A DNA stretch of 64,000 nt from Stigmatella ashevillena. GTDB lineage: Bacteria > Myxococcota > Myxococcia > Myxococcales > Myxococcaceae. The notes beneath the pieces were generated by a model. The model made no database searches. It saw only the letters and a list, made by a program, of their open reading frames with translations, and was not told the origin of the DNA. The position numbers and the translations under genes are program-made. The stretch's first letter is position 1, and every line of letters starts with the position of its first letter. Positions 1 to 64,000 of the stretch are shown here, piece by piece. The stretch spans positions 4,396,425 to 4,460,424 of the forward strand of contig NZ_JAQNDM010000002.1 in NCBI RefSeq assembly GCF_028368975.1, in the 5' to 3' direction.

Positions 1-50
1 CCACCGGCGGTGTAACGAAGGGTGACCTGATCGAGCGAGAGCAGCGGCAT
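1..50 (-). CDS. ABC transporter ATP-binding protein, N-terminal fragment (iron importer)
   Basis: Only the first 16 codons are inside the window; they read MPLLSLDQVTLRYTAG, the typical opening strand of an ABC ATPase just before the Walker A region. It starts 26 bp after the stop of the permease gene and runs in the same direction, so it is the third gene of the ferric-iron ABC importer operon and should be the cytoplasmic ATPase (FbpC-like). Walker motifs lie outside the window, so the assignment rests on the N-terminal motif and operon position. Confidence 0.7.
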   Translation of the reverse strand, partial: MPLLSLDQVTLRYTAG

Positions 51-76
51 CGCGCCCAGGCGCGTACACCAATCCC

Positions 77-1645
77 TCACCCGGGGCGAGCGCCTTCCTC
101 CTGGGAGAGCAACAGAGCCACCCCCAGCGCGGAGACCGCCAGCAGCACCAGCGCGGACGGAGCCGCCTGGGCGAACCGCCCTTCCGCCGTGGCGCTCCAG
201 ACACGCGTGGCGAGCGTCTCGAAGCCGATGGGCGCCAGCAACAGCGTCGCGGGCAACTCCTTCATGGCGGTGAGGAAGACGAGCGCCGCCCCCGCGAGCC
301 ACCCCGGCGTCATGAGGGGGACAGTCACCCGGGCGAAAATGGAGGGAGGGGAGTGCCCCAGCGTGGCCGCGGCCTCGGCCAGGTGAGGGGACACCTGCAA
401 GAGCACCGTCCGGAGCGCCCCCACCGCCTGCGGCAGGAAGCGGACCAGATACGCCAGCAGCAGCATGACCAGCGTGCCGTAGAAGAAAGGCACCGCGTGA
501 ATGCCGAAAAAAACCAGCGACAGCGCCAGCACGATGGGAGGCAAGGCGTAGCCCACATAGGCGCTCCGCTCCAGCACCAGGGACCACCGCCCCGGGTGAC
601 GCACCCCGAGAAGCGCGAGCGGCAGCGCGGCCACCACCGACAGCACCGCGGCGAGCCCCGAGGCCAGCACCGAATTCACCGCGGCCCCCAGCACCAGCGC
701 CTCCCCGGCCCCCCATCCCCGCGCCGCCCAGTACACGAGGATTCCCACCGGAAGCCCCACGCCCAGCACCACCACCCCGCCACACAGCCCCAGGCACGGC
801 AACCGCCAGTGCCCCAGAAGCACGGGCGCCCCCCGGCGCGAGGCGCCTTTGGCGCTGCGGTGATACCCGGCCCGGCCGCGCACCCACACCTCCAACACGA
901 GGACGGCCACCGTCACCGCCACCAGCGCCAACCCCAGCAGCGCCGCGTAGCTGCGGTCATACGCACCTTCGTACTGCATATAAATGATGCGGGAGAAGGC
1001 GTCGTACTGGACCAGGGCCACGGCGCCAAAGTCCGACAGGACATAGAGCCCCACCAGCAACGCGCCCGAGGCGAAGGAAGGGCGCAACAGCGGTACCGTG
1101 ACGCGCCAGAACGCCCGTGCCGACGAGAACCCCAGGCTGCGGGCGCTCTCCAGGAGCGCCGGGTCCTGAGCCAGCAGTCCTGCCCGGAGCGCGAGGAAGA
1201 AATAGGGGTACGTCGAGAGCGTCAGCGCGAGCAGGGCTCCCGGGAAGCCATAGACCGGCGGCACGGGCAACCCGAGCTGGGCCAGGGGCCCTTCCAGCGC
1301 CCCGCCCGTGCCAAACGCCGCGAGCAACACGTACCCGCTCACGAAGGTGGGCAACGCGAGCGGCAGGCACAGCAGCGCCGTCCACACGCGCCGACCGGGC
1401 AGATCCGTCCGGGTGGTGAGCCAAGCCAGCGGCAGGGACAGCCCCGCCGAGCACACCGTCACCGCCAGCGCCAGCCCCAGCGTGCTCCCGAGCAGCGCCA
1501 GCGTGCGCCCCCGGAAGAGCAGGTCCCACGCCTCCGCGTCGGCCTCGGCGGACCGGACGAACAGGTAGACGGCGGGCAGCAGCGCGAGCGCGGCCACCGC
1601 CATCCCCGCGGCCCGCAGCGGCCAGGAGGCACGGCGCGACATCAT
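77..1645 (-). CDS. Ferric-iron ABC transporter permease (FbpB/ThiP type)
   Basis: A 522-residue integral inner-membrane protein made of two fused permease halves, as usual for FbpB/SfuB. Each half carries an EAA-type loop that docks on the ATPase: ESARSLGFSSARAFWRVTVP near residue 165 and EAAATLGHSPPSIFARVTVP near residue 430. About twelve hydrophobic segments can be seen. The start lies 16 bp downstream of the binding-protein gene, and the ATPase gene begins 26 bp after the stop, so the three form one operon. Iron is inferred from the neighbouring binding protein with its YY motif; thiamine and phosphonate permeases of the same family look alike. No iron-responsive operator was recognised. 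Confidence 0.88.
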   Translation of the reverse strand: MMSRRASWPLRAAGMAVAALALLPAVYLFVRSAEADAEAWDLLFRGRTLALLGSTLGLALAVTVCSAGLSLPLAWLTTRTDLPGRRVWTALLCLPLALPTFVSGYVLLAAFGTGGALEGPLAQLGLPVPPVYGFPGALLALTLSTYPYFFLALRAGLLAQDPALLESARSLGFSSARAFWRVTVPLLRPSFASGALLVGLYVLSDFGAVALVQYDAFSRIIYMQYEGAYDRSYAALLGLALVAVTVAVLVLEVWVRGRAGYHRSAKGASRRGAPVLLGHWRLPCLGLCGGVVVLGVGLPVGILVYWAARGWGAGEALVLGAAVNSVLASGLAAVLSVVAALPLALLGVRHPGRWSLVLERSAYVGYALPPIVLALSLVFFGIHAVPFFYGTLVMLLLAYLVRFLPQAVGALRTVLLQVSPHLAEAAATLGHSPPSIFARVTVPLMTPGWLAGAALVFLTAMKELPATLLLAPIGFETLATRVWSATAEGRFAQAAPSALVLLAVSALGVALLLSQEEGARPG

Positions 1646-1661
1646 GGCTCCGAGGGGCGGC

Positions 1662-2648
1662 CTAGAGGACGCCCGTCTCCTGAAGGAGTTTCAGGGTCCC
1701 CTTCAGGTCCTCCAGCTTCGACAGGTCCAGGTTCGGGGAGCCCACCTTGCTCAGCGCGGGCAAGGCCGGGGCCGCCGTCACCCCAGGGACCAGCGGGTAC
1801 TCGAACGTCTCCTGGGCGAAGTGCTGCTGCGCCTGCGTGTCGAGCAGGAAGGCGATGAACTGGCGCGCCGCCTCCGCCTTCTTCGAGCTCTTCAGCACCG
1901 CCGCGCCCGCCACGTTTACCAGCGTGCCGGGATCTCCCGCCGCCAGGAAGTGGTTGGCCACCGGCAGCGCCTCACCTTGGTCCTTCTTCGCGGCGTACAG
2001 GTAGTAATGGTTCACGAAGCCCACGTCGATCTCTCCACGCCCCAGCGCCTCGACGATGGCCGCATTGTTCTTGTAGGTGCGCGGAGCATTGGCCTTCACC
2101 CCCTCCAGCCACGCCTTCGCCGCCGCGTCGCCCTTGAGCAACCGCAGCGCCGTCACGAACGCCTGGAACGAGCCATTGGACGGAGCCCAGCCGATGCGGC
2201 CCTTCCACGACGGATCCGTGAAGCCCTGGATGCCCGTGGGCAGCGCCTCCGGCTTCACCTTCGCGGTGTTGTAGGCCACCACGCGGGCACGGCCACTCAG
2301 GCCGACCCAGAGCGCCTCGGGCGAGCGGAAGCGCGCGTCCACCTTCTCCACCTGCGCCTTGGGCAGTGGCTGGAGCAGTTGGGCCTTCGCCAGCGCCCCG
2401 AGCGCGCCCGCATCCTGGGCGACGAACACGTCCGCGGGTGACTTCGTCCCCTCCTCCATCAGCGTGGCGGCCAACTGCGGCGTCTCCCCATAGCGAACCT
2501 TCACCTCGATGCCCGTCTGGGTGGTGAAGGCCTTGTAGAGGGGACCCACGAGGCGCTCATTGCGCCCGGAGTAGACGGTCAGGGTTTCCGCGGCTTGGAC
2601 AGCAGGGGCCAGCAGCAGGGCGATCAGGGGAATCAGCAGGCGGCTCAT
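1662..2648 (-). CDS. Fe(III) ABC transporter periplasmic binding protein (FbpA/FutA-like)
   Basis: A 328-residue periplasmic protein with a cleavable signal peptide (residues 1-19, ending AVQA). The mature protein opens with LTVYSGRNERLVGPLYKAF, the hallmark start of class II iron-binding proteins, and has NHYYLY near residue 215, where adjacent tyrosines ligate Fe3+ in FbpA. Length is normal for the family (about 320-340). It is the first gene of the leftward operon with permease and ATPase. Siderophore-independent ferric uptake is the expected role. The family and the substrate class are quite sure; the exact iron complex bound is not. Confidence 0.88.
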   Translation of the reverse strand: MSRLLIPLIALLLAPAVQAAETLTVYSGRNERLVGPLYKAFTTQTGIEVKVRYGETPQLAATLMEEGTKSPADVFVAQDAGALGALAKAQLLQPLPKAQVEKVDARFRSPEALWVGLSGRARVVAYNTAKVKPEALPTGIQGFTDPSWKGRIGWAPSNGSFQAFVTALRLLKGDAAAKAWLEGVKANAPRTYKNNAAIVEALGRGEIDVGFVNHYYLYAAKKDQGEALPVANHFLAAGDPGTLVNVAGAAVLKSSKKAEAARQFIAFLLDTQAQQHFAQETFEYPLVPGVTAAPALPALSKVGSPNLDLSKLEDLKGTLKLLQETGVL

Positions 2649-2692
2649 GGACCGGAGACCCTAACGGACGGCGCCTCCGAGCGCCACCCAGC

Positions 2693-3901
2693 TCAAAGGG
2701 GGGCGGGAGTGGGCGGCGTGGCCGCATCGCGCAGGGGCAGCGTCACGCGAAAACAAGTCCCCTGCCCCACGGTGCTCTCCACGGTGATCTCCCCACCGAG
2801 CCCCTTGACGATGCTGTGGCAGATGGACAGCCCCAGCCCCGTGCCCACCCCCACGGGCTTGGTGGTGAAGAACGGATCGAAGATGCGCTTGAGATGCTCA
2901 GGGGAAATGCCATCCCCGCTGTCCCTCACTTCGGCCACCACCCACGGCCCCTCCACGCCCAGACGCACCTCCACCGTGTGCCGGTCGGCCGAGCCCTCGG
3001 GAATGGCCTGGGCCGCGTTGAGCAGCAGGTTGAGAAACACCTGGCCCAGGCGCGCCTCGCTGCCCCGCACGGGAGGCACCATCTGCAAGCGGTTAATCAG
3101 CTGGGCCCGGAGTTGAATGGTCCCCTGGGCCATGTTGATCGCACTCTCGAAGGCCTGCCGGACATCCGCCCATCCCTCGATCGAGTCATCTCCCCGCGCA
3201 TACGTCTTCAAGTCACCGGTGACGTGGAGCAGCCGCACGGTGCCCTGGCGGGCCTCATCGAGCGCCTCCCGGCACTCCTCCAGGGTCAACGTCAGGAAGG
3301 CCAGGTCCGGGGGAGCACCGTGGGTGCTGAGCAGGGCCTTGCGCATCTCCGCCATTCCACTCAGCGCAAAATTGAGGTTGGCGGAGATGTACCCCAGCGG
3401 ATTGCTCACCTCGTGGGCCACGCTGGCAGCCAGCGTCCCGAGCGAGGCCAGCCGGTCCGCCTGGATCAGCCGCAGCTCCAGGGTCTTCTGCAACGTGATG
3501 TCGCGGATCAAAAACGTCACACTGGGGTGGGGCGACACACTCAAGGTCTCGGCACAAAACCACCGGCGCCCCCCCGCCACCTCCATCGCATACTCGAAGC
3601 GCTCGAATTGCCCGGTGGACACCACGCGGTGAACGCGCTCCACCAAGGGCCGGGCCACCTCGGGCCCGAGGATCTCCTCCAGCGTCCTGCCCACCACGGT
3701 GGCCTGGGGGGCAGCCAACAGCTCGTCGGTCCGAGTCCAGATCGCCAGGCAGCGGCCGTCCGCATCCAGTTCGATGACAATGCCATCCGTGCTGCCAAGC
3801 ACCTGCCGCAGCCGCTGATCAGCCGCCTCCAGCTCGCGCTTGGATGAGTCAACGGATTCAGGAGGTGGGGGGTTGGCACCCCGACCGGCGGAGTCACCCA
3901 T
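2693..3901 (-). CDS. PAS-domain sensor histidine kinase
   Basis: A soluble 402-residue kinase with no membrane segment. An N-terminal PAS fold (about 30-140, with VVGRTLEEILG) is followed by a HisKA domain with the phospho-acceptor in SVAHEVSNPLGYI (about residue 168) and an HATPase domain with N box NLLLNAAQAIPEG, G1 box DSGDGIS and G2 box GTGLGLSICHSIV. The C terminus ends in a Pro/Ala stretch. No response regulator gene adjoins it: upstream lies the iron importer and downstream gyrA, so its partner must be elsewhere. The sensed signal is unknown. Confidence 0.88.
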   Translation of the reverse strand: MGDSAGRGANPPPPESVDSSKRELEAADQRLRQVLGSTDGIVIELDADGRCLAIWTRTDELLAAPQATVVGRTLEEILGPEVARPLVERVHRVVSTGQFERFEYAMEVAGGRRWFCAETLSVSPHPSVTFLIRDITLQKTLELRLIQADRLASLGTLAASVAHEVSNPLGYISANLNFALSGMAEMRKALLSTHGAPPDLAFLTLTLEECREALDEARQGTVRLLHVTGDLKTYARGDDSIEGWADVRQAFESAINMAQGTIQLRAQLINRLQMVPPVRGSEARLGQVFLNLLLNAAQAIPEGSADRHTVEVRLGVEGPWVVAEVRDSGDGISPEHLKRIFDPFFTTKPVGVGTGLGLSICHSIVKGLGGEITVESTVGQGTCFRVTLPLRDAATPPTPAPL

Positions 3902-4029
3902 GGCAGTGCTCCTTATCTTGCCGCACCTCTCAAGAAGGTGCTGCTTCTGGACCGTCCTGGGTCGCCCATGACTGAGGAGGCGGGCGAGCCCCTTCCTCTC
4001 CGTCCTGGAGAGGAGGGACTCAGAGTGGC

Positions 4030-6825
4030 TCAGCTCTCTTCCGAGGAGCCGCCCTCGGGCTCGGAATCCCCGGCGGACTCGTCGGCGGACTCGCCGACAG
4101 ACTCACCGGAGAGCTCACCAGAAGGCTCTTCAGAAGACTCGGCCTGCGCCTGGGTCTCGCCCCCGGTGGCCTCCCCCTCCAGGGCCTCTTCGGACTCGTT
4201 GCTGGATTCCGGCAGCTTGGAGATCCCCGTCACCTTCTCCGTGCCGTTCTCCAGGGCGATGAGCCGCACCCCCTGCGTGTTGCGGCCGATGACGGAGATC
4301 TCCCGGGCCTTCATCCGGATGAGCATGCCGCCATTGGTGACGAGCAGCACCTCGTCCGCGTCCTTCACCTGCACCAGGCCCACCACCTTGCCGTTCCGCT
4401 CGGTGGTCTTGATGTCGATGATTCCCTTGCCGCCCCGGCCCTGCACCCGGTACTCGGTCTCCTGGGTGCGCTTGCCGTAGCCGTTCTCCGTCACCGTGAG
4501 GATGGTGGCGTCCTTCTCCACCACATCGGCGCCCACCACCTCGTCCCCATCCACCAGGGTGATGCCCTTCACACCGTAGGCCTGCCGGCCCATGGAGCGC
4601 ACCTCTTCCTCGGGGAAGCGGATGCTCATGCCCTGGGCGGTGGACAGCAGCACATCCTTGCTGCCGTCGGTGATCTTCACCGCCACCAGCTCGTCGCCCT
4701 CCTCGATGCCCAGCGCGATGATGCCGCTGACACGCACGTTGGCGAACGCGCTCAGGTCCGTGCGCTTCACCACGCCCTTCTTGGTGACGAAGAAGACGAA
4801 CCGGTTCTCCGGGAAGTCCCGCGTCACCAACACCTGCGCGAGCTTCTCGCCCTCCCCGAACTGCACCAGGTTGATGATGGCCTTGCCACGCGAGGTGCGG
4901 CTGGCCTGGGGAATCTGGTGCACCTTGAGTGAGTACAGCTTGCCCTTGGTGGTGATGGGCATGAGGAAGGCGTGGGTGCTGGCCACGAACAGGTCGGTGA
5001 CGAAGTCATCTTCCTTCGTCGTCGCCCCCGTCTTGCCGCGCCCACCGCGCTTCTGCGCCCGGTACTCGTTGAGCGGCGAGCGCTTCACGTAGCCGGTGTG
5101 GGACAGGGTGACGACCATGTCCTCCTCGGCGATGAGGTCCTCGCTGGTGATTTCCGACACCTCGCCGGTGATTTCCGTGCGGCGCTTGTCGCCATACCGG
5201 GCGCGGATGTCCTGAAGCTCCGTCTTGATGACGTTCAGCAGGCTGCTCTCGTGGGCGAGGATGTCGCGCAGCCGGGCGATGTCGCGCACCAGCGCCAGCA
5301 ACTCCTTGAAAAGCTCCTCGCGCTGCAATCCGGTGAGCCGCTGCAGGCGCATCTCGAGGATGTTCTGCGCCTGGATTTCACTGAAGCCCTGGCCCTCGTA
5401 CTTGTGCTCCAGCCCGAAGTAATCCGGCTCCTCGGCGCGCGCGCGGCTGACGAGCATCTCCATCTGCGCCTTCGCCTGCGCATAATCGATGCGCTGCAAG
5501 TTGCCGAAGCGCTCGTGCTCGTAGAGCTCCGAGGAGAGGATGTGCATGAGGCCCCAGCGGGCCTCGTCCGGATCCTTCGAGGCGCGGATGAGGCTCACCA
5601 CCAGGTCGATGAGATCCTGCGCGACCAGCAAGCCCTCGACGATGTGCAGGCGGGCCAGCGCCTTGCGCAGCTCGTAGCGGGTGCGGCGGGTGATGACGTC
5701 GCGGCGGTGGGAGATGAACCGGTCCAGCAACTCCTTGAGGGTGAGCGTGCGCGGCTGCCCCCCGTCGATGGCCAGCATCACCGCGCCGAAGGTCGTCTCC
5801 AGCGGCGTCATCGAGAACAAGTTGTTGAGCACGACGCCGGAGATGGCATCGCGCTTGAGCTCGATGAAGATGCGCATGCCCTGCCGGTCGCTCTCGTCGC
5901 GGATGTCGCTGATGCCCTCCAGCTTCTTCTCGCGCACCAGGTCGGCGATCTTCTCGATGAGCCGCGCCTTGTTCACCTGGTAGGGGATCTCCGTGATGAT
6001 GATGGCCTCCCGGTCCCCCTTCTTGCTGGTTTCGATCTCCGTGCGGGCCCGGATGGTGATCTGCCCACGGCCCGTCTCGTAGGCCCGCACGATGCCCTCG
6101 CGGCCGGTGATGGTCGCCGCGGTGGGGAAGTCCGGGCCTGGAATGAACTGCATCAGGTCGCGGACGGTGGCCTCCGGGTGATCAATGAGGTGCAGCGTCC
6201 CATCGATGATCTCGCCCATGTTGTGCGGCGGGATGTTGGTCGTCATGCCCACCGCGATGCCGGTGGAGCCGTTGACCAAGAGGTTGGGGAACTTCGTGGG
6301 CATCACGAGCGGCTCGGTGAGCGAGTCGTCGTAGTTGGGCCCGAAGTCCACGGTCTCCTTGTCGATGTCCGCCAGCAGTTCCTCGGCCAGGCGGTCCATG
6401 CGCACTTCGGTGTAGCGCATGGCCGCGGGCGAATCGCCATCGACGCTGCCGAAGTTGCCCTGCCCGTCCACCAGCAGGTAGCGCAAGCTCCATTCCTGGG
6501 CCAGACGCACCATGGCCTCGTAGACGGAGGCATCGCCGTGGGGGTGATACTTGCCGATCACATCGCCCACCACGCGCGCGCTCTTCTTGTAGGCGCGGTT
6601 GTGGGTGTTGCCCAAGTCGTGCATCGCGTAGAGGACGCGGCGGTGCACGGGCTTGAGGCCGTCACGCACATCGGGCAGGGCGCGCCCGATGATGACGGAC
6701 ATGGAATAGTCGAGATACGAGCGGCGCATCTCGTCTTCGATGTTGACGGGAATGAGCTCTCCCACCCCACTTGGAGGAGGAGATGCGGGGGGCGTTGCCG
6801 GCTTGTCGGTGGTGTCGTCGGCCAT
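4030..6825 (-). CDS. gyrA: DNA gyrase subunit A
   Basis: The 931-residue A subunit of gyrase, which cuts and rejoins DNA during negative supercoiling. The catalytic tyrosine is Y138 in AAMRYTE. The C-terminal domain contains QKRGGRG, the GyrA box that separates gyrase from topoisomerase IV. The quinolone-resistance region reads [12 protein letters not shown]: alanine 99 stands where E. coli has Ser83, and E103 where it has Asp87. After the last beta-propeller blade there is an unusual acidic Ser/Glu/Gly tail of about 60 residues ([14 protein letters not shown] onward). The N terminus has a Pro-rich lead of about 25 residues. It stands alone, without gyrB. Confidence 0.98.
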
Positions 6826-6973
6826 GGCTTTTCAGGTAGGCGAAGGCTGGGGGGCGGGCCCGCCTGAAAGGGGGCATCCGCCAAAGATAAGAGCGTACGT
6901 AACCCCCGAATTTCCGAGCGTCAACAAGGGAAACGAGGGGGTGTTGGCAGGGTTGCTTGGCCGGAGGGGTGGG

Positions 6974-7744
6974 CTACGCGACGCCCTTGGGGCGCAGGGG
7001 TGCGGCGAGCCGCTCCGCCTCGGCGCCCGTGGCGCCTTCTGGGTCCTTTTCAATGGCTTTTTCGAAGGCCGCGAGCGCTGCTTCCCGGTCTCCCTTGAGC
7101 TTCAGGGCTACCCCGACATGAAGGTGCGCGGCGGAGTTGTCCCGGTCCATCGCCAGGGCTTCCCGGAAAAAGGCGAGGGCTTGATCCACCTCGCCCGACA
7201 GGAGGGCCTCCTTGCCCGCCTGGACGCGCTTGTCGGCGTCGTTGATGAGCTCCACCTGGAGCACGCTGCGGCCCACCACGTTGGCGATGAGCAAGCGCAG
7301 CACCCCGCCCCAATAAAAGGTCAGCCCCTCGGCGGCGGCCACCGCGGCGAGCGGCAGATCCGGCAGGAGCTGCTTTCCACGGAACTTGAAGCGAACCTTG
7401 GTGTAGCGGCCTTTGTTGGCCCAGTGGGCCACCTCGCCCTGGAGCTTCTTGAGCCCCTCTTCGATGCGCTTGGGGTCGATCTCCAAGGGGAACGTGGAGC
7501 CCTTTTCCACGGGCTCCCCGGCGGGCAGCGCCTTTTGAACGGGAGGCGCGGGGGGCTCGACCTCGAAGACCTCGACAATGGCGCGGCGGGGGGCCGCGGG
7601 GGCACGGGGAACCGGGGCGGAGGGAGGGGCGGAAGCCTTGCGAGGCTTGGCCGCCTTCACCGGCGCCTTGCGAGGCTGGGGGGCCACCGCGCGGGTGGGC
7701 GTCTTCTTCGCGGGGGCCTTGCCACGGGGAGGAGTCTTCGCCAT
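6974..7744 (-). CDS. TPR-repeat protein with Lys/Pro/Ala-rich N terminus
   Basis: A 256-residue protein of unknown function. The first 60 residues are basic and Pro/Ala/Lys rich (MAKTPPRGKAPAKKTPTRAV), like histone-H1-type tails, and suggest nucleic-acid or acidic-partner binding. The middle (about 80-170) is a conserved-looking alpha/beta region with KVRFKFRGKQLLPDLP. Two TPR units close the protein (GEVDQALAFFREALAMDRDN and GDREAALAAFEKAIEKDPEG). There is no signal peptide. It lies downstream of the thioesterase gene on the same strand with a 32-bp gap, so co-transcription is possible. Confidence 0.7.
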   Translation of the reverse strand: MAKTPPRGKAPAKKTPTRAVAPQPRKAPVKAAKPRKASAPPSAPVPRAPAAPRRAIVEVFEVEPPAPPVQKALPAGEPVEKGSTFPLEIDPKRIEEGLKKLQGEVAHWANKGRYTKVRFKFRGKQLLPDLPLAAVAAAEGLTFYWGGVLRLLIANVVGRSVLQVELINDADKRVQAGKEALLSGEVDQALAFFREALAMDRDNSAAHLHVGVALKLKGDREAALAAFEKAIEKDPEGATGAEAERLAAPLRPKGVA

Positions 7745-7776
7745 GGGCGCACTCTACCGCGTTCTCCCGCCGCAAC

Positions 7777-8580
7777 TCAGCCCAGCACCGCCACGAGCTG
7801 TCGGCACTGGGCCAGCAGCACCCCTTCGGCGCTCCAGAGCTCCTGAAGGTCCTCGGCGAACCCCTCGCTCGCCTGGCGAGAGACCCCAGTGCGCAGATAC
7901 ATCGCGCCCGGCGCCTCCCCAAGCCGGGGCAGCGCATGGAAGAAATGCACCGTGAAGTCCACGCTGGCCGCAGGCCGCACCCCCTCCAGGCGCGGCAGCA
8001 CCGACGGCGGATAGGCGTCCAGCAACCCCACGCACAGCGCCGCGTCCAGCACCAGCGGCTCGCCCTTCGGACGGATCCACCCGCCCGTCCGCGCCTCCGG
8101 GGCGCCCGAATACGGCACCCCGCCCACGCAGAAGCGGTACTCGAAGAACTTGCAGAAATCGGGCATGGGCACCTCTTCGGGCACCGGCGCTACGTCCTGG
8201 GCAGGAGGCACCTCCGGAGGCCGTGCTTCCAGGTACTCGGGGCCCGAGCGGGGAATGCCAAAGGTGGCGCTCGCCACGGCGACCACGCCCGCCGCGTTCT
8301 CTACCCGCGCGGTGACGTGGGTGACGAGCTTGCCCGCGCGCTCGACACGCACCTGGAGCCGCGCCTCGCCCTGCACGGCGGGGGCGCAGAAGTGCACGGT
8401 GAACGAGCGCACCGGCCGGGCCGGATCAGCCACCTGGTGCTCCATGGCGCGCAGCACCTGCCCCGCCACGACCCCACCGAAAGCCCCGCGCCCCTGGAAC
8501 CAGGGCTCGTCGAAGCGGCTGAGGTAGCGTCCCTCTCCCTGGGGAGTGACGTGGGTGGCGGCAAGAAAAGGCGCGGTCAT
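7777..8580 (-). CDS. Acyl-CoA thioesterase family protein (double hotdog)
   Basis: A 267-residue protein taken from the ATG that gives MTAPFLAATHVTPQGEGRY; thirteen more codons are open upstream but lack a ribosome site. The N-terminal half has FDEPWFQGRGAFGGVVAGQVLRAM and the pattern RPVRSFTVHFCAPAVQGEARL, typical of TesB/4HBT_3 thioesterases; the second half repeats the hotdog with LDAYPPSVLPRLEGVRPAASVDFTVHF. It should hydrolyse acyl-CoA thioesters in the cytosol. The chain length preferred cannot be read from sequence. Confidence 0.82.
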   Translation of the reverse strand: MTAPFLAATHVTPQGEGRYLSRFDEPWFQGRGAFGGVVAGQVLRAMEHQVADPARPVRSFTVHFCAPAVQGEARLQVRVERAGKLVTHVTARVENAAGVVAVASATFGIPRSGPEYLEARPPEVPPAQDVAPVPEEVPMPDFCKFFEYRFCVGGVPYSGAPEARTGGWIRPKGEPLVLDAALCVGLLDAYPPSVLPRLEGVRPAASVDFTVHFFHALPRLGEAPGAMYLRTGVSRQASEGFAEDLQELWSAEGVLLAQCRQLVAVLG

Positions 8581-8655
8581 GGCCGGGCACCCTACGCTTG
8601 CAGTCCACCGTCGCGTCAAGGAGTTGCCGATGTCGGGCCCGACCGGCTTCAGTCG

Positions 8656-10023
8656 TTACTCGCGAGTGAACGTGCCTGAGGCCTCATCAGGGACCAGCGC
8701 GGCGGTAGGCGATGGGATGAGGATGAGCTGTTCCTGGGGTGGATTGAGATACTCGGCACCCGTATCGGTGACGACGGCCATCTCCTCCACGGAGAGGATG
8801 CGCAGCGCATCCGGGCTGCTGCCATCCTTCCACGCGAAGAATCCGTCGAAGGCGAACACCTGGCCGGGCTGCAACGTGCGCAGCGCGGCACCCGTGGGCG
8901 GCTTGCCAGACTGGGCGCCGGACAGTGCCGGGCCGACGTCATGGGCCCAGTAGCCCACGGGGTGGCCGGTGCCCCACATCACAGGCTCGGAACCCGCCTC
9001 CCGCATCCAATCACGCTGGGCCTTGTCCACATCGAAACCGCGCACACCGGGCTTCATCGCCGCGAGCGCGATGCGGCTGCCCTTCTTGGATTTCTCCCAC
9101 TTCGCCAGCGCCTCGGCGGGCGGCTGCTGTTGGCCCGGGGCCAGCACATAGGCGAAGCGCTGGATGTCCGTGACCCAGGCGCCCCCCACGCGGATGCCAA
9201 AGTCCGTCTGGATGAAGTCCCCTGGCTGGATGACGCGGTCCGTGGCATTCGAATGGCCGCGCGTGGGCCCGCTGTTCACGTTGGGATTCTGGTCTGGCTG
9301 CCACCCGTCTCCCACGCCCAACTCCGCCATGCGCTTCTTGAGAAAGCGCGCCACGTCCGAGTCGCGCGTCTTGCCCGGCACCACCGTCCGGTACGCCTCC
9401 TCCTCCAGCTTCGCGGTGAGGTCCGCGGCCTTGCGCAGGATGTCCACCTCTTCCGGCAGCTTCACCGACAGCCACTCGGAGACAAGCGCCTCGGAGGACA
9501 CCAACTTCTTGCGAAGCGCGGGCGTGAGCGCCGCCTCCAGCTTCGCGCGCTGCATGGCGGACAGCCCATCCGCCACGAACATCCGCTCCGAGGAGTTGAT
9601 GGCCACCTTCGCGGGCTTCGCCTTCAGAAGCCGCGCGGCCAACAGCGCGAAGACATCCGCGCCCCGGTCCACCGCCACCACCTCGTCGATGAGCCCCATG
9701 TCCCTCAGTGCGGTGGCCTCTCCCTTGGGAGACAGCGCCACGGAGCGCAGCACCTCGCCATTGCGCAGGAAGAGGAACGCGGCAGTCCCGCCCGCATTCT
9801 CCCCACCCACGTGGCTCGCGAGCGGATCGTTGTCATTCTCGCGGCAGAGCACCACCCACGCGTCCACGCCGGCACGGGACATGGCCGGGGGCAGCAGCTT
9901 CTGGAGGCGCTCCTTGCGCAGGCGGGGCCACGCCCCTTCCGCGGCGGGTACGGCGGGCGCTGCTTGGACGAGGGAAGCAGAGAACAGCAGGGCGGAGAGG
10001 ACGACGGACCGGACGCGTGTCAT
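8656..10023 (-). CDS. Secreted M24-family metallopeptidase (Xaa-Pro peptidase-like)
   Basis: A 455-residue exported protein with signal peptide MTRVRSVVLSALLFSASLVQA. An N-terminal creatinase-like domain (about 30-200) precedes the pita-bread fold. Metal-ligand positions seen are the two aspartates in TDFGIRVGGAWVTDIQRF, the histidine in GTGHPVGYWAHDVGP and the last glutamate in LSVEEMAVV. The fourth ligand, normally Glu in a motif like FTIEPG, reads FAFDGF, so aspartate replaces glutamate. That may alter metal binding or activity. It is monocistronic and divergent from sixA with a 56-bp gap. Confidence 0.82.
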   Translation of the reverse strand: MTRVRSVVLSALLFSASLVQAAPAVPAAEGAWPRLRKERLQKLLPPAMSRAGVDAWVVLCRENDNDPLASHVGGENAGGTAAFLFLRNGEVLRSVALSPKGEATALRDMGLIDEVVAVDRGADVFALLAARLLKAKPAKVAINSSERMFVADGLSAMQRAKLEAALTPALRKKLVSSEALVSEWLSVKLPEEVDILRKAADLTAKLEEEAYRTVVPGKTRDSDVARFLKKRMAELGVGDGWQPDQNPNVNSGPTRGHSNATDRVIQPGDFIQTDFGIRVGGAWVTDIQRFAYVLAPGQQQPPAEALAKWEKSKKGSRIALAAMKPGVRGFDVDKAQRDWMREAGSEPVMWGTGHPVGYWAHDVGPALSGAQSGKPPTGAALRTLQPGQVFAFDGFFAWKDGSSPDALRILSVEEMAVVTDTGAEYLNPPQEQLILIPSPTAALVPDEASGTFTRE

Positions 10024-10079
10024 GGTGGCATTCTTGCACTCTCTGTTCGGCGAGCCAGAACACCCCTAAGGTGGCCCCG

Positions 10080-10586
10080 ATGCACCGGCTGATCCTGATG
10101 CGCCACGCCCACGCCGAGCCCTCGACACCTGCGGGCAGTGATTCAGCGCGGCCCTTGTCACCCAGCGGCCGCGCCGAGGCCTCGCTGATGGGCCGCGTCC
10201 TCGCAGAACGCGGACTGAAGCCCGACCTCGCCCTGGTCTCCCCGGCCACCCGCACCCAGCAAACGTGGGAGCTGATGCACAAAGCCCTCGGCAACGTGAA
10301 GGCCCGCAACATGGCCGCCCTCTACAATGCCTCGGCCAAGACCCTTCGCCACCTGGTCGAGAGCAGCGAGGACGAGGCAGGCTGCCTGCCGGTGATGGCC
10401 CACAACCCGGGCGTTCACGTCCTGGCCACGGAATACCTCCGCGAAAGCGCCGCCTCGCCAGCGGCGCTCGAGCGTCTGTCGGCGGGCTTCCCCCCGGGAG
10501 CAGCCGCGGTGTTCGCCGTCCATGGGGCCAGTCGCTGCACCTACGAGGGCTTTCTCACCCCCCACGCGATAGGAACCCACGCATGA
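10080..10586 (+). CDS. sixA: SixA-type phosphohistidine phosphatase
   Basis: A 168-residue histidine phosphatase. The catalytic motif LILMRHAHAEPS lies at residues 4-15, with H10 the nucleophile in the RHAHAE motif. The second core histidine is in MAHNPGVH. Length (about 160) and the absence of a cap insert fit SixA, which removes phosphate from phosphohistidine proteins such as HPt domains. The stop overlaps the next ATG (ATGA), so the DUF952 gene is translationally coupled. Which phosphorelay it acts on is not shown. Confidence 0.88.
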   Translation: MHRLILMRHAHAEPSTPAGSDSARPLSPSGRAEASLMGRVLAERGLKPDLALVSPATRTQQTWELMHKALGNVKARNMAALYNASAKTLRHLVESSEDEAGCLPVMAHNPGVHVLATEYLRESAASPAALERLSAGFPPGAAAVFAVHGASRCTYEGFLTPHAIGTHA

Positions 10587-10927
10587 CCCGACCGGCCGAA
10601 GCCTTCAAGATCGTCGCCGCCAGTGAATGGGCGGCGGCCCTCGCTCAGGGCGTCTATTCCGGTTCGGAAGTCGATCGGGCCGACGGCTACATCCACATGT
10701 CGACGGCTGGGCAACTGGCGGAAACGGCCCGGCGTCACTACGCCGGCCGCAGCAGCCTTCTTCTGCTGACCGTCTCGCTCGACGAACTGGGCGATGCCCT
10801 GCGATGGGAGCCATCGCGCGGCGGGGACTTGTTTCCGCACCTCTACGCGCCTCTGGCCGTTACCGCTGTCACCGCCGTCCGGGCCTGTTCCGTATCGCCG
10901 GAGGGCACGATGCGTTTCGAGGATTAG
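10583..10927 (+). CDS. DUF952 family protein
   Basis: A 114-residue cytosolic protein of the DUF952 family (glutathione-S-transferase-like annotation in some databases). The family signature GYIHMSTAGQLAETARRHYAG, then LRWEPSRGGDLFPHLYAPL, is complete. Function in the family is unknown. It starts inside the stop codon of sixA and ends 3 bp into the convergent hydrolase remnant, so the two genes are one operon. Confidence 0.85.
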   Translation: MTRPAEAFKIVAASEWAAALAQGVYSGSEVDRADGYIHMSTAGQLAETARRHYAGRSSLLLLTVSLDELGDALRWEPSRGGDLFPHLYAPLAVTAVTAVRACSVSPEGTMRFED

Positions 10928-11412
10928 GTTGCACCTGCGCCTAGTGTCTCGAAGGGCTTACGGGCGGAAACGGCGGCTTCTGGAAGGTGGGAACCGGCAG
11001 GACGGGGAAGTAGGGAGAGTACGAAGGTGGGCCACGCCTCGGGGGACATGAGCAGCGAGGCCCGGAAGTCCTCCAGACCGAGCAACTCCTCGCCGCGCTT
11101 CGAATAGCCTCGCTGGTCCACGACCACCACATCCCCCACGGCGGTGTAGGGGACGATACCCGCCAGTTGCTTCTTCGCGGCGGCATCGCCGCCCGTGAAG
11201 GCATTGAGATAGCTGCGCGCGGGGCCGCCAGGGAGGACGAAGACCGGAGGGGCACTGGTAGGCCGCGACGCCTTGATGCGGGCGAATCCGACGCCGATGA
11301 TCCGGCTGTGCGCAGCCGCCCGGTTCTCCGGAACGAACAGGGTGCCCAGCTCGTCTTGAACCCACGGCACCTTCCTGAATGCCCCGGATACAGGGCGACT
11401 TCGACCCTTCAC
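10924..11412 (-). pseudogene. Truncated alpha/beta-hydrolase (proline iminopeptidase-like) remnant
   Basis: A 162-residue reading frame holding only the first third of a secreted alpha/beta-hydrolase. TLFVPENRAAAHSRIIGVGF and PPVFVLPGGPARSYLNAF give the N-terminal strands and the oxyanion-hole region, and VVVVDQRGYSKRGEE gives the next strand. After that the frame departs from the family and stops: the nucleophile elbow (GxSxG), the acid and the histidine are all absent. The signal peptide is also missing. Both ends touch neighbouring genes, so it is best read as a gene eroded by deletions, possibly still transcribed. Assignment is by recall of the family. Confidence 0.6.
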
Positions 11413-11900
11413 GGCGCGGACACGTCCTGGGGTTCGATCAGGGAAAGAGTGATCTGCTGCAGCACCTGGTTGTTGAACGGCTTCCTCAACTCCACCAGAT
11501 GCTCTGTTCCGAACTCCCGGACGATGTCCTCCCAGGAGTAATCGTAGTACGCCGAGCAGAGCACCACCGGCAGCAAGGGAGCCACTTTGCGCAGGTGCCT
11601 CAGCGTCTCCAGACCATTCCAGCCAGGCGGCATGCGGTAATCCAGGAAGGTCAGTGCATACGGACGGCCGGCGGACACGGCTGCCTGGACCTTGGCGAGC
11701 CCCTCCTGCCCCTGGAAGGCCGAGTCCAATTCGAACGTGGGCCTGACCGCTTCCTTCGTGGAGGGCTCCGGACCAAAAAGCGCCTCCTCCAGCAAGGCCA
11801 GCTCTTGCTTGCTCTCACGCTGCTCTGGGCAGAGGATCCGGTAGAAATCCTTGTGGATGGCCTCGGCGTCATCAATCACCAAGATCCGTTTCTTCTCCAT
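11409..11900 (-). CDS. Single-domain response regulator
   Basis: A 163-residue stand-alone receiver. MEKKRILVIDDAEAIHKDFY provides the acidic pair, FLDYRMPPGWNG the phospho-acceptor aspartate, LCSAYYD the Ser/Thr switch and RKPFNN the conserved lysine. There is an insert of about 30 residues between helix 1 and strand 2 (ESKQELALLEEALFGPEPST), seen in some myxobacterial and cyanobacterial receivers. It has no output domain. The ATG is 29 bp inside the kinase gene, so the pair is translationally coupled and almost surely cognate. Confidence 0.85.
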   Translation of the reverse strand: MEKKRILVIDDAEAIHKDFYRILCPEQRESKQELALLEEALFGPEPSTKEAVRPTFELDSAFQGQEGLAKVQAAVSAGRPYALTFLDYRMPPGWNGLETLRHLRKVAPLLPVVLCSAYYDYSWEDIVREFGTEHLVELRKPFNNQVLQQITLSLIEPQDVSAP

Positions 11901-14151
11901 GGGATGGCTCGCTCTGGGGGTAGGCAGCGGGGAGTTCCAGGATGAATGTAGCGCCCTGCCCCACTCCTTCGCTATGAACGGACAGTGAGCCTCCCAATTC
12001 CTGGGCCGCCAGCGCACTGGAGTGCAGACCGAAGCCGTGCCCCTCCTGGCGGGTGGTGAACCCATACTGGAAGATGCGCGTATGCATCTCGGGCGCGATG
12101 CCCACGCCATTGTCCTGGATCTCGATGCGAAGATGCTCGGCCGAGGAGCGCGCCAGCTTCAGGCTCATCCGGCGCTCGTCTTGGGGCACTGCCTCCAAGG
12201 CGTACTTGGCATTGCTGATCAGGTTGACCAGGATCATCAGCACCTTGTGCTTCTCAGTCAGGACCGGCGGCAGCGGCTCGAGGCTCCGCTCTACCTTGAC
12301 CGCGTGACGGCTGAGCGCGGCCAGATTGATGCGCAGGGCATCCTCCACCAGATCCCGGAGATCGACTGGCTCGAAGAGCTGGGACGTCCGGGCATAGCGC
12401 TGCTGCATCTTGACGATGGCGCCGATGTGCTCGGTGTGCCGACTGACATCCCCAAGCAGGGTATGGAGCTCCTGCACCTCCTCCCGCATGTACTTTCCCA
12501 GCCAGCGCAGGAAGGGCAGCACGTTCCGCCCGCGCTCATCCTGCGTGAGGAAGGTGGCGAGATCGGCCTGATGCTCCTCACACAGGGAGACCACCCGGTT
12601 CACGCTGTCGAGCTTCAGCTCGGCCAGCCGTTGCTGGGCCAGCAGTGCCGCGGTGTTGACGCTGTTGAGCACGTTGCCGACATTGTGAAGAACGTTGGTG
12701 GCGATCTCCGCCCTGCCCACTTCCCGCGCGGTGTCCAGGAGCTTGCGGTGGAGTTCCTTGAGCTCGAGGGTGCGCTGCTCCACGCGCAACTCCAGCCCCT
12801 CGTTGGCCTGCTTCAGGGCCTCCTCGCGCCGCTGCACCTCGCCGGCCATGAGCTGGAAACCTTGGGCCAGCTGCCCCAGCTCGTCCTTGCGCGAGGTATC
12901 CACCTGAACCTTGAAGTTGCCGACCGCCACCGTGCCGGTGGCTTGAGTGAGGTTCAGCAGCGGGCGGGTGATCTGCTGCCGCAGCACCCAGTACATGATG
13001 ACCAACTCCAGGATCAGGGACACCACGCCGAACAGCAGGACATAGCGCGCCGCCTGGAAAGCCGCCGAGGACACCTCTCGCTCGGGCAGCACCGTGACGA
13101 AATTCCACTCGGGGCCCTTCAGCCGTGAGACGGCGGCATACTCGCCCTGCTCGGGTATCTCCTGCACGATCTCGCCCGGCGCGCGGTTCTTCACCCGATC
13201 GAAGATGTTCCGCAGGTGGACTTGCTCCTCCACGGAGCTGAACTTCGGAGTGGAGTCCCCGCCCTGTCCGGGAGGACCCAGGATGTTGTAGCCCTCCGTG
13301 GCCTTCCCCAGGATCAGCTTCGGGTGGGCGATGACCTGTCCATCATCGCGGAAGAGGACGTTGTACGCGCCCGGCAGATGATGGTGGATGGTGCGATCCA
13401 TCAGCTCTTCGAGCAGGATGTCGTGGCTGATCGTCGTGACGTGGCGCCCGTCCATGTCCAGCGGCGTGGAGACAGAGACCATCCAGAGAGCGGAGGTCGG
13501 CTCCACGAAGATGCCGGTCCACACTGGTCGCCTCTGCGCGTTGTGCTCGGGAGTGCTGAGGGTGAAGAGCTCGAAGGGGAGGACCGAAAAAGTGGCCTCG
13601 GCGTCCTGGCAGAAGGCCGGTCTCTCCGGCCAGAAAACCACGAACGCTCCACTCGGAAACGAGATGTAGGTATTCTTGAAACGAACGAGAAATGCGGGCC
13701 CGTATTGGGAGAGCACGTCGTACGAGGCCAAGAGCACACGGCGTTGTTCAGCGTCGGGGTGAACCCCCTTGGGAAAGAAGACACAGGGCATTTTCGTGCC
13801 ATCGAATCGCTCGGGCCGGTCGCGAATGGTGCCGTCCGGCATCCGCATGAACAGGCTGTCAAAACGCGCGCTCGGATCCTCTTGGCCCAAGACCTGGAGC
13901 CGCTCCTTCAACGCCTTCCTGAGGAGAAGCTGGTTGTCCTCCGCGAGCACGAAGATGGCTTGCTCCCGCTGGCTGCGCTCCGAAACGTACCCCTCCAGCC
14001 GGACCAATGCCTCGGCGCGCAAGGAGTTGAACATGTGGAGGTAACTGAAGAAGGTGCACAGGGCGATGATCGCCGCGACGCGTAACCCCATCTTGAGGAG
14101 CGTCGATCGGGCCAGGGAGGAGTGGGTTCTGGACGTGGAAGATTGATACAT
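11872..14151 (-). CDS. Membrane sensor histidine kinase, Cache-HAMP-HATPase
   Basis: A 759-residue kinase, start chosen at MYQSSTSRTHSSLARSTLL because upstream codons are Cys/Ala rich and unlike coding. TM1 lies at about 20-40, a large extracytoplasmic Cache-like sensor at about 45-345, TM2 at about 350-372, then HAMP (QQITRPLLNLTQATGTV) and a coiled coil. The phospho-acceptor helix is the HNxGN type (NVLHNVGNVLNSVNTAAL), common in myxobacteria. The HATPase domain has NLISNAKYAL, DNGVGIAP and GFGLHSSALAAQELGG. It overlaps the receiver gene by 29 bp. An extracellular small ligand is the likely signal. Confidence 0.88.
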   Translation of the reverse strand: MYQSSTSRTHSSLARSTLLKMGLRVAAIIALCTFFSYLHMFNSLRAEALVRLEGYVSERSQREQAIFVLAEDNQLLLRKALKERLQVLGQEDPSARFDSLFMRMPDGTIRDRPERFDGTKMPCVFFPKGVHPDAEQRRVLLASYDVLSQYGPAFLVRFKNTYISFPSGAFVVFWPERPAFCQDAEATFSVLPFELFTLSTPEHNAQRRPVWTGIFVEPTSALWMVSVSTPLDMDGRHVTTISHDILLEELMDRTIHHHLPGAYNVLFRDDGQVIAHPKLILGKATEGYNILGPPGQGGDSTPKFSSVEEQVHLRNIFDRVKNRAPGEIVQEIPEQGEYAAVSRLKGPEWNFVTVLPEREVSSAAFQAARYVLLFGVVSLILELVIMYWVLRQQITRPLLNLTQATGTVAVGNFKVQVDTSRKDELGQLAQGFQLMAGEVQRREEALKQANEGLELRVEQRTLELKELHRKLLDTAREVGRAEIATNVLHNVGNVLNSVNTAALLAQQRLAELKLDSVNRVVSLCEEHQADLATFLTQDERGRNVLPFLRWLGKYMREEVQELHTLLGDVSRHTEHIGAIVKMQQRYARTSQLFEPVDLRDLVEDALRINLAALSRHAVKVERSLEPLPPVLTEKHKVLMILVNLISNAKYALEAVPQDERRMSLKLARSSAEHLRIEIQDNGVGIAPEMHTRIFQYGFTTRQEGHGFGLHSSALAAQELGGSLSVHSEGVGQGATFILELPAAYPQSEPSHGEETDLGD

Positions 14152-14368
14152 GGCCAGAGAGATATGACTCGGCCACGAGCCAGGCGCAATGCAGGCAAGC
14201 GCAGAGCATCTAGCGCTTGCCATTCTTTACCTCCAACTCCACGCCGTGCTCATGATTCAGACAAGAGAGCGGGCTTTCTCACAGGACTTCTCCCGATCGC
14301 CATGAACCCTTGATCGCCTGGAGAGGTTCCGCCTACGGTAGCTCCCCCCTTTTCAATGGAGGCATCAC

Positions 14369-15385
14369 ATGTGCACGGATTTCCTGATCCAGTCGGGCGA
14401 TGGCGCTTGGATCAATGGGCGCAGCATGGAGTTCGGGTCGGATTTGCACACGAAGCTCTACGTGCATGCACCCAAGCAGCGGGCCACGCTGCGGGGCCTG
14501 GGGAGCGAAGCGTTCGAAACCACGCCTGATTATGGCTATGTGGGGACCTCCTCGTGGGATCTTCCCGTGCTGACCGATGGGCTGAACACCGCGGGGCTCT
14601 CCACGGGCGCGCTGTGGCTGCCGGGCTCCCAGTACCAACCGCCCAGTCTGTCGAACAAGAACGTGTTCTGCGCCTTCTTCGTGAACTGGATGCTGGGCCA
14701 CTGCGCGACGACCGCGGATGTCCGCAATGCCCTGGAGAGCGGCGCGGTGCATGTCATCGGCAGCGAATGGGTGGCCAAGGCGGGCCCCCTGCATTTCCCG
14801 GTGCACGATGCCCAAGGCAACAGCATCGTCATCGAGTTCCTCGATGGCAAGCCGGTCATCAGCGACAACCCCGTGGCCGTCTTGACCAATCGGCCGGTCT
14901 TTCCCTGGCAGTTGGACAACTTGCGCAACTACGTGAACCTCAGCCCCTGGGACAAAGAAAACATCACGCTGGGCTCCTTGGCCGTCACGCCCACAGGCCA
15001 TGGCAGTGGCCTGGATGGACTTCCGGGCAATGCCACCCCGCCCTCTCGCTTCGTCCGTGCCGCCTACCTCAAGCAATTCGCTCTCCAGCAGAAGACCGCG
15101 GCGGACACGGCAGTGCTGGCTTTCCACTTGCTGAACAGCGTTGACATCCCGCTGGGTACCGTCCGGGCCAAGACCCCGCCGACCCTCCTGAACCCGGAGG
15201 GCGTCGAGTATGATTACACCCAATGGGTGGTGGTGAAGGATTTGACGAACCGGATCCTGAACATCCGCGTCTATGGCAGCCCGCTGACCTGGAATCTGGA
15301 TCTCAAGAGCCTGGACTTCGCGGCCCTGAGCGGAAAGCAGCTCCCCATTCCCACAGGCCAGGTGGCCTTGCCTTTGCCAGGGTAA
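14369..15385 (+). CDS. Linear amide C-N hydrolase, choloylglycine hydrolase/penicillin V acylase family
   Basis: A 338-residue Ntn hydrolase. Removal of Met1 exposes Cys2 (MCTDFLIQ), the nucleophile of the family; the arginine and aspartate that normally support it are in NGRSMEFGSDL, and asparagine in PVAVLTNRPVFPWQLDNL matches the conserved Asn region. A ribosome site TGGAGG precedes the ATG by 6 bp. There is no signal peptide, so it acts in the cytoplasm unless exported otherwise. Substrates in the family include conjugated bile salts, penicillin V and N-acyl-homoserine lactones, the last of interest because an AHL synthase lies 29 kb away. Confidence 0.85.
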   Translation: MCTDFLIQSGDGAWINGRSMEFGSDLHTKLYVHAPKQRATLRGLGSEAFETTPDYGYVGTSSWDLPVLTDGLNTAGLSTGALWLPGSQYQPPSLSNKNVFCAFFVNWMLGHCATTADVRNALESGAVHVIGSEWVAKAGPLHFPVHDAQGNSIVIEFLDGKPVISDNPVAVLTNRPVFPWQLDNLRNYVNLSPWDKENITLGSLAVTPTGHGSGLDGLPGNATPPSRFVRAAYLKQFALQQKTAADTAVLAFHLLNSVDIPLGTVRAKTPPTLLNPEGVEYDYTQWVVVKDLTNRILNIRVYGSPLTWNLDLKSLDFAALSGKQLPIPTGQVALPLPG

Positions 15386-15399
15386 GCGGCCCTGGGGAC

Positions 15400-18300
15400 T
15401 CAGGGGCGGCGGCGAATGCCGAGGCGGAACGGCCCACACTCCGCATCGTAGCCGTCGATCGTGATGATCAGCGTCTGCCCCGCCGTCACCGTCCGGGACA
15501 CGGAGGACTGAAGCGAGTCCTCCGTGTCGTCGTTGCACCCGAGCGAGGCCCCCGACACCGCATCCGACAATTCCAGGCTCGTGTCATAGCCTGAGCCCTC
15601 CGTGGTGAAGACGAAGGTCCCCGCGGAGGGGGCGGTCCAGGCGAACGAGGCATCCGGTGCCAGGGCGTTGTAGGTGCAGCTCGGGGTGACCTGCGGCAAG
15701 GCCGTGCAGGTGGAGCCCTCGGCGACGGCGGTGCCGGTGAGGGTTCCGAGTTCCTTGGGAAAGGCGAGGAACCGGGGCTCCCGGCCATGCGCCATGTCCC
15801 CCGCCATGAAGAAGAGCCGGTCCCCCAGCCGGGCAAAGGCGCTTGGCGAAGAGGAGACAGGACCAGCGGCGATCTCCGCCTTCCGGAAGGTGCCAGCAAC
15901 GGTGCCATCGGTCTGCCACAGTTCCACGCCACTTGCTTCATTCCCTCCTGGGAAGATCGCCAACTGGCGATCCTCGATGCCCAGCATGGTGAAGGGATTG
16001 TCTTCCGTGACGAGAATGCCATTGCCGGTGCCAGGCGTCATCTCCACGAGCACCTGTGTCCCGGACTCCGTGCCGTCTGTGCGCCACAGTTCCATCCCGT
16101 GGGCTTCATCGTAAGCCACGAAGACCAGCCGCTCCCCCACACGCGTGAGTGCATGCGGGATGGAATTGCCAGGACCGGGCTGAATGTCTTTCAGGAGCCC
16201 CGTCCCCGCGGCGGTGCCATCGCTCCGCCACAGCTCATAGCCATGAGTGGCATCGCATGCGAGAAAGAAGACCCGGCCGTGGAGGCTCGCGGAGTAAAGC
16301 GTCTCGATGCAATCGAACCCTGTCTTGACGGGCACCGTGCCCCCTGCCGTGCCGTCACTCTTCCAGAGCTGCACATCCCCTTCGCCGTCACCGGCGGAAA
16401 AGAAGAGGGTGCCTTCCACGGCCACGGGCCTTGAGAGGTATGAATAGCGCCCGCTGATGGGCATCTTCACCAAGCTCGTCCCCTCCAGCGTCCCATCACT
16501 CTTCCACAGCGCCGCGCCGATCCCGTCCTCCTCCGCGGAGACTGTCATGTAGAGGGTGCCATTCACCACCGTCAGGTCCGAGAAGGGCCCCTTCTTGAGG
16601 GGGAAGGTCCCCCCCTCGGTTCCGTCGCTTCGCCAGAGAGACCACTCGAAGAGCGCGTCAACGGCAGTAAAGAACAGGACTCCGTTCAGCTCGGTGAAAT
16701 CCCCCACGTAGGAGGACTCTGGGCCCGGCACGATGTCCTTGACGAGGACCGTCCCGAAGGCGGTTCCGTCGCTCTTCCAGAGCTCGAAACCATGCGCCCC
16801 ATCCTCCGCCTTGAAGAAGAGTGTCCCGCCCACCCGCACCGCATCAGGGGGCTCTTCCCACGAGCCCCCCGCCTCGGTGAGCTGCGAGAACGTCCTGAGC
16901 GGAACCGTCCCCGTGGGCGTTCCATCGCTCTTCCAGAGCGTCTCGCCGGGGCTGCCATCGCTCGCAGCGAAGTAGACGCTGTCTCCCACGGTGGCGAGCG
17001 GCTGGGTGAGGCTTTGGGACGAGCGTGTCCCCGTCCACGCGCCTCCCATCTCCCGGGTCCCCTTGGCCGTCCCCACCGTCCTCCACGTGATGGAAGGAAA
17101 GAAGTCCTCCGGGCGCTCAGGAACGGTGAAGAGCAGCGCGCTCCCCACGGGGGTGAAGCTGTGCGACTTCTCTAAGAAGGACCCCTCAGCCTCGGCCCAT
17201 GTCTTGAGCACCAGGGTGCCCGCCGCCGTGCCATCACTGCGCCACAGGCCCCGGGTCCCCAGGGACGTGGAAGCAGTGAAATAGAGCCCACCGTTCCAGG
17301 CCAAAAGTTCCCGGAGCAATGAACCTTCGGGGCCCGGGACCAAGTCCTTCAACAGGTGCGTGCCCGCCGCCGTGCCATCGCTCGTCCACAGCTCCGTGCC
17401 AAAGGAGCCATGGGTGCCCGCGAAGAAGAGCGCTCCGCCCAGAGTGGCGAAGGAGCCCACCTTGCCTTCGAAGGTTTGGACCTGGGACGCCACCGTGCCG
17501 TCGCTCTTCCAGAGCCCCTGGTAACCCCCGAAGAAAAGCGCCCCATTGAAAGCCACCATTTCCCCAATCTGGAAGGGGAGCGTGGCCACGGCGAAGGTGC
17601 CCCCCGGGGTTCCATCGCTCCTCCAGAGCGTCTTGTCCGAGGCCAGGAAGAGCAGGTTGCCCACGGCGGTCAGCCGCTCGCGCGGATAGGACGGGCTGAG
17701 CGTGAACGTCACAAGCCGTTGGGAACCGGCGCCATCCAGCTTCCACAGCTCCCCACGATGCTGTGTGTCCCTCGCGGTGAAGAACACCGTGTTGCCCACG
17801 GCGAGCAACTGGACGTCTTCATAAGGAAAGGCCACGGACTGGACGACCACGGTCCCTGCGCCGGTGCCATCGCTCTTCCAGAGCTGCGCCTCGTAACCGT
17901 GATCATAGGTGAAGTACACGGTGCCGTTGGCCTGAACCATGCCAGCGATCTGATCCGACTCGCCGGACTTGGGCAGGCGCTTGACCCGGACGGTGCCGGA
18001 GGGAGTGCCATCTGTCTTCCAGAGTTCCTCCACCGCGAAATCGTTGAAGCCCTCACTGCGGGCCGCGAAGAAGACCGTGTTCCCCACCCGTGTCAGGTGC
18101 CGAGGATTTGAGTCCGTCAGCCCTTGAGCGATGTCCTTCACGAGCGATGAGCCCACCTCAGTCCCGTCGCTCCGCCACAACTCTTCACCGAAGAGCCCGT
18201 CACGGGCAGCGAAGAGAGACGTTCCATCCGCCAAAGCCACGGCTTCAGACCGGACCGAGGGAAACCGGACCGGGCGGGTGTTGAGGTCCTTCACCTGCAC

Positions 18301-18438
18301 CACGCCCAGGCTCAGCGCCTGCTGGGAGGTACCCGGAATCCCCTCTTGAGCCGTGCTGCCATCTTGGGACTTCGCACATGCTCCCAGCAGCGCGAGCATC
18401 CCAGCCATCCACACTCTACGCGTCTCCACTTTCATCAA
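15400..18438 (-). CDS. ELWxSDGT-repeat lipoprotein (hyalin-like)
   Basis: A 1012-residue lipoprotein: signal peptide MMKVETRRVWMAGMLALLGAC with lipobox LGAC. I count 17 copies of the ELW(K/R)SDGTxxG motif at intervals of roughly 45-55 residues, each flanked by LFFxA-type strands, which should form one or more large beta-propellers. The last 100 residues form a pre-peptidase-type beta domain (FVFTTEGSGYDTSLELSD). It is probably displayed on the outer membrane. Such proteins abound in myxobacteria but lack a proven role. It is convergent with the hydrolase gene, 14 bp apart, and has a CRP-like site 60 bp upstream. Confidence 0.85.
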   Translation of the reverse strand: MMKVETRRVWMAGMLALLGACAKSQDGSTAQEGIPGTSQQALSLGVVQVKDLNTRPVRFPSVRSEAVALADGTSLFAARDGLFGEELWRSDGTEVGSSLVKDIAQGLTDSNPRHLTRVGNTVFFAARSEGFNDFAVEELWKTDGTPSGTVRVKRLPKSGESDQIAGMVQANGTVYFTYDHGYEAQLWKSDGTGAGTVVVQSVAFPYEDVQLLAVGNTVFFTARDTQHRGELWKLDGAGSQRLVTFTLSPSYPRERLTAVGNLLFLASDKTLWRSDGTPGGTFAVATLPFQIGEMVAFNGALFFGGYQGLWKSDGTVASQVQTFEGKVGSFATLGGALFFAGTHGSFGTELWTSDGTAAGTHLLKDLVPGPEGSLLRELLAWNGGLYFTASTSLGTRGLWRSDGTAAGTLVLKTWAEAEGSFLEKSHSFTPVGSALLFTVPERPEDFFPSITWRTVGTAKGTREMGGAWTGTRSSQSLTQPLATVGDSVYFAASDGSPGETLWKSDGTPTGTVPLRTFSQLTEAGGSWEEPPDAVRVGGTLFFKAEDGAHGFELWKSDGTAFGTVLVKDIVPGPESSYVGDFTELNGVLFFTAVDALFEWSLWRSDGTEGGTFPLKKGPFSDLTVVNGTLYMTVSAEEDGIGAALWKSDGTLEGTSLVKMPISGRYSYLSRPVAVEGTLFFSAGDGEGDVQLWKSDGTAGGTVPVKTGFDCIETLYSASLHGRVFFLACDATHGYELWRSDGTAAGTGLLKDIQPGPGNSIPHALTRVGERLVFVAYDEAHGMELWRTDGTESGTQVLVEMTPGTGNGILVTEDNPFTMLGIEDRQLAIFPGGNEASGVELWQTDGTVAGTFRKAEIAAGPVSSSPSAFARLGDRLFFMAGDMAHGREPRFLAFPKELGTLTGTAVAEGSTCTALPQVTPSCTYNALAPDASFAWTAPSAGTFVFTTEGSGYDTSLELSDAVSGASLGCNDDTEDSLQSSVSRTVTAGQTLIITIDGYDAECGPFRLGIRRRP

Positions 18439-18497
18439 AAGAAAGCCCCCTTCACCTTGAGATGTCTCTCTTTATCAGGCTCGGGCTGTCTTCAATG

Positions 18498-18513
18498 TGT
18501 GAAAGATTTCACA
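18498..18513. promoter_or_regulatory. CRP/FNR-type palindrome
   Basis: TGTGA AAGATT TCACA is an exact match to the half-sites of the CRP consensus (TGTGA-N6-TCACA), with a 7-bp perfect inverted repeat around a 2-bp centre. It lies 60 bp upstream of the ELWxSDGT gene and between two genes that are both read leftward, so it could also lie in the 3' region of the sulfide:quinone oxidoreductase transcript. The match is seen; binding by a CRP-family protein is inferred. Confidence 0.5.
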
Positions 18514-18549
18514 ACGCGTATCCCCCTGAATACAAACCACTCACTCGGC

Positions 18550-19812
18550 TCAGGCCCTGCCACGCAACATGAACCCCCAGTATAACCGGGGCAAACCGTG
18601 TTTCTTCATCAGCCACATGTCACGGCGCTCCTGAAAGGTGTTGATGAAGGGAAAGGAAGGCATGGGCTTGCCGTCGTAGTCGAACTCGGCCAGCAGCAGC
18701 TTGCCGTAGGCGGTGGTGAGCGGACACGAGGCGTAACCGCCGTAGCGCGCCTCGGGCGTGGCCCCCCGCATCACCGCCAGGAGGTTCTCCACCAGGACCG
18801 GCGCCTGGCTGCGAATGGCTGCCCCCGTGCGGGAGGTGGGCAGATCCGAGGCATCGCCCAGGGCGAACACCTCTGGGAAATCCGGGTGCTGAAGGGTGTA
18901 TTTGTCCGCCTTCACCCATCCCTTGTTGGGTCCTTGCTGGTGAGACAGGGGGCCGCGCTGGATGAAGTCCGGGGCGCTCTGCGGCGGCGTCACGTGGAGA
19001 AAGTCATAGGGAATGATGACCTGCGCCATGCCCCCTTCTGGGCGTGGCGCCTCGAAGACCGCTTCTCGCCGGTCTCCGCGCACTTCCACCAGGTTGTGCT
19101 GAAACCGCGTATCAATGCCGTAACGGGCCACCACCCCTTGCAACACTTCCGCAAAGGGTTTGACGCCGAAGATGACCTTGCCTCCCGAACCGAAGAGGAC
19201 CTTCACCCGCTCGCTCAGGCCCGTGCGCCGCCAATGGTCCGCCGCCAGGTACATGATCTTCTGGGGCGCGCCCGCGCACTTCACGGGCGTGGCGGGATGC
19301 GTGAAGAGGGCAGTGCCCCCCTGGAACCCCCGGATCATCTCCCACGTCTTTGGCGCCAACTGGAAGTCATAGTTGCTGGAGACGCAGGGCGTCTGGAGCG
19401 CCTCGCGCAGTCCGCGCACCTTGTCCCAGTCAAGCTGGATGCCCGGGGCCACCACGAGGAAGTCATAGCCCACGCGCAGGCCCGACGTGGTGAGCACCTC
19501 GCGGGCCACGGGGTCCACCTCCTCCGCGCGCTCCTGGATCCACCGGACGCCCTGGGGGATGAAGTCCGCCTCATCCCTCTCGCTGTCCTCGGCCTTTGCC
19601 ACCCCTGCCCCCACCAGTGTCCACAGGGGTTGGTAGTAGTGCTTGCGGGACGGCTCGATGATGGCCATGTCCGTCACCCCCTGGCGACGGAGCCGCGCGG
19701 CCACCGTGATGCCCGCCGTCCCGCCTCCGATGAGGACGACTCGAAAATGCTCACGCGCGGGAACCTGGATGAGTGGCGCGGCAGAAGCTTGCGAAGTCTG
19801 TGGGGTCGTCAT
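18550..19812 (-). CDS. sqr: Sulfide:quinone oxidoreductase, type II
   Basis: A 420-residue flavoprotein taken from MTTPQTSQASAAPLIQ. The FAD-binding motif is VVLIGGGTAGITVAARL. Two redox cysteines match type II (mitochondrial-like) SQR: TPCVSSNY near 170 and PVKCAGAPQKIMYLA near 215, the latter almost diagnostic. It should oxidise H2S at the inner membrane, pass electrons to quinone and give persulfide to glutathione or another acceptor. It diverges from a sigma-54 activator gene whose downstream genes complete the pathway. A -24/-12 element ends only about 14 bp upstream of this ATG, so the transcript would be almost leaderless; a start 24 bp further upstream (MGHALCEP) would fall inside the promoter. 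Confidence 0.88.
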   Translation of the reverse strand: MTTPQTSQASAAPLIQVPAREHFRVVLIGGGTAGITVAARLRRQGVTDMAIIEPSRKHYYQPLWTLVGAGVAKAEDSERDEADFIPQGVRWIQERAEEVDPVAREVLTTSGLRVGYDFLVVAPGIQLDWDKVRGLREALQTPCVSSNYDFQLAPKTWEMIRGFQGGTALFTHPATPVKCAGAPQKIMYLAADHWRRTGLSERVKVLFGSGGKVIFGVKPFAEVLQGVVARYGIDTRFQHNLVEVRGDRREAVFEAPRPEGGMAQVIIPYDFLHVTPPQSAPDFIQRGPLSHQQGPNKGWVKADKYTLQHPDFPEVFALGDASDLPTSRTGAAIRSQAPVLVENLLAVMRGATPEARYGGYASCPLTTAYGKLLLAEFDYDGKPMPSFPFINTFQERRDMWLMKKHGLPRLYWGFMLRGRA

Positions 19813-19824
19813 GGGCTCACAGAG

Positions 19825-19840
19825 AGCATGACCCATGCCA
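19825..19840 (-). promoter_or_regulatory. Sigma-54 (-24/-12) promoter candidate for sqr
   Basis: On the minus strand the sequence is TGGCATGGGTCATGCT. Against TGGCACG-N4-TTGCW there are two mismatches, and the GG and GC pairs are separated by exactly 10 bp as required. Transcription would begin near 19814, two bases before the chosen sqr start. Its neighbour codes for a sigma-54 activator, which makes chance less likely. Confidence 0.6.
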
Positions 19841-19901
19841 ATGTCCCCTTCACGGGGCGGCCCTCGCCAGCGTGCGCGGCAGAACATCCTCCGCAGCGTC
19901 C

Positions 19902-19920
19902 TTGAAACGGTGTGAAACAC
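19902..19920. promoter_or_regulatory. TGAAAC-repeat element, putative activator site for sqr
   Basis: The stretch holds TTGAAACGG then TGTGAAACACC, two TGAAAC words 10 bp apart on the plus strand; GGTGTGAAACACC is itself a short inverted repeat. It sits about 65-80 bp upstream of the sqr -24 element, normal for an enhancer site of a sigma-54 activator. The same word recurs upstream of the persulfide dioxygenase promoter. Confidence 0.5.
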
Positions 19921-19960
19921 CTGCCCGCCGACTCCCCCCTTTCCACGTTATGAAGAAGAC

Positions 19961-21295
19961 ATGAACCTGGGGGGCGAAGGACCGCCAGCAGAGGCGCTGA
20001 GACAATCCCTGCGGGCCCTGGAGTCTTTGGCCGGGCCGACGCTGTTGATCGATGCACAGACGCGGGTGCTGGCATTGGGAGCCCAGGCCAGCGCGCTCTT
20101 GAAAGGCCGTCTGAAGCCAGGACAGCGGCTCGCGGAGGCCTTCGAGGCGGGCCTCGCCGAGAAGCTCCGGACGGCGCTGCGCGCCCACGAGGAGCTGCCC
20201 CTCGCCTCTCTGGAAGCCGCGAGCCCAGGGGCGCCGAGCGCCTTGCGCCTGCGCGCCACGGACCTGACGGAAGGAAACCGGAGCGGGGGTTGGGCGATTC
20301 ACCTGGCCGTGGTCCCCGAGGATTCAGGAGGGCCAGAGGAACTCTTCCATGGCTTGTGGACGCAGGAGCCACACATGCGCCGGCTCTTTCGGACCATCGA
20401 GCGGGCCGCCCGCTCGGGGGCCAGCGTCCTCGTCCGGGGAGAGAGTGGCACCGGCAAGGAACTGACCGCGCACGCCTTGCACACCCTCTCCTCGCGGGCA
20501 AAGGGCCCTTTTCGCGCCATCAACTGCGCCGCGCTCTCCCCCAGCCTTCTGGAGAGCGAGCTGTTTGGCCACGTGCGGGGCGCCTTCACGGGCGCCGTGA
20601 GGGACAGCCCCGGGCATTTCCGGCTGGCCGGAGGGGGCACCCTCTTCCTGGACGAGGTGGCCGAGATGCCTCTGGAGTTGCAGGCCAAGCTCCTCCGGGT
20701 GCTGGAGACCCACTCGGTCATCCCCGTGGGAGGGCGCGAGTCCATTTCGGTGGATGTGCGCATCGTGGCCGCCACGCACCGCGCCCTGCGGCGGGAGGTG
20801 GAACAAGGCCGCTTCCGCGCGGACCTCATGTACCGGCTGCGCGTGGTGCCCCTCTTCCTGCCCTCACTGCGCGAACGGCCGGGCGACATCCTCCCGCTGG
20901 CCGGGAGGTTCCTGAAGGATCTCAACGCGCGCGGAGGCCGCCAAGTGCTGCGCTTCGCCGCCCCGGCCCGCCGCCTGCTTCAGGAGTATCCCTGGCCTGG
21001 CAACGTGCGGGAGCTGCGCAACGTCATGGAGTACGCCCACGTCATGGGCGAAGGGCCTGTCCTCTCCGAAGCCGAGCTGCCCCCTGAATTCCATGAGCCG
21101 CTCTCCGTGGGCCTCAAGCCCTCGAACGCCGGGGACACGCACCGCCCTGCCATCGGGGCCCCGGTGAGCCTCGATGACATCCGCCGCGCGCTCGCCCAGA
21201 CCCAGGGCAACCGGGCCAAGGCCGCCGCGCTCCTGGGCATCAGCCGGATCACCCTCTGGCGCAGGCTGCGCCAGGACGCGGGCCCCCGAGGCTGA
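19961..21295 (+). CDS. Sigma-54-dependent transcriptional activator of the sulfide genes
   Basis: A 444-residue bacterial enhancer-binding protein. Residues 1-130 form a PAS-like sensor region (LLIDAQTRVLALGAQASALL). The AAA+ domain follows with Walker A GESGTGKE, the sigma-54-contacting loop GAFTGA, Walker B GGGTLFLDEV and an arginine finger region. A Fis-type helix-turn-helix closes it (NRAKAAALLGISRITLWRRL). No receiver domain is present, so it is not phosphorylated by a kinase; a ligand or redox signal at the N-terminal domain is likely. Its position between sqr and the pdo-rhodanese-TauE genes, and matching promoter elements on both sides, make it their regulator (FisR-like by function). 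Confidence 0.9.
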   Translation: MNLGGEGPPAEALRQSLRALESLAGPTLLIDAQTRVLALGAQASALLKGRLKPGQRLAEAFEAGLAEKLRTALRAHEELPLASLEAASPGAPSALRLRATDLTEGNRSGGWAIHLAVVPEDSGGPEELFHGLWTQEPHMRRLFRTIERAARSGASVLVRGESGTGKELTAHALHTLSSRAKGPFRAINCAALSPSLLESELFGHVRGAFTGAVRDSPGHFRLAGGGTLFLDEVAEMPLELQAKLLRVLETHSVIPVGGRESISVDVRIVAATHRALRREVEQGRFRADLMYRLRVVPLFLPSLRERPGDILPLAGRFLKDLNARGGRQVLRFAAPARRLLQEYPWPGNVRELRNVMEYAHVMGEGPVLSEAELPPEFHEPLSVGLKPSNAGDTHRPAIGAPVSLDDIRRALAQTQGNRAKAAALLGISRITLWRRLRQDAGPRG

Positions 21296-21328
21296 AACGT
21301 TTCATGAAACGCCGGTGCAACGTTTCCA
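21293..21328. promoter_or_regulatory. Double palindrome, putative activator site for pdo operon
   Basis: TGAAACGTTTCA is a perfect 12-bp palindrome that includes the stop codon of the activator gene. TGAAAC follows directly, and TGCAACGTTTCCA, a near-palindrome with the same AACGTTTC core, is centred 24 bp further on. The block is 50-85 bp upstream of the -24 element. Similar TGAAAC words occur before sqr. Confidence 0.55.
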
Positions 21329-21376
21329 CCTTGCCGTCGGAAAGAGGCCTCGCCCTGCTGCCGAAGCACGAAGGGG

Positions 21377-21393
21377 CTGGCACGGGGCTCGCA
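21377..21393 (+). promoter_or_regulatory. Sigma-54 (-24/-12) promoter for the pdo-rhodanese-tauE operon
   Basis: CTGGCACGGGGCTCGCA matches TGGCACG perfectly in the -24 part and has a single mismatch (TCGC for TTGC) in the -12 part, with the exact 10-bp gap between GG and GC. The predicted start of transcription, near 21404, leaves an 18-base leader holding GGAGGG before the ATG at 21422, which supports both the promoter and that start codon. Confidence 0.75.
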
Positions 21394-21421
21394 CAAGCGT
21401 CCAGGCATGGAGGGAAGGCCC

Positions 21422-22111
21422 ATGCTCTTCCGGCAACTGTTCGATCCTGAGTCTTCGACCTACACCTATGTGCTGGCTGATCCGGCGACCCGGCAGGCCG
21501 CCTTGATCGATCCGGTCCTGGAGCAGGCGGAGCGGGAGCTCGCCCTGTTGGCGGAGCTGGAGCTGACGTTGACGCATGTCCTGGAGACCCACGTCCACGC
21601 CGACCATGTGACGGCCGCAGGCCGGCTGCGCGAGAGGACAGGCTGCCGCCTCGTGGCCAGTGCCCAGGGCGCTTCCTGCGCGGACCTGCATGTCCGTCAC
21701 GGCGATGAGGTGAAGGTGGGTGGCTTGACGCTCCAGGTGCTCGCCACACCCGGCCACACCGATGACAGCCTGAGCTACCACGTGGAGGGGCGCGTCTTCA
21801 CCGGCGATGCGCTCCTGATCCGGGGCACGGGACGCACGGACTTCCAGAATGGAGACGCGGGGCAGCTCCATGACTCCATTACGCAGGTGCTCTTCGCGCT
21901 TCCCGGCGAGACGCTCGTGTACCCCGGGCACGACTACCAAGGCCATCGGGTGACGACCATCGCCGAGGAGCGGCGCTTCAACCCACGTGTGGCGGGAAAG
22001 GATCGCGCCGCCTTCATCGCGCTGATGGCCCAACTGCGCCTGCCTCCACCGAAAAAGCTGGCCATCGCGGTTCCAGCCAACCGGGCCTGTGGCCTGCTTC
22101 CCGCGGCCTGA
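21422..22111 (+). CDS. Persulfide dioxygenase (ETHE1-like), metallo-beta-lactamase fold
   Basis: A 229-residue enzyme; start MLFRQLFDPES is chosen because GGAGGG lies 8 bp upstream. The single mononuclear iron site is formed by HVHADH, the histidine in TPGHTDDS, and the aspartate in FTGDALLIRGTGRTDFQNGD; the last string is characteristic of ETHE1/persulfide dioxygenases rather than glyoxalase II. It oxidises glutathione persulfide with O2 to sulfite in the cytosol. First gene of a three-gene operon under the sigma-54 promoter. Confidence 0.9.
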   Translation: MLFRQLFDPESSTYTYVLADPATRQAALIDPVLEQAERELALLAELELTLTHVLETHVHADHVTAAGRLRERTGCRLVASAQGASCADLHVRHGDEVKVGGLTLQVLATPGHTDDSLSYHVEGRVFTGDALLIRGTGRTDFQNGDAGQLHDSITQVLFALPGETLVYPGHDYQGHRVTTIAEERRFNPRVAGKDRAAFIALMAQLRLPPPKKLAIAVPANRACGLLPAA

Positions 22112-22180
22112 CTCCCAGCGGCCTCTTTCCCCTCACGCTGCTTCCTGCCGCCCCTCACCCCGATGGGGCTGGAGAACCTC

Positions 22181-22513
22181 ATGCCTTCTGAGCCCATTCA
22201 TGCCCTGCGCCCCTCGGCACTGCCCCCCGCGACCTCCGTCCGACGCATCGACGTGCGCGAGCCTTCGGAGTTCGACGGTCCGCTCGGCCACCTGCCCGGT
22301 GCGGAGCTGATCCCCCTTGGAAGCCTTCCCACCGCCGCTGCGTCCTGGTCCCCCTCCGAGCCCCTGCTGCTCATCTGCCGCTCGGGCGCACGCTCCATGC
22401 AGGCCGCGCGGTGGCTCGCAGAGCGAGGCTTCCAGCAGCTCTACAACCTGGAAGGAGGCATGGTGGCGGTGCGCGAGGCGGAGCGCGCCCAGGGCGAGGC
22501 CTTGCGCGCATGA
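22181..22513 (+). CDS. Single-domain rhodanese
   Basis: A 110-residue sulfurtransferase. RRIDVREPSEFDGPLGHLPGA is the rhodanese N-terminal signature and CRSGARS the active-site loop with the persulfide-forming cysteine. The start at MPSEPIHALRPS follows GGAG by 6 bp; an upstream ATG (22163) is in frame but less well placed. It could move persulfide sulfur between SQR, glutathione and sulfite, giving thiosulfate. The stop overlaps the next gene (ATGA). Confidence 0.88.
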   Translation: MPSEPIHALRPSALPPATSVRRIDVREPSEFDGPLGHLPGAELIPLGSLPTAAASWSPSEPLLLICRSGARSMQAARWLAERGFQQLYNLEGGMVAVREAERAQGEALRA

Positions 22514-23370
22514 CGGCGCTCCTGCTGGGGGCTTGCCTCTCGCTGATGGCGGGGCTCACGCTGGGCCTTCTCGGCGGGGGAGGCTCCCTGCTCACCGTGC
22601 CCATCCTGGTGTACGTGCTGGGCATGGAGCCACGAAACGCCATCGCCACCTCTCTGTTCGTGGTGGGGGTGACGAGCCTCACGGGGATGCTCCTCCACGC
22701 GCGGGCCCGCAGGGTGCAATGGCGGGAAGGCCTGCTCTTTGGCGCGGCGGGAATGGCCGGCGCAGCGCTCGGAGCCCGGTTGGGCAGCGCCGTTCCTTCC
22801 CACCTGCTGCTCGTCGCCTTCGCGGGACTGATGCTCGCAACGGCCTTCGCCATGCTGCGTCCGCGCCTGAACCCGACGGAGCCTCCCGCGCCGTTGCCTG
22901 CGCGCAGGTGGGCGGCCACCTTGTGCCATGGCCTCGGCGTAGGCCTGCTGACGGGCCTCGTGGGCGCGGGAGGAGGCTTCCTGGTCGTCCCGGCGCTGGC
23001 GCTCCTGGGAGGGCTCTCCATGCCGAGGGCGGTGGCAACCTCCCTGCTCGTCATCTCCCTCAACTCCAGCGCGGGGCTCCTCAGCGCCTTCCTCGCGGGC
23101 GCCTCCGTGGATTGGCGCCTCGCCGCGGGCATGTCCCTGGCCACCGTGGGAGGTTCCTTCCTTGGAACTTCGCTGTCCCAGAAACTTTCTCCGGAAGGAA
23201 TGCGGCGAAGTTTCGCGTTCTTCACCGTGGCGCTCGGCCTCTTCATTCTTGTACGGGAACTGCCCACCCTCCCCCGGCTTCCGCTCCCAGCCGACGAGAG
23301 GACTGTCCCGGTAATCGCCCGGGATCCCTCGGGGATTCATGGACTTACCTCTCCTCCACGGGGAGACTAG
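22510..23370 (+). CDS. TauE/SafE family anion exporter (sulfite/thiosulfate)
   Basis: A 286-residue inner-membrane protein with about eight hydrophobic helices arranged as two similar halves, each with the family glycine-rich motif: GLLGGGGSLLTVPILVYVLG in the first and GLVGAGGGFLVVPALALLGG in the second. It overlaps the rhodanese stop and so is translationally coupled. In this setting it should export sulfite or thiosulfate made by the dioxygenase and rhodanese, or sulfoacetate-type anions as in the wider family. The C terminus (residues after 270) is a short hydrophilic tail. Confidence 0.87.
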   Translation: MTALLLGACLSLMAGLTLGLLGGGGSLLTVPILVYVLGMEPRNAIATSLFVVGVTSLTGMLLHARARRVQWREGLLFGAAGMAGAALGARLGSAVPSHLLLVAFAGLMLATAFAMLRPRLNPTEPPAPLPARRWAATLCHGLGVGLLTGLVGAGGGFLVVPALALLGGLSMPRAVATSLLVISLNSSAGLLSAFLAGASVDWRLAAGMSLATVGGSFLGTSLSQKLSPEGMRRSFAFFTVALGLFILVRELPTLPRLPLPADERTVPVIARDPSGIHGLTSPPRGD

Positions 23371-23402
23371 GCGCTACACCCCTCTTCTGCCGGGGGAGCT
23401 TG

Positions 23403-26402
23403 ATGCACCTCCATCCACTGGCCCTCTGGGTGGCGCTCCTATGTGGCACGGGGATGCTCCCCTCCGTCCCTCCTCCCCAGCGCCTGGAACAATATGTTCA
23501 GCGCTCCTGGACCAGCGAAGAGGGCCTTCCGCAGAACGCCGTCATCGCCATCGCCCAGACGCAAGACGGCTATCTGTGGGCCGCGACCCAGGAAGGGTTG
23601 GTCCGCTTCGATGGCACGTCGTTCAAAACCTTTGACCGCCACAATACTCCCGAGCTGAAGAGCAGCTTCATCACGTCCCTTCATGTGGACGGGGCCGGGG
23701 TGCTTTGGATTGGAACGGGGGGAGGCGGGCTCACCCGGTACGCCGAAGGCACCTTCCGGACCTACCGGGCCGCAGACGGCCTGCCGCATGACATCATCTT
23801 CGAACTCGAATCGGACGCCTCCGGCGCCGTCTGGGCCGGCACGGATCAAGGACTGGCGCGGATCTTCCACGGAGAGGTGACCGCGTTTCGCGCCGGAGAG
23901 GGGCTCACGGGCGAGGTCGTCGCGAGCCTCTTCGCGGACGAAGAGGGCACGCTGTGGGTGGGAACCGAGCAGGGCATCTCCTTGCTCAAGGAGGGCGTGT
24001 GGACCGCCGCGCCCTTCGCGGAGCAGCTTCCTCCAGGCAAGGTGCACAGCCTGCTGAGAGACCGCGCCGGACGCTTCTGGATCGGGCTCCACCAAGGCCC
24101 CCTGGTGCGCGTGGAGGAGGGCCACCTCACCCTCTACGGCCCCGCCCAGGGGCTGATGGGCGAGCGCATCCACGCGCTCCTCGAAGACAGGAATGGCCTG
24201 CTCTGGGCAGGGACCTCCGGGGGTCTCTACCGCTTCTCGGGCGAGCGCTTCGAGGCCATGGAATCCGTCACCAGTCCCGTGCTCTCCCTGTTCGAGGACA
24301 GGGAAGGCAGTCTCTGGGCCGGGCTGGATGGAAAGGGGCTGCTGCACCTGAGGGCCGCTCGGCTCCAGGTCTACACCACCCGCCAGGGCCTTCCGACGGA
24401 CAATGTCCTGACCCTGCACGAGGACACACAAGGCAACCTGTGGATGGGCACCTACGGGGGCGGCGTGGTCCGGTTCCAAGGGGACACGCTGACGGGCGCC
24501 TGGTCCACGAAGCAAGGCCTGCCCAGCGACAACATCACCACGCTCTTCGCCGCCCAGGATGGCACGGTCTGGGCCGGCGCGATGAACCGCGGGCTCGCCC
24601 GCATTCAGGGGGATCACGTCCTACCAGAAGAGGCCACGGCCGCCCTGGCCGCGGACAGCATCCTCTCGCTCCTCGTCAGCCAGGACGGACGGCTGTGGAT
24701 CGGCACGCTGCGCCGGGGCCTCTACGCGCTCGAACACGGCCAGTTCGTCCACTATGGAAAGGACGAGGGGCTCGCGGATGAAACCGTCTATGCCTTGAAA
24801 GAGAGCCACGACGGCAGCCTCTGGGTGGGAACCCGGGGAGGGCTCAGCCACCTGCGCGACGGAAAGTTCATCCGCGACACGGCCACCCAGGCGCTGGAGC
24901 GAGTGGCCATCATGGCCCTCCACGAGGATGCCCAGCAATCCCTCTGGGTGGGCACGTACTCGCAAGGCCTGCATTGGGTCCAGGCAGGGCGGCACTTCGC
25001 CTTCGGGACCCGGCAAGGGCTGTTCAACGAAGTCGTCTTCCACATCCTCGAAGACGACGCGGAGGTGCTCTGGATGAGCTGCAACCGGGGGCTCTTCAGC
25101 GTGCCCAAGGCGGAACTCCAGGCGGTCGCGGCAGGTCAGGCCTCGCGCGTGACCAGCACCGTGTATGGAAAGGGAGAGGGCTTGCACACGCCGGAAGGCA
25201 ACGGCGGGAGCCAGCCCGGCGCCTGGAAGGCCCAGGATGGCCGACTGTGGTTTCCCACCATGAGCGGGGCGGCGGTGATCGACCCGCGGCGCATCCGCGA
25301 GGGCCACAACCCGCTGCCCCCCTCCGTCCACGTCGAGGAAGTTTGGGGGGATGGGAGCCTGCTCGACACCCGTGAGGGGAGCCGGATGCCGCCGGGCCGA
25401 GGCAGGCTCGAGCTGCGCTACGTGGGCGTGAGCTTTGTCTCGCCAGAGAAGGTGACCTTCAAATACCGGCTGGATGGCTTTGACACCGAGTGGATCGAAG
25501 CGGGCACCCGCCGCAGCGCCTTCTATACCAACCTCCCGCCGGGCGAGTACCGCTTCCACGTCAAGGCCGCCAACAGCCATGGTGTCTGGAGCACGGACGA
25601 GGCCTCCACCTTCCTCGTCCTGGAGCCGCACTACCACCAGACAGGGTGGTTCCGGGCCCTGCTCGTGCTCCTGCTCGGCTCGCTGGGCTGGGGCGCGCAC
25701 CACCTGCGCACCCAGAAACTCCGGGCCCACTCCGCGGTGCTGGCGGAGCGCAACCGGCTGGCGCGTGACATGCACGATGGCCTCACACAAAGCCTCACCG
25801 GGGTGATGATCCAGATTGACGCGGCGCTGGGCTATCTCGCCGTGGCGCCCCGGAAGACCCAGGAGCACCTGGAGCGGGCGCGGGATTGGGCCCGGCAAAG
25901 CCTGTCGGAGACGCGCCGGGCCATCTGGGATTTGCGGCCCTCCATCCTCTCGGTCTCCGCGCTCGCGGAAGATTTGAAGCGCAGCGCGGCCCTGCTCACC
26001 CGGCCCGAGCAGGTGCAGGTCGAGGTTCACATGGCCGAAGACCAGCCGCTCATGCCCGACGTGGGAGCCACGCTGCTGCGCATTGGCCAAGAGGCGCTCA
26101 CCAATGCCGTGCGCCACGGCCAGCCACGGCATATCTGGATCGACATCCGGTACGAGCCACCCCGGGTGCGCTTGCGCCTGGAGGATGACGGCCGGGGCTT
26201 CGAACCCACGGGCCCTCTGTGCACGGGAGGCGGGCTGGGGCTGACCGGCATGCGCGAGCGCGCGGAGGCCCACGGGGGCTTCCTGGAGATCGACAGCCAG
26301 CCGGGGCACGGCACCCGGCTCACCGCCGTGGTTCCACTCCATCCCCACAACACCGGGCAACCGCATGAAGACCGAACCCATTCGAATCCAAGTGGTCGAT
26401 GA
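23403..26402 (+). CDS. Reg_prop sensor histidine kinase (hybrid-like one-piece sensor, NarL-type kinase core)
   Basis: A 999-residue protein. A signal peptide (MHLHPLALWVALLCGTGML) exports a large sensor built of two-component-regulator propeller repeats (about 30-660; repeated units such as DGYLWAATQEGLVRFDG and GVLWIGTGGGGLTRY). A Y_Y_Y domain (about 672-740) and one TM (about 750-770) follow. The cytoplasmic kinase is the HisKA_3 type with RLARDMHDGLTQSLTG (H near 788) and an HATPase with GGGLGLTGMRERAEAHGG. The partner regulator gene starts 37 bp before the stop. Such sensors often detect polysaccharides in other phyla; here no glycan locus adjoins, so the ligand is unknown. Confidence 0.9.
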   Translation: MHLHPLALWVALLCGTGMLPSVPPPQRLEQYVQRSWTSEEGLPQNAVIAIAQTQDGYLWAATQEGLVRFDGTSFKTFDRHNTPELKSSFITSLHVDGAGVLWIGTGGGGLTRYAEGTFRTYRAADGLPHDIIFELESDASGAVWAGTDQGLARIFHGEVTAFRAGEGLTGEVVASLFADEEGTLWVGTEQGISLLKEGVWTAAPFAEQLPPGKVHSLLRDRAGRFWIGLHQGPLVRVEEGHLTLYGPAQGLMGERIHALLEDRNGLLWAGTSGGLYRFSGERFEAMESVTSPVLSLFEDREGSLWAGLDGKGLLHLRAARLQVYTTRQGLPTDNVLTLHEDTQGNLWMGTYGGGVVRFQGDTLTGAWSTKQGLPSDNITTLFAAQDGTVWAGAMNRGLARIQGDHVLPEEATAALAADSILSLLVSQDGRLWIGTLRRGLYALEHGQFVHYGKDEGLADETVYALKESHDGSLWVGTRGGLSHLRDGKFIRDTATQALERVAIMALHEDAQQSLWVGTYSQGLHWVQAGRHFAFGTRQGLFNEVVFHILEDDAEVLWMSCNRGLFSVPKAELQAVAAGQASRVTSTVYGKGEGLHTPEGNGGSQPGAWKAQDGRLWFPTMSGAAVIDPRRIREGHNPLPPSVHVEEVWGDGSLLDTREGSRMPPGRGRLELRYVGVSFVSPEKVTFKYRLDGFDTEWIEAGTRRSAFYTNLPPGEYRFHVKAANSHGVWSTDEASTFLVLEPHYHQTGWFRALLVLLLGSLGWGAHHLRTQKLRAHSAVLAERNRLARDMHDGLTQSLTGVMIQIDAALGYLAVAPRKTQEHLERARDWARQSLSETRRAIWDLRPSILSVSALAEDLKRSAALLTRPEQVQVEVHMAEDQPLMPDVGATLLRIGQEALTNAVRHGQPRHIWIDIRYEPPRVRLRLEDDGRGFEPTGPLCTGGGLGLTGMRERAEAHGGFLEIDSQPGHGTRLTAVVPLHPHNTGQPHEDRTHSNPSGR

Positions 26403-26994
26403 TCATCCCCTCATCCGAGATGGGCTCTCGGCGCTCATCCGGCAATGTGAAGACATGCGGCTGGTGGCCGAAGCCGCGGATGGCAAGCGCGCCGTCGAGC
26501 TGTTCCGTGAGCACCGGCCAGACGTCACGCTCATGGACTTGGGATTGCCCGTGATGGATGGAATGGGCGCCCTGCGCGCCATCCGGCGGGAATTCCCAGA
26601 TGCTCGGATTCTGGTTCTCACGTTGAGGCAAGGGGATGAGGATGTGCACCAGGCGCTCCAGGCGGGCGCCCGGGGATATCTGCTGAAAGGTGCCACCGGG
26701 CCCGAGATTCTCGGCGCCATCCGGGCCGTCCACCGGGGACTCCGGCACGTGGCCCCCGAAGCGGCCTCTGCGCTCGTAGAGCGGGTGGGAGACTCACCTC
26801 TGACAGAGCGAGAACATCAGACCTTGGAGGCCATGGCCCGCGGGCGCTCCAACAAGCAAATCGCCCAGGAGCTCTCCATCACCGAGGCCACGGTCAAAGC
26901 CCACGTCACTCAAATCCTCAGCAAGCTGGGCGTGGATGACCGGACCCAGGCGGTGACCCGCGCCTTGCGCCGGGGCCTCATTCACTTGGATTGA
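26365..26994 (+). CDS. NarL/LuxR-family response regulator
   Basis: A 209-residue regulator with receiver domain (VVDDHPLIRDGLSAL; phospho-acceptor in TLMDLGLPVMDG; LTLRQGDED; lysine in GYLLKGATG) and a LuxR-type helix-turn-helix (LTEREHQTLEAMARGRSNKQIAQELSITEATVKAHV). It overlaps the Reg_prop kinase gene and is its cognate partner. The receiver domain shows that this is not an autoinducer receptor, despite the LuxR-type DNA-binding domain. Confidence 0.92.
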   Translation: MKTEPIRIQVVDDHPLIRDGLSALIRQCEDMRLVAEAADGKRAVELFREHRPDVTLMDLGLPVMDGMGALRAIRREFPDARILVLTLRQGDEDVHQALQAGARGYLLKGATGPEILGAIRAVHRGLRHVAPEAASALVERVGDSPLTEREHQTLEAMARGRSNKQIAQELSITEATVKAHVTQILSKLGVDDRTQAVTRALRRGLIHLD

Positions 26995-27148
26995 GAGAGA
27001 TTCACTCGAATTGAGAAAAGGGTCACAGCGGAATTTTGAACAAGGGGGCTCGTGAATGTCAGACGCTTCCGCTATAAAGCTGTCAACCGGGTGAGGCGGT
27101 TGAAAGCCTTCATCCCGGCCAAATCCCCCAAAACGGAAAAGGTGTTCA

Positions 27149-29464
<2,316 letters not shown>

Positions 29465-29504
29465 CCGTCACGCGAGCGCCCCCACCCGGGGCGCTCCGCA
29501 CCTG

Positions 29505-29544
29505 GACGCCGGGAGGATGCTTTCCTCCCGGCGTCTTGTTTTTT
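29505..29544 (+). terminator. Rho-independent terminator of the subtilase gene
   Basis: A perfect 13-bp stem (GACGCCGGGAGGA pairing with TCCTCCCGGCGTC) with a 5-base loop is followed by TTGTTTTTT. It begins 41 bp after the stop codon of the protease gene. This is the clearest intrinsic terminator in the window. Confidence 0.92.
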
Positions 29545-29653
29545 AAGGGCGTGGCCGCCAGCCGATGGATGTCTTCGTTGATGAATGTCATCTTCCCCCC
29601 CAGAACCCCTTCGCAGTCCGGCGGGCGGGACCGCATGATGGCCCCTGCCCCCT

Positions 29654-30079
29654 ATGGTTTCGCTCAAGGCCTCTTTCCGACCCGTGCCCCTCCTCCACTC
29701 GAAGCGGCTGCGTCTCGTGGGGTGGACGGCCTGCGGCGTGCTGTTCACCCTGGCACTCGTGCGTGCGGGGAGCGCCTCCGTCCCGGCCCGTCCCCGTCAC
29801 CTGTCCGAGAGCGAACGGGCCGCGGAAGGGCGCATGGGCGCGGCGGAGGAGCCCCGGTGGCGCAAGGACGCGATGCACCGTTTCCCAGGTGACCGCTGGT
29901 CCCAGGACGATGACTTTCACGCCTCGGAGCGAAACTGGGCCCTGGGCGTCTCCCGCCAAAGGAACGTGCCGCCCGAGGACGTCTTCCGTGCCATCGATGA
30001 AGACCTGCGCGCCCACCCCGTAGAGCCTCCACGCAAGGCCAGCGCGAGCCCGAGCAAGCCGCGCCCCTTCTACGACTGA
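29654..30079 (+). CDS. Hypothetical exported/anchored small protein
   Basis: A 141-residue protein not recognised. It has one N-terminal hydrophobic segment (LVGWTACGVLFTLALVRAG, about 21-39) that may be a signal anchor, then a hydrophilic, charged body with RWRKDAMHRFPGDRWSQDDDFH and a Pro/Lys-rich end. The middle looks conserved (DRWSQDDDFHASERNWALG). It lies 11 bp before the YfhO-like gene and is probably co-transcribed with it, so a shared role at the inner membrane is possible. Confidence 0.6.
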   Translation: MVSLKASFRPVPLLHSKRLRLVGWTACGVLFTLALVRAGSASVPARPRHLSESERAAEGRMGAAEEPRWRKDAMHRFPGDRWSQDDDFHASERNWALGVSRQRNVPPEDVFRAIDEDLRAHPVEPPRKASASPSKPRPFYD

Positions 30080-30090
30080 GCCCCCGCGCC

Positions 30091-32349
30091 ATGGCCGTGC
30101 TCCCGCTCCGCATTCTCCGCTCCGGACGCCTCGTCGCGGTCACCGCCAGCCTCCGGCTGATGTGCTTCTGCGCGCTCGCGCTCTGGGCGGCCTGGACACC
30201 GCTGGGGCAGGCCGGTGGCATGAACGACTTCCGCGACTCCCAGGTCATCCACTCCTACGAGGAGATGGCGGTGCGGACCGTCCTGGACTACGGCCAGGTG
30301 CCGCTGTGGACGCCCTGGACGTGTGGGGGGCTGTACGCGCTGGGCAGCCCGCAGACGCGCTTTGCCTCGCCCCCGTTCCTGCTGTCGCTGCTCGTGGGGG
30401 CCCGGCGCGCGGAGCCCGTGCTGCTCTTCCTCTTCCTGGTGGTGGGGATGGAGGGGTTCTTCCGCTATGCCCGGCTCCGGTCGGGCTCCGCGCTGGGGGC
30501 CTTCGTCACGGCGCCTCTGTTTGCCCTCAATGGCCTGGTGGCCATGTCCTGGATGCAGGGGTGGATCAACTTCTTCGGCTTCCTGCTCCTGCCCTGGTGT
30601 CTGCTGGGCACGGCCCTGGTGTGCCGGAGACGCCCCGGAGGGCTCGTGCTCCTGGCGGGAGCGTTCGCGGTCATGCTGGGGTTCGGAGGGACATACCCCG
30701 TTCCGATGAGCGCGCTCTTCGTCGTGCTCGAGGCGGCGGGGGGCCTGCTCGCCCAGCGGTCCTGGACCCAGCGCTCGCGGGTAGCGGGGTGGCTGGGCGC
30801 CGCGGCGCTCTTCACCCTGGGCGCCAGCGCCTTCCGGCTCTGGCCACTGCTCGAGACGATGCAGAGCGCGCCGCGCATCATGGCGGGACAACCCGGCACC
30901 TCCCTTGCCGGCCTGGCCTCGACGCTCCTGGGAAGCGTGCGGCAGTGGGACAGCCCCTTCTTCCTGGCACCGCCCATCCTCCTGCTCGCCGCCGCCAGCG
31001 TCTTCTCGCGCCGGGCCCTGCTCCCGGGGGTGGCGGCACTCCTCTGCGCATGGCTGGCGACTGGGTACCACTTCAAAGCCTCGCTCTTCGAGGCCCTGAG
31101 GGCACTGCCCTTCTTCGAGACGCTCCGCTATCCGGAGCGCTTCGCCTTCTTCCTGGCCTTCTTCCTCGCCGTGCTGGGCGCCACCGGGCTGGGCGTGCTG
31201 TGGCGCCGGGCCCGAAGGTCGCGACTGGCGGCCTGGGGGGCCGTGGTGATGTGCTGGGCAGCCCTGGTGGGCATGGGCCTCGCGCGGCAGGGCTTTGACG
31301 CCACCGCCCGGAGGACGGGCATCGTCCCCGAGCCTGAGCGGGTGGAGCAGCCCTTTGCCCAGGCGCGAGGCAACCGCTGGTCCCTGGGTTACTTCGTCGC
31401 GCTCAACCGCGGCTCGATCGCTTGCGGTGAAGCCTATCCCGTGCCGATGTCCGAAGCGCTCCGGGGAGATCTGCCGCAGGAGGAGTCGCTGGAGGATCCC
31501 TCGGCCGGAACAGCACGGCGGGCCTTCTGGTCTCCCAACCGCCTGGAGTGGGACGTTCACGCAGCGCACCCCACCTTCCTCCGGATCAACCAGAACTGGC
31601 ATCCCGGGTGGAAGAGTTCCGTGGGCGAGGTGGTCTCGCGCGAGGGGTTGCTGAGCGTGAGTCTTCCCGCGGGTGAGCACCACGTCACGCTGCGCTTCCT
31701 TCCCCGCTCAGGCATCGGGGGCGCGCTGGTGTCCCTGTTGACGTGGGTGAGCCTGGGATTCGTCGTCTTGGGGAGCTACCGGCAAAGGTCCCTCGCCCTG
31801 TGGAAGGTGGGCGGGCTCGCGGCCGGGCCGCTCATCGCATGGGCACTGCTCGCGGTTTTCTGGCGCGAGCCCTCCGCACCTCCGGTGTTGACCAACCCCA
31901 ATGGGACCCCCCTCCTCGTGGAGGCCCTGCCCCCGGAGGCGCGCCCCGTCCGGGCCACCTTCGGCGTCCCCGTGGAGTTGCACGGGGCGCTCGTGCCCGA
32001 AGGCCCGGATGCAAACGGCCTCCTGTCCTTCGAGCTGTTCTGGAAGGTCACCGGGAACGTGCCGCGCCCGGTGGGGGTGTTCGTCCACCTGGTGCATGAA
32101 CACGGGCGGATGAGCTCCGTGGATCATGAGGTCCTGGGAGGAACGTACTTCTTCAAGAACGCGCCACGGGGGCCGTTGCTCCGCGATGCCTTCACGGTCA
32201 GCGCCCCCACCCTGGCCCCTGGGACATGGAAGCTCCTGGTCGGCCTGTGGAACACGCGGCAAGGCAACCGGATCTCCGCGCGCGACACGGGGGGCCTCGT
32301 GTCTGATGGGCGGGTGCTGGCCGGCACCTTCACCGTGCCGCCGCCCTGA
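30091..32349 (+). CDS. YfhO-like multispanning membrane protein
   Basis: A 752-residue inner-membrane protein. The first 400 residues contain about ten hydrophobic helices, starting with a periplasmic loop that carries NDFRDSQVIHSYEEMAVRT, reminiscent of the acidic first loop of C-type glycosyltransferases. FFETLRYPERFAFFLAFFLAV fits YfhO proteins. A soluble beta domain (about 440-555) contains INQNWHPGWKSSVG, another YfhO trait; two more helices follow and then a second beta domain (about 600-750). In the family, such enzymes transfer sugars from lipid carriers to teichoic acid or proteins; here the donor and acceptor are unknown. Confidence 0.7.
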   Translation: MAVLPLRILRSGRLVAVTASLRLMCFCALALWAAWTPLGQAGGMNDFRDSQVIHSYEEMAVRTVLDYGQVPLWTPWTCGGLYALGSPQTRFASPPFLLSLLVGARRAEPVLLFLFLVVGMEGFFRYARLRSGSALGAFVTAPLFALNGLVAMSWMQGWINFFGFLLLPWCLLGTALVCRRRPGGLVLLAGAFAVMLGFGGTYPVPMSALFVVLEAAGGLLAQRSWTQRSRVAGWLGAAALFTLGASAFRLWPLLETMQSAPRIMAGQPGTSLAGLASTLLGSVRQWDSPFFLAPPILLLAAASVFSRRALLPGVAALLCAWLATGYHFKASLFEALRALPFFETLRYPERFAFFLAFFLAVLGATGLGVLWRRARRSRLAAWGAVVMCWAALVGMGLARQGFDATARRTGIVPEPERVEQPFAQARGNRWSLGYFVALNRGSIACGEAYPVPMSEALRGDLPQEESLEDPSAGTARRAFWSPNRLEWDVHAAHPTFLRINQNWHPGWKSSVGEVVSREGLLSVSLPAGEHHVTLRFLPRSGIGGALVSLLTWVSLGFVVLGSYRQRSLALWKVGGLAAGPLIAWALLAVFWREPSAPPVLTNPNGTPLLVEALPPEARPVRATFGVPVELHGALVPEGPDANGLLSFELFWKVTGNVPRPVGVFVHLVHEHGRMSSVDHEVLGGTYFFKNAPRGPLLRDAFTVSAPTLAPGTWKLLVGLWNTRQGNRISARDTGGLVSDGRVLAGTFTVPPP

Positions 32350-32447
32350 GCGCGAGCGGCCCGAGAGGCGCCCCCGCTCGACATCCGGGACACAACGCGC
32401 GCCCGTTGGCTTAAGCTTCGCACCTACCCATTTTGTCGTCACCCCCT

Positions 32448-33554
32448 ATGCGCCCCTCGCCCGTCCCCCCCCTCCTCTGGAAGGCGCTTCTCACCGCGGT
32501 GCTGCTGTGCTCCGTGCTTCCCGCGCCCGTCGAGGCGCAAGCACCGGCCAAGGCCCCCACCCAGTCCAAGTCATCCGCTTCGTCCAAGGCGAAGGCCAAG
32601 ACCAAAGCGAAGGCCAAGACCAAAGCGAAGGCCAAGACCAAAGCGAAGGCCAAGGCGGAGGAACTGGAGAAACGCCAAGCGCAAGAGAAGCTCCAGGCGG
32701 AGCAGAAGGCCCTGGAGGAGCAGAAGGCCCAAGAGCAAGCCAAAGCCCGGGAGCAGGAGAAGGCCCTGGCCCAGGAGAAGGCGCGCGAGCAGGAGAAGGC
32801 CCGAGAGCAAGAGAAAGCCAAGGCGCTGGAGCGGGCCCGGGAGCAGGCCAAAGCGGAAGAGGAGGCCCGGGCGCGGGTTCAGGCCAGGGCCCAAGAGCAA
32901 GCCAAGGCCAAAGCGCGCCCCCCCGAGAAGCCCCAGTCTCCCTTGAGAATCGGTCTCGGGTTGGATTTCTACACCGAGAGTTCACACTTGTCGGGCGAGC
33001 AGCTCATCAACGGCGCACGCCGGGACGAGTCTTTTGACTACAGCAGTGCGAGCCTCCTCTCGGCCACGCTCACCCTGAGCTTCCCGGCGCCCATCGCCAG
33101 CCAACGGACGCGCATCGGGGCAGGCCTCCGCGCGCTCGGAAACTATGGCACCGGAGGAGACCGTCAGTTCGGCTTCGGCGTGCTCAATCAGATGTTCGTG
33201 AGCGGCGAGTATGGCCTCCCCGTCGCCAAGCAGGTGGAGGCCCTGTTCGGCCTGCGCGGGGGGCTGTCGCTGCTCATTCCCGGCAAGGAGCTGAGCGATG
33301 AGATCCAACGGCTCCGGGACGACGACGTGGACGTGTGGAACGTGCCGCGCCTGGGCTGGCTGCTGGGCCTCTCCGTGGGAGGGCGCTGGCACTTCAGCAC
33401 CCACTTCGCCGCGCGCGCGGATCTGTTTGGACAGCTCGAAAAGCTCTACCTCTTCCGCACGAGCCAAGAGGTCAACGGCGTCAACGTCGACAAGAACTGG
33501 AGCACTTTCGGCCTGCGCCTGGGGTTGACGCTCGGCATCGAGTTCGCCCTCTGA
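32448..33554 (+). CDS. Outer-membrane beta-barrel protein with Lys/Ala-rich coiled linker
   Basis: A 368-residue exported protein from MRPSPVPPLLWKALL. After a signal peptide, residues 35-70 are an almost pure KAKTKA repeat and 70-155 a charged EKAREQEKA helix likely to form an extended coiled coil across the periplasm or along peptidoglycan. From about 165 the protein becomes beta-rich with alternating polar and aromatic residues (LRIGLGLDFYTESSHLSGEQ; TRIGAGLRALGNYGTGG) and ends FGLRLGLTLGIEFAL, a typical barrel terminus. A partial copy of the linker/barrel junction lies near 37.2 kb. Function is not known. Confidence 0.72.
   Translation: MRPSPVPPLLWKALLTAVLLCSVLPAPVEAQAPAKAPTQSKSSASSKAKAKTKAKAKTKAKAKTKAKAKAEELEKRQAQEKLQAEQKALEEQKAQEQAKAREQEKALAQEKAREQEKAREQEKAKALERAREQAKAEEEARARVQARAQEQAKAKARPPEKPQSPLRIGLGLDFYTESSHLSGEQLINGARRDESFDYSSASLLSATLTLSFPAPIASQRTRIGAGLRALGNYGTGGDRQFGFGVLNQMFVSGEYGLPVAKQVEALFGLRGGLSLLIPGKELSDEIQRLRDDDVDVWNVPRLGWLLGLSVGGRWHFSTHFAARADLFGQLEKLYLFRTSQEVNGVNVDKNWSTFGLRLGLTLGIEFAL
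32589..32654 (+). repeat. 18-bp tandem repeat inside the barrel-protein gene
   Basis: GCGAAGGCCAAGACCAAA is repeated about 3.7 times without a mismatch, encoding AKAKTK. Since the unit is a multiple of three, copy-number change would keep the frame and vary linker length between strains. Confidence 0.9.
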
Positions 33555-33585
33555 TGCGATCCGTCAGAGCTGATACCGGCATCCG

Positions 33586-34089
33586 TTAGCCAGCTACGCC
33601 GGAGCGGACACGCAGGGTCTTCTCGAAGGCGGCCTGGAGTTCGGCGAGGACCGAGCGCGCGGGCGCGGGCGCGCCGAGATGCACCGCCCGAAGCTCCTCC
33701 ATGAAGGCCTCCCACAGGCTGGGGCCGCCCTGCGCCAGCAACCGTGCGCGGATCGCCAACTCCTCGGAGACGGGCGTGTGCCGCACGCCCCAGGCCCCCA
33801 TCTGCGCGAGCAACGGCACGAGTTGGATGGCGGGCTCGGTGAGGCTGTAGATGGACTTCTGCCGGTGCCTGGGATCGTCGCGCTTGGACAGCAGACCGGC
33901 CTCGAGCAGGTGCTTGAGCCGGGCCGCGAGGATGTTGGAGGCGATGCCCTCCTCGGACTGGTTCAGCAGCTCGCGGTAATGGCGCCGATTCCCAAACATG
34001 ACGTCACGGATGACGATCAGGCTCCAGCGGTCGCCGAGCACCTCCAGCGCCAGGTTGATCGGACAGCCTGAGCGGCGCATCCCTTCCAT
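33586..34089 (-). CDS. HxlR-family transcriptional regulator
   Basis: A 167-residue winged-helix regulator starting MEGMRRSGCPINLALEVLGDRWSL, the HxlR signature with its redox-capable cysteine (GCPI). VIRDVMFGNRRHYRELLNQSEEGIASNILAARLKHLLEAGLL forms the helix-turn-helix and wing. The C-terminal extension (about 115-167) is longer than usual. It diverges from the glutathione S-transferase gene and likely controls both through the repeated operator between them, as HxlR proteins commonly do with electrophile or redox stress genes. Confidence 0.9.
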   Translation of the reverse strand: MEGMRRSGCPINLALEVLGDRWSLIVIRDVMFGNRRHYRELLNQSEEGIASNILAARLKHLLEAGLLSKRDDPRHRQKSIYSLTEPAIQLVPLLAQMGAWGVRHTPVSEELAIRARLLAQGGPSLWEAFMEELRAVHLGAPAPARSVLAELQAAFEKTLRVRSGVAG

Positions 34090-34104
34090 CGCATGAACTC
34101 CTAG

Positions 34105-34167
34105 AAACTGCTTGCAGCGTAAAAGCGGTTTGTCTACAACGCAACCGGTTTCAAACTGCAAGCGGTT
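34105..34167. promoter_or_regulatory. Repeated inverted repeats in the hxlR-gst divergent region
   Basis: Two inverted repeats share the half-site AAGCGGTT: AAACTGCTT/AAGCGGTTT spanning 34105-34131 and AACCGGTT/AAGCGGTT spanning 34143-34167. The AAGCGGTT words are 37 bp apart. They fill the 103-bp gap between the two divergent starts, where an autoregulating HxlR dimer would bind. Seen directly; binding is inferred. Confidence 0.5.
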
Positions 34168-34192
34168 CGAGCCCCAGCCCGAGGACTCTACG

Positions 34193-34846
34193 ATGCCCCT
34201 GAAGCTCTACGCCCACCCGTTCTCGTCATACTGTCAGAAGGTGTTGATCGCGCTCTACGAGAACGCCCTGCCTTTTGAGTGGCGTGTGGTCGACAACGCC
34301 GGGGCGATGGCCGAACTCGCGGCGCTTTGGCCGCTCAAGCGCTTTCCCGTCCTGGTGGACGAGGGCCGCCCGGTGGTGGAGGCGAGCATCATCATCGAGC
34401 ACCTGCAGCTGTACCACCCGAGCCCCGTGCGGCTGATTCCCGAGGACGCGCGTGAGGCGCTGGAAGTGCGCACCCTGGACCGCTTCTTCGACAACTATGT
34501 GTCGACGCCGCAGCAGAGGCTCGTCTCCAACCAACTGCGGCCCGAGGCGGATCGCGACCCTTACGGCGTGACGGAGGCCCGTACGCAGCTCGAGATGGCC
34601 TATGGCTGGCTTGACGGGTGGATGGCGAACCGCGAGTGGGCCGCTGGCCAAAACTTCAGCCTCGCGGACTGTGCCGCCGCGCCGTTCCTGTTCTACGCGG
34701 ATTGGAGCCACCCCATCGACGCGCGCTTCGCCAACGTCCGGGCCTATCGCCAGAGGCTGCTGGCCCGGCCGTCGTTCGCACGTGCCGTGGACGAGGCACG
34801 TCCGTACCGTCCCCTCTTTCCGCTCGGCGCTCCGGACCGGGACTGA
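34193..34846 (+). CDS. Glutathione S-transferase family protein
   Basis: A 217-residue cytosolic GST. The thioredoxin-like N-terminal domain has LYAHPFSSYCQKVLIALYENALPFEW, with a CxxC-less SSYC motif that offers Ser or Cys for thiol activation, and KRFPVLVDEGRPVVEASIIIEHL with the cis-Pro and the gamma-glutamyl-binding region. The helical C-terminal domain ends with FSLADCAAAPFLFYA, the conserved N-capping box. It is divergent from an HxlR regulator. It likely conjugates or reduces electrophiles; the substrate is unknown. Confidence 0.9.
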   Translation: MPLKLYAHPFSSYCQKVLIALYENALPFEWRVVDNAGAMAELAALWPLKRFPVLVDEGRPVVEASIIIEHLQLYHPSPVRLIPEDAREALEVRTLDRFFDNYVSTPQQRLVSNQLRPEADRDPYGVTEARTQLEMAYGWLDGWMANREWAAGQNFSLADCAAAPFLFYADWSHPIDARFANVRAYRQRLLARPSFARAVDEARPYRPLFPLGAPDRD

Positions 34847-34936
34847 GGGCTGTCCGAGCGGCCGTAGGCATCGGCCAGATGACCTGCCGGGGGCTTGTTC
34901 TCTCCTGGCAGCAGGTTCGATTCCCGCCGCCTCCAT
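34845..34936 (+). pseudogene. Degenerate class II tRNA-like sequence (possible attachment-site scar)
   Basis: The 5' part reads CTGTCCGAGCGGCCGTAGGC, much like the D-arm region of tRNA-Ser/Leu, and the 3' part reads GGTTCGATTCCCGCCGCCTCCA, a T-loop, T-stem half and acceptor 3' strand as in tRNAs or tmRNA. The length (about 92) suits a class II tRNA. Yet the 5' acceptor strand GGAGGCG is absent, the T-stem has a mismatch and no 5+7+5 anticodon arm can be drawn, so it is not a working tRNA. Such 3'-end copies are left when islands integrate in tRNA or tmRNA genes, and an accessory region starts right here. Confidence 0.45.
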
Positions 34937-34944
34937 CCCGAGAA

Positions 34945-34971
34945 GCCCAGCGATCTCAAGGGTCGCTGGGC
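34945..34971 (+). terminator. Hairpin after the tRNA-like sequence
   Basis: GCCCAGCGA pairs with TCGCTGGGC over 9 bp with a 9-base loop. It lies 9 bp after the CCA-like end of the tRNA-like sequence, as tRNA terminators do, but the T tail is weak (CTCTGCT), so it may only be a processing or attenuating hairpin. Confidence 0.55.
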
Positions 34972-35029
34972 CTCTGCTATCCTGGGGTCTTCATGTCATC
35001 TCTGCCCCCTCATTACGACAGGCGGATTC

Positions 35030-36457
35030 ATGAAGCTGACAGCCCTCGGGTTGGGATGTACCACCGCCTTGCTCATGAGTTGTGCGGCGGTCGGCGGGCG
35101 CACCGGATTACCAGCTGAGGCAAACACCTCCTATCGGCAAGAGCTGGGGCCTACGGTCCACAGGTTCTCTGCCAGGGAGTCTTCGCCTCCCGCAGCTTCA
35201 AAACCTGGGCATCAGTTCATCACCCAAGCCCGACAAGCGCTTCTCGGTACTATCAACGATGTGGAGCGCCCCCAGGTCGGCCTCGCTGACTCGCTCCGTC
35301 GACTCACGCATAACAAGAGCCTCAGTGGCCGGGCCAACGGCGTGTTCACCCGCCACATCGACTATGGCTCCAACCAGATGCAATGGATTCATGGCGCTCT
35401 GGGTGGCGTCACCACGCTGGCTGACGCTGCATGGGAAGTGGATGAACCGGACATGGGGCTCGCCCTCCTTCGCCTCACCGGCCCACGGCTCCAAGCAGCC
35501 ATGTCCGGCGCAACCCTGCTCGCCGCGTGGGTCGACTTCCTGAACCTTGCTGACGCCGTGCTCCGGCAGTGCCCCTCTTACGGCACCGAGCGGCTGTACG
35601 CGAACATGAACCGCGCACAGCGGTTGATCGAGCCCTCCATGAGGGCTCTCTCCTCCCTGGAGCCAGCGCAGGTGGGGGAAGCAACCGTCGCGATGCCCGC
35701 GTTGATGGGCCAGCTCACCCGGGAGTTCCACTCCATCCGTGAAGGAGCACACGTAGCCAGCGAGCGCGCCGGTCAGCTCATGGCGGCGGCGCAGGCCGTC
35801 GAGATGATTACCCTGATATCGACGATGAAGATGTCGCTGCCACGGCTTCCTCCAGCTGCTCCCGCCACGCTCAGCGTGGGCCTGGTGATGGGCGCCAACG
35901 GCGTGATGATGGGTTCGCAGGTCGTCGTCACCGCCGAGTGGATCGAATTGATGCGTCGGCTCGTGCAGGCGGGCGTCCTCTCTGCTGCAGCCGTCAGCGC
36001 CATTGTCCGTATCCATGCCGGTCAGGTGATGATGTCGCAAGCGCACCAAGGGTTGCCGCAGGGTGTGCGCGACGCGCTGGGCGACGGCCCCGAGGTTCGC
36101 GGCATGCACGAGACCGGCAAAGCGGGGGCTGGCATGGCTGAGCCACCACGACACCACGTCCTGCCGGATGAACACCGCAAGTGGTTCGAGCAGCGCGGCT
36201 TCACTGGCGCCATGGACATCGACCAGTTCTGCGTCAAGCTGGAGGCGGCGAATCATCAGGCGATTCACGGCGGTGGTAACTGGCGTCTGGGTCGCACATG
36301 GGCCGGAGAATGGAACCGGATGATCATGCGCGTGCTGCGTGGAGCAGAGGCTGCGGTCGGCCGGAGGTTGACGCGAGACGAGATCCTGAACATCGTTGCG
36401 GAGAATATGAAGGAGTACAGAATCCCGATGAACTTCGTCTCCGGGAGAGGGCGATGA
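35030..36457 (+). CDS. SitA-like lipoprotein toxin, DUF2380/TIGR02269-type, with C-terminal nuclease-like domain
   Basis: A 475-residue lipoprotein: MKLTALGLGCTTALLMSC is a type II signal peptide. The long N-terminal part (about 50-350) is mostly helical and Ala rich with LSVGLVMGANGVMMGSQVVV near 285. The last 100 residues form a compact domain with PPRHHVLPDEHRKWFEQRGF and ANHQAIHGGGNWRLGRTWAG, His-rich motifs resembling the HNH-like toxins of polymorphic systems. The architecture recalls the myxobacterial SitA toxins, which are lipoproteins moved between kin by TraAB outer-membrane exchange. The stop overlaps the ATG of the next gene, as expected for toxin and immunity. Toxicity and delivery are inferred. 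Confidence 0.65.
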   Translation: MKLTALGLGCTTALLMSCAAVGGRTGLPAEANTSYRQELGPTVHRFSARESSPPAASKPGHQFITQARQALLGTINDVERPQVGLADSLRRLTHNKSLSGRANGVFTRHIDYGSNQMQWIHGALGGVTTLADAAWEVDEPDMGLALLRLTGPRLQAAMSGATLLAAWVDFLNLADAVLRQCPSYGTERLYANMNRAQRLIEPSMRALSSLEPAQVGEATVAMPALMGQLTREFHSIREGAHVASERAGQLMAAAQAVEMITLISTMKMSLPRLPPAAPATLSVGLVMGANGVMMGSQVVVTAEWIELMRRLVQAGVLSAAAVSAIVRIHAGQVMMSQAHQGLPQGVRDALGDGPEVRGMHETGKAGAGMAEPPRHHVLPDEHRKWFEQRGFTGAMDIDQFCVKLEAANHQAIHGGGNWRLGRTWAGEWNRMIMRVLRGAEAAVGRRLTRDEILNIVAENMKEYRIPMNFVSGRGR

Positions 36458-36924
36458 ACGAAGATCGCTCCTGGCAGGGCAACTGGAAGGTTCGTCTGTA
36501 TGAGCGAGTCCGCGAGCGCGGGTACACTTCGCTCACTGCCTTTGCCGAGGCGCGCCCTACTGTGTCGCTGCTTGCGTTAGCCGAGGAACTGGGCGCGGAT
36601 GACGTCAACGCAGTGCAGGTATTGAGCGGGTTGCTGGCCGAAGCGGAGCAGCGCAAGCAGGTGACGCGCTTCGAGCGAGACCTGCTCGTGCGCATGTTGT
36701 CCCAGAGTCTCCCTAGCGGATGGCCGACCGTCATGGACGACCCAGCTCGTTTTGCCGTCGGCAAAGCGCTCGGTCGCTGGATTGGTTACACCCCCGAAGC
36801 CCATCAGGAGCGCTCCGAGCAGGTCATCGCAGCGCTTCTCGCCACGCCACCGCCGCCCGGCTGGCGCCCACTCGGTCCCGAAGACGAGTTGCTCCGCACG
36901 CTCTTGCCAGATGAGGAAGTCTGA
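36454..36924 (+). CDS. Putative immunity protein of the SitA-like toxin
   Basis: A 156-residue cytosolic, mostly helical protein with no recognised domain: MNEDRSWQGNWKVRLYERV, then VSLLALAEELGADDVNAVQV and FERDLLVRMLSQSLPSGWPT. Some relatives carry doubtful NUDIX labels, but no NUDIX box is present. It begins within the toxin stop codon (ATGA), so the two are made together. Place, size and lack of a signal peptide fit a protein that neutralises a nuclease in the cytoplasm. The role is inferred from arrangement only. Confidence 0.55.
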   Translation: MNEDRSWQGNWKVRLYERVRERGYTSLTAFAEARPTVSLLALAEELGADDVNAVQVLSGLLAEAEQRKQVTRFERDLLVRMLSQSLPSGWPTVMDDPARFAVGKALGRWIGYTPEAHQERSEQVIAALLATPPPPGWRPLGPEDELLRTLLPDEEV

Positions 36925-37132
36925 TGACCCGATAGCGGTAGGCCTCGGATTGTAGCCAGCAAGGCTGTTCCGAGGGGCTCGACGGTAGGAAGTCCTGGGC
37001 GCTGTACGAAGTTCTGACGCACCAGCCCCCGGACCTCATGTGCTGCCGCCTCATGTCATCAACCCACGCGTGCCTCACGAGCTCAGTGGGCTGACCATGC
37101 GACTGTTGTAACGGGTGTCCGTACCTATATCT

Positions 37133-37262
37133 GCCCGGGTTCAGGCCAGGGCCCAGAAGCAAGCCAAGGCCAAGGCACGCCCTCCCGAGAAGCCCTAGTC
37201 TCCGTTGAGAATCGGCCTCGGGCTGGACTTCTACACCGAGAGCTCACACTTGTCGGCCGAAG
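37133..37262 (+). pseudogene. Partial copy of the barrel-protein gene (linker/barrel junction)
   Basis: GCCCGGGTTCAGGCC starts a stretch of about 125 bp that closely matches 32878-33002 of the beta-barrel gene, covering the end of the Ala/Lys linker and the first barrel strand (RIGLGLDFYTESSHLS). At the place where the parent has CAG in PEKPQSP, the copy has TAG, and no start or downstream barrel sequence follows. It is a dead fragment copied by recombination. The surrounding 36925-37132 shows no gene. Confidence 0.75.
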
Positions 37263-37479
37263 AAGAGAAGGCACGCTTCCAACTCGCCTCATGGGACTCG
37301 AAACCTGGTACCCAAGGAAGAGACTACGGACGATGGTGCTCCCGACAGGACAACCCTGGCGAATCCCTCTCACTGCTGGAGGACGGATTCACCTTCATGG
37401 ACGCCTAGGCGCGGCGGAAGATGGCCCTGTCCTTCCCATGGGACGGCGTGTGGGAGAGAGTGCAGGAAGCTGTGTGATA

Positions 37480-37680
37480 GGGAAAAACGGAGCGAGAATT
37501 CTGATTCTGGCGCTGACGGCGGCGTTGGGAGGAAGATCGGCGAGCATGGCCTCGAAGGGCCCGATGCTTCCCGGCTTCGCGAGGGCGGCGCTGGCAGCCG
37601 AAACCAACGCAGGCTTCCTGCTATCTGCCGCGATGGCGATGGAACCGGAACCTTCCACGGGTACCCTGCGGAATAGAAAC
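37480..37680 (+). pseudogene. Remnant of a second SitA/AHH-like lipoprotein toxin
   Basis: The frame reads ILILALTAALGGRSASMASK, then PMLPGFARAALAAETNAGF and LLSAAMAMEPEP. The Ala-rich hydrophobic stretch resembles the helical middle region of myxobacterial lipoprotein toxins such as the intact one at 35.0 kb, but there is no signal peptide, the left border is a copied fragment and the frame ends in unrelated codons. An immunity-like gene survives directly downstream, which supports the reading. The sequence between 37263 and 37479 gives nothing recognisable. Confidence 0.4.
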
Positions 37681-37756
37681 GAGGAGAGCAGAAATGTTTG
37701 CACTGAGCGTGGGGAATCCTGCATGCACCACAGTTCGCGACCCTTCGGACGCGACG

Positions 37757-38188
37757 ATGAATGAGGCTCTTCAAACGATCTGCTCCCTTGATGACCAAGC
37801 TTTCCTTGAGTGGAGTGATTTAAAGTTCCGGCTTGGCTACAAGTATGATCTCAGCATCATGCTCGATGATATCGTGGCGATGGTCCTGGAGGTCGATTCC
37901 TCGGAGGCAGGCACATACGAGCTGGATTGGCCCTCATCCGGGTTCCCTTATCATTGGACGCTGCGGTGGAATGGGAATGAGATGGAGATCGTCGCGCGCG
38001 CGCGGGACGAACCCGGAGCAAAGGATCTGACAGGACGAGAGCAGATCCATATTGACAGGAGAGGATTCCTTCAGGAATGGCAGACGCTTCTCAGGCTGAT
38101 CCTTTCGTGTCTGGAAAACGCGGGGTATGGTTGCGGTTCCCTTGAGGGCGATACGCGCTTGAGGCAAGCGGCAATTCAAGCACGGTGA
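37757..38188 (+). CDS. Orphan immunity-like protein
   Basis: A 143-residue acidic cytosolic protein, not recognised. It begins MNEALQTICSLDDQAFLEWS and has GYKYDLSIMLDDIVAMVLEV and PYHWTLRWNGNEMEIVARARD, an alpha/beta pattern usual in immunity proteins. Its ATG overlaps the TGA that ends the decayed toxin frame (ATGAATGA), matching the coupling seen in the intact cassette; a second start with a good ribosome site (GAGGAG) lies 63 bp upstream. Base composition is less GC rich than the neighbours, which suggests transfer. The 232 bp after it up to the GH31 stop hold no gene. Confidence 0.5.
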   Translation: MNEALQTICSLDDQAFLEWSDLKFRLGYKYDLSIMLDDIVAMVLEVDSSEAGTYELDWPSSGFPYHWTLRWNGNEMEIVARARDEPGAKDLTGREQIHIDRRGFLQEWQTLLRLILSCLENAGYGCGSLEGDTRLRQAAIQAR

Positions 38189-38420
38189 GTTTGCGCGTGC
38201 CGTGAGTGGGTGGTGCTCTCTCTCTGGGGCGGCCGCGTTTCAGGGGGATTGAGGAGGGTGCCTCAGACGCAGGGCTCCTCTCTATGCGTCCGTGGCGACT
38301 CCTCGCCCGCCACCGTCATGCCTGACCGGCGACGGAGCGTGTCGGTGCCTGCCTGCTCAAGGCGCCTGACCAGAGCGGACCGTGCTCCGGCCACGCGCCT
38401 CCTGGCTCACCGGGCAGCGC

Positions 38421-41400
38421 TCACGGGACCTGCTCGAACGACCACTGGCTGCTGGCGTTGACGTCGGGGACGTTGTCCTTGTACTGCGCGTAGCCGAGCT
38501 TGTCCTCGATGTGGACGTAGGCGTTGGGCTGCCAGCGGTTACGGAACCGCTTGTAACCCTGGATGTCTTCCAGGGTCCATTGGCCGCTGGCGTAGAAATC
38601 AGGGATGCGTCCGTACTGCGCCCAGCCCTTCAGCCCCTCGAGGTGCAACACATCGCCGGTCCAGCGGTTGACGATCCGCGTATATCCGCCGTCCGTGATC
38701 ATGTACCAGTGGCTGCTCCAGTTGCCGACGGGCGCGGCGCCGTACTGAACCTTTCCGTCCCGGTCCAGGTTCTCGATGTGCAGGTAGTCGCCGGTCCAGC
38801 GGTTCTTGAGGCGGTAGTAGGTGGGCGAGACCGGCGCCGGACTCGAACTCGCGACCGCCAGCGAGAGGGCGTCGAGGTTCACGTTCCCCGAGTCGCTCGC
38901 GTCGTACTGGTAGCTGATGATGTTGTCGCCGGCGGCGAGGTTGAGCGTCTCCGCCCGCTCCGCCCAGGTATCCCAGTTCGCCAGGGTGGCGAGCGAGGTC
39001 TGCACGGCCTTGCTGCCGTTGACGTAGACGCTCAGCGTCTTCGCGCTCCCCGTCGCATTGGCGTACCGCAGCGAGACGGCGTAGCTCCCGGCCGTCGGCA
39101 CGCGGACATGGAACCGGGTGGCGACGCCCTGTTTCAGGTACCCGTCCACGAACCCGGAGCCGGAGAAGTTGGCGTGGTCCTTGTTGATCGAGCCGCCCCC
39201 CTGGAGGATGGCCTCCTCGGCCTCGTACACGGTCCGGTCCGGAGCCGAGGTGCCGGTGGCGACGATGCTCCGGGCGGAGCCAACGGACACCTTGACGTAG
39301 GTGACGTCGCCGTAGACGTCGGTGCCGGTCGCCCAGCCCTCACCCGGGGCGTTCTCGAGCGCGGTCTTGCCGGTGTAGCGTGTGGCGGCCTGGCCGTTCA
39401 CGGTGACCGAAGCGGCCGCCTTCCCGTGGATCTTGGCGATGTAGTACTGGAGCGACGGAGGCGTGTAGTTCCCGGTCTTGGCGCCGATGTCGAAGCGGAA
39501 ACCGCTTGCCCCGGTGTCCTGGGCGGTCATGGCCTGCTTGAAGTAGGCGCTCGCCTCGTACTGGAACGTCTCCCCGTCATCGTCGTAGTAAGTGAACCGG
39601 CTCTGGGCCGTGTCGGGGAAGACCTCCAGGTAGACCTTCCGGATGGCCCGCTCGCCGATCCAGTTCTGGCTCTCCTGCATGGGGATGATGGCGCCCTTGC
39701 GGATGAACAGGGGCAGGTCTTCCCACGAACTGGTGTTCAGGGAGTAGCGGATCCACTGCGGTCCCACGTAGGCCGTGCCGCGGGTGAAGTCGTACCAGGT
39801 GCCGGACGGGAGGTAGAGGGTCTTCGTGCTCTGGCCCTCCTCGACGACTGGGGACGCCAGCAGGGAGTTGCCGAACATCCATGAATCGAAGGTGTTGCGG
39901 ATGTTGGTGTCGCCCAAGAACTCGTAGAAGAGCGGCCACACGAGGCCGAGGCCGGTCTCGTAGGCGGTCCGCTCGTACGCGTAGATGTAGGGGAAGAGCC
40001 GGTAGCGCAGGTACAGGGCGTTCTTGGCGGCGGCCTCGGCGATGGGGCCATACACCCACGGCTGGCGCTGCTGGTTGAGGTAGCCGTGCACCCGGTGCAC
40101 CGGCACCATGGCGGAGAACTGCATGTAGCGCGCGTAGTTCTCATTTGTGGGCGTCCCGTTGTGGGCGCCGGTGTCCATGCCCCACTTCACGGCGCCGGCG
40201 TTGACCGAGGCGAGCAGCCGCTCGCGCTGCTCGGCCATGGTCTTCCAGCCGATGTACTTCCCCGCGCTGTCGAAGTTCCAGGTGTCCCCGGACCAAAGCG
40301 CGTAACCGTAGCGCTGGGAGCCCAGAAACTGGTTGCGGTTGATGGACCAGACGCGCTTGCCGCTGTAGGCGCGCTGCCACTCGTAGGCGCCCCGCTGCAT
40401 GTTCAGGAACTGGAAGTTGTCATCCCAGGGGCCCAGGTTGTCGGCCTCGTCGTTCCACCACGCCACGATGCCGGCGTCGTACGAGTCCTTGAAGTGGCTC
40501 CAGAACCAGTTGCGACAGTCCGTGAGGGCGAAGTTCACGTCCTTGCACTGGCGGCCGGAGAAGTAGTCGACGTAGTCATCGCCCTGTTGCTTGAAGAAGC
40601 ACCCGTGGTCGAAGGCCCACTGCGCCGCGGCCGTCGTCCCACCGCTGGAGTTCTTCAGGAGGATGCGAGGCTTGGTGATGCCGCCCAGTTTGATGCCCTG
40701 CGCGGCCATGGTGGCCGCGAAGCCACCGGAGGCGCCGTCCGGGAACTTGGCGACCTGGCTGTAGTTGCCGGGCCCGTTGACGCTGTTCCAGCGCCACTCG
40801 CCGTAGTTGTCCTCGCCCCAGGCCTTCCAGTCGAAGTCGAAGATGAACGAGTCGATGGGGATGGCCTTGCTCCGATAGGTGTTGATGATGTTGGTGACTT
40901 CGGCCTTGTCCGCTCCCCACTCGGTGTTGATGAAGCCCATGGCCCACTTGGGGAACATGGGGGGCCTGCCGCTGATCTCGGTCACGGCCTGCATGAAGGC
41001 CTTGGGCTCGCCGACGATGAAGTAGAGGTCGACGTCCTTCTTGGACGTGTTGCTGAACTCGAGGCGGCTCGAGTCGATGAGGAAGTCGCCCGACGCCGAG
41101 TCGAACAAGAGGCCGTACTTCAGGGTGAAGGCGAACGGCGCGCCTGCGTGTCCCTGCTCGCTGGCCGTCACGTGGCCGCCGGAGTCGCGCCGCAGGCCCG
41201 CGTCCGAGTTGGCCAGGACGTGATAGCCGCCGATGCCGTAGAAGGGCTCGCCGGCGGCGTGGTTGAAATTCACGCCGTTGCCGTAGAAGCCCTCGGCGGC
41301 CTGCTCACTGATCAGCACGTTTCCGGCGGTGTCGGAGATGGAGACCCGGCACGGGGTCCGCGAGATCTTCACCACCATCTTGCTCGTGGTGAGGGTGATC

Positions 41401-42212
41401 GGATCGGAGCCCGTGTTCACGGAGACGCCGGTCCCAGTGGCCCAGGTCTTGGCCGGATCCACGACCAGCGTCTTGGGGCTGGAAGCGCCGCCCGGCAGGA
41501 AGTCGATCCAGGCGATCTCCGGCTTCACCATCCGGACCTTGAGCTGGTCTCCGCTGCTCATGGAGATGGTGACGGAGTCCGCACCGGACGTGACGCCGGT
41601 CACGTTCCTCGCGCCGGACGCGAGCGAGTTCGGCGTCCAGAGCTGCGCGTTGGTGCCGTTGCAGGTGAAGAGCTGGACGTCGGTGACCGTGTCCCTCGGG
41701 GCGACGGCCCCCGCGACGTCCAGACACTTGTTGCTCAACGGGCTGACGAACCGGACCTTGCCGTTGCCTCCGTCTTCGATCCGGAACTTCTGGGCGTTGG
41801 TGCCGTTACAGGGGAAGAGCTGGATGTTGGTCCGGTCGGCGGTCCCGGCATTGTCGATGTCCACGCACTTGTTTGTCCCGGTGTTGACGAGGCGCACGAG
41901 GCCGTCGCCCTGGTTCTCCACCCAGAACTTCTGGGGCTCGCCGCCGGTACAGTTCCAGACCTGGATGTTGGTCCTGGGATCGGGGCTGCCCTTGTCCACG
42001 TCCAGACACATGCTGGAGCCGACGTTCGCACCGAAGGTGTAGGGGCCCGCGCCGCCGGAGAGGGCGAGGCTTGATCGGGTTTGCGCGGTGGTGGCCGGGC
42101 CGCCTTCCTGAACCGGGAGGAACTCCGCGTCATCCCGTGCCCCTCCGCATCCAACCCCTGCGATGAGCGCAAGCAACCGGGTGAGCCGTTGTCCTGGTTT
42201 TGGTTTCCTCAT
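38421..42212 (-). CDS. GH31 family alpha-glycosidase lipoprotein with ricin-type and CBM35-like modules
   Basis: A 1263-residue modular enzyme starting at MRKPKPGQRL, preceded by GAAGGAGGGG at 6 bp. Lipobox AGVGC anchors it. Residues 55-190 are a ricin-type beta-trefoil with three SMCLDV/KCVDID/KCLDVA units. The GH31 part (about 205-985) has the nucleophile region GIVAWWNDEADNLG (near 582) and the acid/base region YALWSGDTWNFD (near 640). A CBM35-like domain follows (VYEAEEAILQGGGSINKDH, about 994), then three NRWTGDYLHIE-type repeats (about 1132-1263) forming another sugar-binding trefoil. Likely substrates are alpha-glucans or xyloglucan-type alpha-xylosides. It lies downstream of a GH43 gene on the same strand. 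Confidence 0.9.
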   Translation of the reverse strand: MRKPKPGQRLTRLLALIAGVGCGGARDDAEFLPVQEGGPATTAQTRSSLALSGGAGPYTFGANVGSSMCLDVDKGSPDPRTNIQVWNCTGGEPQKFWVENQGDGLVRLVNTGTNKCVDIDNAGTADRTNIQLFPCNGTNAQKFRIEDGGNGKVRFVSPLSNKCLDVAGAVAPRDTVTDVQLFTCNGTNAQLWTPNSLASGARNVTGVTSGADSVTISMSSGDQLKVRMVKPEIAWIDFLPGGASSPKTLVVDPAKTWATGTGVSVNTGSDPITLTTSKMVVKISRTPCRVSISDTAGNVLISEQAAEGFYGNGVNFNHAAGEPFYGIGGYHVLANSDAGLRRDSGGHVTASEQGHAGAPFAFTLKYGLLFDSASGDFLIDSSRLEFSNTSKKDVDLYFIVGEPKAFMQAVTEISGRPPMFPKWAMGFINTEWGADKAEVTNIINTYRSKAIPIDSFIFDFDWKAWGEDNYGEWRWNSVNGPGNYSQVAKFPDGASGGFAATMAAQGIKLGGITKPRILLKNSSGGTTAAAQWAFDHGCFFKQQGDDYVDYFSGRQCKDVNFALTDCRNWFWSHFKDSYDAGIVAWWNDEADNLGPWDDNFQFLNMQRGAYEWQRAYSGKRVWSINRNQFLGSQRYGYALWSGDTWNFDSAGKYIGWKTMAEQRERLLASVNAGAVKWGMDTGAHNGTPTNENYARYMQFSAMVPVHRVHGYLNQQRQPWVYGPIAEAAAKNALYLRYRLFPYIYAYERTAYETGLGLVWPLFYEFLGDTNIRNTFDSWMFGNSLLASPVVEEGQSTKTLYLPSGTWYDFTRGTAYVGPQWIRYSLNTSSWEDLPLFIRKGAIIPMQESQNWIGERAIRKVYLEVFPDTAQSRFTYYDDDGETFQYEASAYFKQAMTAQDTGASGFRFDIGAKTGNYTPPSLQYYIAKIHGKAAASVTVNGQAATRYTGKTALENAPGEGWATGTDVYGDVTYVKVSVGSARSIVATGTSAPDRTVYEAEEAILQGGGSINKDHANFSGSGFVDGYLKQGVATRFHVRVPTAGSYAVSLRYANATGSAKTLSVYVNGSKAVQTSLATLANWDTWAERAETLNLAAGDNIISYQYDASDSGNVNLDALSLAVASSSPAPVSPTYYRLKNRWTGDYLHIENLDRDGKVQYGAAPVGNWSSHWYMITDGGYTRIVNRWTGDVLHLEGLKGWAQYGRIPDFYASGQWTLEDIQGYKRFRNRWQPNAYVHIEDKLGYAQYKDNVPDVNASSQWSFEQVP

Positions 42213-42340
42213 CTCGTACCCCTCCTTCATTCTTTCCAATTGGCGTTGCGCTCGACATTGGCGCCTGTGCCCGCTGCGGGGGCAGGCGCCGGGGCCGAGC
42301 CCCCGCGATCTCAAGACCGGGAGGCTCCGCGCGGGAAGGC

Positions 42341-43771
42341 TCAGGGCATCGGCCGCGAACTCACCGACGGCGCGGCTGGCATGGACGGCCAACCGTTGCT
42401 CCAGACAATGGCATCCACGAGCATCACGCGCGCGGTGTGGGCGCTGTTCCATGCGTGGTACACCATCACCGAGGTCCCCGAGGGGGAGGTGATGACCGAG
42501 CCGTGCCCAGGGCCTTCCCAGCCCGGCACGGTCTTGAGGATGGGAGCGCTGGCCTTGGTGTACGGGCCCAGGGGGCTCGTCGCGCGGGCCACGCCGATAG
42601 CGTAGGTGCCGTTGTAATAGGCATTGCCACTGTAGAAGAGGTAGTAGTAGCCATCCTTCGCCACGACCCACGGCGCCTCGACCACCCCACCCTCCCAGGA
42701 ACGATCATTGGTGATGAGCGTCTGCCGCGCGCCGACCAGTGACAGGCCATCCGCCGAGAGCGCCTGACCGTAAATGGGCGTCTTCTGCCCCACCGCGTTG
42801 CCGTCCGCCTTCCACACCAGGTACTTCGTGCCCGCGGTGTCGGTGAAGAACGTGGCGTCGATCATCCCCATCGTCGCGTCCTGAATCAGGGGGCGGCCCA
42901 AATCGGTGAAGGGCCCGAGCGGACTGGCGGCGGTGGCGGCGCCAATCGACAGGACCCCATTGGTGGCGCGCGCCGTGTAGTAGGCGATGTAGCGCGAGCC
43001 CACGCGGTGGATCTCCGGAGCCCAGAAGTCCGAGGAGGTCCAGGCGGGCTTCTTGCCCGATGGGAAGATGAAGCCCGCCTGCGTCCAGGTCACCAGGTCC
43101 GAAGACGTCCGGATGGGGAACCCATTGGCGGCGCCGCCCGACGTGCACACCGCGATGTACTTGCCCCCATCGAAGATGACGCCTGGGTCGGCGCAGTCCG
43201 TGGGGAACACCGGGTTCCGGTAGAGGCCTCCACACCCCGTGTACCTGAACGTCATGGCGCAGCCATTGGCACCGGTGAAGAACGGCTTCCAGCCATTGGA
43301 GAGCGTCGCGTAGGAGTTGGATCCCTCATTGACACACGAGCGGTCCCAGAACACGCGCCCGCCCACGTCGTCATAAGTCCCCGGGTTGGCGTGGATCCAC
43401 TTCGGACCATAGGTGACGCGCGTGGAGCACGCAGGGGTGCCCGCGCAGTCCGAGTCGAACGACATCACGCACGCGTTGTTGCCGGTGAAGTACGGCTTCC
43501 ACCCGTTGGAGAGCACCGCGTAGGAATTGGATCCCTCGTTGACGCAGGTACCATCCCAGGTCACCTGGCCGTCCGCGGTGTCGAATTGATCCGGGTGCCC
43601 AGGATGGATCCACGCATCGCCGTACACGATGCGGGTGGTACATGCGAGCGGCGCCTGGGCGGTGGCCAGTGCCGCCTGCGCCTCGCCCCCTGCCTCATCG
43701 CCACATCCCACGCCAGAGACTGCGGCGGCACTCAAGACGGTCAGGGCCGCAGCCCACCGATAGGTCTTCAT
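42341..43771 (-). CDS. GH43 family glycosidase lipoprotein with tandem Cys-rich N-terminal repeats
   Basis: A 476-residue lipoprotein (signal MKTYRWAAALTVLSAAAV, lipobox VGC), start supported by AGGAGG 10 bp upstream. Two copies of a 65-residue module, each with TRxxYGxxWI, CVNEGSNSYAxLSNGWKPxF and closing CxMxF, occupy about 30-165. The five-blade GH43 propeller follows: general base in DCADPGVIFDGG, pKa modulator in MGMIDATFF and acid in VVEAPWVVAKDGYYYLFYS. Expected activity is arabinanase or xylosidase on plant or fungal glycans. It precedes GH31 by 128 bp, so a shared transcript is likely. Confidence 0.9.
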   Translation of the reverse strand: MKTYRWAAALTVLSAAAVSGVGCGDEAGGEAQAALATAQAPLACTTRIVYGDAWIHPGHPDQFDTADGQVTWDGTCVNEGSNSYAVLSNGWKPYFTGNNACVMSFDSDCAGTPACSTRVTYGPKWIHANPGTYDDVGGRVFWDRSCVNEGSNSYATLSNGWKPFFTGANGCAMTFRYTGCGGLYRNPVFPTDCADPGVIFDGGKYIAVCTSGGAANGFPIRTSSDLVTWTQAGFIFPSGKKPAWTSSDFWAPEIHRVGSRYIAYYTARATNGVLSIGAATAASPLGPFTDLGRPLIQDATMGMIDATFFTDTAGTKYLVWKADGNAVGQKTPIYGQALSADGLSLVGARQTLITNDRSWEGGVVEAPWVVAKDGYYYLFYSGNAYYNGTYAIGVARATSPLGPYTKASAPILKTVPGWEGPGHGSVITSPSGTSVMVYHAWNSAHTARVMLVDAIVWSNGWPSMPAAPSVSSRPMP

Positions 43772-44090
43772 GAAGAGACAACCTCCTGGAGTCATGCTCC
43801 AAGAGCACTTTGCCTTAGAACAGAAAATCATGGAAATCCAAAAATACCAGCCATTCGACTGAGGGGCGCTGAGCGCACAGCCGCTGTCGCCATGGCGCAC
43901 CCTCCGGCTGACGCCTCCCTCCGGGTCGGCGAGCCCTGGCACAGGTGTGCCCCGAGCTGGCTGCAAGGCGCTGCAATGACGGTATACCGGCTCGCCGCAC
44001 GCCGCAGGGGCACCCGGCTCCAGCCCTGCTTCTCCCCTGGGCCCAGCGCCTCCCGCCGCTACAGCGCTTCTGAACTTCCTATGCGTCGCG

Positions 44091-44110
44091 CTAGCTCGGA
44101 TCCGAGCTAG
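44091..44110. promoter_or_regulatory. Perfect 20-bp palindrome upstream of the AHL synthase gene
   Basis: CTAGCTCGGATCCGAGCTAG is fully self-complementary. Its size equals that of lux-type boxes and it has the CT-N-AG outer bases typical of them, although the inner bases differ from the classic lux box. It is 86 bp upstream of the start codon. As no gene ends here, a terminator role is unlikely; an operator is the better guess. Confidence 0.5.
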
Positions 44111-44116
44111 TCTTTA

Positions 44117-44129
44117 TGCGGACGATCCG
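44117..44129. promoter_or_regulatory. Short inverted repeat next to the palindrome
   Basis: GCGGA CGA TCCGC forms a 5-bp stem with a 3-base centre, 7 bp after the 20-bp palindrome. It could be part of the same operator or a leader hairpin of the AHL synthase transcript. It is too short to judge alone. Confidence 0.3.
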
Positions 44130-44195
44130 CAGTGTACCCTCACTTCAAGTACATGTGGGCCCGGCCGGGTCCTCTGGAGGGAGGCAGTTGAAGCC

Positions 44196-44852
44196 ATGAG
44201 CCGCGTGGTCATTGGTCGTACGAGTGATGCTCACATGACGCCCGAGCTGATCGACGGGATGTTCCGTTTGAGGCACCGAGTCTTTCGTGAGCTGTTGGGC
44301 TGGGATGTGGAGAGCCACGATGGAAGGGAGCGCGATCGCTTCGACGCACTGGATCCAGTCTACATCGTGGCCCATGACGAGGATCGTCAAGAGGTGGTGG
44401 GGTGTTGGCGCCTCATCCCGACGACCGGTCCATACATGCTGAGGGATGTCTTTCCACAGCTCCTGCGGGGTGGGTCGGCCCCACGCGATCCGCATATCTG
44501 GGAGGTAAGCCGCTTCGCGACGGCACTCGGGGCGCGGGGTGGAAGCCAAGCAGACTTTGGACCCGTAGCGCTGCAGATGATCTGGAAGGCGGTGGATTTC
44601 TGCCTCCAGAATGACGTCCAGAGCTTTATTACCGCTACCAGCGTGGACTTGGAGCGCCGGTGGCATGCGGTGGGAGTCCCCACGAAGCGCCTGGGAGATG
44701 GACAGGTGGAGCTACTCGGGAACGTTCCCTCGGTGGCCTGTTGGGTGGATGTCGGAGAGGAGATGCTCCGCTTCCTCGAGATCAAGTCCGGTGTGCGGCC
44801 GGAGCGCATCAAGGGTCACTCCCCGGGCGGCGGCTCCAGCGGGAGCGGGTAG
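44196..44852 (+). CDS. Acyl-homoserine-lactone synthase (LuxI family)
   Basis: A 218-residue autoinducer synthase preceded by GGAGGGAGG. All ten residues conserved in LuxI proteins seem present: R26, F30 and W36 in RLRHRVFRELLGW; E45, D47 and D50 in GRERDRFDALD; R72 in GCWRLIPTTGPYML; F86; and E103 and R106 in WEVSRFAT. The second half has the acyl-chain-binding pattern ATSVDLERRWHAVGVPTKRLG. It should join an acyl chain with S-adenosylmethionine to make an AHL. No LuxR-type receptor (autoinducer-binding plus HTH) is in the window. AHL synthases are rare in myxobacteria, so transfer is likely. The C-terminal Gly/Ser tail is short. Confidence 0.92.
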   Translation: MSRVVIGRTSDAHMTPELIDGMFRLRHRVFRELLGWDVESHDGRERDRFDALDPVYIVAHDEDRQEVVGCWRLIPTTGPYMLRDVFPQLLRGGSAPRDPHIWEVSRFATALGARGGSQADFGPVALQMIWKAVDFCLQNDVQSFITATSVDLERRWHAVGVPTKRLGDGQVELLGNVPSVACWVDVGEEMLRFLEIKSGVRPERIKGHSPGGGSSGSG

Positions 44853-44972
44853 GTTGCGAGGACATCTTTTCATGCTCCGCACGGCCTCGCCTCCGGCTTG
44901 GCGCACAGCCCGGGGGACTTGGCGTACCCGTCGTTCTTATGGCCTGTCGACGCGTGGTGTAGTCTCCATCCC

Positions 44973-45347
44973 ATGGCATCGATGATACACCTTGACCACG
45001 TCGCTCTGCCGGCGCGCGAGCCTGAACGCGCCGCGCGCTTCCTGGCGCGGGTGCTGGGGACCCAGGTTGCTGCCGACGACTCCGAGAGCGCGTTCTTCAA
45101 CGTCTCGCTTGGCGCCGATACTACGCTTGTTTACGTCCCCGTGGGCGAGGTTGCGAGTCACCACCTCGCGCTGCGCGTCGATGGCGCAACGTTCGACGCT
45201 GCGGTCGCAATGTTGCACGCGACCAGCACCGTGTTCGGCAACGACCCCGAGACACCCGACAACGGACAGATTACCGACCCGCGTGGGGGGCGAGGACGCA
45301 TCTACTTCAGCGACCCTGAGGGGCACTTTTTTGAGTTGATTGTGTGA
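44973..45347 (+). CDS. VOC-family (glyoxalase/bleomycin-resistance/dioxygenase-like) protein
   Basis: A 124-residue protein with one pair of beta-alpha-beta-beta-beta units. Metal-ligand positions are IHLDHVALPAREPERAARFL (His), SHHLALRVDG (His) and SDPEGHFFELIV (Glu). The closing motif RIYFSDPEGHFFEL is standard. Active enzymes are often dimers; the substrate cannot be told, and glutathione-linked detoxification or lyase activity on a lactone-like compound are both possible. It follows the AHL synthase by 120 bp on the same strand; co-transcription is uncertain. The 191 bp after it contain no gene. Confidence 0.85.
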   Translation: MASMIHLDHVALPAREPERAARFLARVLGTQVAADDSESAFFNVSLGADTTLVYVPVGEVASHHLALRVDGATFDAAVAMLHATSTVFGNDPETPDNGQITDPRGGRGRIYFSDPEGHFFELIV

Positions 45348-45538
45348 GCATCAAAGGGAGTTGCCCTCGCGGGCTCCGAGGCAGACCCCAGAGCAGGGGT
45401 CACCGCAGGCCCCCATCCTTCCTAGACTTTTCGTCGACTACTGCACGGCGTACTCCAAGGGTTGGGGAGACTTCACGGTGGTGCGGGCAGGGTGAAGGCG
45501 AAAGACGACCTTTCGTCGGCCTGCGTCAGGCTTGACGC

Positions 45539-46588
45539 TCAGCGCATGTAGCGCTCCGCACTAAGCCGGTTGCCAGGCATGAAGAGCACTTGGCCCGTGT
45601 AGAGCAGGACCGCAGGCCTCAAATAAGAGGAAGGGGAGGAGGAGGGCTCCAACCACCAAGCATTCTGGGAAGGCGAGTACAGCGCCGCCTGTCCACTGTT
45701 GTTCGTGACCAGCACTTCGTTGGTGGTGAGCAGCGTCGCGCTGGAAGGCTGCGTGAAGGGAAGTGCGGGTCCCGCGTACCAGCGCTGATTGTACGGGTCA
45801 TAGATGTCCACGGCGGTCGCTGTCTCGGAGGGGCCTTCTTGATTATTGCTCAAGACCATCACGTGGCCCGAACCGAGCCGGATCGCCTGATGGCGGCCCC
45901 GGGGATGTGACAGCGTGCCCGCCGCCGTCCAGGTTCCCGTGGCGGGATCGTACAGCTCGGCCGATGCGATGGGCTGAAAGTCCGACGTGTAACCCCCGGT
46001 GACCAGGACCTTGCCCGAATAGAGCACCGTCGCGCTATGGAAGCTCCGGGCCGTCAGCATCTGTCCTGGCAGAAGGGTCCACGTCTCCGTGACGGGATCG
46101 AATTCCTCCACGCTCGACAGGGCGGTGGCCCGCGGGATGCTCGGGTAGTGATAGCCCCCCGTCACGAGGGCTCGACCCGAGGGAAGCAACGTCATGGCCG
46201 GATCCATGCGGTAAACCTGGAACCCTTGCGTCAGGTAGGTCCACTGATCCGTCGTCGGCGAATAGGTACTCAGTCTCACCTCGCCACCCATCCGGCCTGG
46301 GGCCCTTGAGATGGCCAGCACCTTGCCGGAGGGGAACTCGGTCAGCATGGGGTTGCTGCACATCCCGGGAGAACACATGGGGCTCGTGATTCGCCATGTG
46401 TCTGTGTAGGGATTGTAGCGCTGCACGAATCCCGCACTGATGGTCATGGCCTCCCCCGTGCCGCGGAGGCGCATGATCGCCTCGGCGGCATAGGACATGG
46501 GCGCTTGGGACGTGGGGGACCACGTCCCGGCCTGAACGTTGAGGGAAAGCAATCCTGCCAGTGCCAGAGCTGACTTGAAGCGCTTCAT
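45539..46588 (-). CDS. Secreted kelch-repeat beta-propeller protein
   Basis: A 349-residue exported protein from MKRFKSALALAGLLSLNVQA, a good type I signal peptide. About six kelch units are visible, for example FHSATVLYSGKVLVTGGYTS and HQAIRLGSGHVMVLSNNQE, with the GG and aromatic positions of the family and the usual PxTxTWT strands. This is the galactose-oxidase central-domain propeller, but no copper ligands were found, so it is probably a binding rather than an enzymatic protein. Such proteins are plentiful in myxobacterial secretomes. Confidence 0.82.
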   Translation of the reverse strand: MKRFKSALALAGLLSLNVQAGTWSPTSQAPMSYAAEAIMRLRGTGEAMTISAGFVQRYNPYTDTWRITSPMCSPGMCSNPMLTEFPSGKVLAISRAPGRMGGEVRLSTYSPTTDQWTYLTQGFQVYRMDPAMTLLPSGRALVTGGYHYPSIPRATALSSVEEFDPVTETWTLLPGQMLTARSFHSATVLYSGKVLVTGGYTSDFQPIASAELYDPATGTWTAAGTLSHPRGRHQAIRLGSGHVMVLSNNQEGPSETATAVDIYDPYNQRWYAGPALPFTQPSSATLLTTNEVLVTNNSGQAALYSPSQNAWWLEPSSSPSSYLRPAVLLYTGQVLFMPGNRLSAERYMR

Positions 46589-46774
46589 GATAGGAATCCC
46601 CATGACCCTGCAATGACTTGCAGGAGCGTGCTCGCGCTCAGAGGTCAAAAGCAATCCCTCTTCAGTCCCAGTGACAGGCTGCGGACCTTACTTGCCGTGC
46701 CGAGGCGGCTCTTGACTCGCTCGTCCGGGGTCTACACCCCCCATCCCCTTGAAGGGGGTGCCTCTGAGAGGGCC

Positions 46775-47962
46775 TCAGTCGAGCTGCTTCAGCAGCCGCT
46801 CGGCCTGCTCCTTCAGTTCCGGCGCCAGCGAGGCCCCGCGCGACAACAGGGCCTGTGTCAGCGCCTTCGCCCGGGCCTTGTCGCCCAATTGGACAGACAC
46901 CAGCGCCAGGTTGAGCTGGGGCTCGGGCTGCTCCGGCGCCCGGCGCAAGGCCTCCTCCAGCGCCTCCTTCGCCTGCTTCTGCACGTCGGGCCCTTCCATC
47001 CGCGTCAGCAGCAGCAAGCCCAGGTTGTTGGCCGGGCCCCAGTCCTGCGGGTCCAGCTTCATGGCCGAGCGCCACGCCGCCACCGCCGCCTTCAGGTCGG
47101 GGGGCTCCTGGGTCTCGTAGATCATCGCCTCCACCGAGCGGCTCAGCGACGTGGCCTGTCCGCGCTCGGAGAGCTTGCGGCACAGCGCGAGCGCCTCGGG
47201 GAAATTGCGCTGCGCCATCCGGAAGCGCGCCAGGTTGCTCAGCGCCGACGGGTGGTCGGGCTGGACGCGCGCCAGCGTCTCCGCCGCTTCCACCGCGCCC
47301 GGGAAGTCCCCCTTGCCCGCCAGCACGTTGCTCAGCGCCTTCAAGAGGTGGGGCTCGTCCGGGGCCACCTTCAACCCCTGGCGCAGGATGTCCTCGGCCG
47401 CCTCCAGCTCTCCGCCCGCCTGCAACGCGATGGCGAAGACGAGGTAGGACGGCACGTGCCCGGGGTTGAGCCGCAGCGACTGCTCCAGGTGCTGGAACGC
47501 TTCCTTCAGCCGCGCCAGGGCAAACAGGACCCGCGCCAGTTGGAAGTGGTAGACCGCTCCCTCTGGCTCGAGCTGGACGGCGCGCTCCAAGGCCGCGCAC
47601 GCCGCAGTGTTGTCCCCTGCCTCGGCCAGCAAGAAGCCCAGTCCGTAGAAGGCCTCCGCGCGCGGCGGCTGAGACTGCGTCAGCTTGCTGTAGAGCGCCT
47701 GGGCCGGCCCCGCCTCTCCCCGCTGCATGAGCAGCGAGGCGCGCACCAGCCCCACGTCCACCTCGTCCTCGGCGGTTCCTCCCGCGGCCTTCTGCAGGTA
47801 GGACTCCGCTTTGGTCGCCTCTCCGTCCAGCACCGCCAGCTTCGCCAGCGCAATCAGCGCCCGCCGGTCGGCGGGATTGCGCCGGAAGGCCCCTTCGGCC
47901 TCCTCCCGCGCCTGCTGCACATCACCCGACTTGAGAAGTGCCTCGAAACGCGGAGTGCTCAT
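46775..47962 (-). CDS. TPR-repeat protein
   Basis: A 395-residue soluble protein built almost wholly of TPR helices: FRRNPADRRALIALAKLAVLDGEATKAES near the start, FYGLGFLLAEAGDNTAACAALERAVQLEPEGAVYHF in the middle and GPANNLGLLLLTRMEGPDVQKQAKEALEEALRRAPEQP near the end; I estimate nine or ten units. There is no signal peptide. It begins 29 bp after the Ala/Gly-repeat gene stop, on the same strand, and may be its partner or chaperone. Function is unknown. Confidence 0.82.
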   Translation of the reverse strand: MSTPRFEALLKSGDVQQAREEAEGAFRRNPADRRALIALAKLAVLDGEATKAESYLQKAAGGTAEDEVDVGLVRASLLMQRGEAGPAQALYSKLTQSQPPRAEAFYGLGFLLAEAGDNTAACAALERAVQLEPEGAVYHFQLARVLFALARLKEAFQHLEQSLRLNPGHVPSYLVFAIALQAGGELEAAEDILRQGLKVAPDEPHLLKALSNVLAGKGDFPGAVEAAETLARVQPDHPSALSNLARFRMAQRNFPEALALCRKLSERGQATSLSRSVEAMIYETQEPPDLKAAVAAWRSAMKLDPQDWGPANNLGLLLLTRMEGPDVQKQAKEALEEALRRAPEQPEPQLNLALVSVQLGDKARAKALTQALLSRGASLAPELKEQAERLLKQLD

Positions 47963-47991
47963 CCGAACCCGCTGGGGAAGCTCTTCGCGGT

Positions 47992-48939
47992 CTAGAAGAG
48001 CTTCTTGAAGAAGTTACCGATCGACTTGCCAACGTCCTTGATGACTTCGATCGGCTTGCTGACGACGTTCTTGACCGCGTCGGCAATCTTGCCGAAGTTG
48101 ATGTCGACGTCGAAGCCAATCTTGAAGCCGATGCCCAGCGCCGCGCCCAGCTCGAAGCGGGCCTTGAAGCGGCCCTTCTCCAGGCTGGCCTCGGCACGGC
48201 CAGACACACCCACACCGGCCCAGGCCTCCGCCTTCACGCCCGCGCCGCCGAACTCGCCCAGCGACACCGCCGCCCGGCCACCGACCTTGGCGCCCGCGAA
48301 GGCCTCGCCGCCCACCTGCGCCTTGTACACGCCGTTGAGCGGATCAATCGTCAGCTCGCCGTTGGCCTTGGCCTGAACGCCCACATAGCCCTTGCCCTCG
48401 GCCTCCGCCTTCAGGATGCCCAGGTCCGCCTGCGCCCGGCCCTCGGCCTCCACCAGCGTGGCTTCCGCCTTCACCTCGCCGCGTGCGCGCAGGGCCCCGC
48501 CCTCGATGCCCACCGAGCCGCTGCCGCTCACGTCCGCCTCGAGCACCGCCACCCGGCCCGAAGCCGAAGCCCGGCCGCTCGGATCCGAGATGCTTCCCTC
48601 GGCGCTGAACACCGAAGCGCTCGCCTCGAAGTTGCCCTCCTTGGTGATGGCGGGCAGGTTCTTCAGCGCCTTGCCCAGCAGGCCCGCGGCGCCCGTGTCC
48701 CCCAGCTTCGGGGTGAACATGTCCCGCTCGGTGCTGCCCGTCTTGCTGAACGTCCGCGTGCTCTCCCCGCTGCGCTCGAAGTGGCTGTCCACGTCGTTCG
48801 GCAGGCGCGCCAGCGCCCGGTCCACGACATTGGGGGTGGCGGGCTTCGCAGGAGTGGCCGGCGCTGCGGCAGGCTTGTCCTGTGTGGCAGAGCGGTTCGC
48901 CAGACCAGGGCCAGAGGAGTTCGTGGAACGAACGGACAT
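47992..48939 (-). CDS. Ala/Gly-rich repetitive protein of unknown function
   Basis: A 315-residue protein, not recognised, preceded by GAGG at 8 bp. The first 60 residues are disordered (SSGPGLANRSATQDKPAAAP). Residues 95-270 are a repeating beta-like pattern of alternating small and charged residues (LEADVSGSGSVGIEGGALRA; GEVKAEATLVEAEGRAQADL; GGAGVKAEAWAGVGVSGRAE), resembling a solenoid or amyloid-like stack. The end, KPIEVIKDVGKSIGNFFKKLF, is an amphipathic basic helix with an aromatic cluster. No signal peptide is evident, so export would need another route. It is probably in one unit with the TPR gene. Confidence 0.6.
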   Translation of the reverse strand: MSVRSTNSSGPGLANRSATQDKPAAAPATPAKPATPNVVDRALARLPNDVDSHFERSGESTRTFSKTGSTERDMFTPKLGDTGAAGLLGKALKNLPAITKEGNFEASASVFSAEGSISDPSGRASASGRVAVLEADVSGSGSVGIEGGALRARGEVKAEATLVEAEGRAQADLGILKAEAEGKGYVGVQAKANGELTIDPLNGVYKAQVGGEAFAGAKVGGRAAVSLGEFGGAGVKAEAWAGVGVSGRAEASLEKGRFKARFELGAALGIGFKIGFDVDINFGKIADAVKNVVSKPIEVIKDVGKSIGNFFKKLF

Positions 48940-49065
48940 GACAACAACCTCATTCGAAAGAGAGTCTTGATCCGGTTATCGCCGCCAAGCGAAGCCAGGT
49001 TGCGTGAGCTTACAAGATTCCGCGATCAGCCCGTATTCGCTCCGGGCCCTCTCACTTCCTGAGAG

Positions 49066-49566
49066 TCACAAGCGCGCGGCGAACCACCGGACGATGAGCT
49101 GGGCGGCCACGGCCATGAACACGAGGGCCCCTCCCACGCCAACCCGGATGAAATCCAAGGGGTGCGCGCCTGGATCCAGCACGGACTCGGTGGGGTCTCC
49201 TGGGTTGTAGAAGACCCGGATCTCCTGACCGGGGGGATAGCGCGCCAGGATGGCCTGGGAGCGCGCCTCGCTGCTCGTCGCGGTGGGGCTGACGCGGACA
49301 CGGGTCGAGCCGATGAGCACCCGGCCCACGGTGTACTCGTAGTGAACCAGGGCCTCATACAAGAGGCGGGTTCCCCCCCCCTCCTCGGGGGGGGCCCTCC
49401 GAAGGTGCTGAAGCTCCTCCGTGGAGATGACCTTGCCCGGAGCAGTGGGCCAGCGCCGCGTGCGGGACGCGCGCCAGACCTCCTTCAACCCCACCACCAG
49501 CAGCACCGTCCCCACGGCCGCGAGCAACGCACAGAGCAGGTGAATGAAGCCCCAGAGCAGACGCAC
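49066..49566 (-). CDS. DUF3592 membrane protein
   Basis: A 166-residue inner-membrane protein. TM1 spans about 5-27, then a beta domain with the DUF3592 pattern RWPTAPGKVISTEEL and YEYTVGRVLIGSTRVRVSPT, the RYPPGQEIRVFYNPGDPTESVL motif, and TM2 at about 137-157. The family has no established function. It stands 29 bp downstream of ung on the same strand. Confidence 0.82.
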   Translation of the reverse strand: MRLLWGFIHLLCALLAAVGTVLLVVGLKEVWRASRTRRWPTAPGKVISTEELQHLRRAPPEEGGGTRLLYEALVHYEYTVGRVLIGSTRVRVSPTATSSEARSQAILARYPPGQEIRVFYNPGDPTESVLDPGAHPLDFIRVGVGGALVFMAVAAQLIVRWFAARL

Positions 49567-49595
49567 GCGCGGAGGCTAGCAGAACAGAGGGGCGC

Positions 49596-50270
49596 TCACC
49601 CCGGCAAGCGCCAGTCGATGGGCTCCCGGCCCCGCGCGGTGAGCGCCTCGTTGATGCGGCTGAAGGGACGGCTGCCGAAGAAGCCCTGCGAGGCCGATAG
49701 CGGCGAGGGGTGCGCCGACTCGAGGATGGCATGCCGCTGCGTGTCGATGAGCTTCTTCTTCTTGCGCGCGTAGCCTCCCCACAGGACGAACACCCCTGGC
49801 TCCGGCCTCGCGCTCACCGCCTGGATGACCGCGTCCGTGAACTCCTCCCAGCCGTGTGCCGCATGGCTGTTGGGAGTGCCCGCCCGCACCGTCAACACCG
49901 CGTTCAGGAGCAGCACCCCCTGCTCCGCCCAGGACACCAGCGAGCCCCCCATGGCCGGGGGCAACCCCAGGTCGCTCTGAAGCTCCTTGAAGATGTTTAC
50001 CAAGGAGGGCGGCAACCTCACCCCCGGACGGACCGAGAAGGCCAGGCCGTGCGCCTGCCCCGGCCCATGGTAGGGGTCCTGCCCCAGAATCAGCACCTTC
50101 ACCCGCTCGGGCGGCGTCAACTGGAACGCCGAGAACAACTCCTCCTCCGGCGGGTAGATGGTGGCCTCCCCCCGCTCTTGCTCCACGAAGCGCTCCAGCG
50201 CCTCGGCCGAGGGCGCCTCCAGCGCCCCCTTGAGTTCCTGCTTCCACCCCTCCGGCAACCGTTCCCACAT
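49596..50270 (-). CDS. ung: Uracil-DNA glycosylase, family 1
   Basis: A 224-residue DNA-repair enzyme that removes uracil from DNA. The water-activating loop GQDPYHGPGQAHGLAFS has catalytic Asp65, and the DNA-intercalation loop HPSPLSASQGFFGSRPFS has the catalytic histidine. LLLNAVLTVRAGTPNSH carries the conserved Asn pocket. Length is normal for the family (220-230). It is divergent from the CpaF gene with 138 bp between them. Confidence 0.97.
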   Translation of the reverse strand: MWERLPEGWKQELKGALEAPSAEALERFVEQERGEATIYPPEEELFSAFQLTPPERVKVLILGQDPYHGPGQAHGLAFSVRPGVRLPPSLVNIFKELQSDLGLPPAMGGSLVSWAEQGVLLLNAVLTVRAGTPNSHAAHGWEEFTDAVIQAVSARPEPGVFVLWGGYARKKKKLIDTQRHAILESAHPSPLSASQGFFGSRPFSRINEALTARGREPIDWRLPG

Positions 50271-50408
50271 GAATCCTCCCTCCTGCGTCCTATACCATCA
50301 TACCCACGTACTGGGTTGGATTGGAAAATGGTCGCCTGCCCTCCCACCTGGGAGCCTCCTACCAGATGTTGGGTTCATGGCACGGCTCGCGCTAGCCTGC
50401 GTCTTGCC

Positions 50409-52166
50409 ATGTCCATGTACAATGAGTCCCTCCGCGCCTTTCTCAAGCCGGTCCTCCCGTACCTGGATGATCCCTCTGTCTCGGAGATCATGATCAACGG
50501 CCCGGCCGACGTCTGGATCGAGCGCAAGGGCAAGCTCTCCAAGACCGACGCCGCCTTCTCGGAAGAGGGGCTCATCGGCGCCGCGCGCAACATGGCCCAG
50601 TACGTCGGTCGGCTCTTGAACGACGAGCGCCCCCGGCTCGATGCGCGCCTGCCCGACGGCAGCCGCATCCACGTCGTCATCCCGCCCATCGCCCGGCGCG
50701 GCACCACCATCTCCATCCGCAAGTTCTTCCGGGAAAAGCTGAACATCGACGCCCTCATCAAGTACCAGTCGCTGACGACGCAGATGGCGCGGCTCATCGA
50801 CGCGGGCATCCACACCAAGCTCAACATGCTGGTGTCCGGCGGCACCGGCTCGGGCAAGACCACCCTGCTCAACATCGTCTCCGGCCTCATCCCGGACGAT
50901 GAGCGCATCCTCACCATCGAGGACTCGGCGGAGCTTCAGCTCAACCAGTCCCACCTGGTCTCCTTCGAGAGCCGCCCCCCGGACAAGTTCGGCAAGGGCG
51001 GCGTGGACATGGGAGACCTCTTGCACTCGGCGCTGCGTCTGCGCCCCGACCGCATCGTGGTGGGCGAGGTGCGCGGCGGCGAGGCTTTCTACCTGATGCA
51101 GGCGATGAACACCGGCCACGGCGGCTCGCTGGCCACCTGCCACGCCAACACCCCCACTGACACGCTGCGGCGCATCGAGTCGCTGTGCCTCATGTCCGCC
51201 GTGGAATTGCCCATGGTGGCCGTGCGCGCCCAGGTGGCCAGCGCCATCAACTTCATCATCTGCTGCGAGCGCCTCCACGACGGCAGCCGCAAGACGATTG
51301 CCCTCTCCGAGGTGCTCCCCCTCAACGAGAAGGGCGACTACCGCACCCAGGACATCTTCGTCTTCACCCCCGTCACCAAGGACGAGGACGGCCACGTGCT
51401 GGGCTACCACGCCCCCACCGGCATCATCCCCACCTTCGTCTCCAAGGCCCGGGCCTACGGCTTCAATGACCTGGACGAGTCCTTCTTCGACCCGGCCACC
51501 TATGGCGTGCCGCCGCCGCCCAGCTTCCAGGTCGGCTCCTCCTATGAGGTGCGCTGGGCCCCCTCGCTCAAGCACCGGGAGCGGGGCTACCCCGACCCCG
51601 ACGAGTACAAGCGGCAATGGGCCGACTTCGAGCGCAAGCTCCAGGAGGATGCCCGTACCGGACACGAGGGGAAGGCCTCTTCTGCCGTGCAGGTGCAGGT
51701 GCCCGCGTCCCGGCCCGCGGTCGCCGCGCGGCCTCCGCCCCCTTCCGCGCAGACCCGTGCCCCCTCGCGCCCTCCGCCGCCGCCCGTCTCGGACGACGAC
51801 AAGACGCCCCCACCTACCCGCAACCCCTTCGTCCAGGAGGCCGCGGACGACGATTTGAGCGCCCCTTCCGACATTCCCACCCACGCCGGCCTGCCCCCCC
51901 AGGATGAGCCCAAGGTGGAGGTCTCCGAGGACCTGCTCGCCGAGGCCACCCTGCCGCCTCCCCGCCGGCCCGCGCCGGGGGCCACCTCCCCCAAACCGGG
52001 CGCCAGCGCCATCCCGGTCCTGCGGTCCGCCGCCTCCTCGCCGCCCCGGCGCCCCGTGCCGGGGCGCTCCATTGCCGAGGACGACGGCGAGGACGACAAG
52101 ACCGAGGGACGGAACACCGGGGAGAAAACGCAGATTCGCTCCACCCCGGAGCGGCCCCGCCGCTGA
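50409..52166 (+). CDS. CpaF/TadA-type secretion ATPase with long Pro-rich C-terminal extension
   Basis: A 585-residue cytoplasmic ATPase starting MSMYNESLRAFLKPVLPYLDDPSVSEIMINGP. The N-terminal domain is typical of CpaF; the ATPase core has Walker A GGTGSGKTTLL, Asp box TIEDSAELQLNQSHLVSFE, Walker B LRPDRIVVGEVRGGEAFYL and a His box GGSLATCHANTPTD. After about residue 350 relatives end soon, yet this one adds some 190 residues of Pro/Ala/Asp-rich, presumably disordered sequence with RPPPPPVSDDDKTPPPTRNP. No tad or flp genes adjoin, so its machine is elsewhere. It may drive Tad pilus or related secretion. Confidence 0.88.
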   Translation: MSMYNESLRAFLKPVLPYLDDPSVSEIMINGPADVWIERKGKLSKTDAAFSEEGLIGAARNMAQYVGRLLNDERPRLDARLPDGSRIHVVIPPIARRGTTISIRKFFREKLNIDALIKYQSLTTQMARLIDAGIHTKLNMLVSGGTGSGKTTLLNIVSGLIPDDERILTIEDSAELQLNQSHLVSFESRPPDKFGKGGVDMGDLLHSALRLRPDRIVVGEVRGGEAFYLMQAMNTGHGGSLATCHANTPTDTLRRIESLCLMSAVELPMVAVRAQVASAINFIICCERLHDGSRKTIALSEVLPLNEKGDYRTQDIFVFTPVTKDEDGHVLGYHAPTGIIPTFVSKARAYGFNDLDESFFDPATYGVPPPPSFQVGSSYEVRWAPSLKHRERGYPDPDEYKRQWADFERKLQEDARTGHEGKASSAVQVQVPASRPAVAARPPPPSAQTRAPSRPPPPPVSDDDKTPPPTRNPFVQEAADDDLSAPSDIPTHAGLPPQDEPKVEVSEDLLAEATLPPPRRPAPGATSPKPGASAIPVLRSAASSPPRRPVPGRSIAEDDGEDDKTEGRNTGEKTQIRSTPERPRR

Positions 52167-52367
52167 GCCCCTCGCGCGGCTGCCGCTCCTGCTCCTGCGG
52201 CCCTTTTCTGGCCAGTACGTGGGCGGTTCTCCCACCACCCTGGTGGGCCAGTGGGTGCCGTGAGACCTGACGGAAGGAACGTCGCCAAGGCCTTACGAGG
52301 TGAAATGATCGTGAGCGGGCCGTGAGGCGGCCTTGCTCAAGGGGCGGCATGAGGAGAAAGTCGCCCC

Positions 52368-53351
52368 GTGCTGATGCCCCTGCTTTCTACCTTGTTCCTG
52401 CTCACCCAAGCGCCCCAGGCGCCTCAAGAGCCCATCACCTTGCTGGTCGCGCCATCGGACACAGTGGGGGTGCCCACCCACATCGTGGAGTTCGCTCAAG
52501 AGCACGTCACCGAGCAGGCACGGGCCAAAGGTCTCTCCGTCAAGCGGATGAAGGACATCTTGAGGCGGCTGCCCGCGGCGCGGCGCCGGGCCCTGCTGCG
52601 ATGCAAGCGCACGGAGCTGCGGTGCCTCACCACGCTGGGCCAGGTGGCCAAGACCGAGATCGTCCTCGTCGCGGAGCTGATTCAGCGCCCGGACGGGTAC
52701 CGCGTGGGGACGAAGATCTACAACTCGAAGGATGGCGCGCTCGTCGCCGAGCACTCAGTTCCAGGAGTGCGCGAGGATGGGATGCTCGACGCGCTCACGC
52801 AGGCGCTGGACGTGGTGGTGCCCAAGGTCACCCACGAATTGCGCCCCGGCTCTGCTCCGGCCGTCGAGCCGGTACCCACCCCGCCCGAAGAGCCCACGCC
52901 CACGCCCACGCTCGAGCCCGCTCCCGAAGTGAAGCCCGGAGAGCCCCTGGCCGTGAAGCCCCCGGAGCTGGTGCCCAGCGTGAAGCCCGACGTGAAGCCG
53001 GATCCCCAGGTGAGGGAAGTGAAGCCCTCACACCCTTGGTGGACCTGGATGCCCGCGGCGGGCGGCGCCGTCACCGCGGGGGCGGGCACGTACTTTTACT
53101 TCCAAGCGAAGAAGAAGCATGACGCGCTGAAGAACAGCACCTCGGCCAATCCTTTGCTCGACGCGGACCAGATCGCCAAGGACGGCAAGCGCCATCAGTT
53201 GCTGAGCCGGATCGGCTTTGGCCTGGGCGTTGCGGGAGTCGCGACGAGCACCGTGCTGTATCTGTTGCCGCAAGGAAAGAGCTCCGTGAAGCCCACCGTC
53301 ACCGTGGGCCCGGGTGGTGGCATGGTCGGCGTGGCCGGAACGCTGCCTTGA
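52368..53351 (+). CDS. Hypothetical envelope protein with Pro-rich linker and C-terminal membrane segment pair
   Basis: A 327-residue protein, start GTG 11 bp after GAGGAG; an ATG two codons later is the alternative. The short N-terminal hydrophobic segment (LLSTLFLLTQAP) may be a signal. A domain (about 22-150) contains LVAPSDTVGVPTHIVEFAQEHV and AKTEIVLVAELIQRPDGYRVGTKIYNSKDG, a pattern found in myxobacterial TolB/PEGA-adjacent proteins. A Pro/Glu/Thr/Lys linker follows (about 155-225), then two hydrophobic helices near 232-250 and 285-305. It is 8 bp from the next gene and likely co-transcribed. Confidence 0.6.
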   Translation: MLMPLLSTLFLLTQAPQAPQEPITLLVAPSDTVGVPTHIVEFAQEHVTEQARAKGLSVKRMKDILRRLPAARRRALLRCKRTELRCLTTLGQVAKTEIVLVAELIQRPDGYRVGTKIYNSKDGALVAEHSVPGVREDGMLDALTQALDVVVPKVTHELRPGSAPAVEPVPTPPEEPTPTPTLEPAPEVKPGEPLAVKPPELVPSVKPDVKPDPQVREVKPSHPWWTWMPAAGGAVTAGAGTYFYFQAKKKHDALKNSTSANPLLDADQIAKDGKRHQLLSRIGFGLGVAGVATSTVLYLLPQGKSSVKPTVTVGPGGGMVGVAGTLP

Positions 53352-53359
53352 GGACATCT

Positions 53360-55036
53360 ATGCTGAAGAACTGGAAGCTGCGCCTGGGATGGACAGCGCT
53401 TGGGGCGGCCCTGGCAACCGTGGGGTGCTTCGACTTCGACAAAACCCTGGAGGAGTGCAAGAAGAACGGAACCTGCGGGGAGGGAGGTCTTCTGCCCGAC
53501 GGAGGGCAGCCCGATGGTGGCCGCCCCTGCAACTTCATCAGCGATGAGGATCTGCCGGACGACGAGGGCATCGACGCCAACTGCGATGGGGTCGATGGAA
53601 TCGCGGCGAGGGGCCTCTTCGTGGATCCCGTCGGAGGCACGGACGGCGCCCAGGGCACGCCCACCGACCCGCTGAAGACCTTGAGCGAAGCGTTCCAGAA
53701 GATGCAGAGCCCCGAGAACGCGGGGCGCTCAGTGCTGTACCTGGCCCAGGGCACCTACGCCGAGGCCAACCTGGAGCTCACGCGTCCCATCTCGCTGTAT
53801 GGGCAATACGGAGGGAAGGCTGGAAACTGGGACCGTCCGTTCCAGAGCCCTTCGCTGGTGTCCGGAGGAACCGTCGCCCTCAAGGTCCGCGACCTGCAAC
53901 AAGACGCGGGCGTTGTCCTGGAGCGGCTGCATCTGCTCGCCGCCAATGCGACTGCACCCAGCGAGCCGTCCGTCGCGCTGCACGTCATCAACTCCCAAGG
54001 GGTGCGGCTGAACCACACCATCCTGGAGGCGGGACGCGGCGGCGCCGGCGATGGAGGCCTGCCCGGCAATGGAGGCCTCAATGGCGTGGATGGAGGGGTG
54101 GGCTCCTCGCCACTCAATGGCAGCAACGCGGGTGAAGGCGGGCAGGCCGTCCCGTTCACGTGTCGAGGCCAGGATCGCTCGGGAGGCAGTGGCCAGAACG
54201 GCGGAGGCTACAACGGCCCGGGGCTCAAAGGAGAGGATGGCAGACCGAGCACCCTCGGAGGAGACGGTGGGATGTTGGGGACAGCCCGGCTCGTGTCGGG
54301 GACCTATGACTGCCGAGGAGAAGAACTCAATGGCCTCCTGGGTCTGACAGGGGCGCCTGGCACTGGGGGAGGAGCGGGAGACGGCGGCAGTGGCCTGGGC
54401 GAGCTGCGAAATGGCCTCTGGGTGGCCACCCATCATGGGGCAGCGGGCATCCCGGGAGAGTCGGGCGCAGGCGGTGGGGGGGGCGGCAGTGGGGGCGGAT
54501 GCCAAGCCTCGGCGGGGAGGATTGCGGCGGCGGGCGCCGGAAGTGGGGCGGGCGGAAGCGGAGGCTGTGGCGGAGAAGCCGGCCAAGGCGGTGGGGCGGG
54601 AGGTGCTTCCATTGCCCTGGTGCTGGAGGCCGCGGATGTCCAACTCAGCCATGTCACGCTGCGCACCCGAGGCGGTGGGGCCGGAGGCGCTGGAGGTTCA
54701 GGGGGCGATGGCGGTGTGGGCGGCTTTGGAGGACAGGGGGCCAATGGCGTCCTCGTCTCCGGTACTTATGGGTCCTCCAGCACGCCTTATTCCAGCATCG
54801 GCGGCAATGGCGCCCCGGGAGGAAATGGAGGCAGCGGAGGTACGGGGGGACCCGGAGGAGGGGGGGGAGGAGGGCCGTCGGTGGGCGTCTGGTGTGGCGC
54901 TAATGCCACCTATTCTGTCCTACCCGTGGACTCGCTCACCTCCGAACTGTCGAACGGCGGGGCAGGAGGAGCGAGCCCTGGTCAGCGGGGCGTCGAAGGC
55001 AGCAAGTTACCCCAGGTGAATTGTCCCAACCCATGA
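53360..55036 (+). CDS. Gly-rich lipoprotein with right-handed beta-helix-like (DUF1565) domain
   Basis: A 558-residue lipoprotein (MLKNWKLRLGWTALGAALATVGC, lipobox TVGC). Residues 40-75 carry an acidic Asp-rich Cys motif (DEDLPDDEGIDANCDGVDG) like the MopE-type metal-binding motif, then FVDPVGGTDGAQGTPTDPLKTLSEAFQ starts a DUF1565 parallel beta-helix. From about 215 the chain is extremely Gly/Ala rich with GGDGGSGG-type runs between short conserved pieces holding paired cysteines. Codon use in the glycine runs resembles that of PE-PGRS-like repeats. Such proteins are frequent in myxobacteria and probably lie on the cell surface. Confidence 0.78.
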   Translation: MLKNWKLRLGWTALGAALATVGCFDFDKTLEECKKNGTCGEGGLLPDGGQPDGGRPCNFISDEDLPDDEGIDANCDGVDGIAARGLFVDPVGGTDGAQGTPTDPLKTLSEAFQKMQSPENAGRSVLYLAQGTYAEANLELTRPISLYGQYGGKAGNWDRPFQSPSLVSGGTVALKVRDLQQDAGVVLERLHLLAANATAPSEPSVALHVINSQGVRLNHTILEAGRGGAGDGGLPGNGGLNGVDGGVGSSPLNGSNAGEGGQAVPFTCRGQDRSGGSGQNGGGYNGPGLKGEDGRPSTLGGDGGMLGTARLVSGTYDCRGEELNGLLGLTGAPGTGGGAGDGGSGLGELRNGLWVATHHGAAGIPGESGAGGGGGGSGGGCQASAGRIAAAGAGSGAGGSGGCGGEAGQGGGAGGASIALVLEAADVQLSHVTLRTRGGGAGGAGGSGGDGGVGGFGGQGANGVLVSGTYGSSSTPYSSIGGNGAPGGNGGSGGTGGPGGGGGGGPSVGVWCGANATYSVLPVDSLTSELSNGGAGGASPGQRGVEGSKLPQVNCPNP

Positions 55037-55171
55037 GGGAGGATGTAGGGTGCCGATGCACCAGGGGGGATGGGCGGGCGCCTCTGAGCGCCTGTCCGAA
55101 GGGCTGCTTTCCTGGAAAGGACAGATCGGCGACAGTCGCCCATTCTGCTAGGCTGCAAGCCCTGCGTTCCG

Positions 55172-57112
55172 ATGGCTTCCGCGCGAACCTGTGAAACCTG
55201 TGGTCTTGAAGTCCCGCCCGGAATGGGCACGTGCCCTCGGGACGGCACCGCTATCGCTGCGTCCTACGCCGCGCACGACGATGAGGTGACGCAGATCGGT
55301 ACCCCCAGCAACGTGTGGGGAGAAGAGCCTCCCGCGAGGGGCAAGGGCTCACCGTTCGCCTGGGGCGAGGAACCCCCTCCTCGCAGCCAGAGCCCGTCCT
55401 ACTCCCAGGAAGTCCCCCTCACGCCCTCTCCCTGGGGCGAGGAGCCTCCGACGCGCGACGCGCTCATCGGCATGAAGCTGGGCGAGTACGAGCTGCGCCA
55501 GCGCATCGGCGTGGGTGGCATGGGCTTCGTCTATGACGGCATCCAGCCGCTCATCGGCAAGCGCGTCGCCGTGAAGGTGCTGCGGCCCGAACTGGCACAG
55601 GCCCCCGAGCAGGTGGCCCGCTTGCTCGCGGAGGCACGCGCCGTCAACGCCATCCGCCACCGGGGCATCATCGACATCTTCGGCTTCGGGCAGGTCCCCG
55701 ACGGCCGGCAGTACATCGTCATGGAGTTCCTCGATGGGCAGCCGCTCGATGCCCATCTGGCCGAGAAAGGCCGGCTGGCGCCCACCGAGGCGCTCTCCAT
55801 CCTTGATGAGGTGCTCGCCGCGCTGGGGGCCGCCCACGGCGCCGGCGTCGTCCACCGCGACCTCAAGCCGAGCAACATCTTCCTCGTGCGCGAGCCGGGC
55901 AACTCCCGCTACGTGAAGCTGCTGGACTTCGGTCTGGCCAAGCAGGGCCAGGGCCCCACCGCCCGCACCGCGCAGACGCGCACGGACATGGTGGTGGGCA
56001 CGCCCGAGTACATGGCCCCGGAGCAGGCCCGAGGACAGGCCGTCGGGCCGATGACGGACCTGTACGCCATGGGCGTCGTCACCTTCGAGATGGTCACCGG
56101 CCGACTGCCCTTCACGGGCAGCTCTCCGGTGGACCTCTTGATGAAGCACGTGGATGCCCGGCCGCCGCGCCCCTCGGAGTTCGTTCCGGAGCTGCCCCCC
56201 GCGCTGGATGCCTTCATCCTTCAGATGCTGACGAAGGACCCGGAAGCTCGGCCTGGCTCCGCGGACGCCCTGCGCCAACAACTCCACCGGCTGCGCCGCA
56301 CCCTGCTGCGGCCGACGCGTGTTCAGGCCTCCCCGAACAACGCCGTCGCCCCGGCCCGGGCCCTGGGCGCGATGGCCCCGCCCGAAGTCCCCCTGCTTCC
56401 CCCCGTGCCCCTTCAGGCACCCCCGCCTCCGCCGCTCGCCGCCCCCCTCACGAAGCAGGAGGCCCCCACCACCCCCAACGAGGCCGTGAAGGGGTCCGAC
56501 GCGCACGTGCGCGCACACAAGGCCACCACGCCCACGGTGCCCAATCCCGCGGTGCTCACGGCCGAAGAGGCCCGGGCCGCGGGGCTGCGCCCGCCCATCC
56601 GGCGGATGACCCTCATCGGCATCGGGGTTGGCATCCTGGCCCTGCTGGCGGCGGGCGGATTGCTGTTGCTCCGGGGCGACGACCCACCCCCGCCCGAGGA
56701 CCGTCCGTCCCCTCCCAGCTCGGCGCCCGCCTCCCAGACGCCCCCAGCCCCCCAGCCTCCTGCGCCTTCTCCTCAGCAACCCCCGGAGCCCGTGCTGCCC
56801 ATCCCGGAGCTGGAGCCTGATGACGGGAAGGCCATCGCCAAGCCAGAGCCGGCCAAGCCCCCTCCGCCCAAGGACCGGCCCAGGGTGCGCAGTGCCCTCG
56901 AGCTCCAGCTTCAGGACGACATCAACCGGGAGAAGCGGGACATGCAGGGGCGCATTCAGGGGGCCAAGGATCCCGCCGCTACCCAGGCGCTCAAGGCCCA
57001 ACTGGGCGTCCTGAATCAGCTCCAGGCCGAGTTGCAGGACTCCACGCGCCAAGAGGAGGTCCGGAAGGTCGCCAACAAGTTCGACTTCTGGCTCAAGAGC
57101 TACCGGAAGTAG
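55172..57112 (+). CDS. Serine/threonine protein kinase with zinc-ribbon-like N terminus
   Basis: A 646-residue Hanks-type kinase. Cys7, Cys10 and Cys21 (CETCGLEVPPGMGTCPRDG) give an incomplete zinc-ribbon. The kinase (about 103-370) has GVGGMGFVYDG, lysine in RVAVKVLRPEL, catalytic HRDLKPSN, DFGLAKQ and the APE-like site MAPEQARGQ. A Pro-rich segment precedes one TM (LIGIGVGILALLAAGGLLLL, about 480-500); the outer part is Pro-rich and ends in a helical domain (LQDDINREKRDMQGRIQGAK). The N terminus repeats the WGEEPP motif three times (about 49-92), perhaps a docking or phosphorylation stretch. Substrates are unknown. Confidence 0.92.
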   Translation: MASARTCETCGLEVPPGMGTCPRDGTAIAASYAAHDDEVTQIGTPSNVWGEEPPARGKGSPFAWGEEPPPRSQSPSYSQEVPLTPSPWGEEPPTRDALIGMKLGEYELRQRIGVGGMGFVYDGIQPLIGKRVAVKVLRPELAQAPEQVARLLAEARAVNAIRHRGIIDIFGFGQVPDGRQYIVMEFLDGQPLDAHLAEKGRLAPTEALSILDEVLAALGAAHGAGVVHRDLKPSNIFLVREPGNSRYVKLLDFGLAKQGQGPTARTAQTRTDMVVGTPEYMAPEQARGQAVGPMTDLYAMGVVTFEMVTGRLPFTGSSPVDLLMKHVDARPPRPSEFVPELPPALDAFILQMLTKDPEARPGSADALRQQLHRLRRTLLRPTRVQASPNNAVAPARALGAMAPPEVPLLPPVPLQAPPPPPLAAPLTKQEAPTTPNEAVKGSDAHVRAHKATTPTVPNPAVLTAEEARAAGLRPPIRRMTLIGIGVGILALLAAGGLLLLRGDDPPPPEDRPSPPSSAPASQTPPAPQPPAPSPQQPPEPVLPIPELEPDDGKAIAKPEPAKPPPPKDRPRVRSALELQLQDDINREKRDMQGRIQGAKDPAATQALKAQLGVLNQLQAELQDSTRQEEVRKVANKFDFWLKSYRK

Positions 57113-57124
57113 CTCCGGCGCACC

Positions 57125-57910
57125 TCACCTGCGCAGCATGCACGTCACCGGTTGGGCCATGGCGTTGCGCCCGCGCTCCTCGGTGAGCAGGTCCAGCTCG
57201 ATGAGCTGCGTCAGCATGTAGTCGCGGTTCTGCTTGATGATGGCGGCGTTCTGGCAGGTCTTGAGGGCGCCGTAATAGTTGTGCGGCGGCAGCGCCAGTT
57301 GCAGCTCCGCCAGCTCGGCCAGTTGCAGCTTGTCCAGCTCCTTGCCGAAGAGCTTGTACGCCACGTCCTCCACGCCCACCACGCCCCGCTCGAAACTGAT
57401 GATGGCCAGGTCATACGCGATGAGCTGGTCCTTCTGCAGCGAGGCATGGACCTTGTTGATGGCCACCGTCAGCGGCAGCGACTCATTCACCCCCAGCTTC
57501 AGCGAGATGCGCGCGGCCAGCAGCCGCTCACACCGGCCATCGCCTCCGGGCCGGACGTTCACCGTCACCCCCAAGAGCAGCCGCCAGGCCCAGGCCACCC
57601 CGTCTTCGCGCGGCGTCTGGAAGTAGGTGGGGCACCCCATCTGGGTGATGTAGAGCGCCACCAGGTCCTTGGGCAGCCGGGCGAAGTCCGGACGCGTGAA
57701 GGTGATGGGCCGGTCTGGCTTCACCATCAGGCCGACCACCAGGCTCATCCGCTCGCCTTCGATGCTGTGCTTGAGCAGCTTCTCGACATCGAATTCGCTG
57801 TCCAACTGTGGCAGCTTGCTCGCGTTGTAGAGATAGGCCACGGGCAGCAGGACGCCGGACAGCCCCAGAAGAAATAGAAGAATCCACAGAACGCTCTTCA
57901 CCCCACCCAC
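57125..57910 (-). CDS. GT51-like (peptidoglycan transglycosylase-related) protein lacking the first catalytic Glu
   Basis: A 261-residue protein with an N-terminal TM (VLWILLFLLGLSGVLLPVAYL). The stretch SFERGVVGVEDVAYKLFGKELDKLQLAELAELQLALPPHNYYG follows the GT51 pattern in which the substrate-binding region, the small helix and the ExA(x)LAxLPxxP motif appear in order. The first catalytic motif, ED(x)xFxxHxG in active enzymes, seems to read TQMGCPTYFQTPREDGVAW, so the glutamate is missing. It may be a non-catalytic regulator or scaffold of cell-wall synthesis. The assignment is moderate as the N-terminal part diverges. Confidence 0.55.
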   Translation of the reverse strand: MGGVKSVLWILLFLLGLSGVLLPVAYLYNASKLPQLDSEFDVEKLLKHSIEGERMSLVVGLMVKPDRPITFTRPDFARLPKDLVALYITQMGCPTYFQTPREDGVAWAWRLLLGVTVNVRPGGDGRCERLLAARISLKLGVNESLPLTVAINKVHASLQKDQLIAYDLAIISFERGVVGVEDVAYKLFGKELDKLQLAELAELQLALPPHNYYGALKTCQNAAIIKQNRDYMLTQLIELDLLTEERGRNAMAQPVTCMLRR

Positions 57911-57957
57911 GCTACCAGGGCTGCACCGCGCTGGCGCGTGGGTTGTAAGGGGGGGAC

Positions 57958-58650
57958 ATGAAGGATTGGTTTCCCGCTACCCTTGTTGCCCGCTCGCTCG
58001 CCGCGGACGGCCTCACCGACCTGACGCTCGATGTGTCCCTGACGTCCGTGGCCCATGCCCACCAGCGGCCTGGCCAGTACACCTGGGTCCGCCTGCCCGG
58101 CTACGAGGAGGGGGTGTTCGCCATCGCCTCGCCTCCGGGCATCCCGGGACGGTGGGACTTGCTCTTGAAGGAGGGCAGCCCCCTGCCCGAGGCCCTCGTG
58201 CGGCTGCCGCTCGGGGCCCGGATGGAAGTGACGCGCCCGGCAGGCCGCGGCTTCCCGCTCGACCAGGCCAAAGGCAGGGACTTGCTCCTGTTCGCCACCG
58301 GCTCCGGCATCTCCGCCATCCGCTCCGTCATCGAGAGCCTGCGCCGGGACCGGGACGCCTACGGCCGGGTGACGCTCTACTTCGGGGTGCGCACCCCGAG
58401 CGCCTTCGCCTATGCCCGGGACTTCCACTCCTGGGAGCAGGCCCGCATCCGCGTGGTGGCCACCGTGAGCCAGCCGGGCGCCAGCGGATGGCAGGGGCTC
58501 ACCGGCTACGTCCAGGGCCACCTCGCCGAGGAATCGCTCGCCCCCGGCACCGTGGCCTTCCTCTGCGGCCAGAAGGACATGCTGCAGAAGGTCATCGAGA
58601 CGCTCAAAGCCCGCGGTCTGGCCGCGGAGGACATCCACCAGAACGTCTAG
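57958..58650 (+). CDS. FAD/NAD(P)-binding ferredoxin-reductase-type oxidoreductase
   Basis: A 230-residue single-chain reductase: a beta-barrel flavin domain (RPGQYTWVRLPGYEEGVFAIASPPG, about 36-62) and a nucleotide-binding domain (LLLFATGSGISAIRSVIESLRRD, about 102-124; LYFGVRTPSAFAYARDF; VAFLCGQKDMLQKVIETLKARG). The classic RxYS flavin motif is altered to FAIASPP. No iron-sulfur domain is attached, so electrons go to a separate partner. Tail to tail with the WD40 gene with no spacing. Its role is unknown; it may be a cytochrome-b5-reductase-type enzyme. Confidence 0.85.
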   Translation: MKDWFPATLVARSLAADGLTDLTLDVSLTSVAHAHQRPGQYTWVRLPGYEEGVFAIASPPGIPGRWDLLLKEGSPLPEALVRLPLGARMEVTRPAGRGFPLDQAKGRDLLLFATGSGISAIRSVIESLRRDRDAYGRVTLYFGVRTPSAFAYARDFHSWEQARIRVVATVSQPGASGWQGLTGYVQGHLAEESLAPGTVAFLCGQKDMLQKVIETLKARGLAAEDIHQNV

Positions 58651-60249
58651 TCAGCGCCGCTCCACCGTGGGCGAGACGTAGTGCACCTCGAAGAGCGCGG
58701 CCGCCGGGTCGCTCTCCTGGTCTCCGACAGGGTTCTGCGGGGTCCATGCGGCCACCCCCACCCAACGCCCATCCGGGCTGAAGCGCACCCGGCGCACGGA
58801 CCACCCGAAGGCGCGCTCGCCCCAGGGCTGGGCCTGCCCCTCAGTGAAGACGCGCAGGCGCTTGTCCCAGCCCCCCACGGCCAGCGAGCGCCCATCCGGC
58901 GAAATGCTGGCGGTGGACACCACCCCGCGGGGGCCGGACCATTTTTGGAGGATGCGGCCCGAGGCGGCGTCCACCAGCGCCCCCGCGTTGAAGGTCGCCT
59001 GAGGCTCCTCGATGCCTTTCTTCTCCCGCTCGTACACCGTGCGCGTGCGCTCCGCCTTCTGCTCCGAGAAGGCCACGCCCAGCCGTTGCCCCCGGACGTC
59101 CACGGTGACGTCATTGACGTGCCCCTCGAAGACGAAGTCCGCCCCGGGCACCAGCACCACGCCCCGCGTCTGTCCGCCGTCTCCCGACGCCCCCTCCTTC
59201 GCCGCGAGGATGGCCTCGCCATGGGCCTCATCGAAGGAGATCTCGAAGCGCGCGGTGAAGGGCGCGCCCAACACCCCCTGGGTGCCCGTGGGCACGCACG
59301 CATCACACACCGCGATGTCCACGCCCTCCACTTGCAGCGTCTTGAAGCGCAGGGACTGGCCGCGCGCCAGCGGCGCCACGGTGTTGCCCAGCGCCGTGGG
59401 CACCGTGAGCGTCTCCTTCAGGAAGGCCACGTCAATGCCCGCCTCGGCCGCCGTCCGAGTGTCGAGGAGGATGGCCGGCGTGCGCCCATCCAGCGCGAAG
59501 ACGGCTTGCGCCTTGCCGTTGACGGCACCCCGCACCACCGCGAAGCCGCCCCGCCGCTCGAAGCGCGCCCGCGCCTGGTCCGGCCGCACGCTCTCCTCGC
59601 GGGGACTCCACACGCGCACGCGCTTGTCCCAGCCGCCCGTGTACAGCGTTCCATCCGGCGCGAAGGCCAGCGCGCTCACCGCGTCCCCGTGCGCGCGGAC
59701 CTCATAGACATAGGCGAGCTGCGGCACCGACAGGACGGTGAGCAGCCCCTGGGCACTGCCCACCACGAGAGACCGGCCGTCCGGGTGGAAGGCCACCGCC
59801 GTGAGCGGCTCCTCCAGCAACAGTTGGCCCCGGGGCGCGCCCGTGGCGCCCTCGAAGAGGCGCACCTGGCCATCCCTCCCAGCGGTGGCCAGCCACGCGC
59901 CATCCCCCGAGAAGGCAACGGCCTCCAGGTCCTGCTCGTAGCGGTTGATGGCGTTGTCGGAGACAAGCGTGGGAGGACGACCCAGCGTCCACAGCGCGAG
60001 CTGATAGGCCTTGGCCCCCAGGTGCGTGTATGCCACGCGCGTGCTGTCCGGCGAGAAGGCGATGGACCAGACGAAGTCCTTGTTGTTGAGCAGGGGACCC
60101 TGCTCCAGCCCCTTCCCCTCGCCGGAGAGATAGCCTCCGGGGGTGGCCGCCAGCCGCTCGGCCATCTCTGGCGCCAGCACGGGCGCGTGGGCACACCCCA
60201 CCGCGAGCGCCAACAGGGCCCACGGGAGCCGCCGCGCCCAGCGCCTCAT
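58651..60249 (-). CDS. WD40-repeat lipoprotein with embedded retropepsin-like domain
   Basis: A 532-residue lipoprotein (signal MRRWARRLPWALLALAVGC). WD40-like repeats such as EAVAFSGDGAWLATAGRDGQVRLFEG and VSALAFAPDGTLYTGGWDKRVRVWSP occupy about 60-230, and two more lie at about 430-500. The intervening 233-350 has a different fold: VNGKAQAVFALDGRTPAILLDTRTAAEAG, then GVLGAPFTARFEISFDEAHG, the pattern of bacterial retropepsin-like aspartic proteases, but the catalytic DTG reads DTR. It probably binds rather than cuts. Its ATG overlaps the stop of the LpoA-like gene upstream, so both are made together. Confidence 0.7.
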   Translation of the reverse strand: MRRWARRLPWALLALAVGCAHAPVLAPEMAERLAATPGGYLSGEGKGLEQGPLLNNKDFVWSIAFSPDSTRVAYTHLGAKAYQLALWTLGRPPTLVSDNAINRYEQDLEAVAFSGDGAWLATAGRDGQVRLFEGATGAPRGQLLLEEPLTAVAFHPDGRSLVVGSAQGLLTVLSVPQLAYVYEVRAHGDAVSALAFAPDGTLYTGGWDKRVRVWSPREESVRPDQARARFERRGGFAVVRGAVNGKAQAVFALDGRTPAILLDTRTAAEAGIDVAFLKETLTVPTALGNTVAPLARGQSLRFKTLQVEGVDIAVCDACVPTGTQGVLGAPFTARFEISFDEAHGEAILAAKEGASGDGGQTRGVVLVPGADFVFEGHVNDVTVDVRGQRLGVAFSEQKAERTRTVYEREKKGIEEPQATFNAGALVDAASGRILQKWSGPRGVVSTASISPDGRSLAVGGWDKRLRVFTEGQAQPWGERAFGWSVRRVRFSPDGRWVGVAAWTPQNPVGDQESDPAAALFEVHYVSPTVERR

Positions 60250-62387
60250 GAACCCGAGCCCCCCGCGCCTCCAGTGGCCTCCGGGGGAATCTCCTTCACC
60301 CCCTTGCTGTCCACGGACAGCAGGAAGAGCGGTTTGATGGCCTCCCGCTGGTCATTGAAGGAGGTACGGCCCGTGGCGCCCTCGAAGTCCTTGAGGGTGG
60401 CGAGCGCATCGCGCATCGCGCCGCGCGTGGCCGGACGGCCCTTCTCGATGATCTGGCGCAGCATCAGCGCCGAGTCATAGCCGATGGCCTCCAGCAGGCC
60501 CGGATCCTTCCCCGTCTCCGCCTTGTAGGCACTCCGGAAGGCCTGGACGAACTTGCGCGTGGCCGGGCGCTGCGAGTCGATGAAGAAGCCGTCCACGAAC
60601 ACCGAGCAGGTGACGAACTTGCCGCCGCGCTCGACGAGCTCCGGCAGCCCGCTCTGTCCCTTGGGGCTGTTCCAGAGGTTGGTGCCAAAGAGCGTCACCG
60701 TCTTCAAGTCCCTCTTGCCCGTCGTCTTGCGGATGCGCTCCAGGTCGCGCGGATCACACGCGTTGGTGATGATGTCCTCCACCGCCAGGGCCGGCCCCAC
60801 GAGGCTCACGCGCTTCCAGTCATCCGGGATGAAGATGCCGTCGAAGTCCACCACCGGATCCAAGCCACTCTTCACCTTCTCGATGGCCTTGCGCCGCCGG
60901 AACGCGTCCTGGTCCTGGGCATTCACCTCGCGCACGCCCTCGATGTAGTCGAGCCGGTCCTCCAGGTAGTACCGGCCCACGAGCTTCTTGGCCTCGGTGG
61001 TGAACGTCGTCTGGTCGTGCGAGTAGCTCTCCGCGCCCCGCACCACCCCGCCCCGCTTGAGCACCTCGTCCCAGAAGGTGTTGGCCAGCTCCACGCCATA
61101 CGAGAGGTTCGGATAGAGCAGCGCGAAGCGCTTGATGCCCCGCACGTTCAGCGCGTAGTCGGCGATGGCCTCCGCCTGCGCGGAGTTGGTGAGCATGTTG
61201 CGGAAGATGTAGGGCCCGATGCCGGTGATGCCCTCCTGGCGTGCCATCGTCAGCAGCGGAATCTGCAGCTCCTCGGACACCAGCGCCGCGCGGCGGGCCT
61301 CGTCTGGCACCAGGGGGCCCAGCACCGCGATGGCCCCTTCGTCGAAGGCGAGCTGCTCCACTCCCTGGCCCGCGAGGTTCACCTCCCCTTGCGTGTCCTT
61401 GACGATGAGCTCGATGTCACTGCCATTCAGCGCCAACTGCACGCCGCGCAGCACCGCCTCGCCAATGGGCTTGAAGCGGCCCGTCATGGGCAACAGCACG
61501 CCGACGGTCCGCGCCCGCACCTCCACGCGGCGGGTGGAGCGCGCGAGCAGCTCCTTGGCCTGGGCGGCGAAGGGGTGGCTGGGGGTCTCCTGGAGGAAGC
61601 GGTTGAGCGTCTCCTCCAGCCGCGTCCAGTCTCGGAGGTGGTAGTAGATGCGCGCCAGCTTGAAGGTGAGGATGGGCCAGGCGGGGTGGCGCGGCGACAG
61701 CCCCTCGGCGACGCGCGCGATGTCCACGAAGTCCGCGCGGCCCTCCACCACCTGCTCCAGGCGCTTCGAGGCAGCGGCCTGCTCCTCGGGCGTCTTGGCC
61801 TGCTCGGCCAGCTCCACCTCGAGGGTCAGCGCCGAGGCGTAGAGGCCCGCGCCTTGCGCGGCGCGGCTGGCTTCCTCGAGCAGCTTCAGGCGCTCGGCGC
61901 CCTCCGCGCGCTCGGCGAGGCTGGAGAGCGTCTGGTACGCATCCCGGTAGGCCCCCACTTCCAGCGCGGAGCGAGCCAGCTTGAGCTTGACGTCCTGTGC
62001 CTCGGGGTAGATGGGGTTCTCGAAGAGCAGCTCGTTGAAGGACTTCCGCGCGTTGGCGAAGTCCTCGGCCTCGTAGAAGAGGACACCCGCGCGGTAGAGG
62101 GCCTCCTGGCTCGCGGTGGTCTCCGGGTACGCCTTGCGCACCACGAGGAAGGACTCGGCCGCCCGCTTCCGGTCCGGCTCCCGCGCCGCAGCCTCGATGG
62201 CCTGGGCGAGCGCGGCATCCGCGGACGGGTCCTTCCTTGCCTGGGCACGGGGCCGCCCCGAGGAAGTCCCATCGCCGGAAGGGTCGCCGTCGCCCCGCCT
62301 CGCGGAGGAGGATGTCTTCGGGCAGGCGGTGAGAAACAACGCCAGCGTCAGCGCCAGGACGCGGCGCGCAAGGGAAAGGACGTCCAT
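60246..62387 (-). CDS. LpoA-like lipoprotein, TPR plus periplasmic-binding fold
   Basis: A 713-residue lipoprotein from MDVLSLARRVLALTLALFLTAC (lipobox LTAC). TPR-type helices fill about 45-285 (YRAGVLFYEAEDFANARKSFNELL). From 296 a type I periplasmic-binding (Leu/Ile/Val-type) domain runs to the end: VGVLLPMTGRFKPIGEAVLRGVQLAL, AIAVLGPLVPDEARRAALVSEEL and FALLYPNLSYGVELANTFWDE. This is the architecture of LpoA, the outer-membrane activator of PBP1A. No enzyme role. Its operon partner is the WD40 lipoprotein, and a GT51-like gene lies 2 kb away, consistent with a cell-wall theme. Confidence 0.85.
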   Translation of the reverse strand: MDVLSLARRVLALTLALFLTACPKTSSSARRGDGDPSGDGTSSGRPRAQARKDPSADAALAQAIEAAAREPDRKRAAESFLVVRKAYPETTASQEALYRAGVLFYEAEDFANARKSFNELLFENPIYPEAQDVKLKLARSALEVGAYRDAYQTLSSLAERAEGAERLKLLEEASRAAQGAGLYASALTLEVELAEQAKTPEEQAAASKRLEQVVEGRADFVDIARVAEGLSPRHPAWPILTFKLARIYYHLRDWTRLEETLNRFLQETPSHPFAAQAKELLARSTRRVEVRARTVGVLLPMTGRFKPIGEAVLRGVQLALNGSDIELIVKDTQGEVNLAGQGVEQLAFDEGAIAVLGPLVPDEARRAALVSEELQIPLLTMARQEGITGIGPYIFRNMLTNSAQAEAIADYALNVRGIKRFALLYPNLSYGVELANTFWDEVLKRGGVVRGAESYSHDQTTFTTEAKKLVGRYYLEDRLDYIEGVREVNAQDQDAFRRRKAIEKVKSGLDPVVDFDGIFIPDDWKRVSLVGPALAVEDIITNACDPRDLERIRKTTGKRDLKTVTLFGTNLWNSPKGQSGLPELVERGGKFVTCSVFVDGFFIDSQRPATRKFVQAFRSAYKAETGKDPGLLEAIGYDSALMLRQIIEKGRPATRGAMRDALATLKDFEGATGRTSFNDQREAIKPLFLLSVDSKGVKEIPPEATGGAGGSGS

Positions 62388-62542
62388 GGTGGGCGGGTGC
62401 ATAGCAGCGAGGGTGCGTCTCCGTCGACAATCGAGCGGCCAGAAGATTCCGCAGAAGACGTCCCGGATATGCATCGCCCATGCCCCCCGCAAGTCCCCAG
62501 GACTTCAAGGGAAGCCTCGAGGAGGGGCGTGGGCCCTGGGCC

Positions 62543-64000
62543 TCACCCCACCCCAGGAGCCACGGGGCGGCGTGGCTGGAGCGCCCGGCGCACCTTGGCC
62601 GCGAGCACATCCGGGTTCACCGGGTAGGCCAGCACGTCATCGGCCCCCGCATCGAGCCCCTCCTCCACCAGGTCTGGATCCTCCGGAGGGGCCAGGACGA
62701 AGATGGGCAGAGCCGCCGTGTCCGCCGCCTCCCGGAGCGAGCGGGTGAGGGCGGCCCCGTCTCCATCCGGCAGGTGCGAGGCCACCACGAGCGCCTGAGC
62801 CCCTTCGCCCAGCAGTTGCCGGACGCGCGTCACCGTGTCCGCGAGCAACACCCGCACCCCATCGGCCAGGAAGCGGGCATGGAGGGTGGCGGAGCGCTGC
62901 GAGTCCGGCTCGGCGAGCACCACCGTGCCCGCCCGGGAGTCCCCGAGCACCAGCTCCGAGATTTCCGCGGACAGGGCCTCCAGCACCGTGCCCGGCAACC
63001 GGCCCTCCTCCCGCAGCCGCATGAGCGCGCGGGCCGCCATGTCCGGGGCGGGCGCCGAGGAGCCCATCGCTTCCACGAGGGCCACCGCCGCCGCGAGGGC
63101 CTGCGCCGTCCGGGGTGCTTGGGAGGACTGCGCGGCGCCCTCGGCGCAGACCTGGATGAGGGCCGCCACCTCGCTCGCCTCCCGTCCGAGCACCGCGCGC
63201 ACCGACTCGCACGAGGGCCTCGCCAGGAACTCCTTGCCCTCCAGGCGTGCCGCGCAGGCGATGGCATAGGCCACGGCGGCGCCCTGCTCGGCCTCCGCCG
63301 CGCCCGCCCCCATGCGGAGCGCCACGTGCCGGGTCAGCCGGGCCAGCACCGCCCCCTGTCCCCCCGCGCCTCCCAGCGCGGCCAGGGCCGCCTCCAGGAT
63401 CCGGGCGTGCAGCCGCGTCCCCCCGCTCGAAGCCCCCGCCTCTGCGCCCACGGCCTCCGCCAGCGCGGGCCCACCCCCCTCGGGCTCCCGAGAGGGCCCT
63501 TCACCGGTCTGCTCGAGGGCCTCCCTGGGCATGGGAGGAGGAAGGCCGGAGGAGGGGCCCTCCACGCTCGCCTTCATCATGCTGGCCCAGTCCATTCCCG
63601 CCGGGGGGTCCTCTCCGAGATAGAAGCGGTTGATGGCCCGCCGGATGGCCCCATCGCTGGCGAGCACGCCGCGCACCGCGTAGCCCGTGAGGAACTGGAG
63701 TTCACTGAGGCGGTCCAGGTTCTCCGGCTCGCGCATGGCGCACACCAGCTCCTTGCCGTGGAGCGTCAAGGGGACGGCCTCGAAACGCGCGGCATGCTCC
63801 AGCGGCAACAAGGACAGCAGGGGCGTGGGAACCGGAAGATGGCGAAGCTGGTGCTCGGCGATGAAGGGAATGCCCAGTTGCTCACTGATGGCGGCCACCA
63901 CGTCCTCATCCGTGACGAGCCCCTCGGCCACCAGCCACTCGCCCAGCTTTCCGCCCTCCCGCCGCTGCCGCTCCAGCATGGCGTGGAGCTGCGGCTCCGA
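62543..64000 (-). CDS. MshEN-domain protein with pseudo-receiver C terminus (5' end outside the window)
   Basis: The frame is open through the right edge (SEPQLHAMLERQRREGG), so the start is not in the window; an internal ATG at 63979 is unlikely to be the true one. The visible 485 residues have an MshEN-type domain, a c-di-GMP-binding or pilus-ATPase N-terminal module (KLGEWLVAEGLVTDEDVVAAISEQLGIPF, to about 130), an Ala/Gly-rich helical middle and a receiver-like fold (TVVLAEPDSQRSATLHARFL onward). The phospho-acceptor site reads ALVVASHLPDGDG, with Ala where Asp is expected, and the usual Lys is Tyr (LAYPVNP), so it cannot be phosphorylated. No Walker motifs. A possible c-di-GMP effector. 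Confidence 0.72.
   Translation of the reverse strand, partial: SEPQLHAMLERQRREGGKLGEWLVAEGLVTDEDVVAAISEQLGIPFIAEHQLRHLPVPTPLLSLLPLEHAARFEAVPLTLHGKELVCAMREPENLDRLSELQFLTGYAVRGVLASDGAIRRAINRFYLGEDPPAGMDWASMMKASVEGPSSGLPPPMPREALEQTGEGPSREPEGGGPALAEAVGAEAGASSGGTRLHARILEAALAALGGAGGQGAVLARLTRHVALRMGAGAAEAEQGAAVAYAIACAARLEGKEFLARPSCESVRAVLGREASEVAALIQVCAEGAAQSSQAPRTAQALAAAVALVEAMGSSAPAPDMAARALMRLREEGRLPGTVLEALSAEISELVLGDSRAGTVVLAEPDSQRSATLHARFLADGVRVLLADTVTRVRQLLGEGAQALVVASHLPDGDGAALTRSLREAADTAALPIFVLAPPEDPDLVEEGLDAGADDVLAYPVNPDVLAAKVRRALQPRRPVAPGVG

Follow-up and report, generated by a model that had tools for sequence, protein, structure and literature searches.

The DNA analysed here (the window) was a stretch of 64 kb from the genome of isolate NCWAL01, a Stigmatella ashevillena strain obtained from walnut roots according to the species description (PMC10435759). 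The genome comprises 10,951,030 bp in two contigs of 10,009,571 and 941,459 bp, and the gene under study, a predicted acyl-homoserine lactone (AHL) synthase gene of the luxI type, lies on the larger one. The features of the locus are the following:

33555–45536, no strand assigned: variable locus of about 12 kb, occupied in genome G037 by about 5.1 kb of other DNA (blastn of L128)
43855–45520, no strand assigned: stretch of about 1.7 kb with luxI and the VOC gene, for which six congeners gave short matches outside both genes only
44091–44110, no strand assigned: perfect 20-bp gapless palindrome CTAGCTCGGATCCGAGCTAG, −105 to −86 of luxI, a candidate operator
44196–44852, plus strand: predicted luxI-type AHL synthase gene of the LasI/TofI clade, 218 aa (PF00765, phmmer, AlphaFold2, tree)
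44973–45347, plus strand: small glyoxalase/VOC-fold gene, 120 bp 3' of luxI (Pfam Glyoxalase_6, 3.6e-7)

The luxI reading frame starts with ATG, runs for 218 residues without internal stops, and is directly preceded by a GGAGGGAGG-like ribosome-binding stretch (read by eye). In Pfam, residues 18–189 matched PF00765 (Autoind_synth) at 4.6e-31 and 108.2 bits (cut-off 24), the GNAT match being weaker, and this was the only PF00765 match in the whole genome. Among solved sequences, phmmer placed LasI (1ro5) closest (1.5e-36, about 36% identity), followed by TofI, BjaI, RpaI, MesI and, weakly, EsaI. The NCBIfam TraI models matched far below their cut-offs (124.1 bits against 250 for the equivalog NF052393), and the protein was therefore assigned to the LuxI family and not to TraI. 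All ten residues regarded as conserved in LuxI proteins (R26, F30, W36, E45, D47, D50, R72, F86, E103, and R106) were present; eight of them were invariant in an alignment of 22 rows including the query, while F30 and E45 were conserved in at least 90% of the rows. The structure predicted with AlphaFold2 (mean pLDDT 89.9) had the GNAT-like alpha-beta-alpha fold of AHL synthases. Its top PDB match in Foldseek was LasI (1.2e-18), and VIA-align 2 superposed it on LasI 1ro5 with a Z score of 26.6 and an rmsd of 2.1 over 191 residues; TofI was the second structural match (Z 22.7), and FeeM reached a Z score of 15.4. Judged from its sequence, the frame at 44196–44852 is an intact LuxI-family gene with a complete active site, and the predicted fold of its product is LasI-like. 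The original prediction, which described a complete LuxI-type synthase with all ten residues in place, is borne out on both points.

PF00765 matched five of the 96 genomes of the family, two of them over the cut-off (S. ashevillena and G002), and six of the 195 genomes in the phylum set, where G166 was the third to pass. The matches in G017, G019, G022, and G166 each scored higher with FeeM than with Autoind_synth and were not counted as LuxI (the FeeM score of G022 lay under the FeeM cut-off), which left two LuxI-bearing genomes among the 195. Within the genus, luxI was found in one of seven genomes, the six congeners being without it. Vitiosangium, the source of VitI, could not be made out among the 96 genomes of the family. 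Genome G002, which we take to be Archangium gephyra, carries a LuxI gene encoding 210 aa when read from an internal ATG; from the genome and this length, which is the one published for AgpI (PMC7862692), we take it to be AgpI. The gene taken as AgpI deviates from the list of conserved residues at two of ten positions (F30 and E45, in the 22-row alignment). Since AgpI nevertheless produces AHLs in E. coli, the ten positions do not strictly decide whether an enzyme is active.

A phylogenetic analysis separated the two myxobacterial genes. The luxI product and the gene taken as AgpI were 29% identical over 169 residues. In a tree of 90 rows, built without VitI, the former sat in a clade of 35 rows (support 99/96) that included LasI, TofI, and the LuxI proteins of Acinetobacter and Paraburkholderia, and that consisted mostly of beta- and gammaproteobacteria with one Acidobacteriota MAG; the latter paired with BjaI (100/94) and was split off at 98/92. 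A topology with a clade common to both, which orthology with AgpI or VitI would entail, was 58.76 log units worse and was rejected (p-AU 3.9e-5) in an AU test that was run after the tree had been seen and with the long-branched G166 row removed. The closest relative among the matches listed was the LuxI of a Gallionellaceae MAG (L027, JAUSKS010000019.1), at 44% identity. Because the query branch was long (0.99, and the tool warns on long branches) and the nearest relative was only 44% identical, the donor was left unplaced. On this evidence, the luxI gene of S. ashevillena appears to be an acquisition separate from AgpI and derived from the LasI/TofI lineage, and predatory myxobacteria seem to have picked up AHL synthase genes more than once. 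The comparison with proteobacterial LuxI proteins that the original prediction proposed thus puts the gene within the LasI/TofI clade and apart from AgpI. Its interpretation held for the LuxI identity, the complete active site, and the missing LuxR (see below), and it overlooked the separate acquisition and the species-specific stretch in which the gene lies. Both roles that it put forward, a signal meant for other species or for an orphan receptor, would fit our data.

The alignment also allowed a prediction of the substrate. The hydroxyl group of T140 in EsaI and of T142 in LasI has been reported to bind the 3-oxo group, and a tryptophan pair, W142/W143 in BjaI, to mark CoA-dependent enzymes (PMC8188788). 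When read by eye, T146 of the luxI product aligned with LasI T142, and D151-L152 aligned with the BjaI pair. We predict that the enzyme uses acyl-ACP, because the CoA-type tryptophan pair is absent, and that it prefers 3-oxo or 3-hydroxy chains, because T146 aligns with LasI T142. The latter prediction rests on one residue, since the position is occupied by Ser in L027, the nearest relative, and by Met in L034; the gene taken as AgpI has Gly there. Among the proteins encoded by the S. ashevillena genome, a single one belongs to the penicillin-amidase family (PF01804), as do PvdQ-type AHL acylases, and this protein might destroy the AHL product. Such acylases have been described as conserved in Myxococcaceae (PMC7694542).

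A search for a receptor was negative at both scales. In the whole 10.95-Mb genome, a profile search for the autoinducer-binding domain PF03472, which found its E. coli control, gave no matches at E ≤ 0.001; at E ≤ 10 three partial matches under the threshold appeared, the best with 15 bits against a cut-off of 23. In the 64-kb window, Pfam and a LuxR profile likewise detected no autoinducer-binding regulator. The only significant match of the LuxR profile there was to the HTH end of 26365–26994, whose product combines an N-terminal receiver domain with GerE (Pfam). This regulator follows a long Reg_prop/Y_Y_Y histidine kinase, with which it forms a two-component pair at 22317–26994. The original prediction had recognised the host as a myxobacterium and the only LuxR-type HTH protein of the window as one bearing a receiver domain, and had noted no autoinducer-binding regulator beside it; all three points agree with our results, and the genome scan that it suggested extends the absence of LuxR, at the sensitivity of a profile search, to the whole genome. 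A LuxR remnant beside luxI was also considered and rejected: tblastn of 80 LuxR ORFs against 43700–45700 produced 40 matches at E ≤ 1, and these weak matches (E 0.066–0.97 for those listed) were taken as chance. Among relatives of the gene in named genomes (the best 80 of 556 candidates), 73 had within 4 kb of luxI an ORF matching the LuxR profile and reaching its N-terminal part, the profile having been built from four sequences, three of them from loci outside the 80. The other seven were L034, L057, L077, L081, L087, L088, and L103, some of which were cut by contig ends. At the thresholds of these searches, S. ashevillena has neither an adjacent nor an unlinked LuxR, as a canonical LuxI/LuxR system would, and its gene corresponds to a solo luxI, a synthase without a LuxR-type receptor in the genome.

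In the family, PF03472 matched 15 of the 96 genomes, ten of them over the cut-off and three strongly. The strong matches, L006 in G057 (1.1e-32), L007 in G058 (5.2e-32), and L008 in G046 (6.1e-20), occur in genomes with no LuxI match, which is the converse situation of a solo receptor that lacks a synthase. In G002, a 793-aa frame (locus L011) gave a partial match of 24.3 bits, just above the cut-off, over positions 60–131 of 149. This is possibly a false match of the PAS/GAF type, and it contrasts with the published analysis of A. gephyra, which reported a genome devoid of LuxR-type receptors (PMC7862692).

Comparison of the locus with congeneric genomes showed how luxI is embedded. With G037, which we take to be S. 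aurantiaca DW4/3-1, collinearity of the window extends to 33554 and is regained at 45537; in the right flank the two sequences are 94% identical. In the DNA search of the genus, congener matches flanking the luxI stretch stopped at 43850–43854 and resumed at 45521–45537; between these points only short matches of up to about 200 bases were obtained, situated 5' of luxI, in the gap between luxI and the VOC gene, and 3' of the VOC gene, with none inside either gene in the six congeneric genomes. The GC3 of luxI (0.740) and of the VOC gene (0.760) was lower than the median of 35 other window ORFs (0.857), only one of which lay below luxI. These 35, with mechanically assigned starts, are the 37 other ORFs less 10924–11412, 34895–36457, and 49710–52166 (GC3 0.75, 0.75, and 0.85), plus the GH43 gene. 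Because of the species-specific stretch, its collinear flank, the lack of congener matches for luxI, and the low GC3, horizontal acquisition of luxI appears to be the best reading. Contamination or misassembly as the source was ruled out by the position on a 10.0-Mb contig with a right flank 94% identical to and collinear with G037.

A phage or plasmid origin was considered and rejected. With the single protein as query, no relative was found in viral contigs; five phage records and 903 plasmid records were matched, all at below 60% identity, and no close donor was found. The three plasmid neighbourhoods examined contain conjugation genes. One record named 'Acinetobacter phage MD-2021a' (L026, CAKLQH020000009.1) seems to be a bacterial contig under a wrong label: it carries a lasI/sdiA pair next to genes of acyl-CoA metabolism, and its LuxI groups in the tree, with very short branches, with those of Acinetobacter genomes. 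No direct repeat of at least 7 bases was found between 43821–43900 and 45481–45560.

Adjoining luxI at 38421–43768 are a GH31 gene, whose product also has ricin-type lectin and CBM35 domains, and a GH43 gene. Both have matches of 94–95% at separate places in the congeners, those of GH43 ending at 43850–43854; since the two genes are side by side here and apart there, the variable locus is one that collects genes. The VOC protein had no match at E ≤ 0.001 in three of the six congeners (G036, G037, and G038), and its matches in other family genomes, including G039–G041, were 28–43% identical. Co-transfer of the VOC gene with luxI is possible. The gene taken as agpI is also followed by a VOC-fold gene on the same strand, encoding an HPPD-like protein (L002, 2251–3378); a VOC-fold gene after both synthases may be a coincidence.

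Upstream of luxI, the palindrome at 44091–44110 is the longest perfect gapless one in the window. It was reached in two of 20,000 mononucleotide shuffles of the 150 bp 5' of luxI, a figure that is not a clean test, as the palindrome was first noticed by reading the sequence. Among 30 control ORFs from the window, not one had an upstream dyad of at least 9 of 10; the 30 were a further selection from the 35, and for one of them the upstream DNA amounts to only about 20 bases. One such palindrome in 64 kb is unsurprising, because whole-window shuffles contain on average 0.7 palindromes with an arm of at least 9, and it is the position that matters. In the genome, it is a single site within three mismatches. 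CTAG occurs 17 times in the window against about 194 expected from base composition, and two of the 17 bound the palindrome. The best upstream dyad had CT and AG at the lux-box spacing (CT-N12-AG) in seven of 20 relatives (L028, L029, L030, L038, L048, L049, and L054; −69 to −113, read by eye), and in two of the 20 the dyad was reached by at most 2 of 200 shuffles. The S. ashevillena palindrome resembles these lux-box-like dyads in length and place and differs from them in register: its outer CT/AG are 16 apart and its two CT-N12-AG matches lie 2 bp off centre, for which reason it was not accepted as a lux box of the classical type. It could represent a lux box in derived form, some other operator, or a weak terminator stem. 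No sigma-70-like promoter was found in 43800–45700 by a scan that is weak in GC-rich DNA (0.2 expected by chance).

Taken together, we read the gene, with a probability of roughly 0.6, as one for a functional AHL synthase that was acquired horizontally, is without a receptor of its own ("solo"), and acts on neighbours through its product. The enzyme would take acyl chains from acyl-ACP, preferably 3-oxo (or 3-hydroxy) ones, join them to S-adenosylmethionine, and release an acyl-homoserine lactone, which would leave the cell and act on neighbouring AHL-sensing Proteobacteria, either prey or companions. Transcription of luxI may be governed by a putative factor that binds the upstream palindrome. 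The outward role is the simplest one because no receptor was detectable in the S. ashevillena genome, and such a role on neighbours has been proposed for AgpI (PMC7862692).

The gene could instead be a passenger that came recently with foreign DNA, has not yet been lost, and is unexpressed or unused. Its presence in one of seven genomes of the genus, its atypical codon composition, the missing LuxR, and the lack of a sigma-70-like promoter in the weak scan are all consistent with this, and a solo synthase can be silent, since AHL was undetectable in axenic cultures of A. gephyra (PMC7862692). We nevertheless consider it rather unlikely: the frame is intact, the active site complete, and the fold confidently predicted, an apparent ribosome-binding stretch and an unusual palindrome precede the gene, and two lineages of receptorless synthases in one family argue against pure accident. 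The palindrome bears also on the idea that S. ashevillena senses its own AHL through a type of receptor that lacks the LuxR autoinducer-binding domain, as an operator of this form would suit a dimeric regulator, and M. xanthus, which has no obvious LuxR, is reported to respond to AHLs (PMC7862692). Such self-signalling is quite improbable in our view, given that no candidate sensor was found, that a synthase limited to one of seven congeners would be odd for a built-in circuit, and that a palindrome occurring once in the genome within three mismatches makes no regulon visible. Finally, the product might be another N-acyl compound and not an AHL: FeeM and comparable LuxI-like GNATs produce N-acyl amino acids, and proteins resembling FeeM occur in Myxococcota. 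The ten core residues, the 108 bits for Autoind_synth with no FeeM match at E ≤ 0.001, and the much closer structural match to LasI than to FeeM make this highly implausible.

A broader reading may be put forward tentatively, which we regard as unlikely in its full extent: that predatory myxobacteria repeatedly and independently took AHL synthases from different proteobacterial lineages, without the receptor, as an outward tool, and that in Stigmatella a LasI-type enzyme under its own palindromic operator forges a 3-oxo-type signal that manipulates AHL-sensing prey or companions. A single lineage of solo LuxI in myxobacteria might have arisen by accident; with another one, unrelated and likewise receptorless, the matter becomes a comparative question, namely, of what use a quorum signal is to a predator that cannot hear it, with two enzymes and two predicted signal classes in one lifestyle.

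Of the known systems, LasI of P. aeruginosa (1ro5) is the closest solved relative by both sequence and fold and likewise has Thr at the 3-oxo position; however, LasI is paired with LasR, whereas the S. ashevillena enzyme, sharing about 36% identity with it, has no detected receptor. The L027 LuxI differs in the same respect, having a LuxR-type ORF (profile positions 10–240) 202 bp away. The solo AHL synthases AgpI of Archangium gephyra and VitI of Vitiosangium (PMC7862692), whose occurrence in strains of this kind the original prediction had correctly mentioned, are alike in being LuxI-family synthases of predatory myxobacteria with a GC content below that of their surroundings and no LuxR neighbour. 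The gene taken as AgpI differs in its clade, in its 29% identity, and in the Gly at the position of T146, and AgpI and VitI make C8- and C9-AHL in E. coli (PMC7862692), in contrast to the 3-oxo type predicted here. The LuxI proteins of Archangium WIMLSP1/2 are also myxobacterial, with horizontal transfer proposed, but are over 90% like AgpI and over 70% like Microvirga LuxI (PMC12919014); they belong to the other lineage because of their likeness to AgpI. In Actinomycetota, luxI solos similarly have an AHL synthase apart from luxR outside Pseudomonadota, in a different phylum (PMC13136126).

The synthases of A. gephyra and Vitiosangium were called the only known myxobacterial ones in a 2026 preprint (PMC12919014), while an earlier survey mentions an AI-I synthase for Corallococcus exiguus and, for Corallococcus, homoserine lactones that were predicted (PMC7694542). 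No AHL synthase is named for Stigmatella in the titles, abstract openings, and selected passages of the literature considered, and the words 'homoserine', 'hserlactone', and 'autoinducer' are absent from the main text of the species description (PMC10435759). Solo LuxI proteins in myxobacteria are therefore already known, and what is new is the gene of S. ashevillena and its apparently independent, LasI-type origin.
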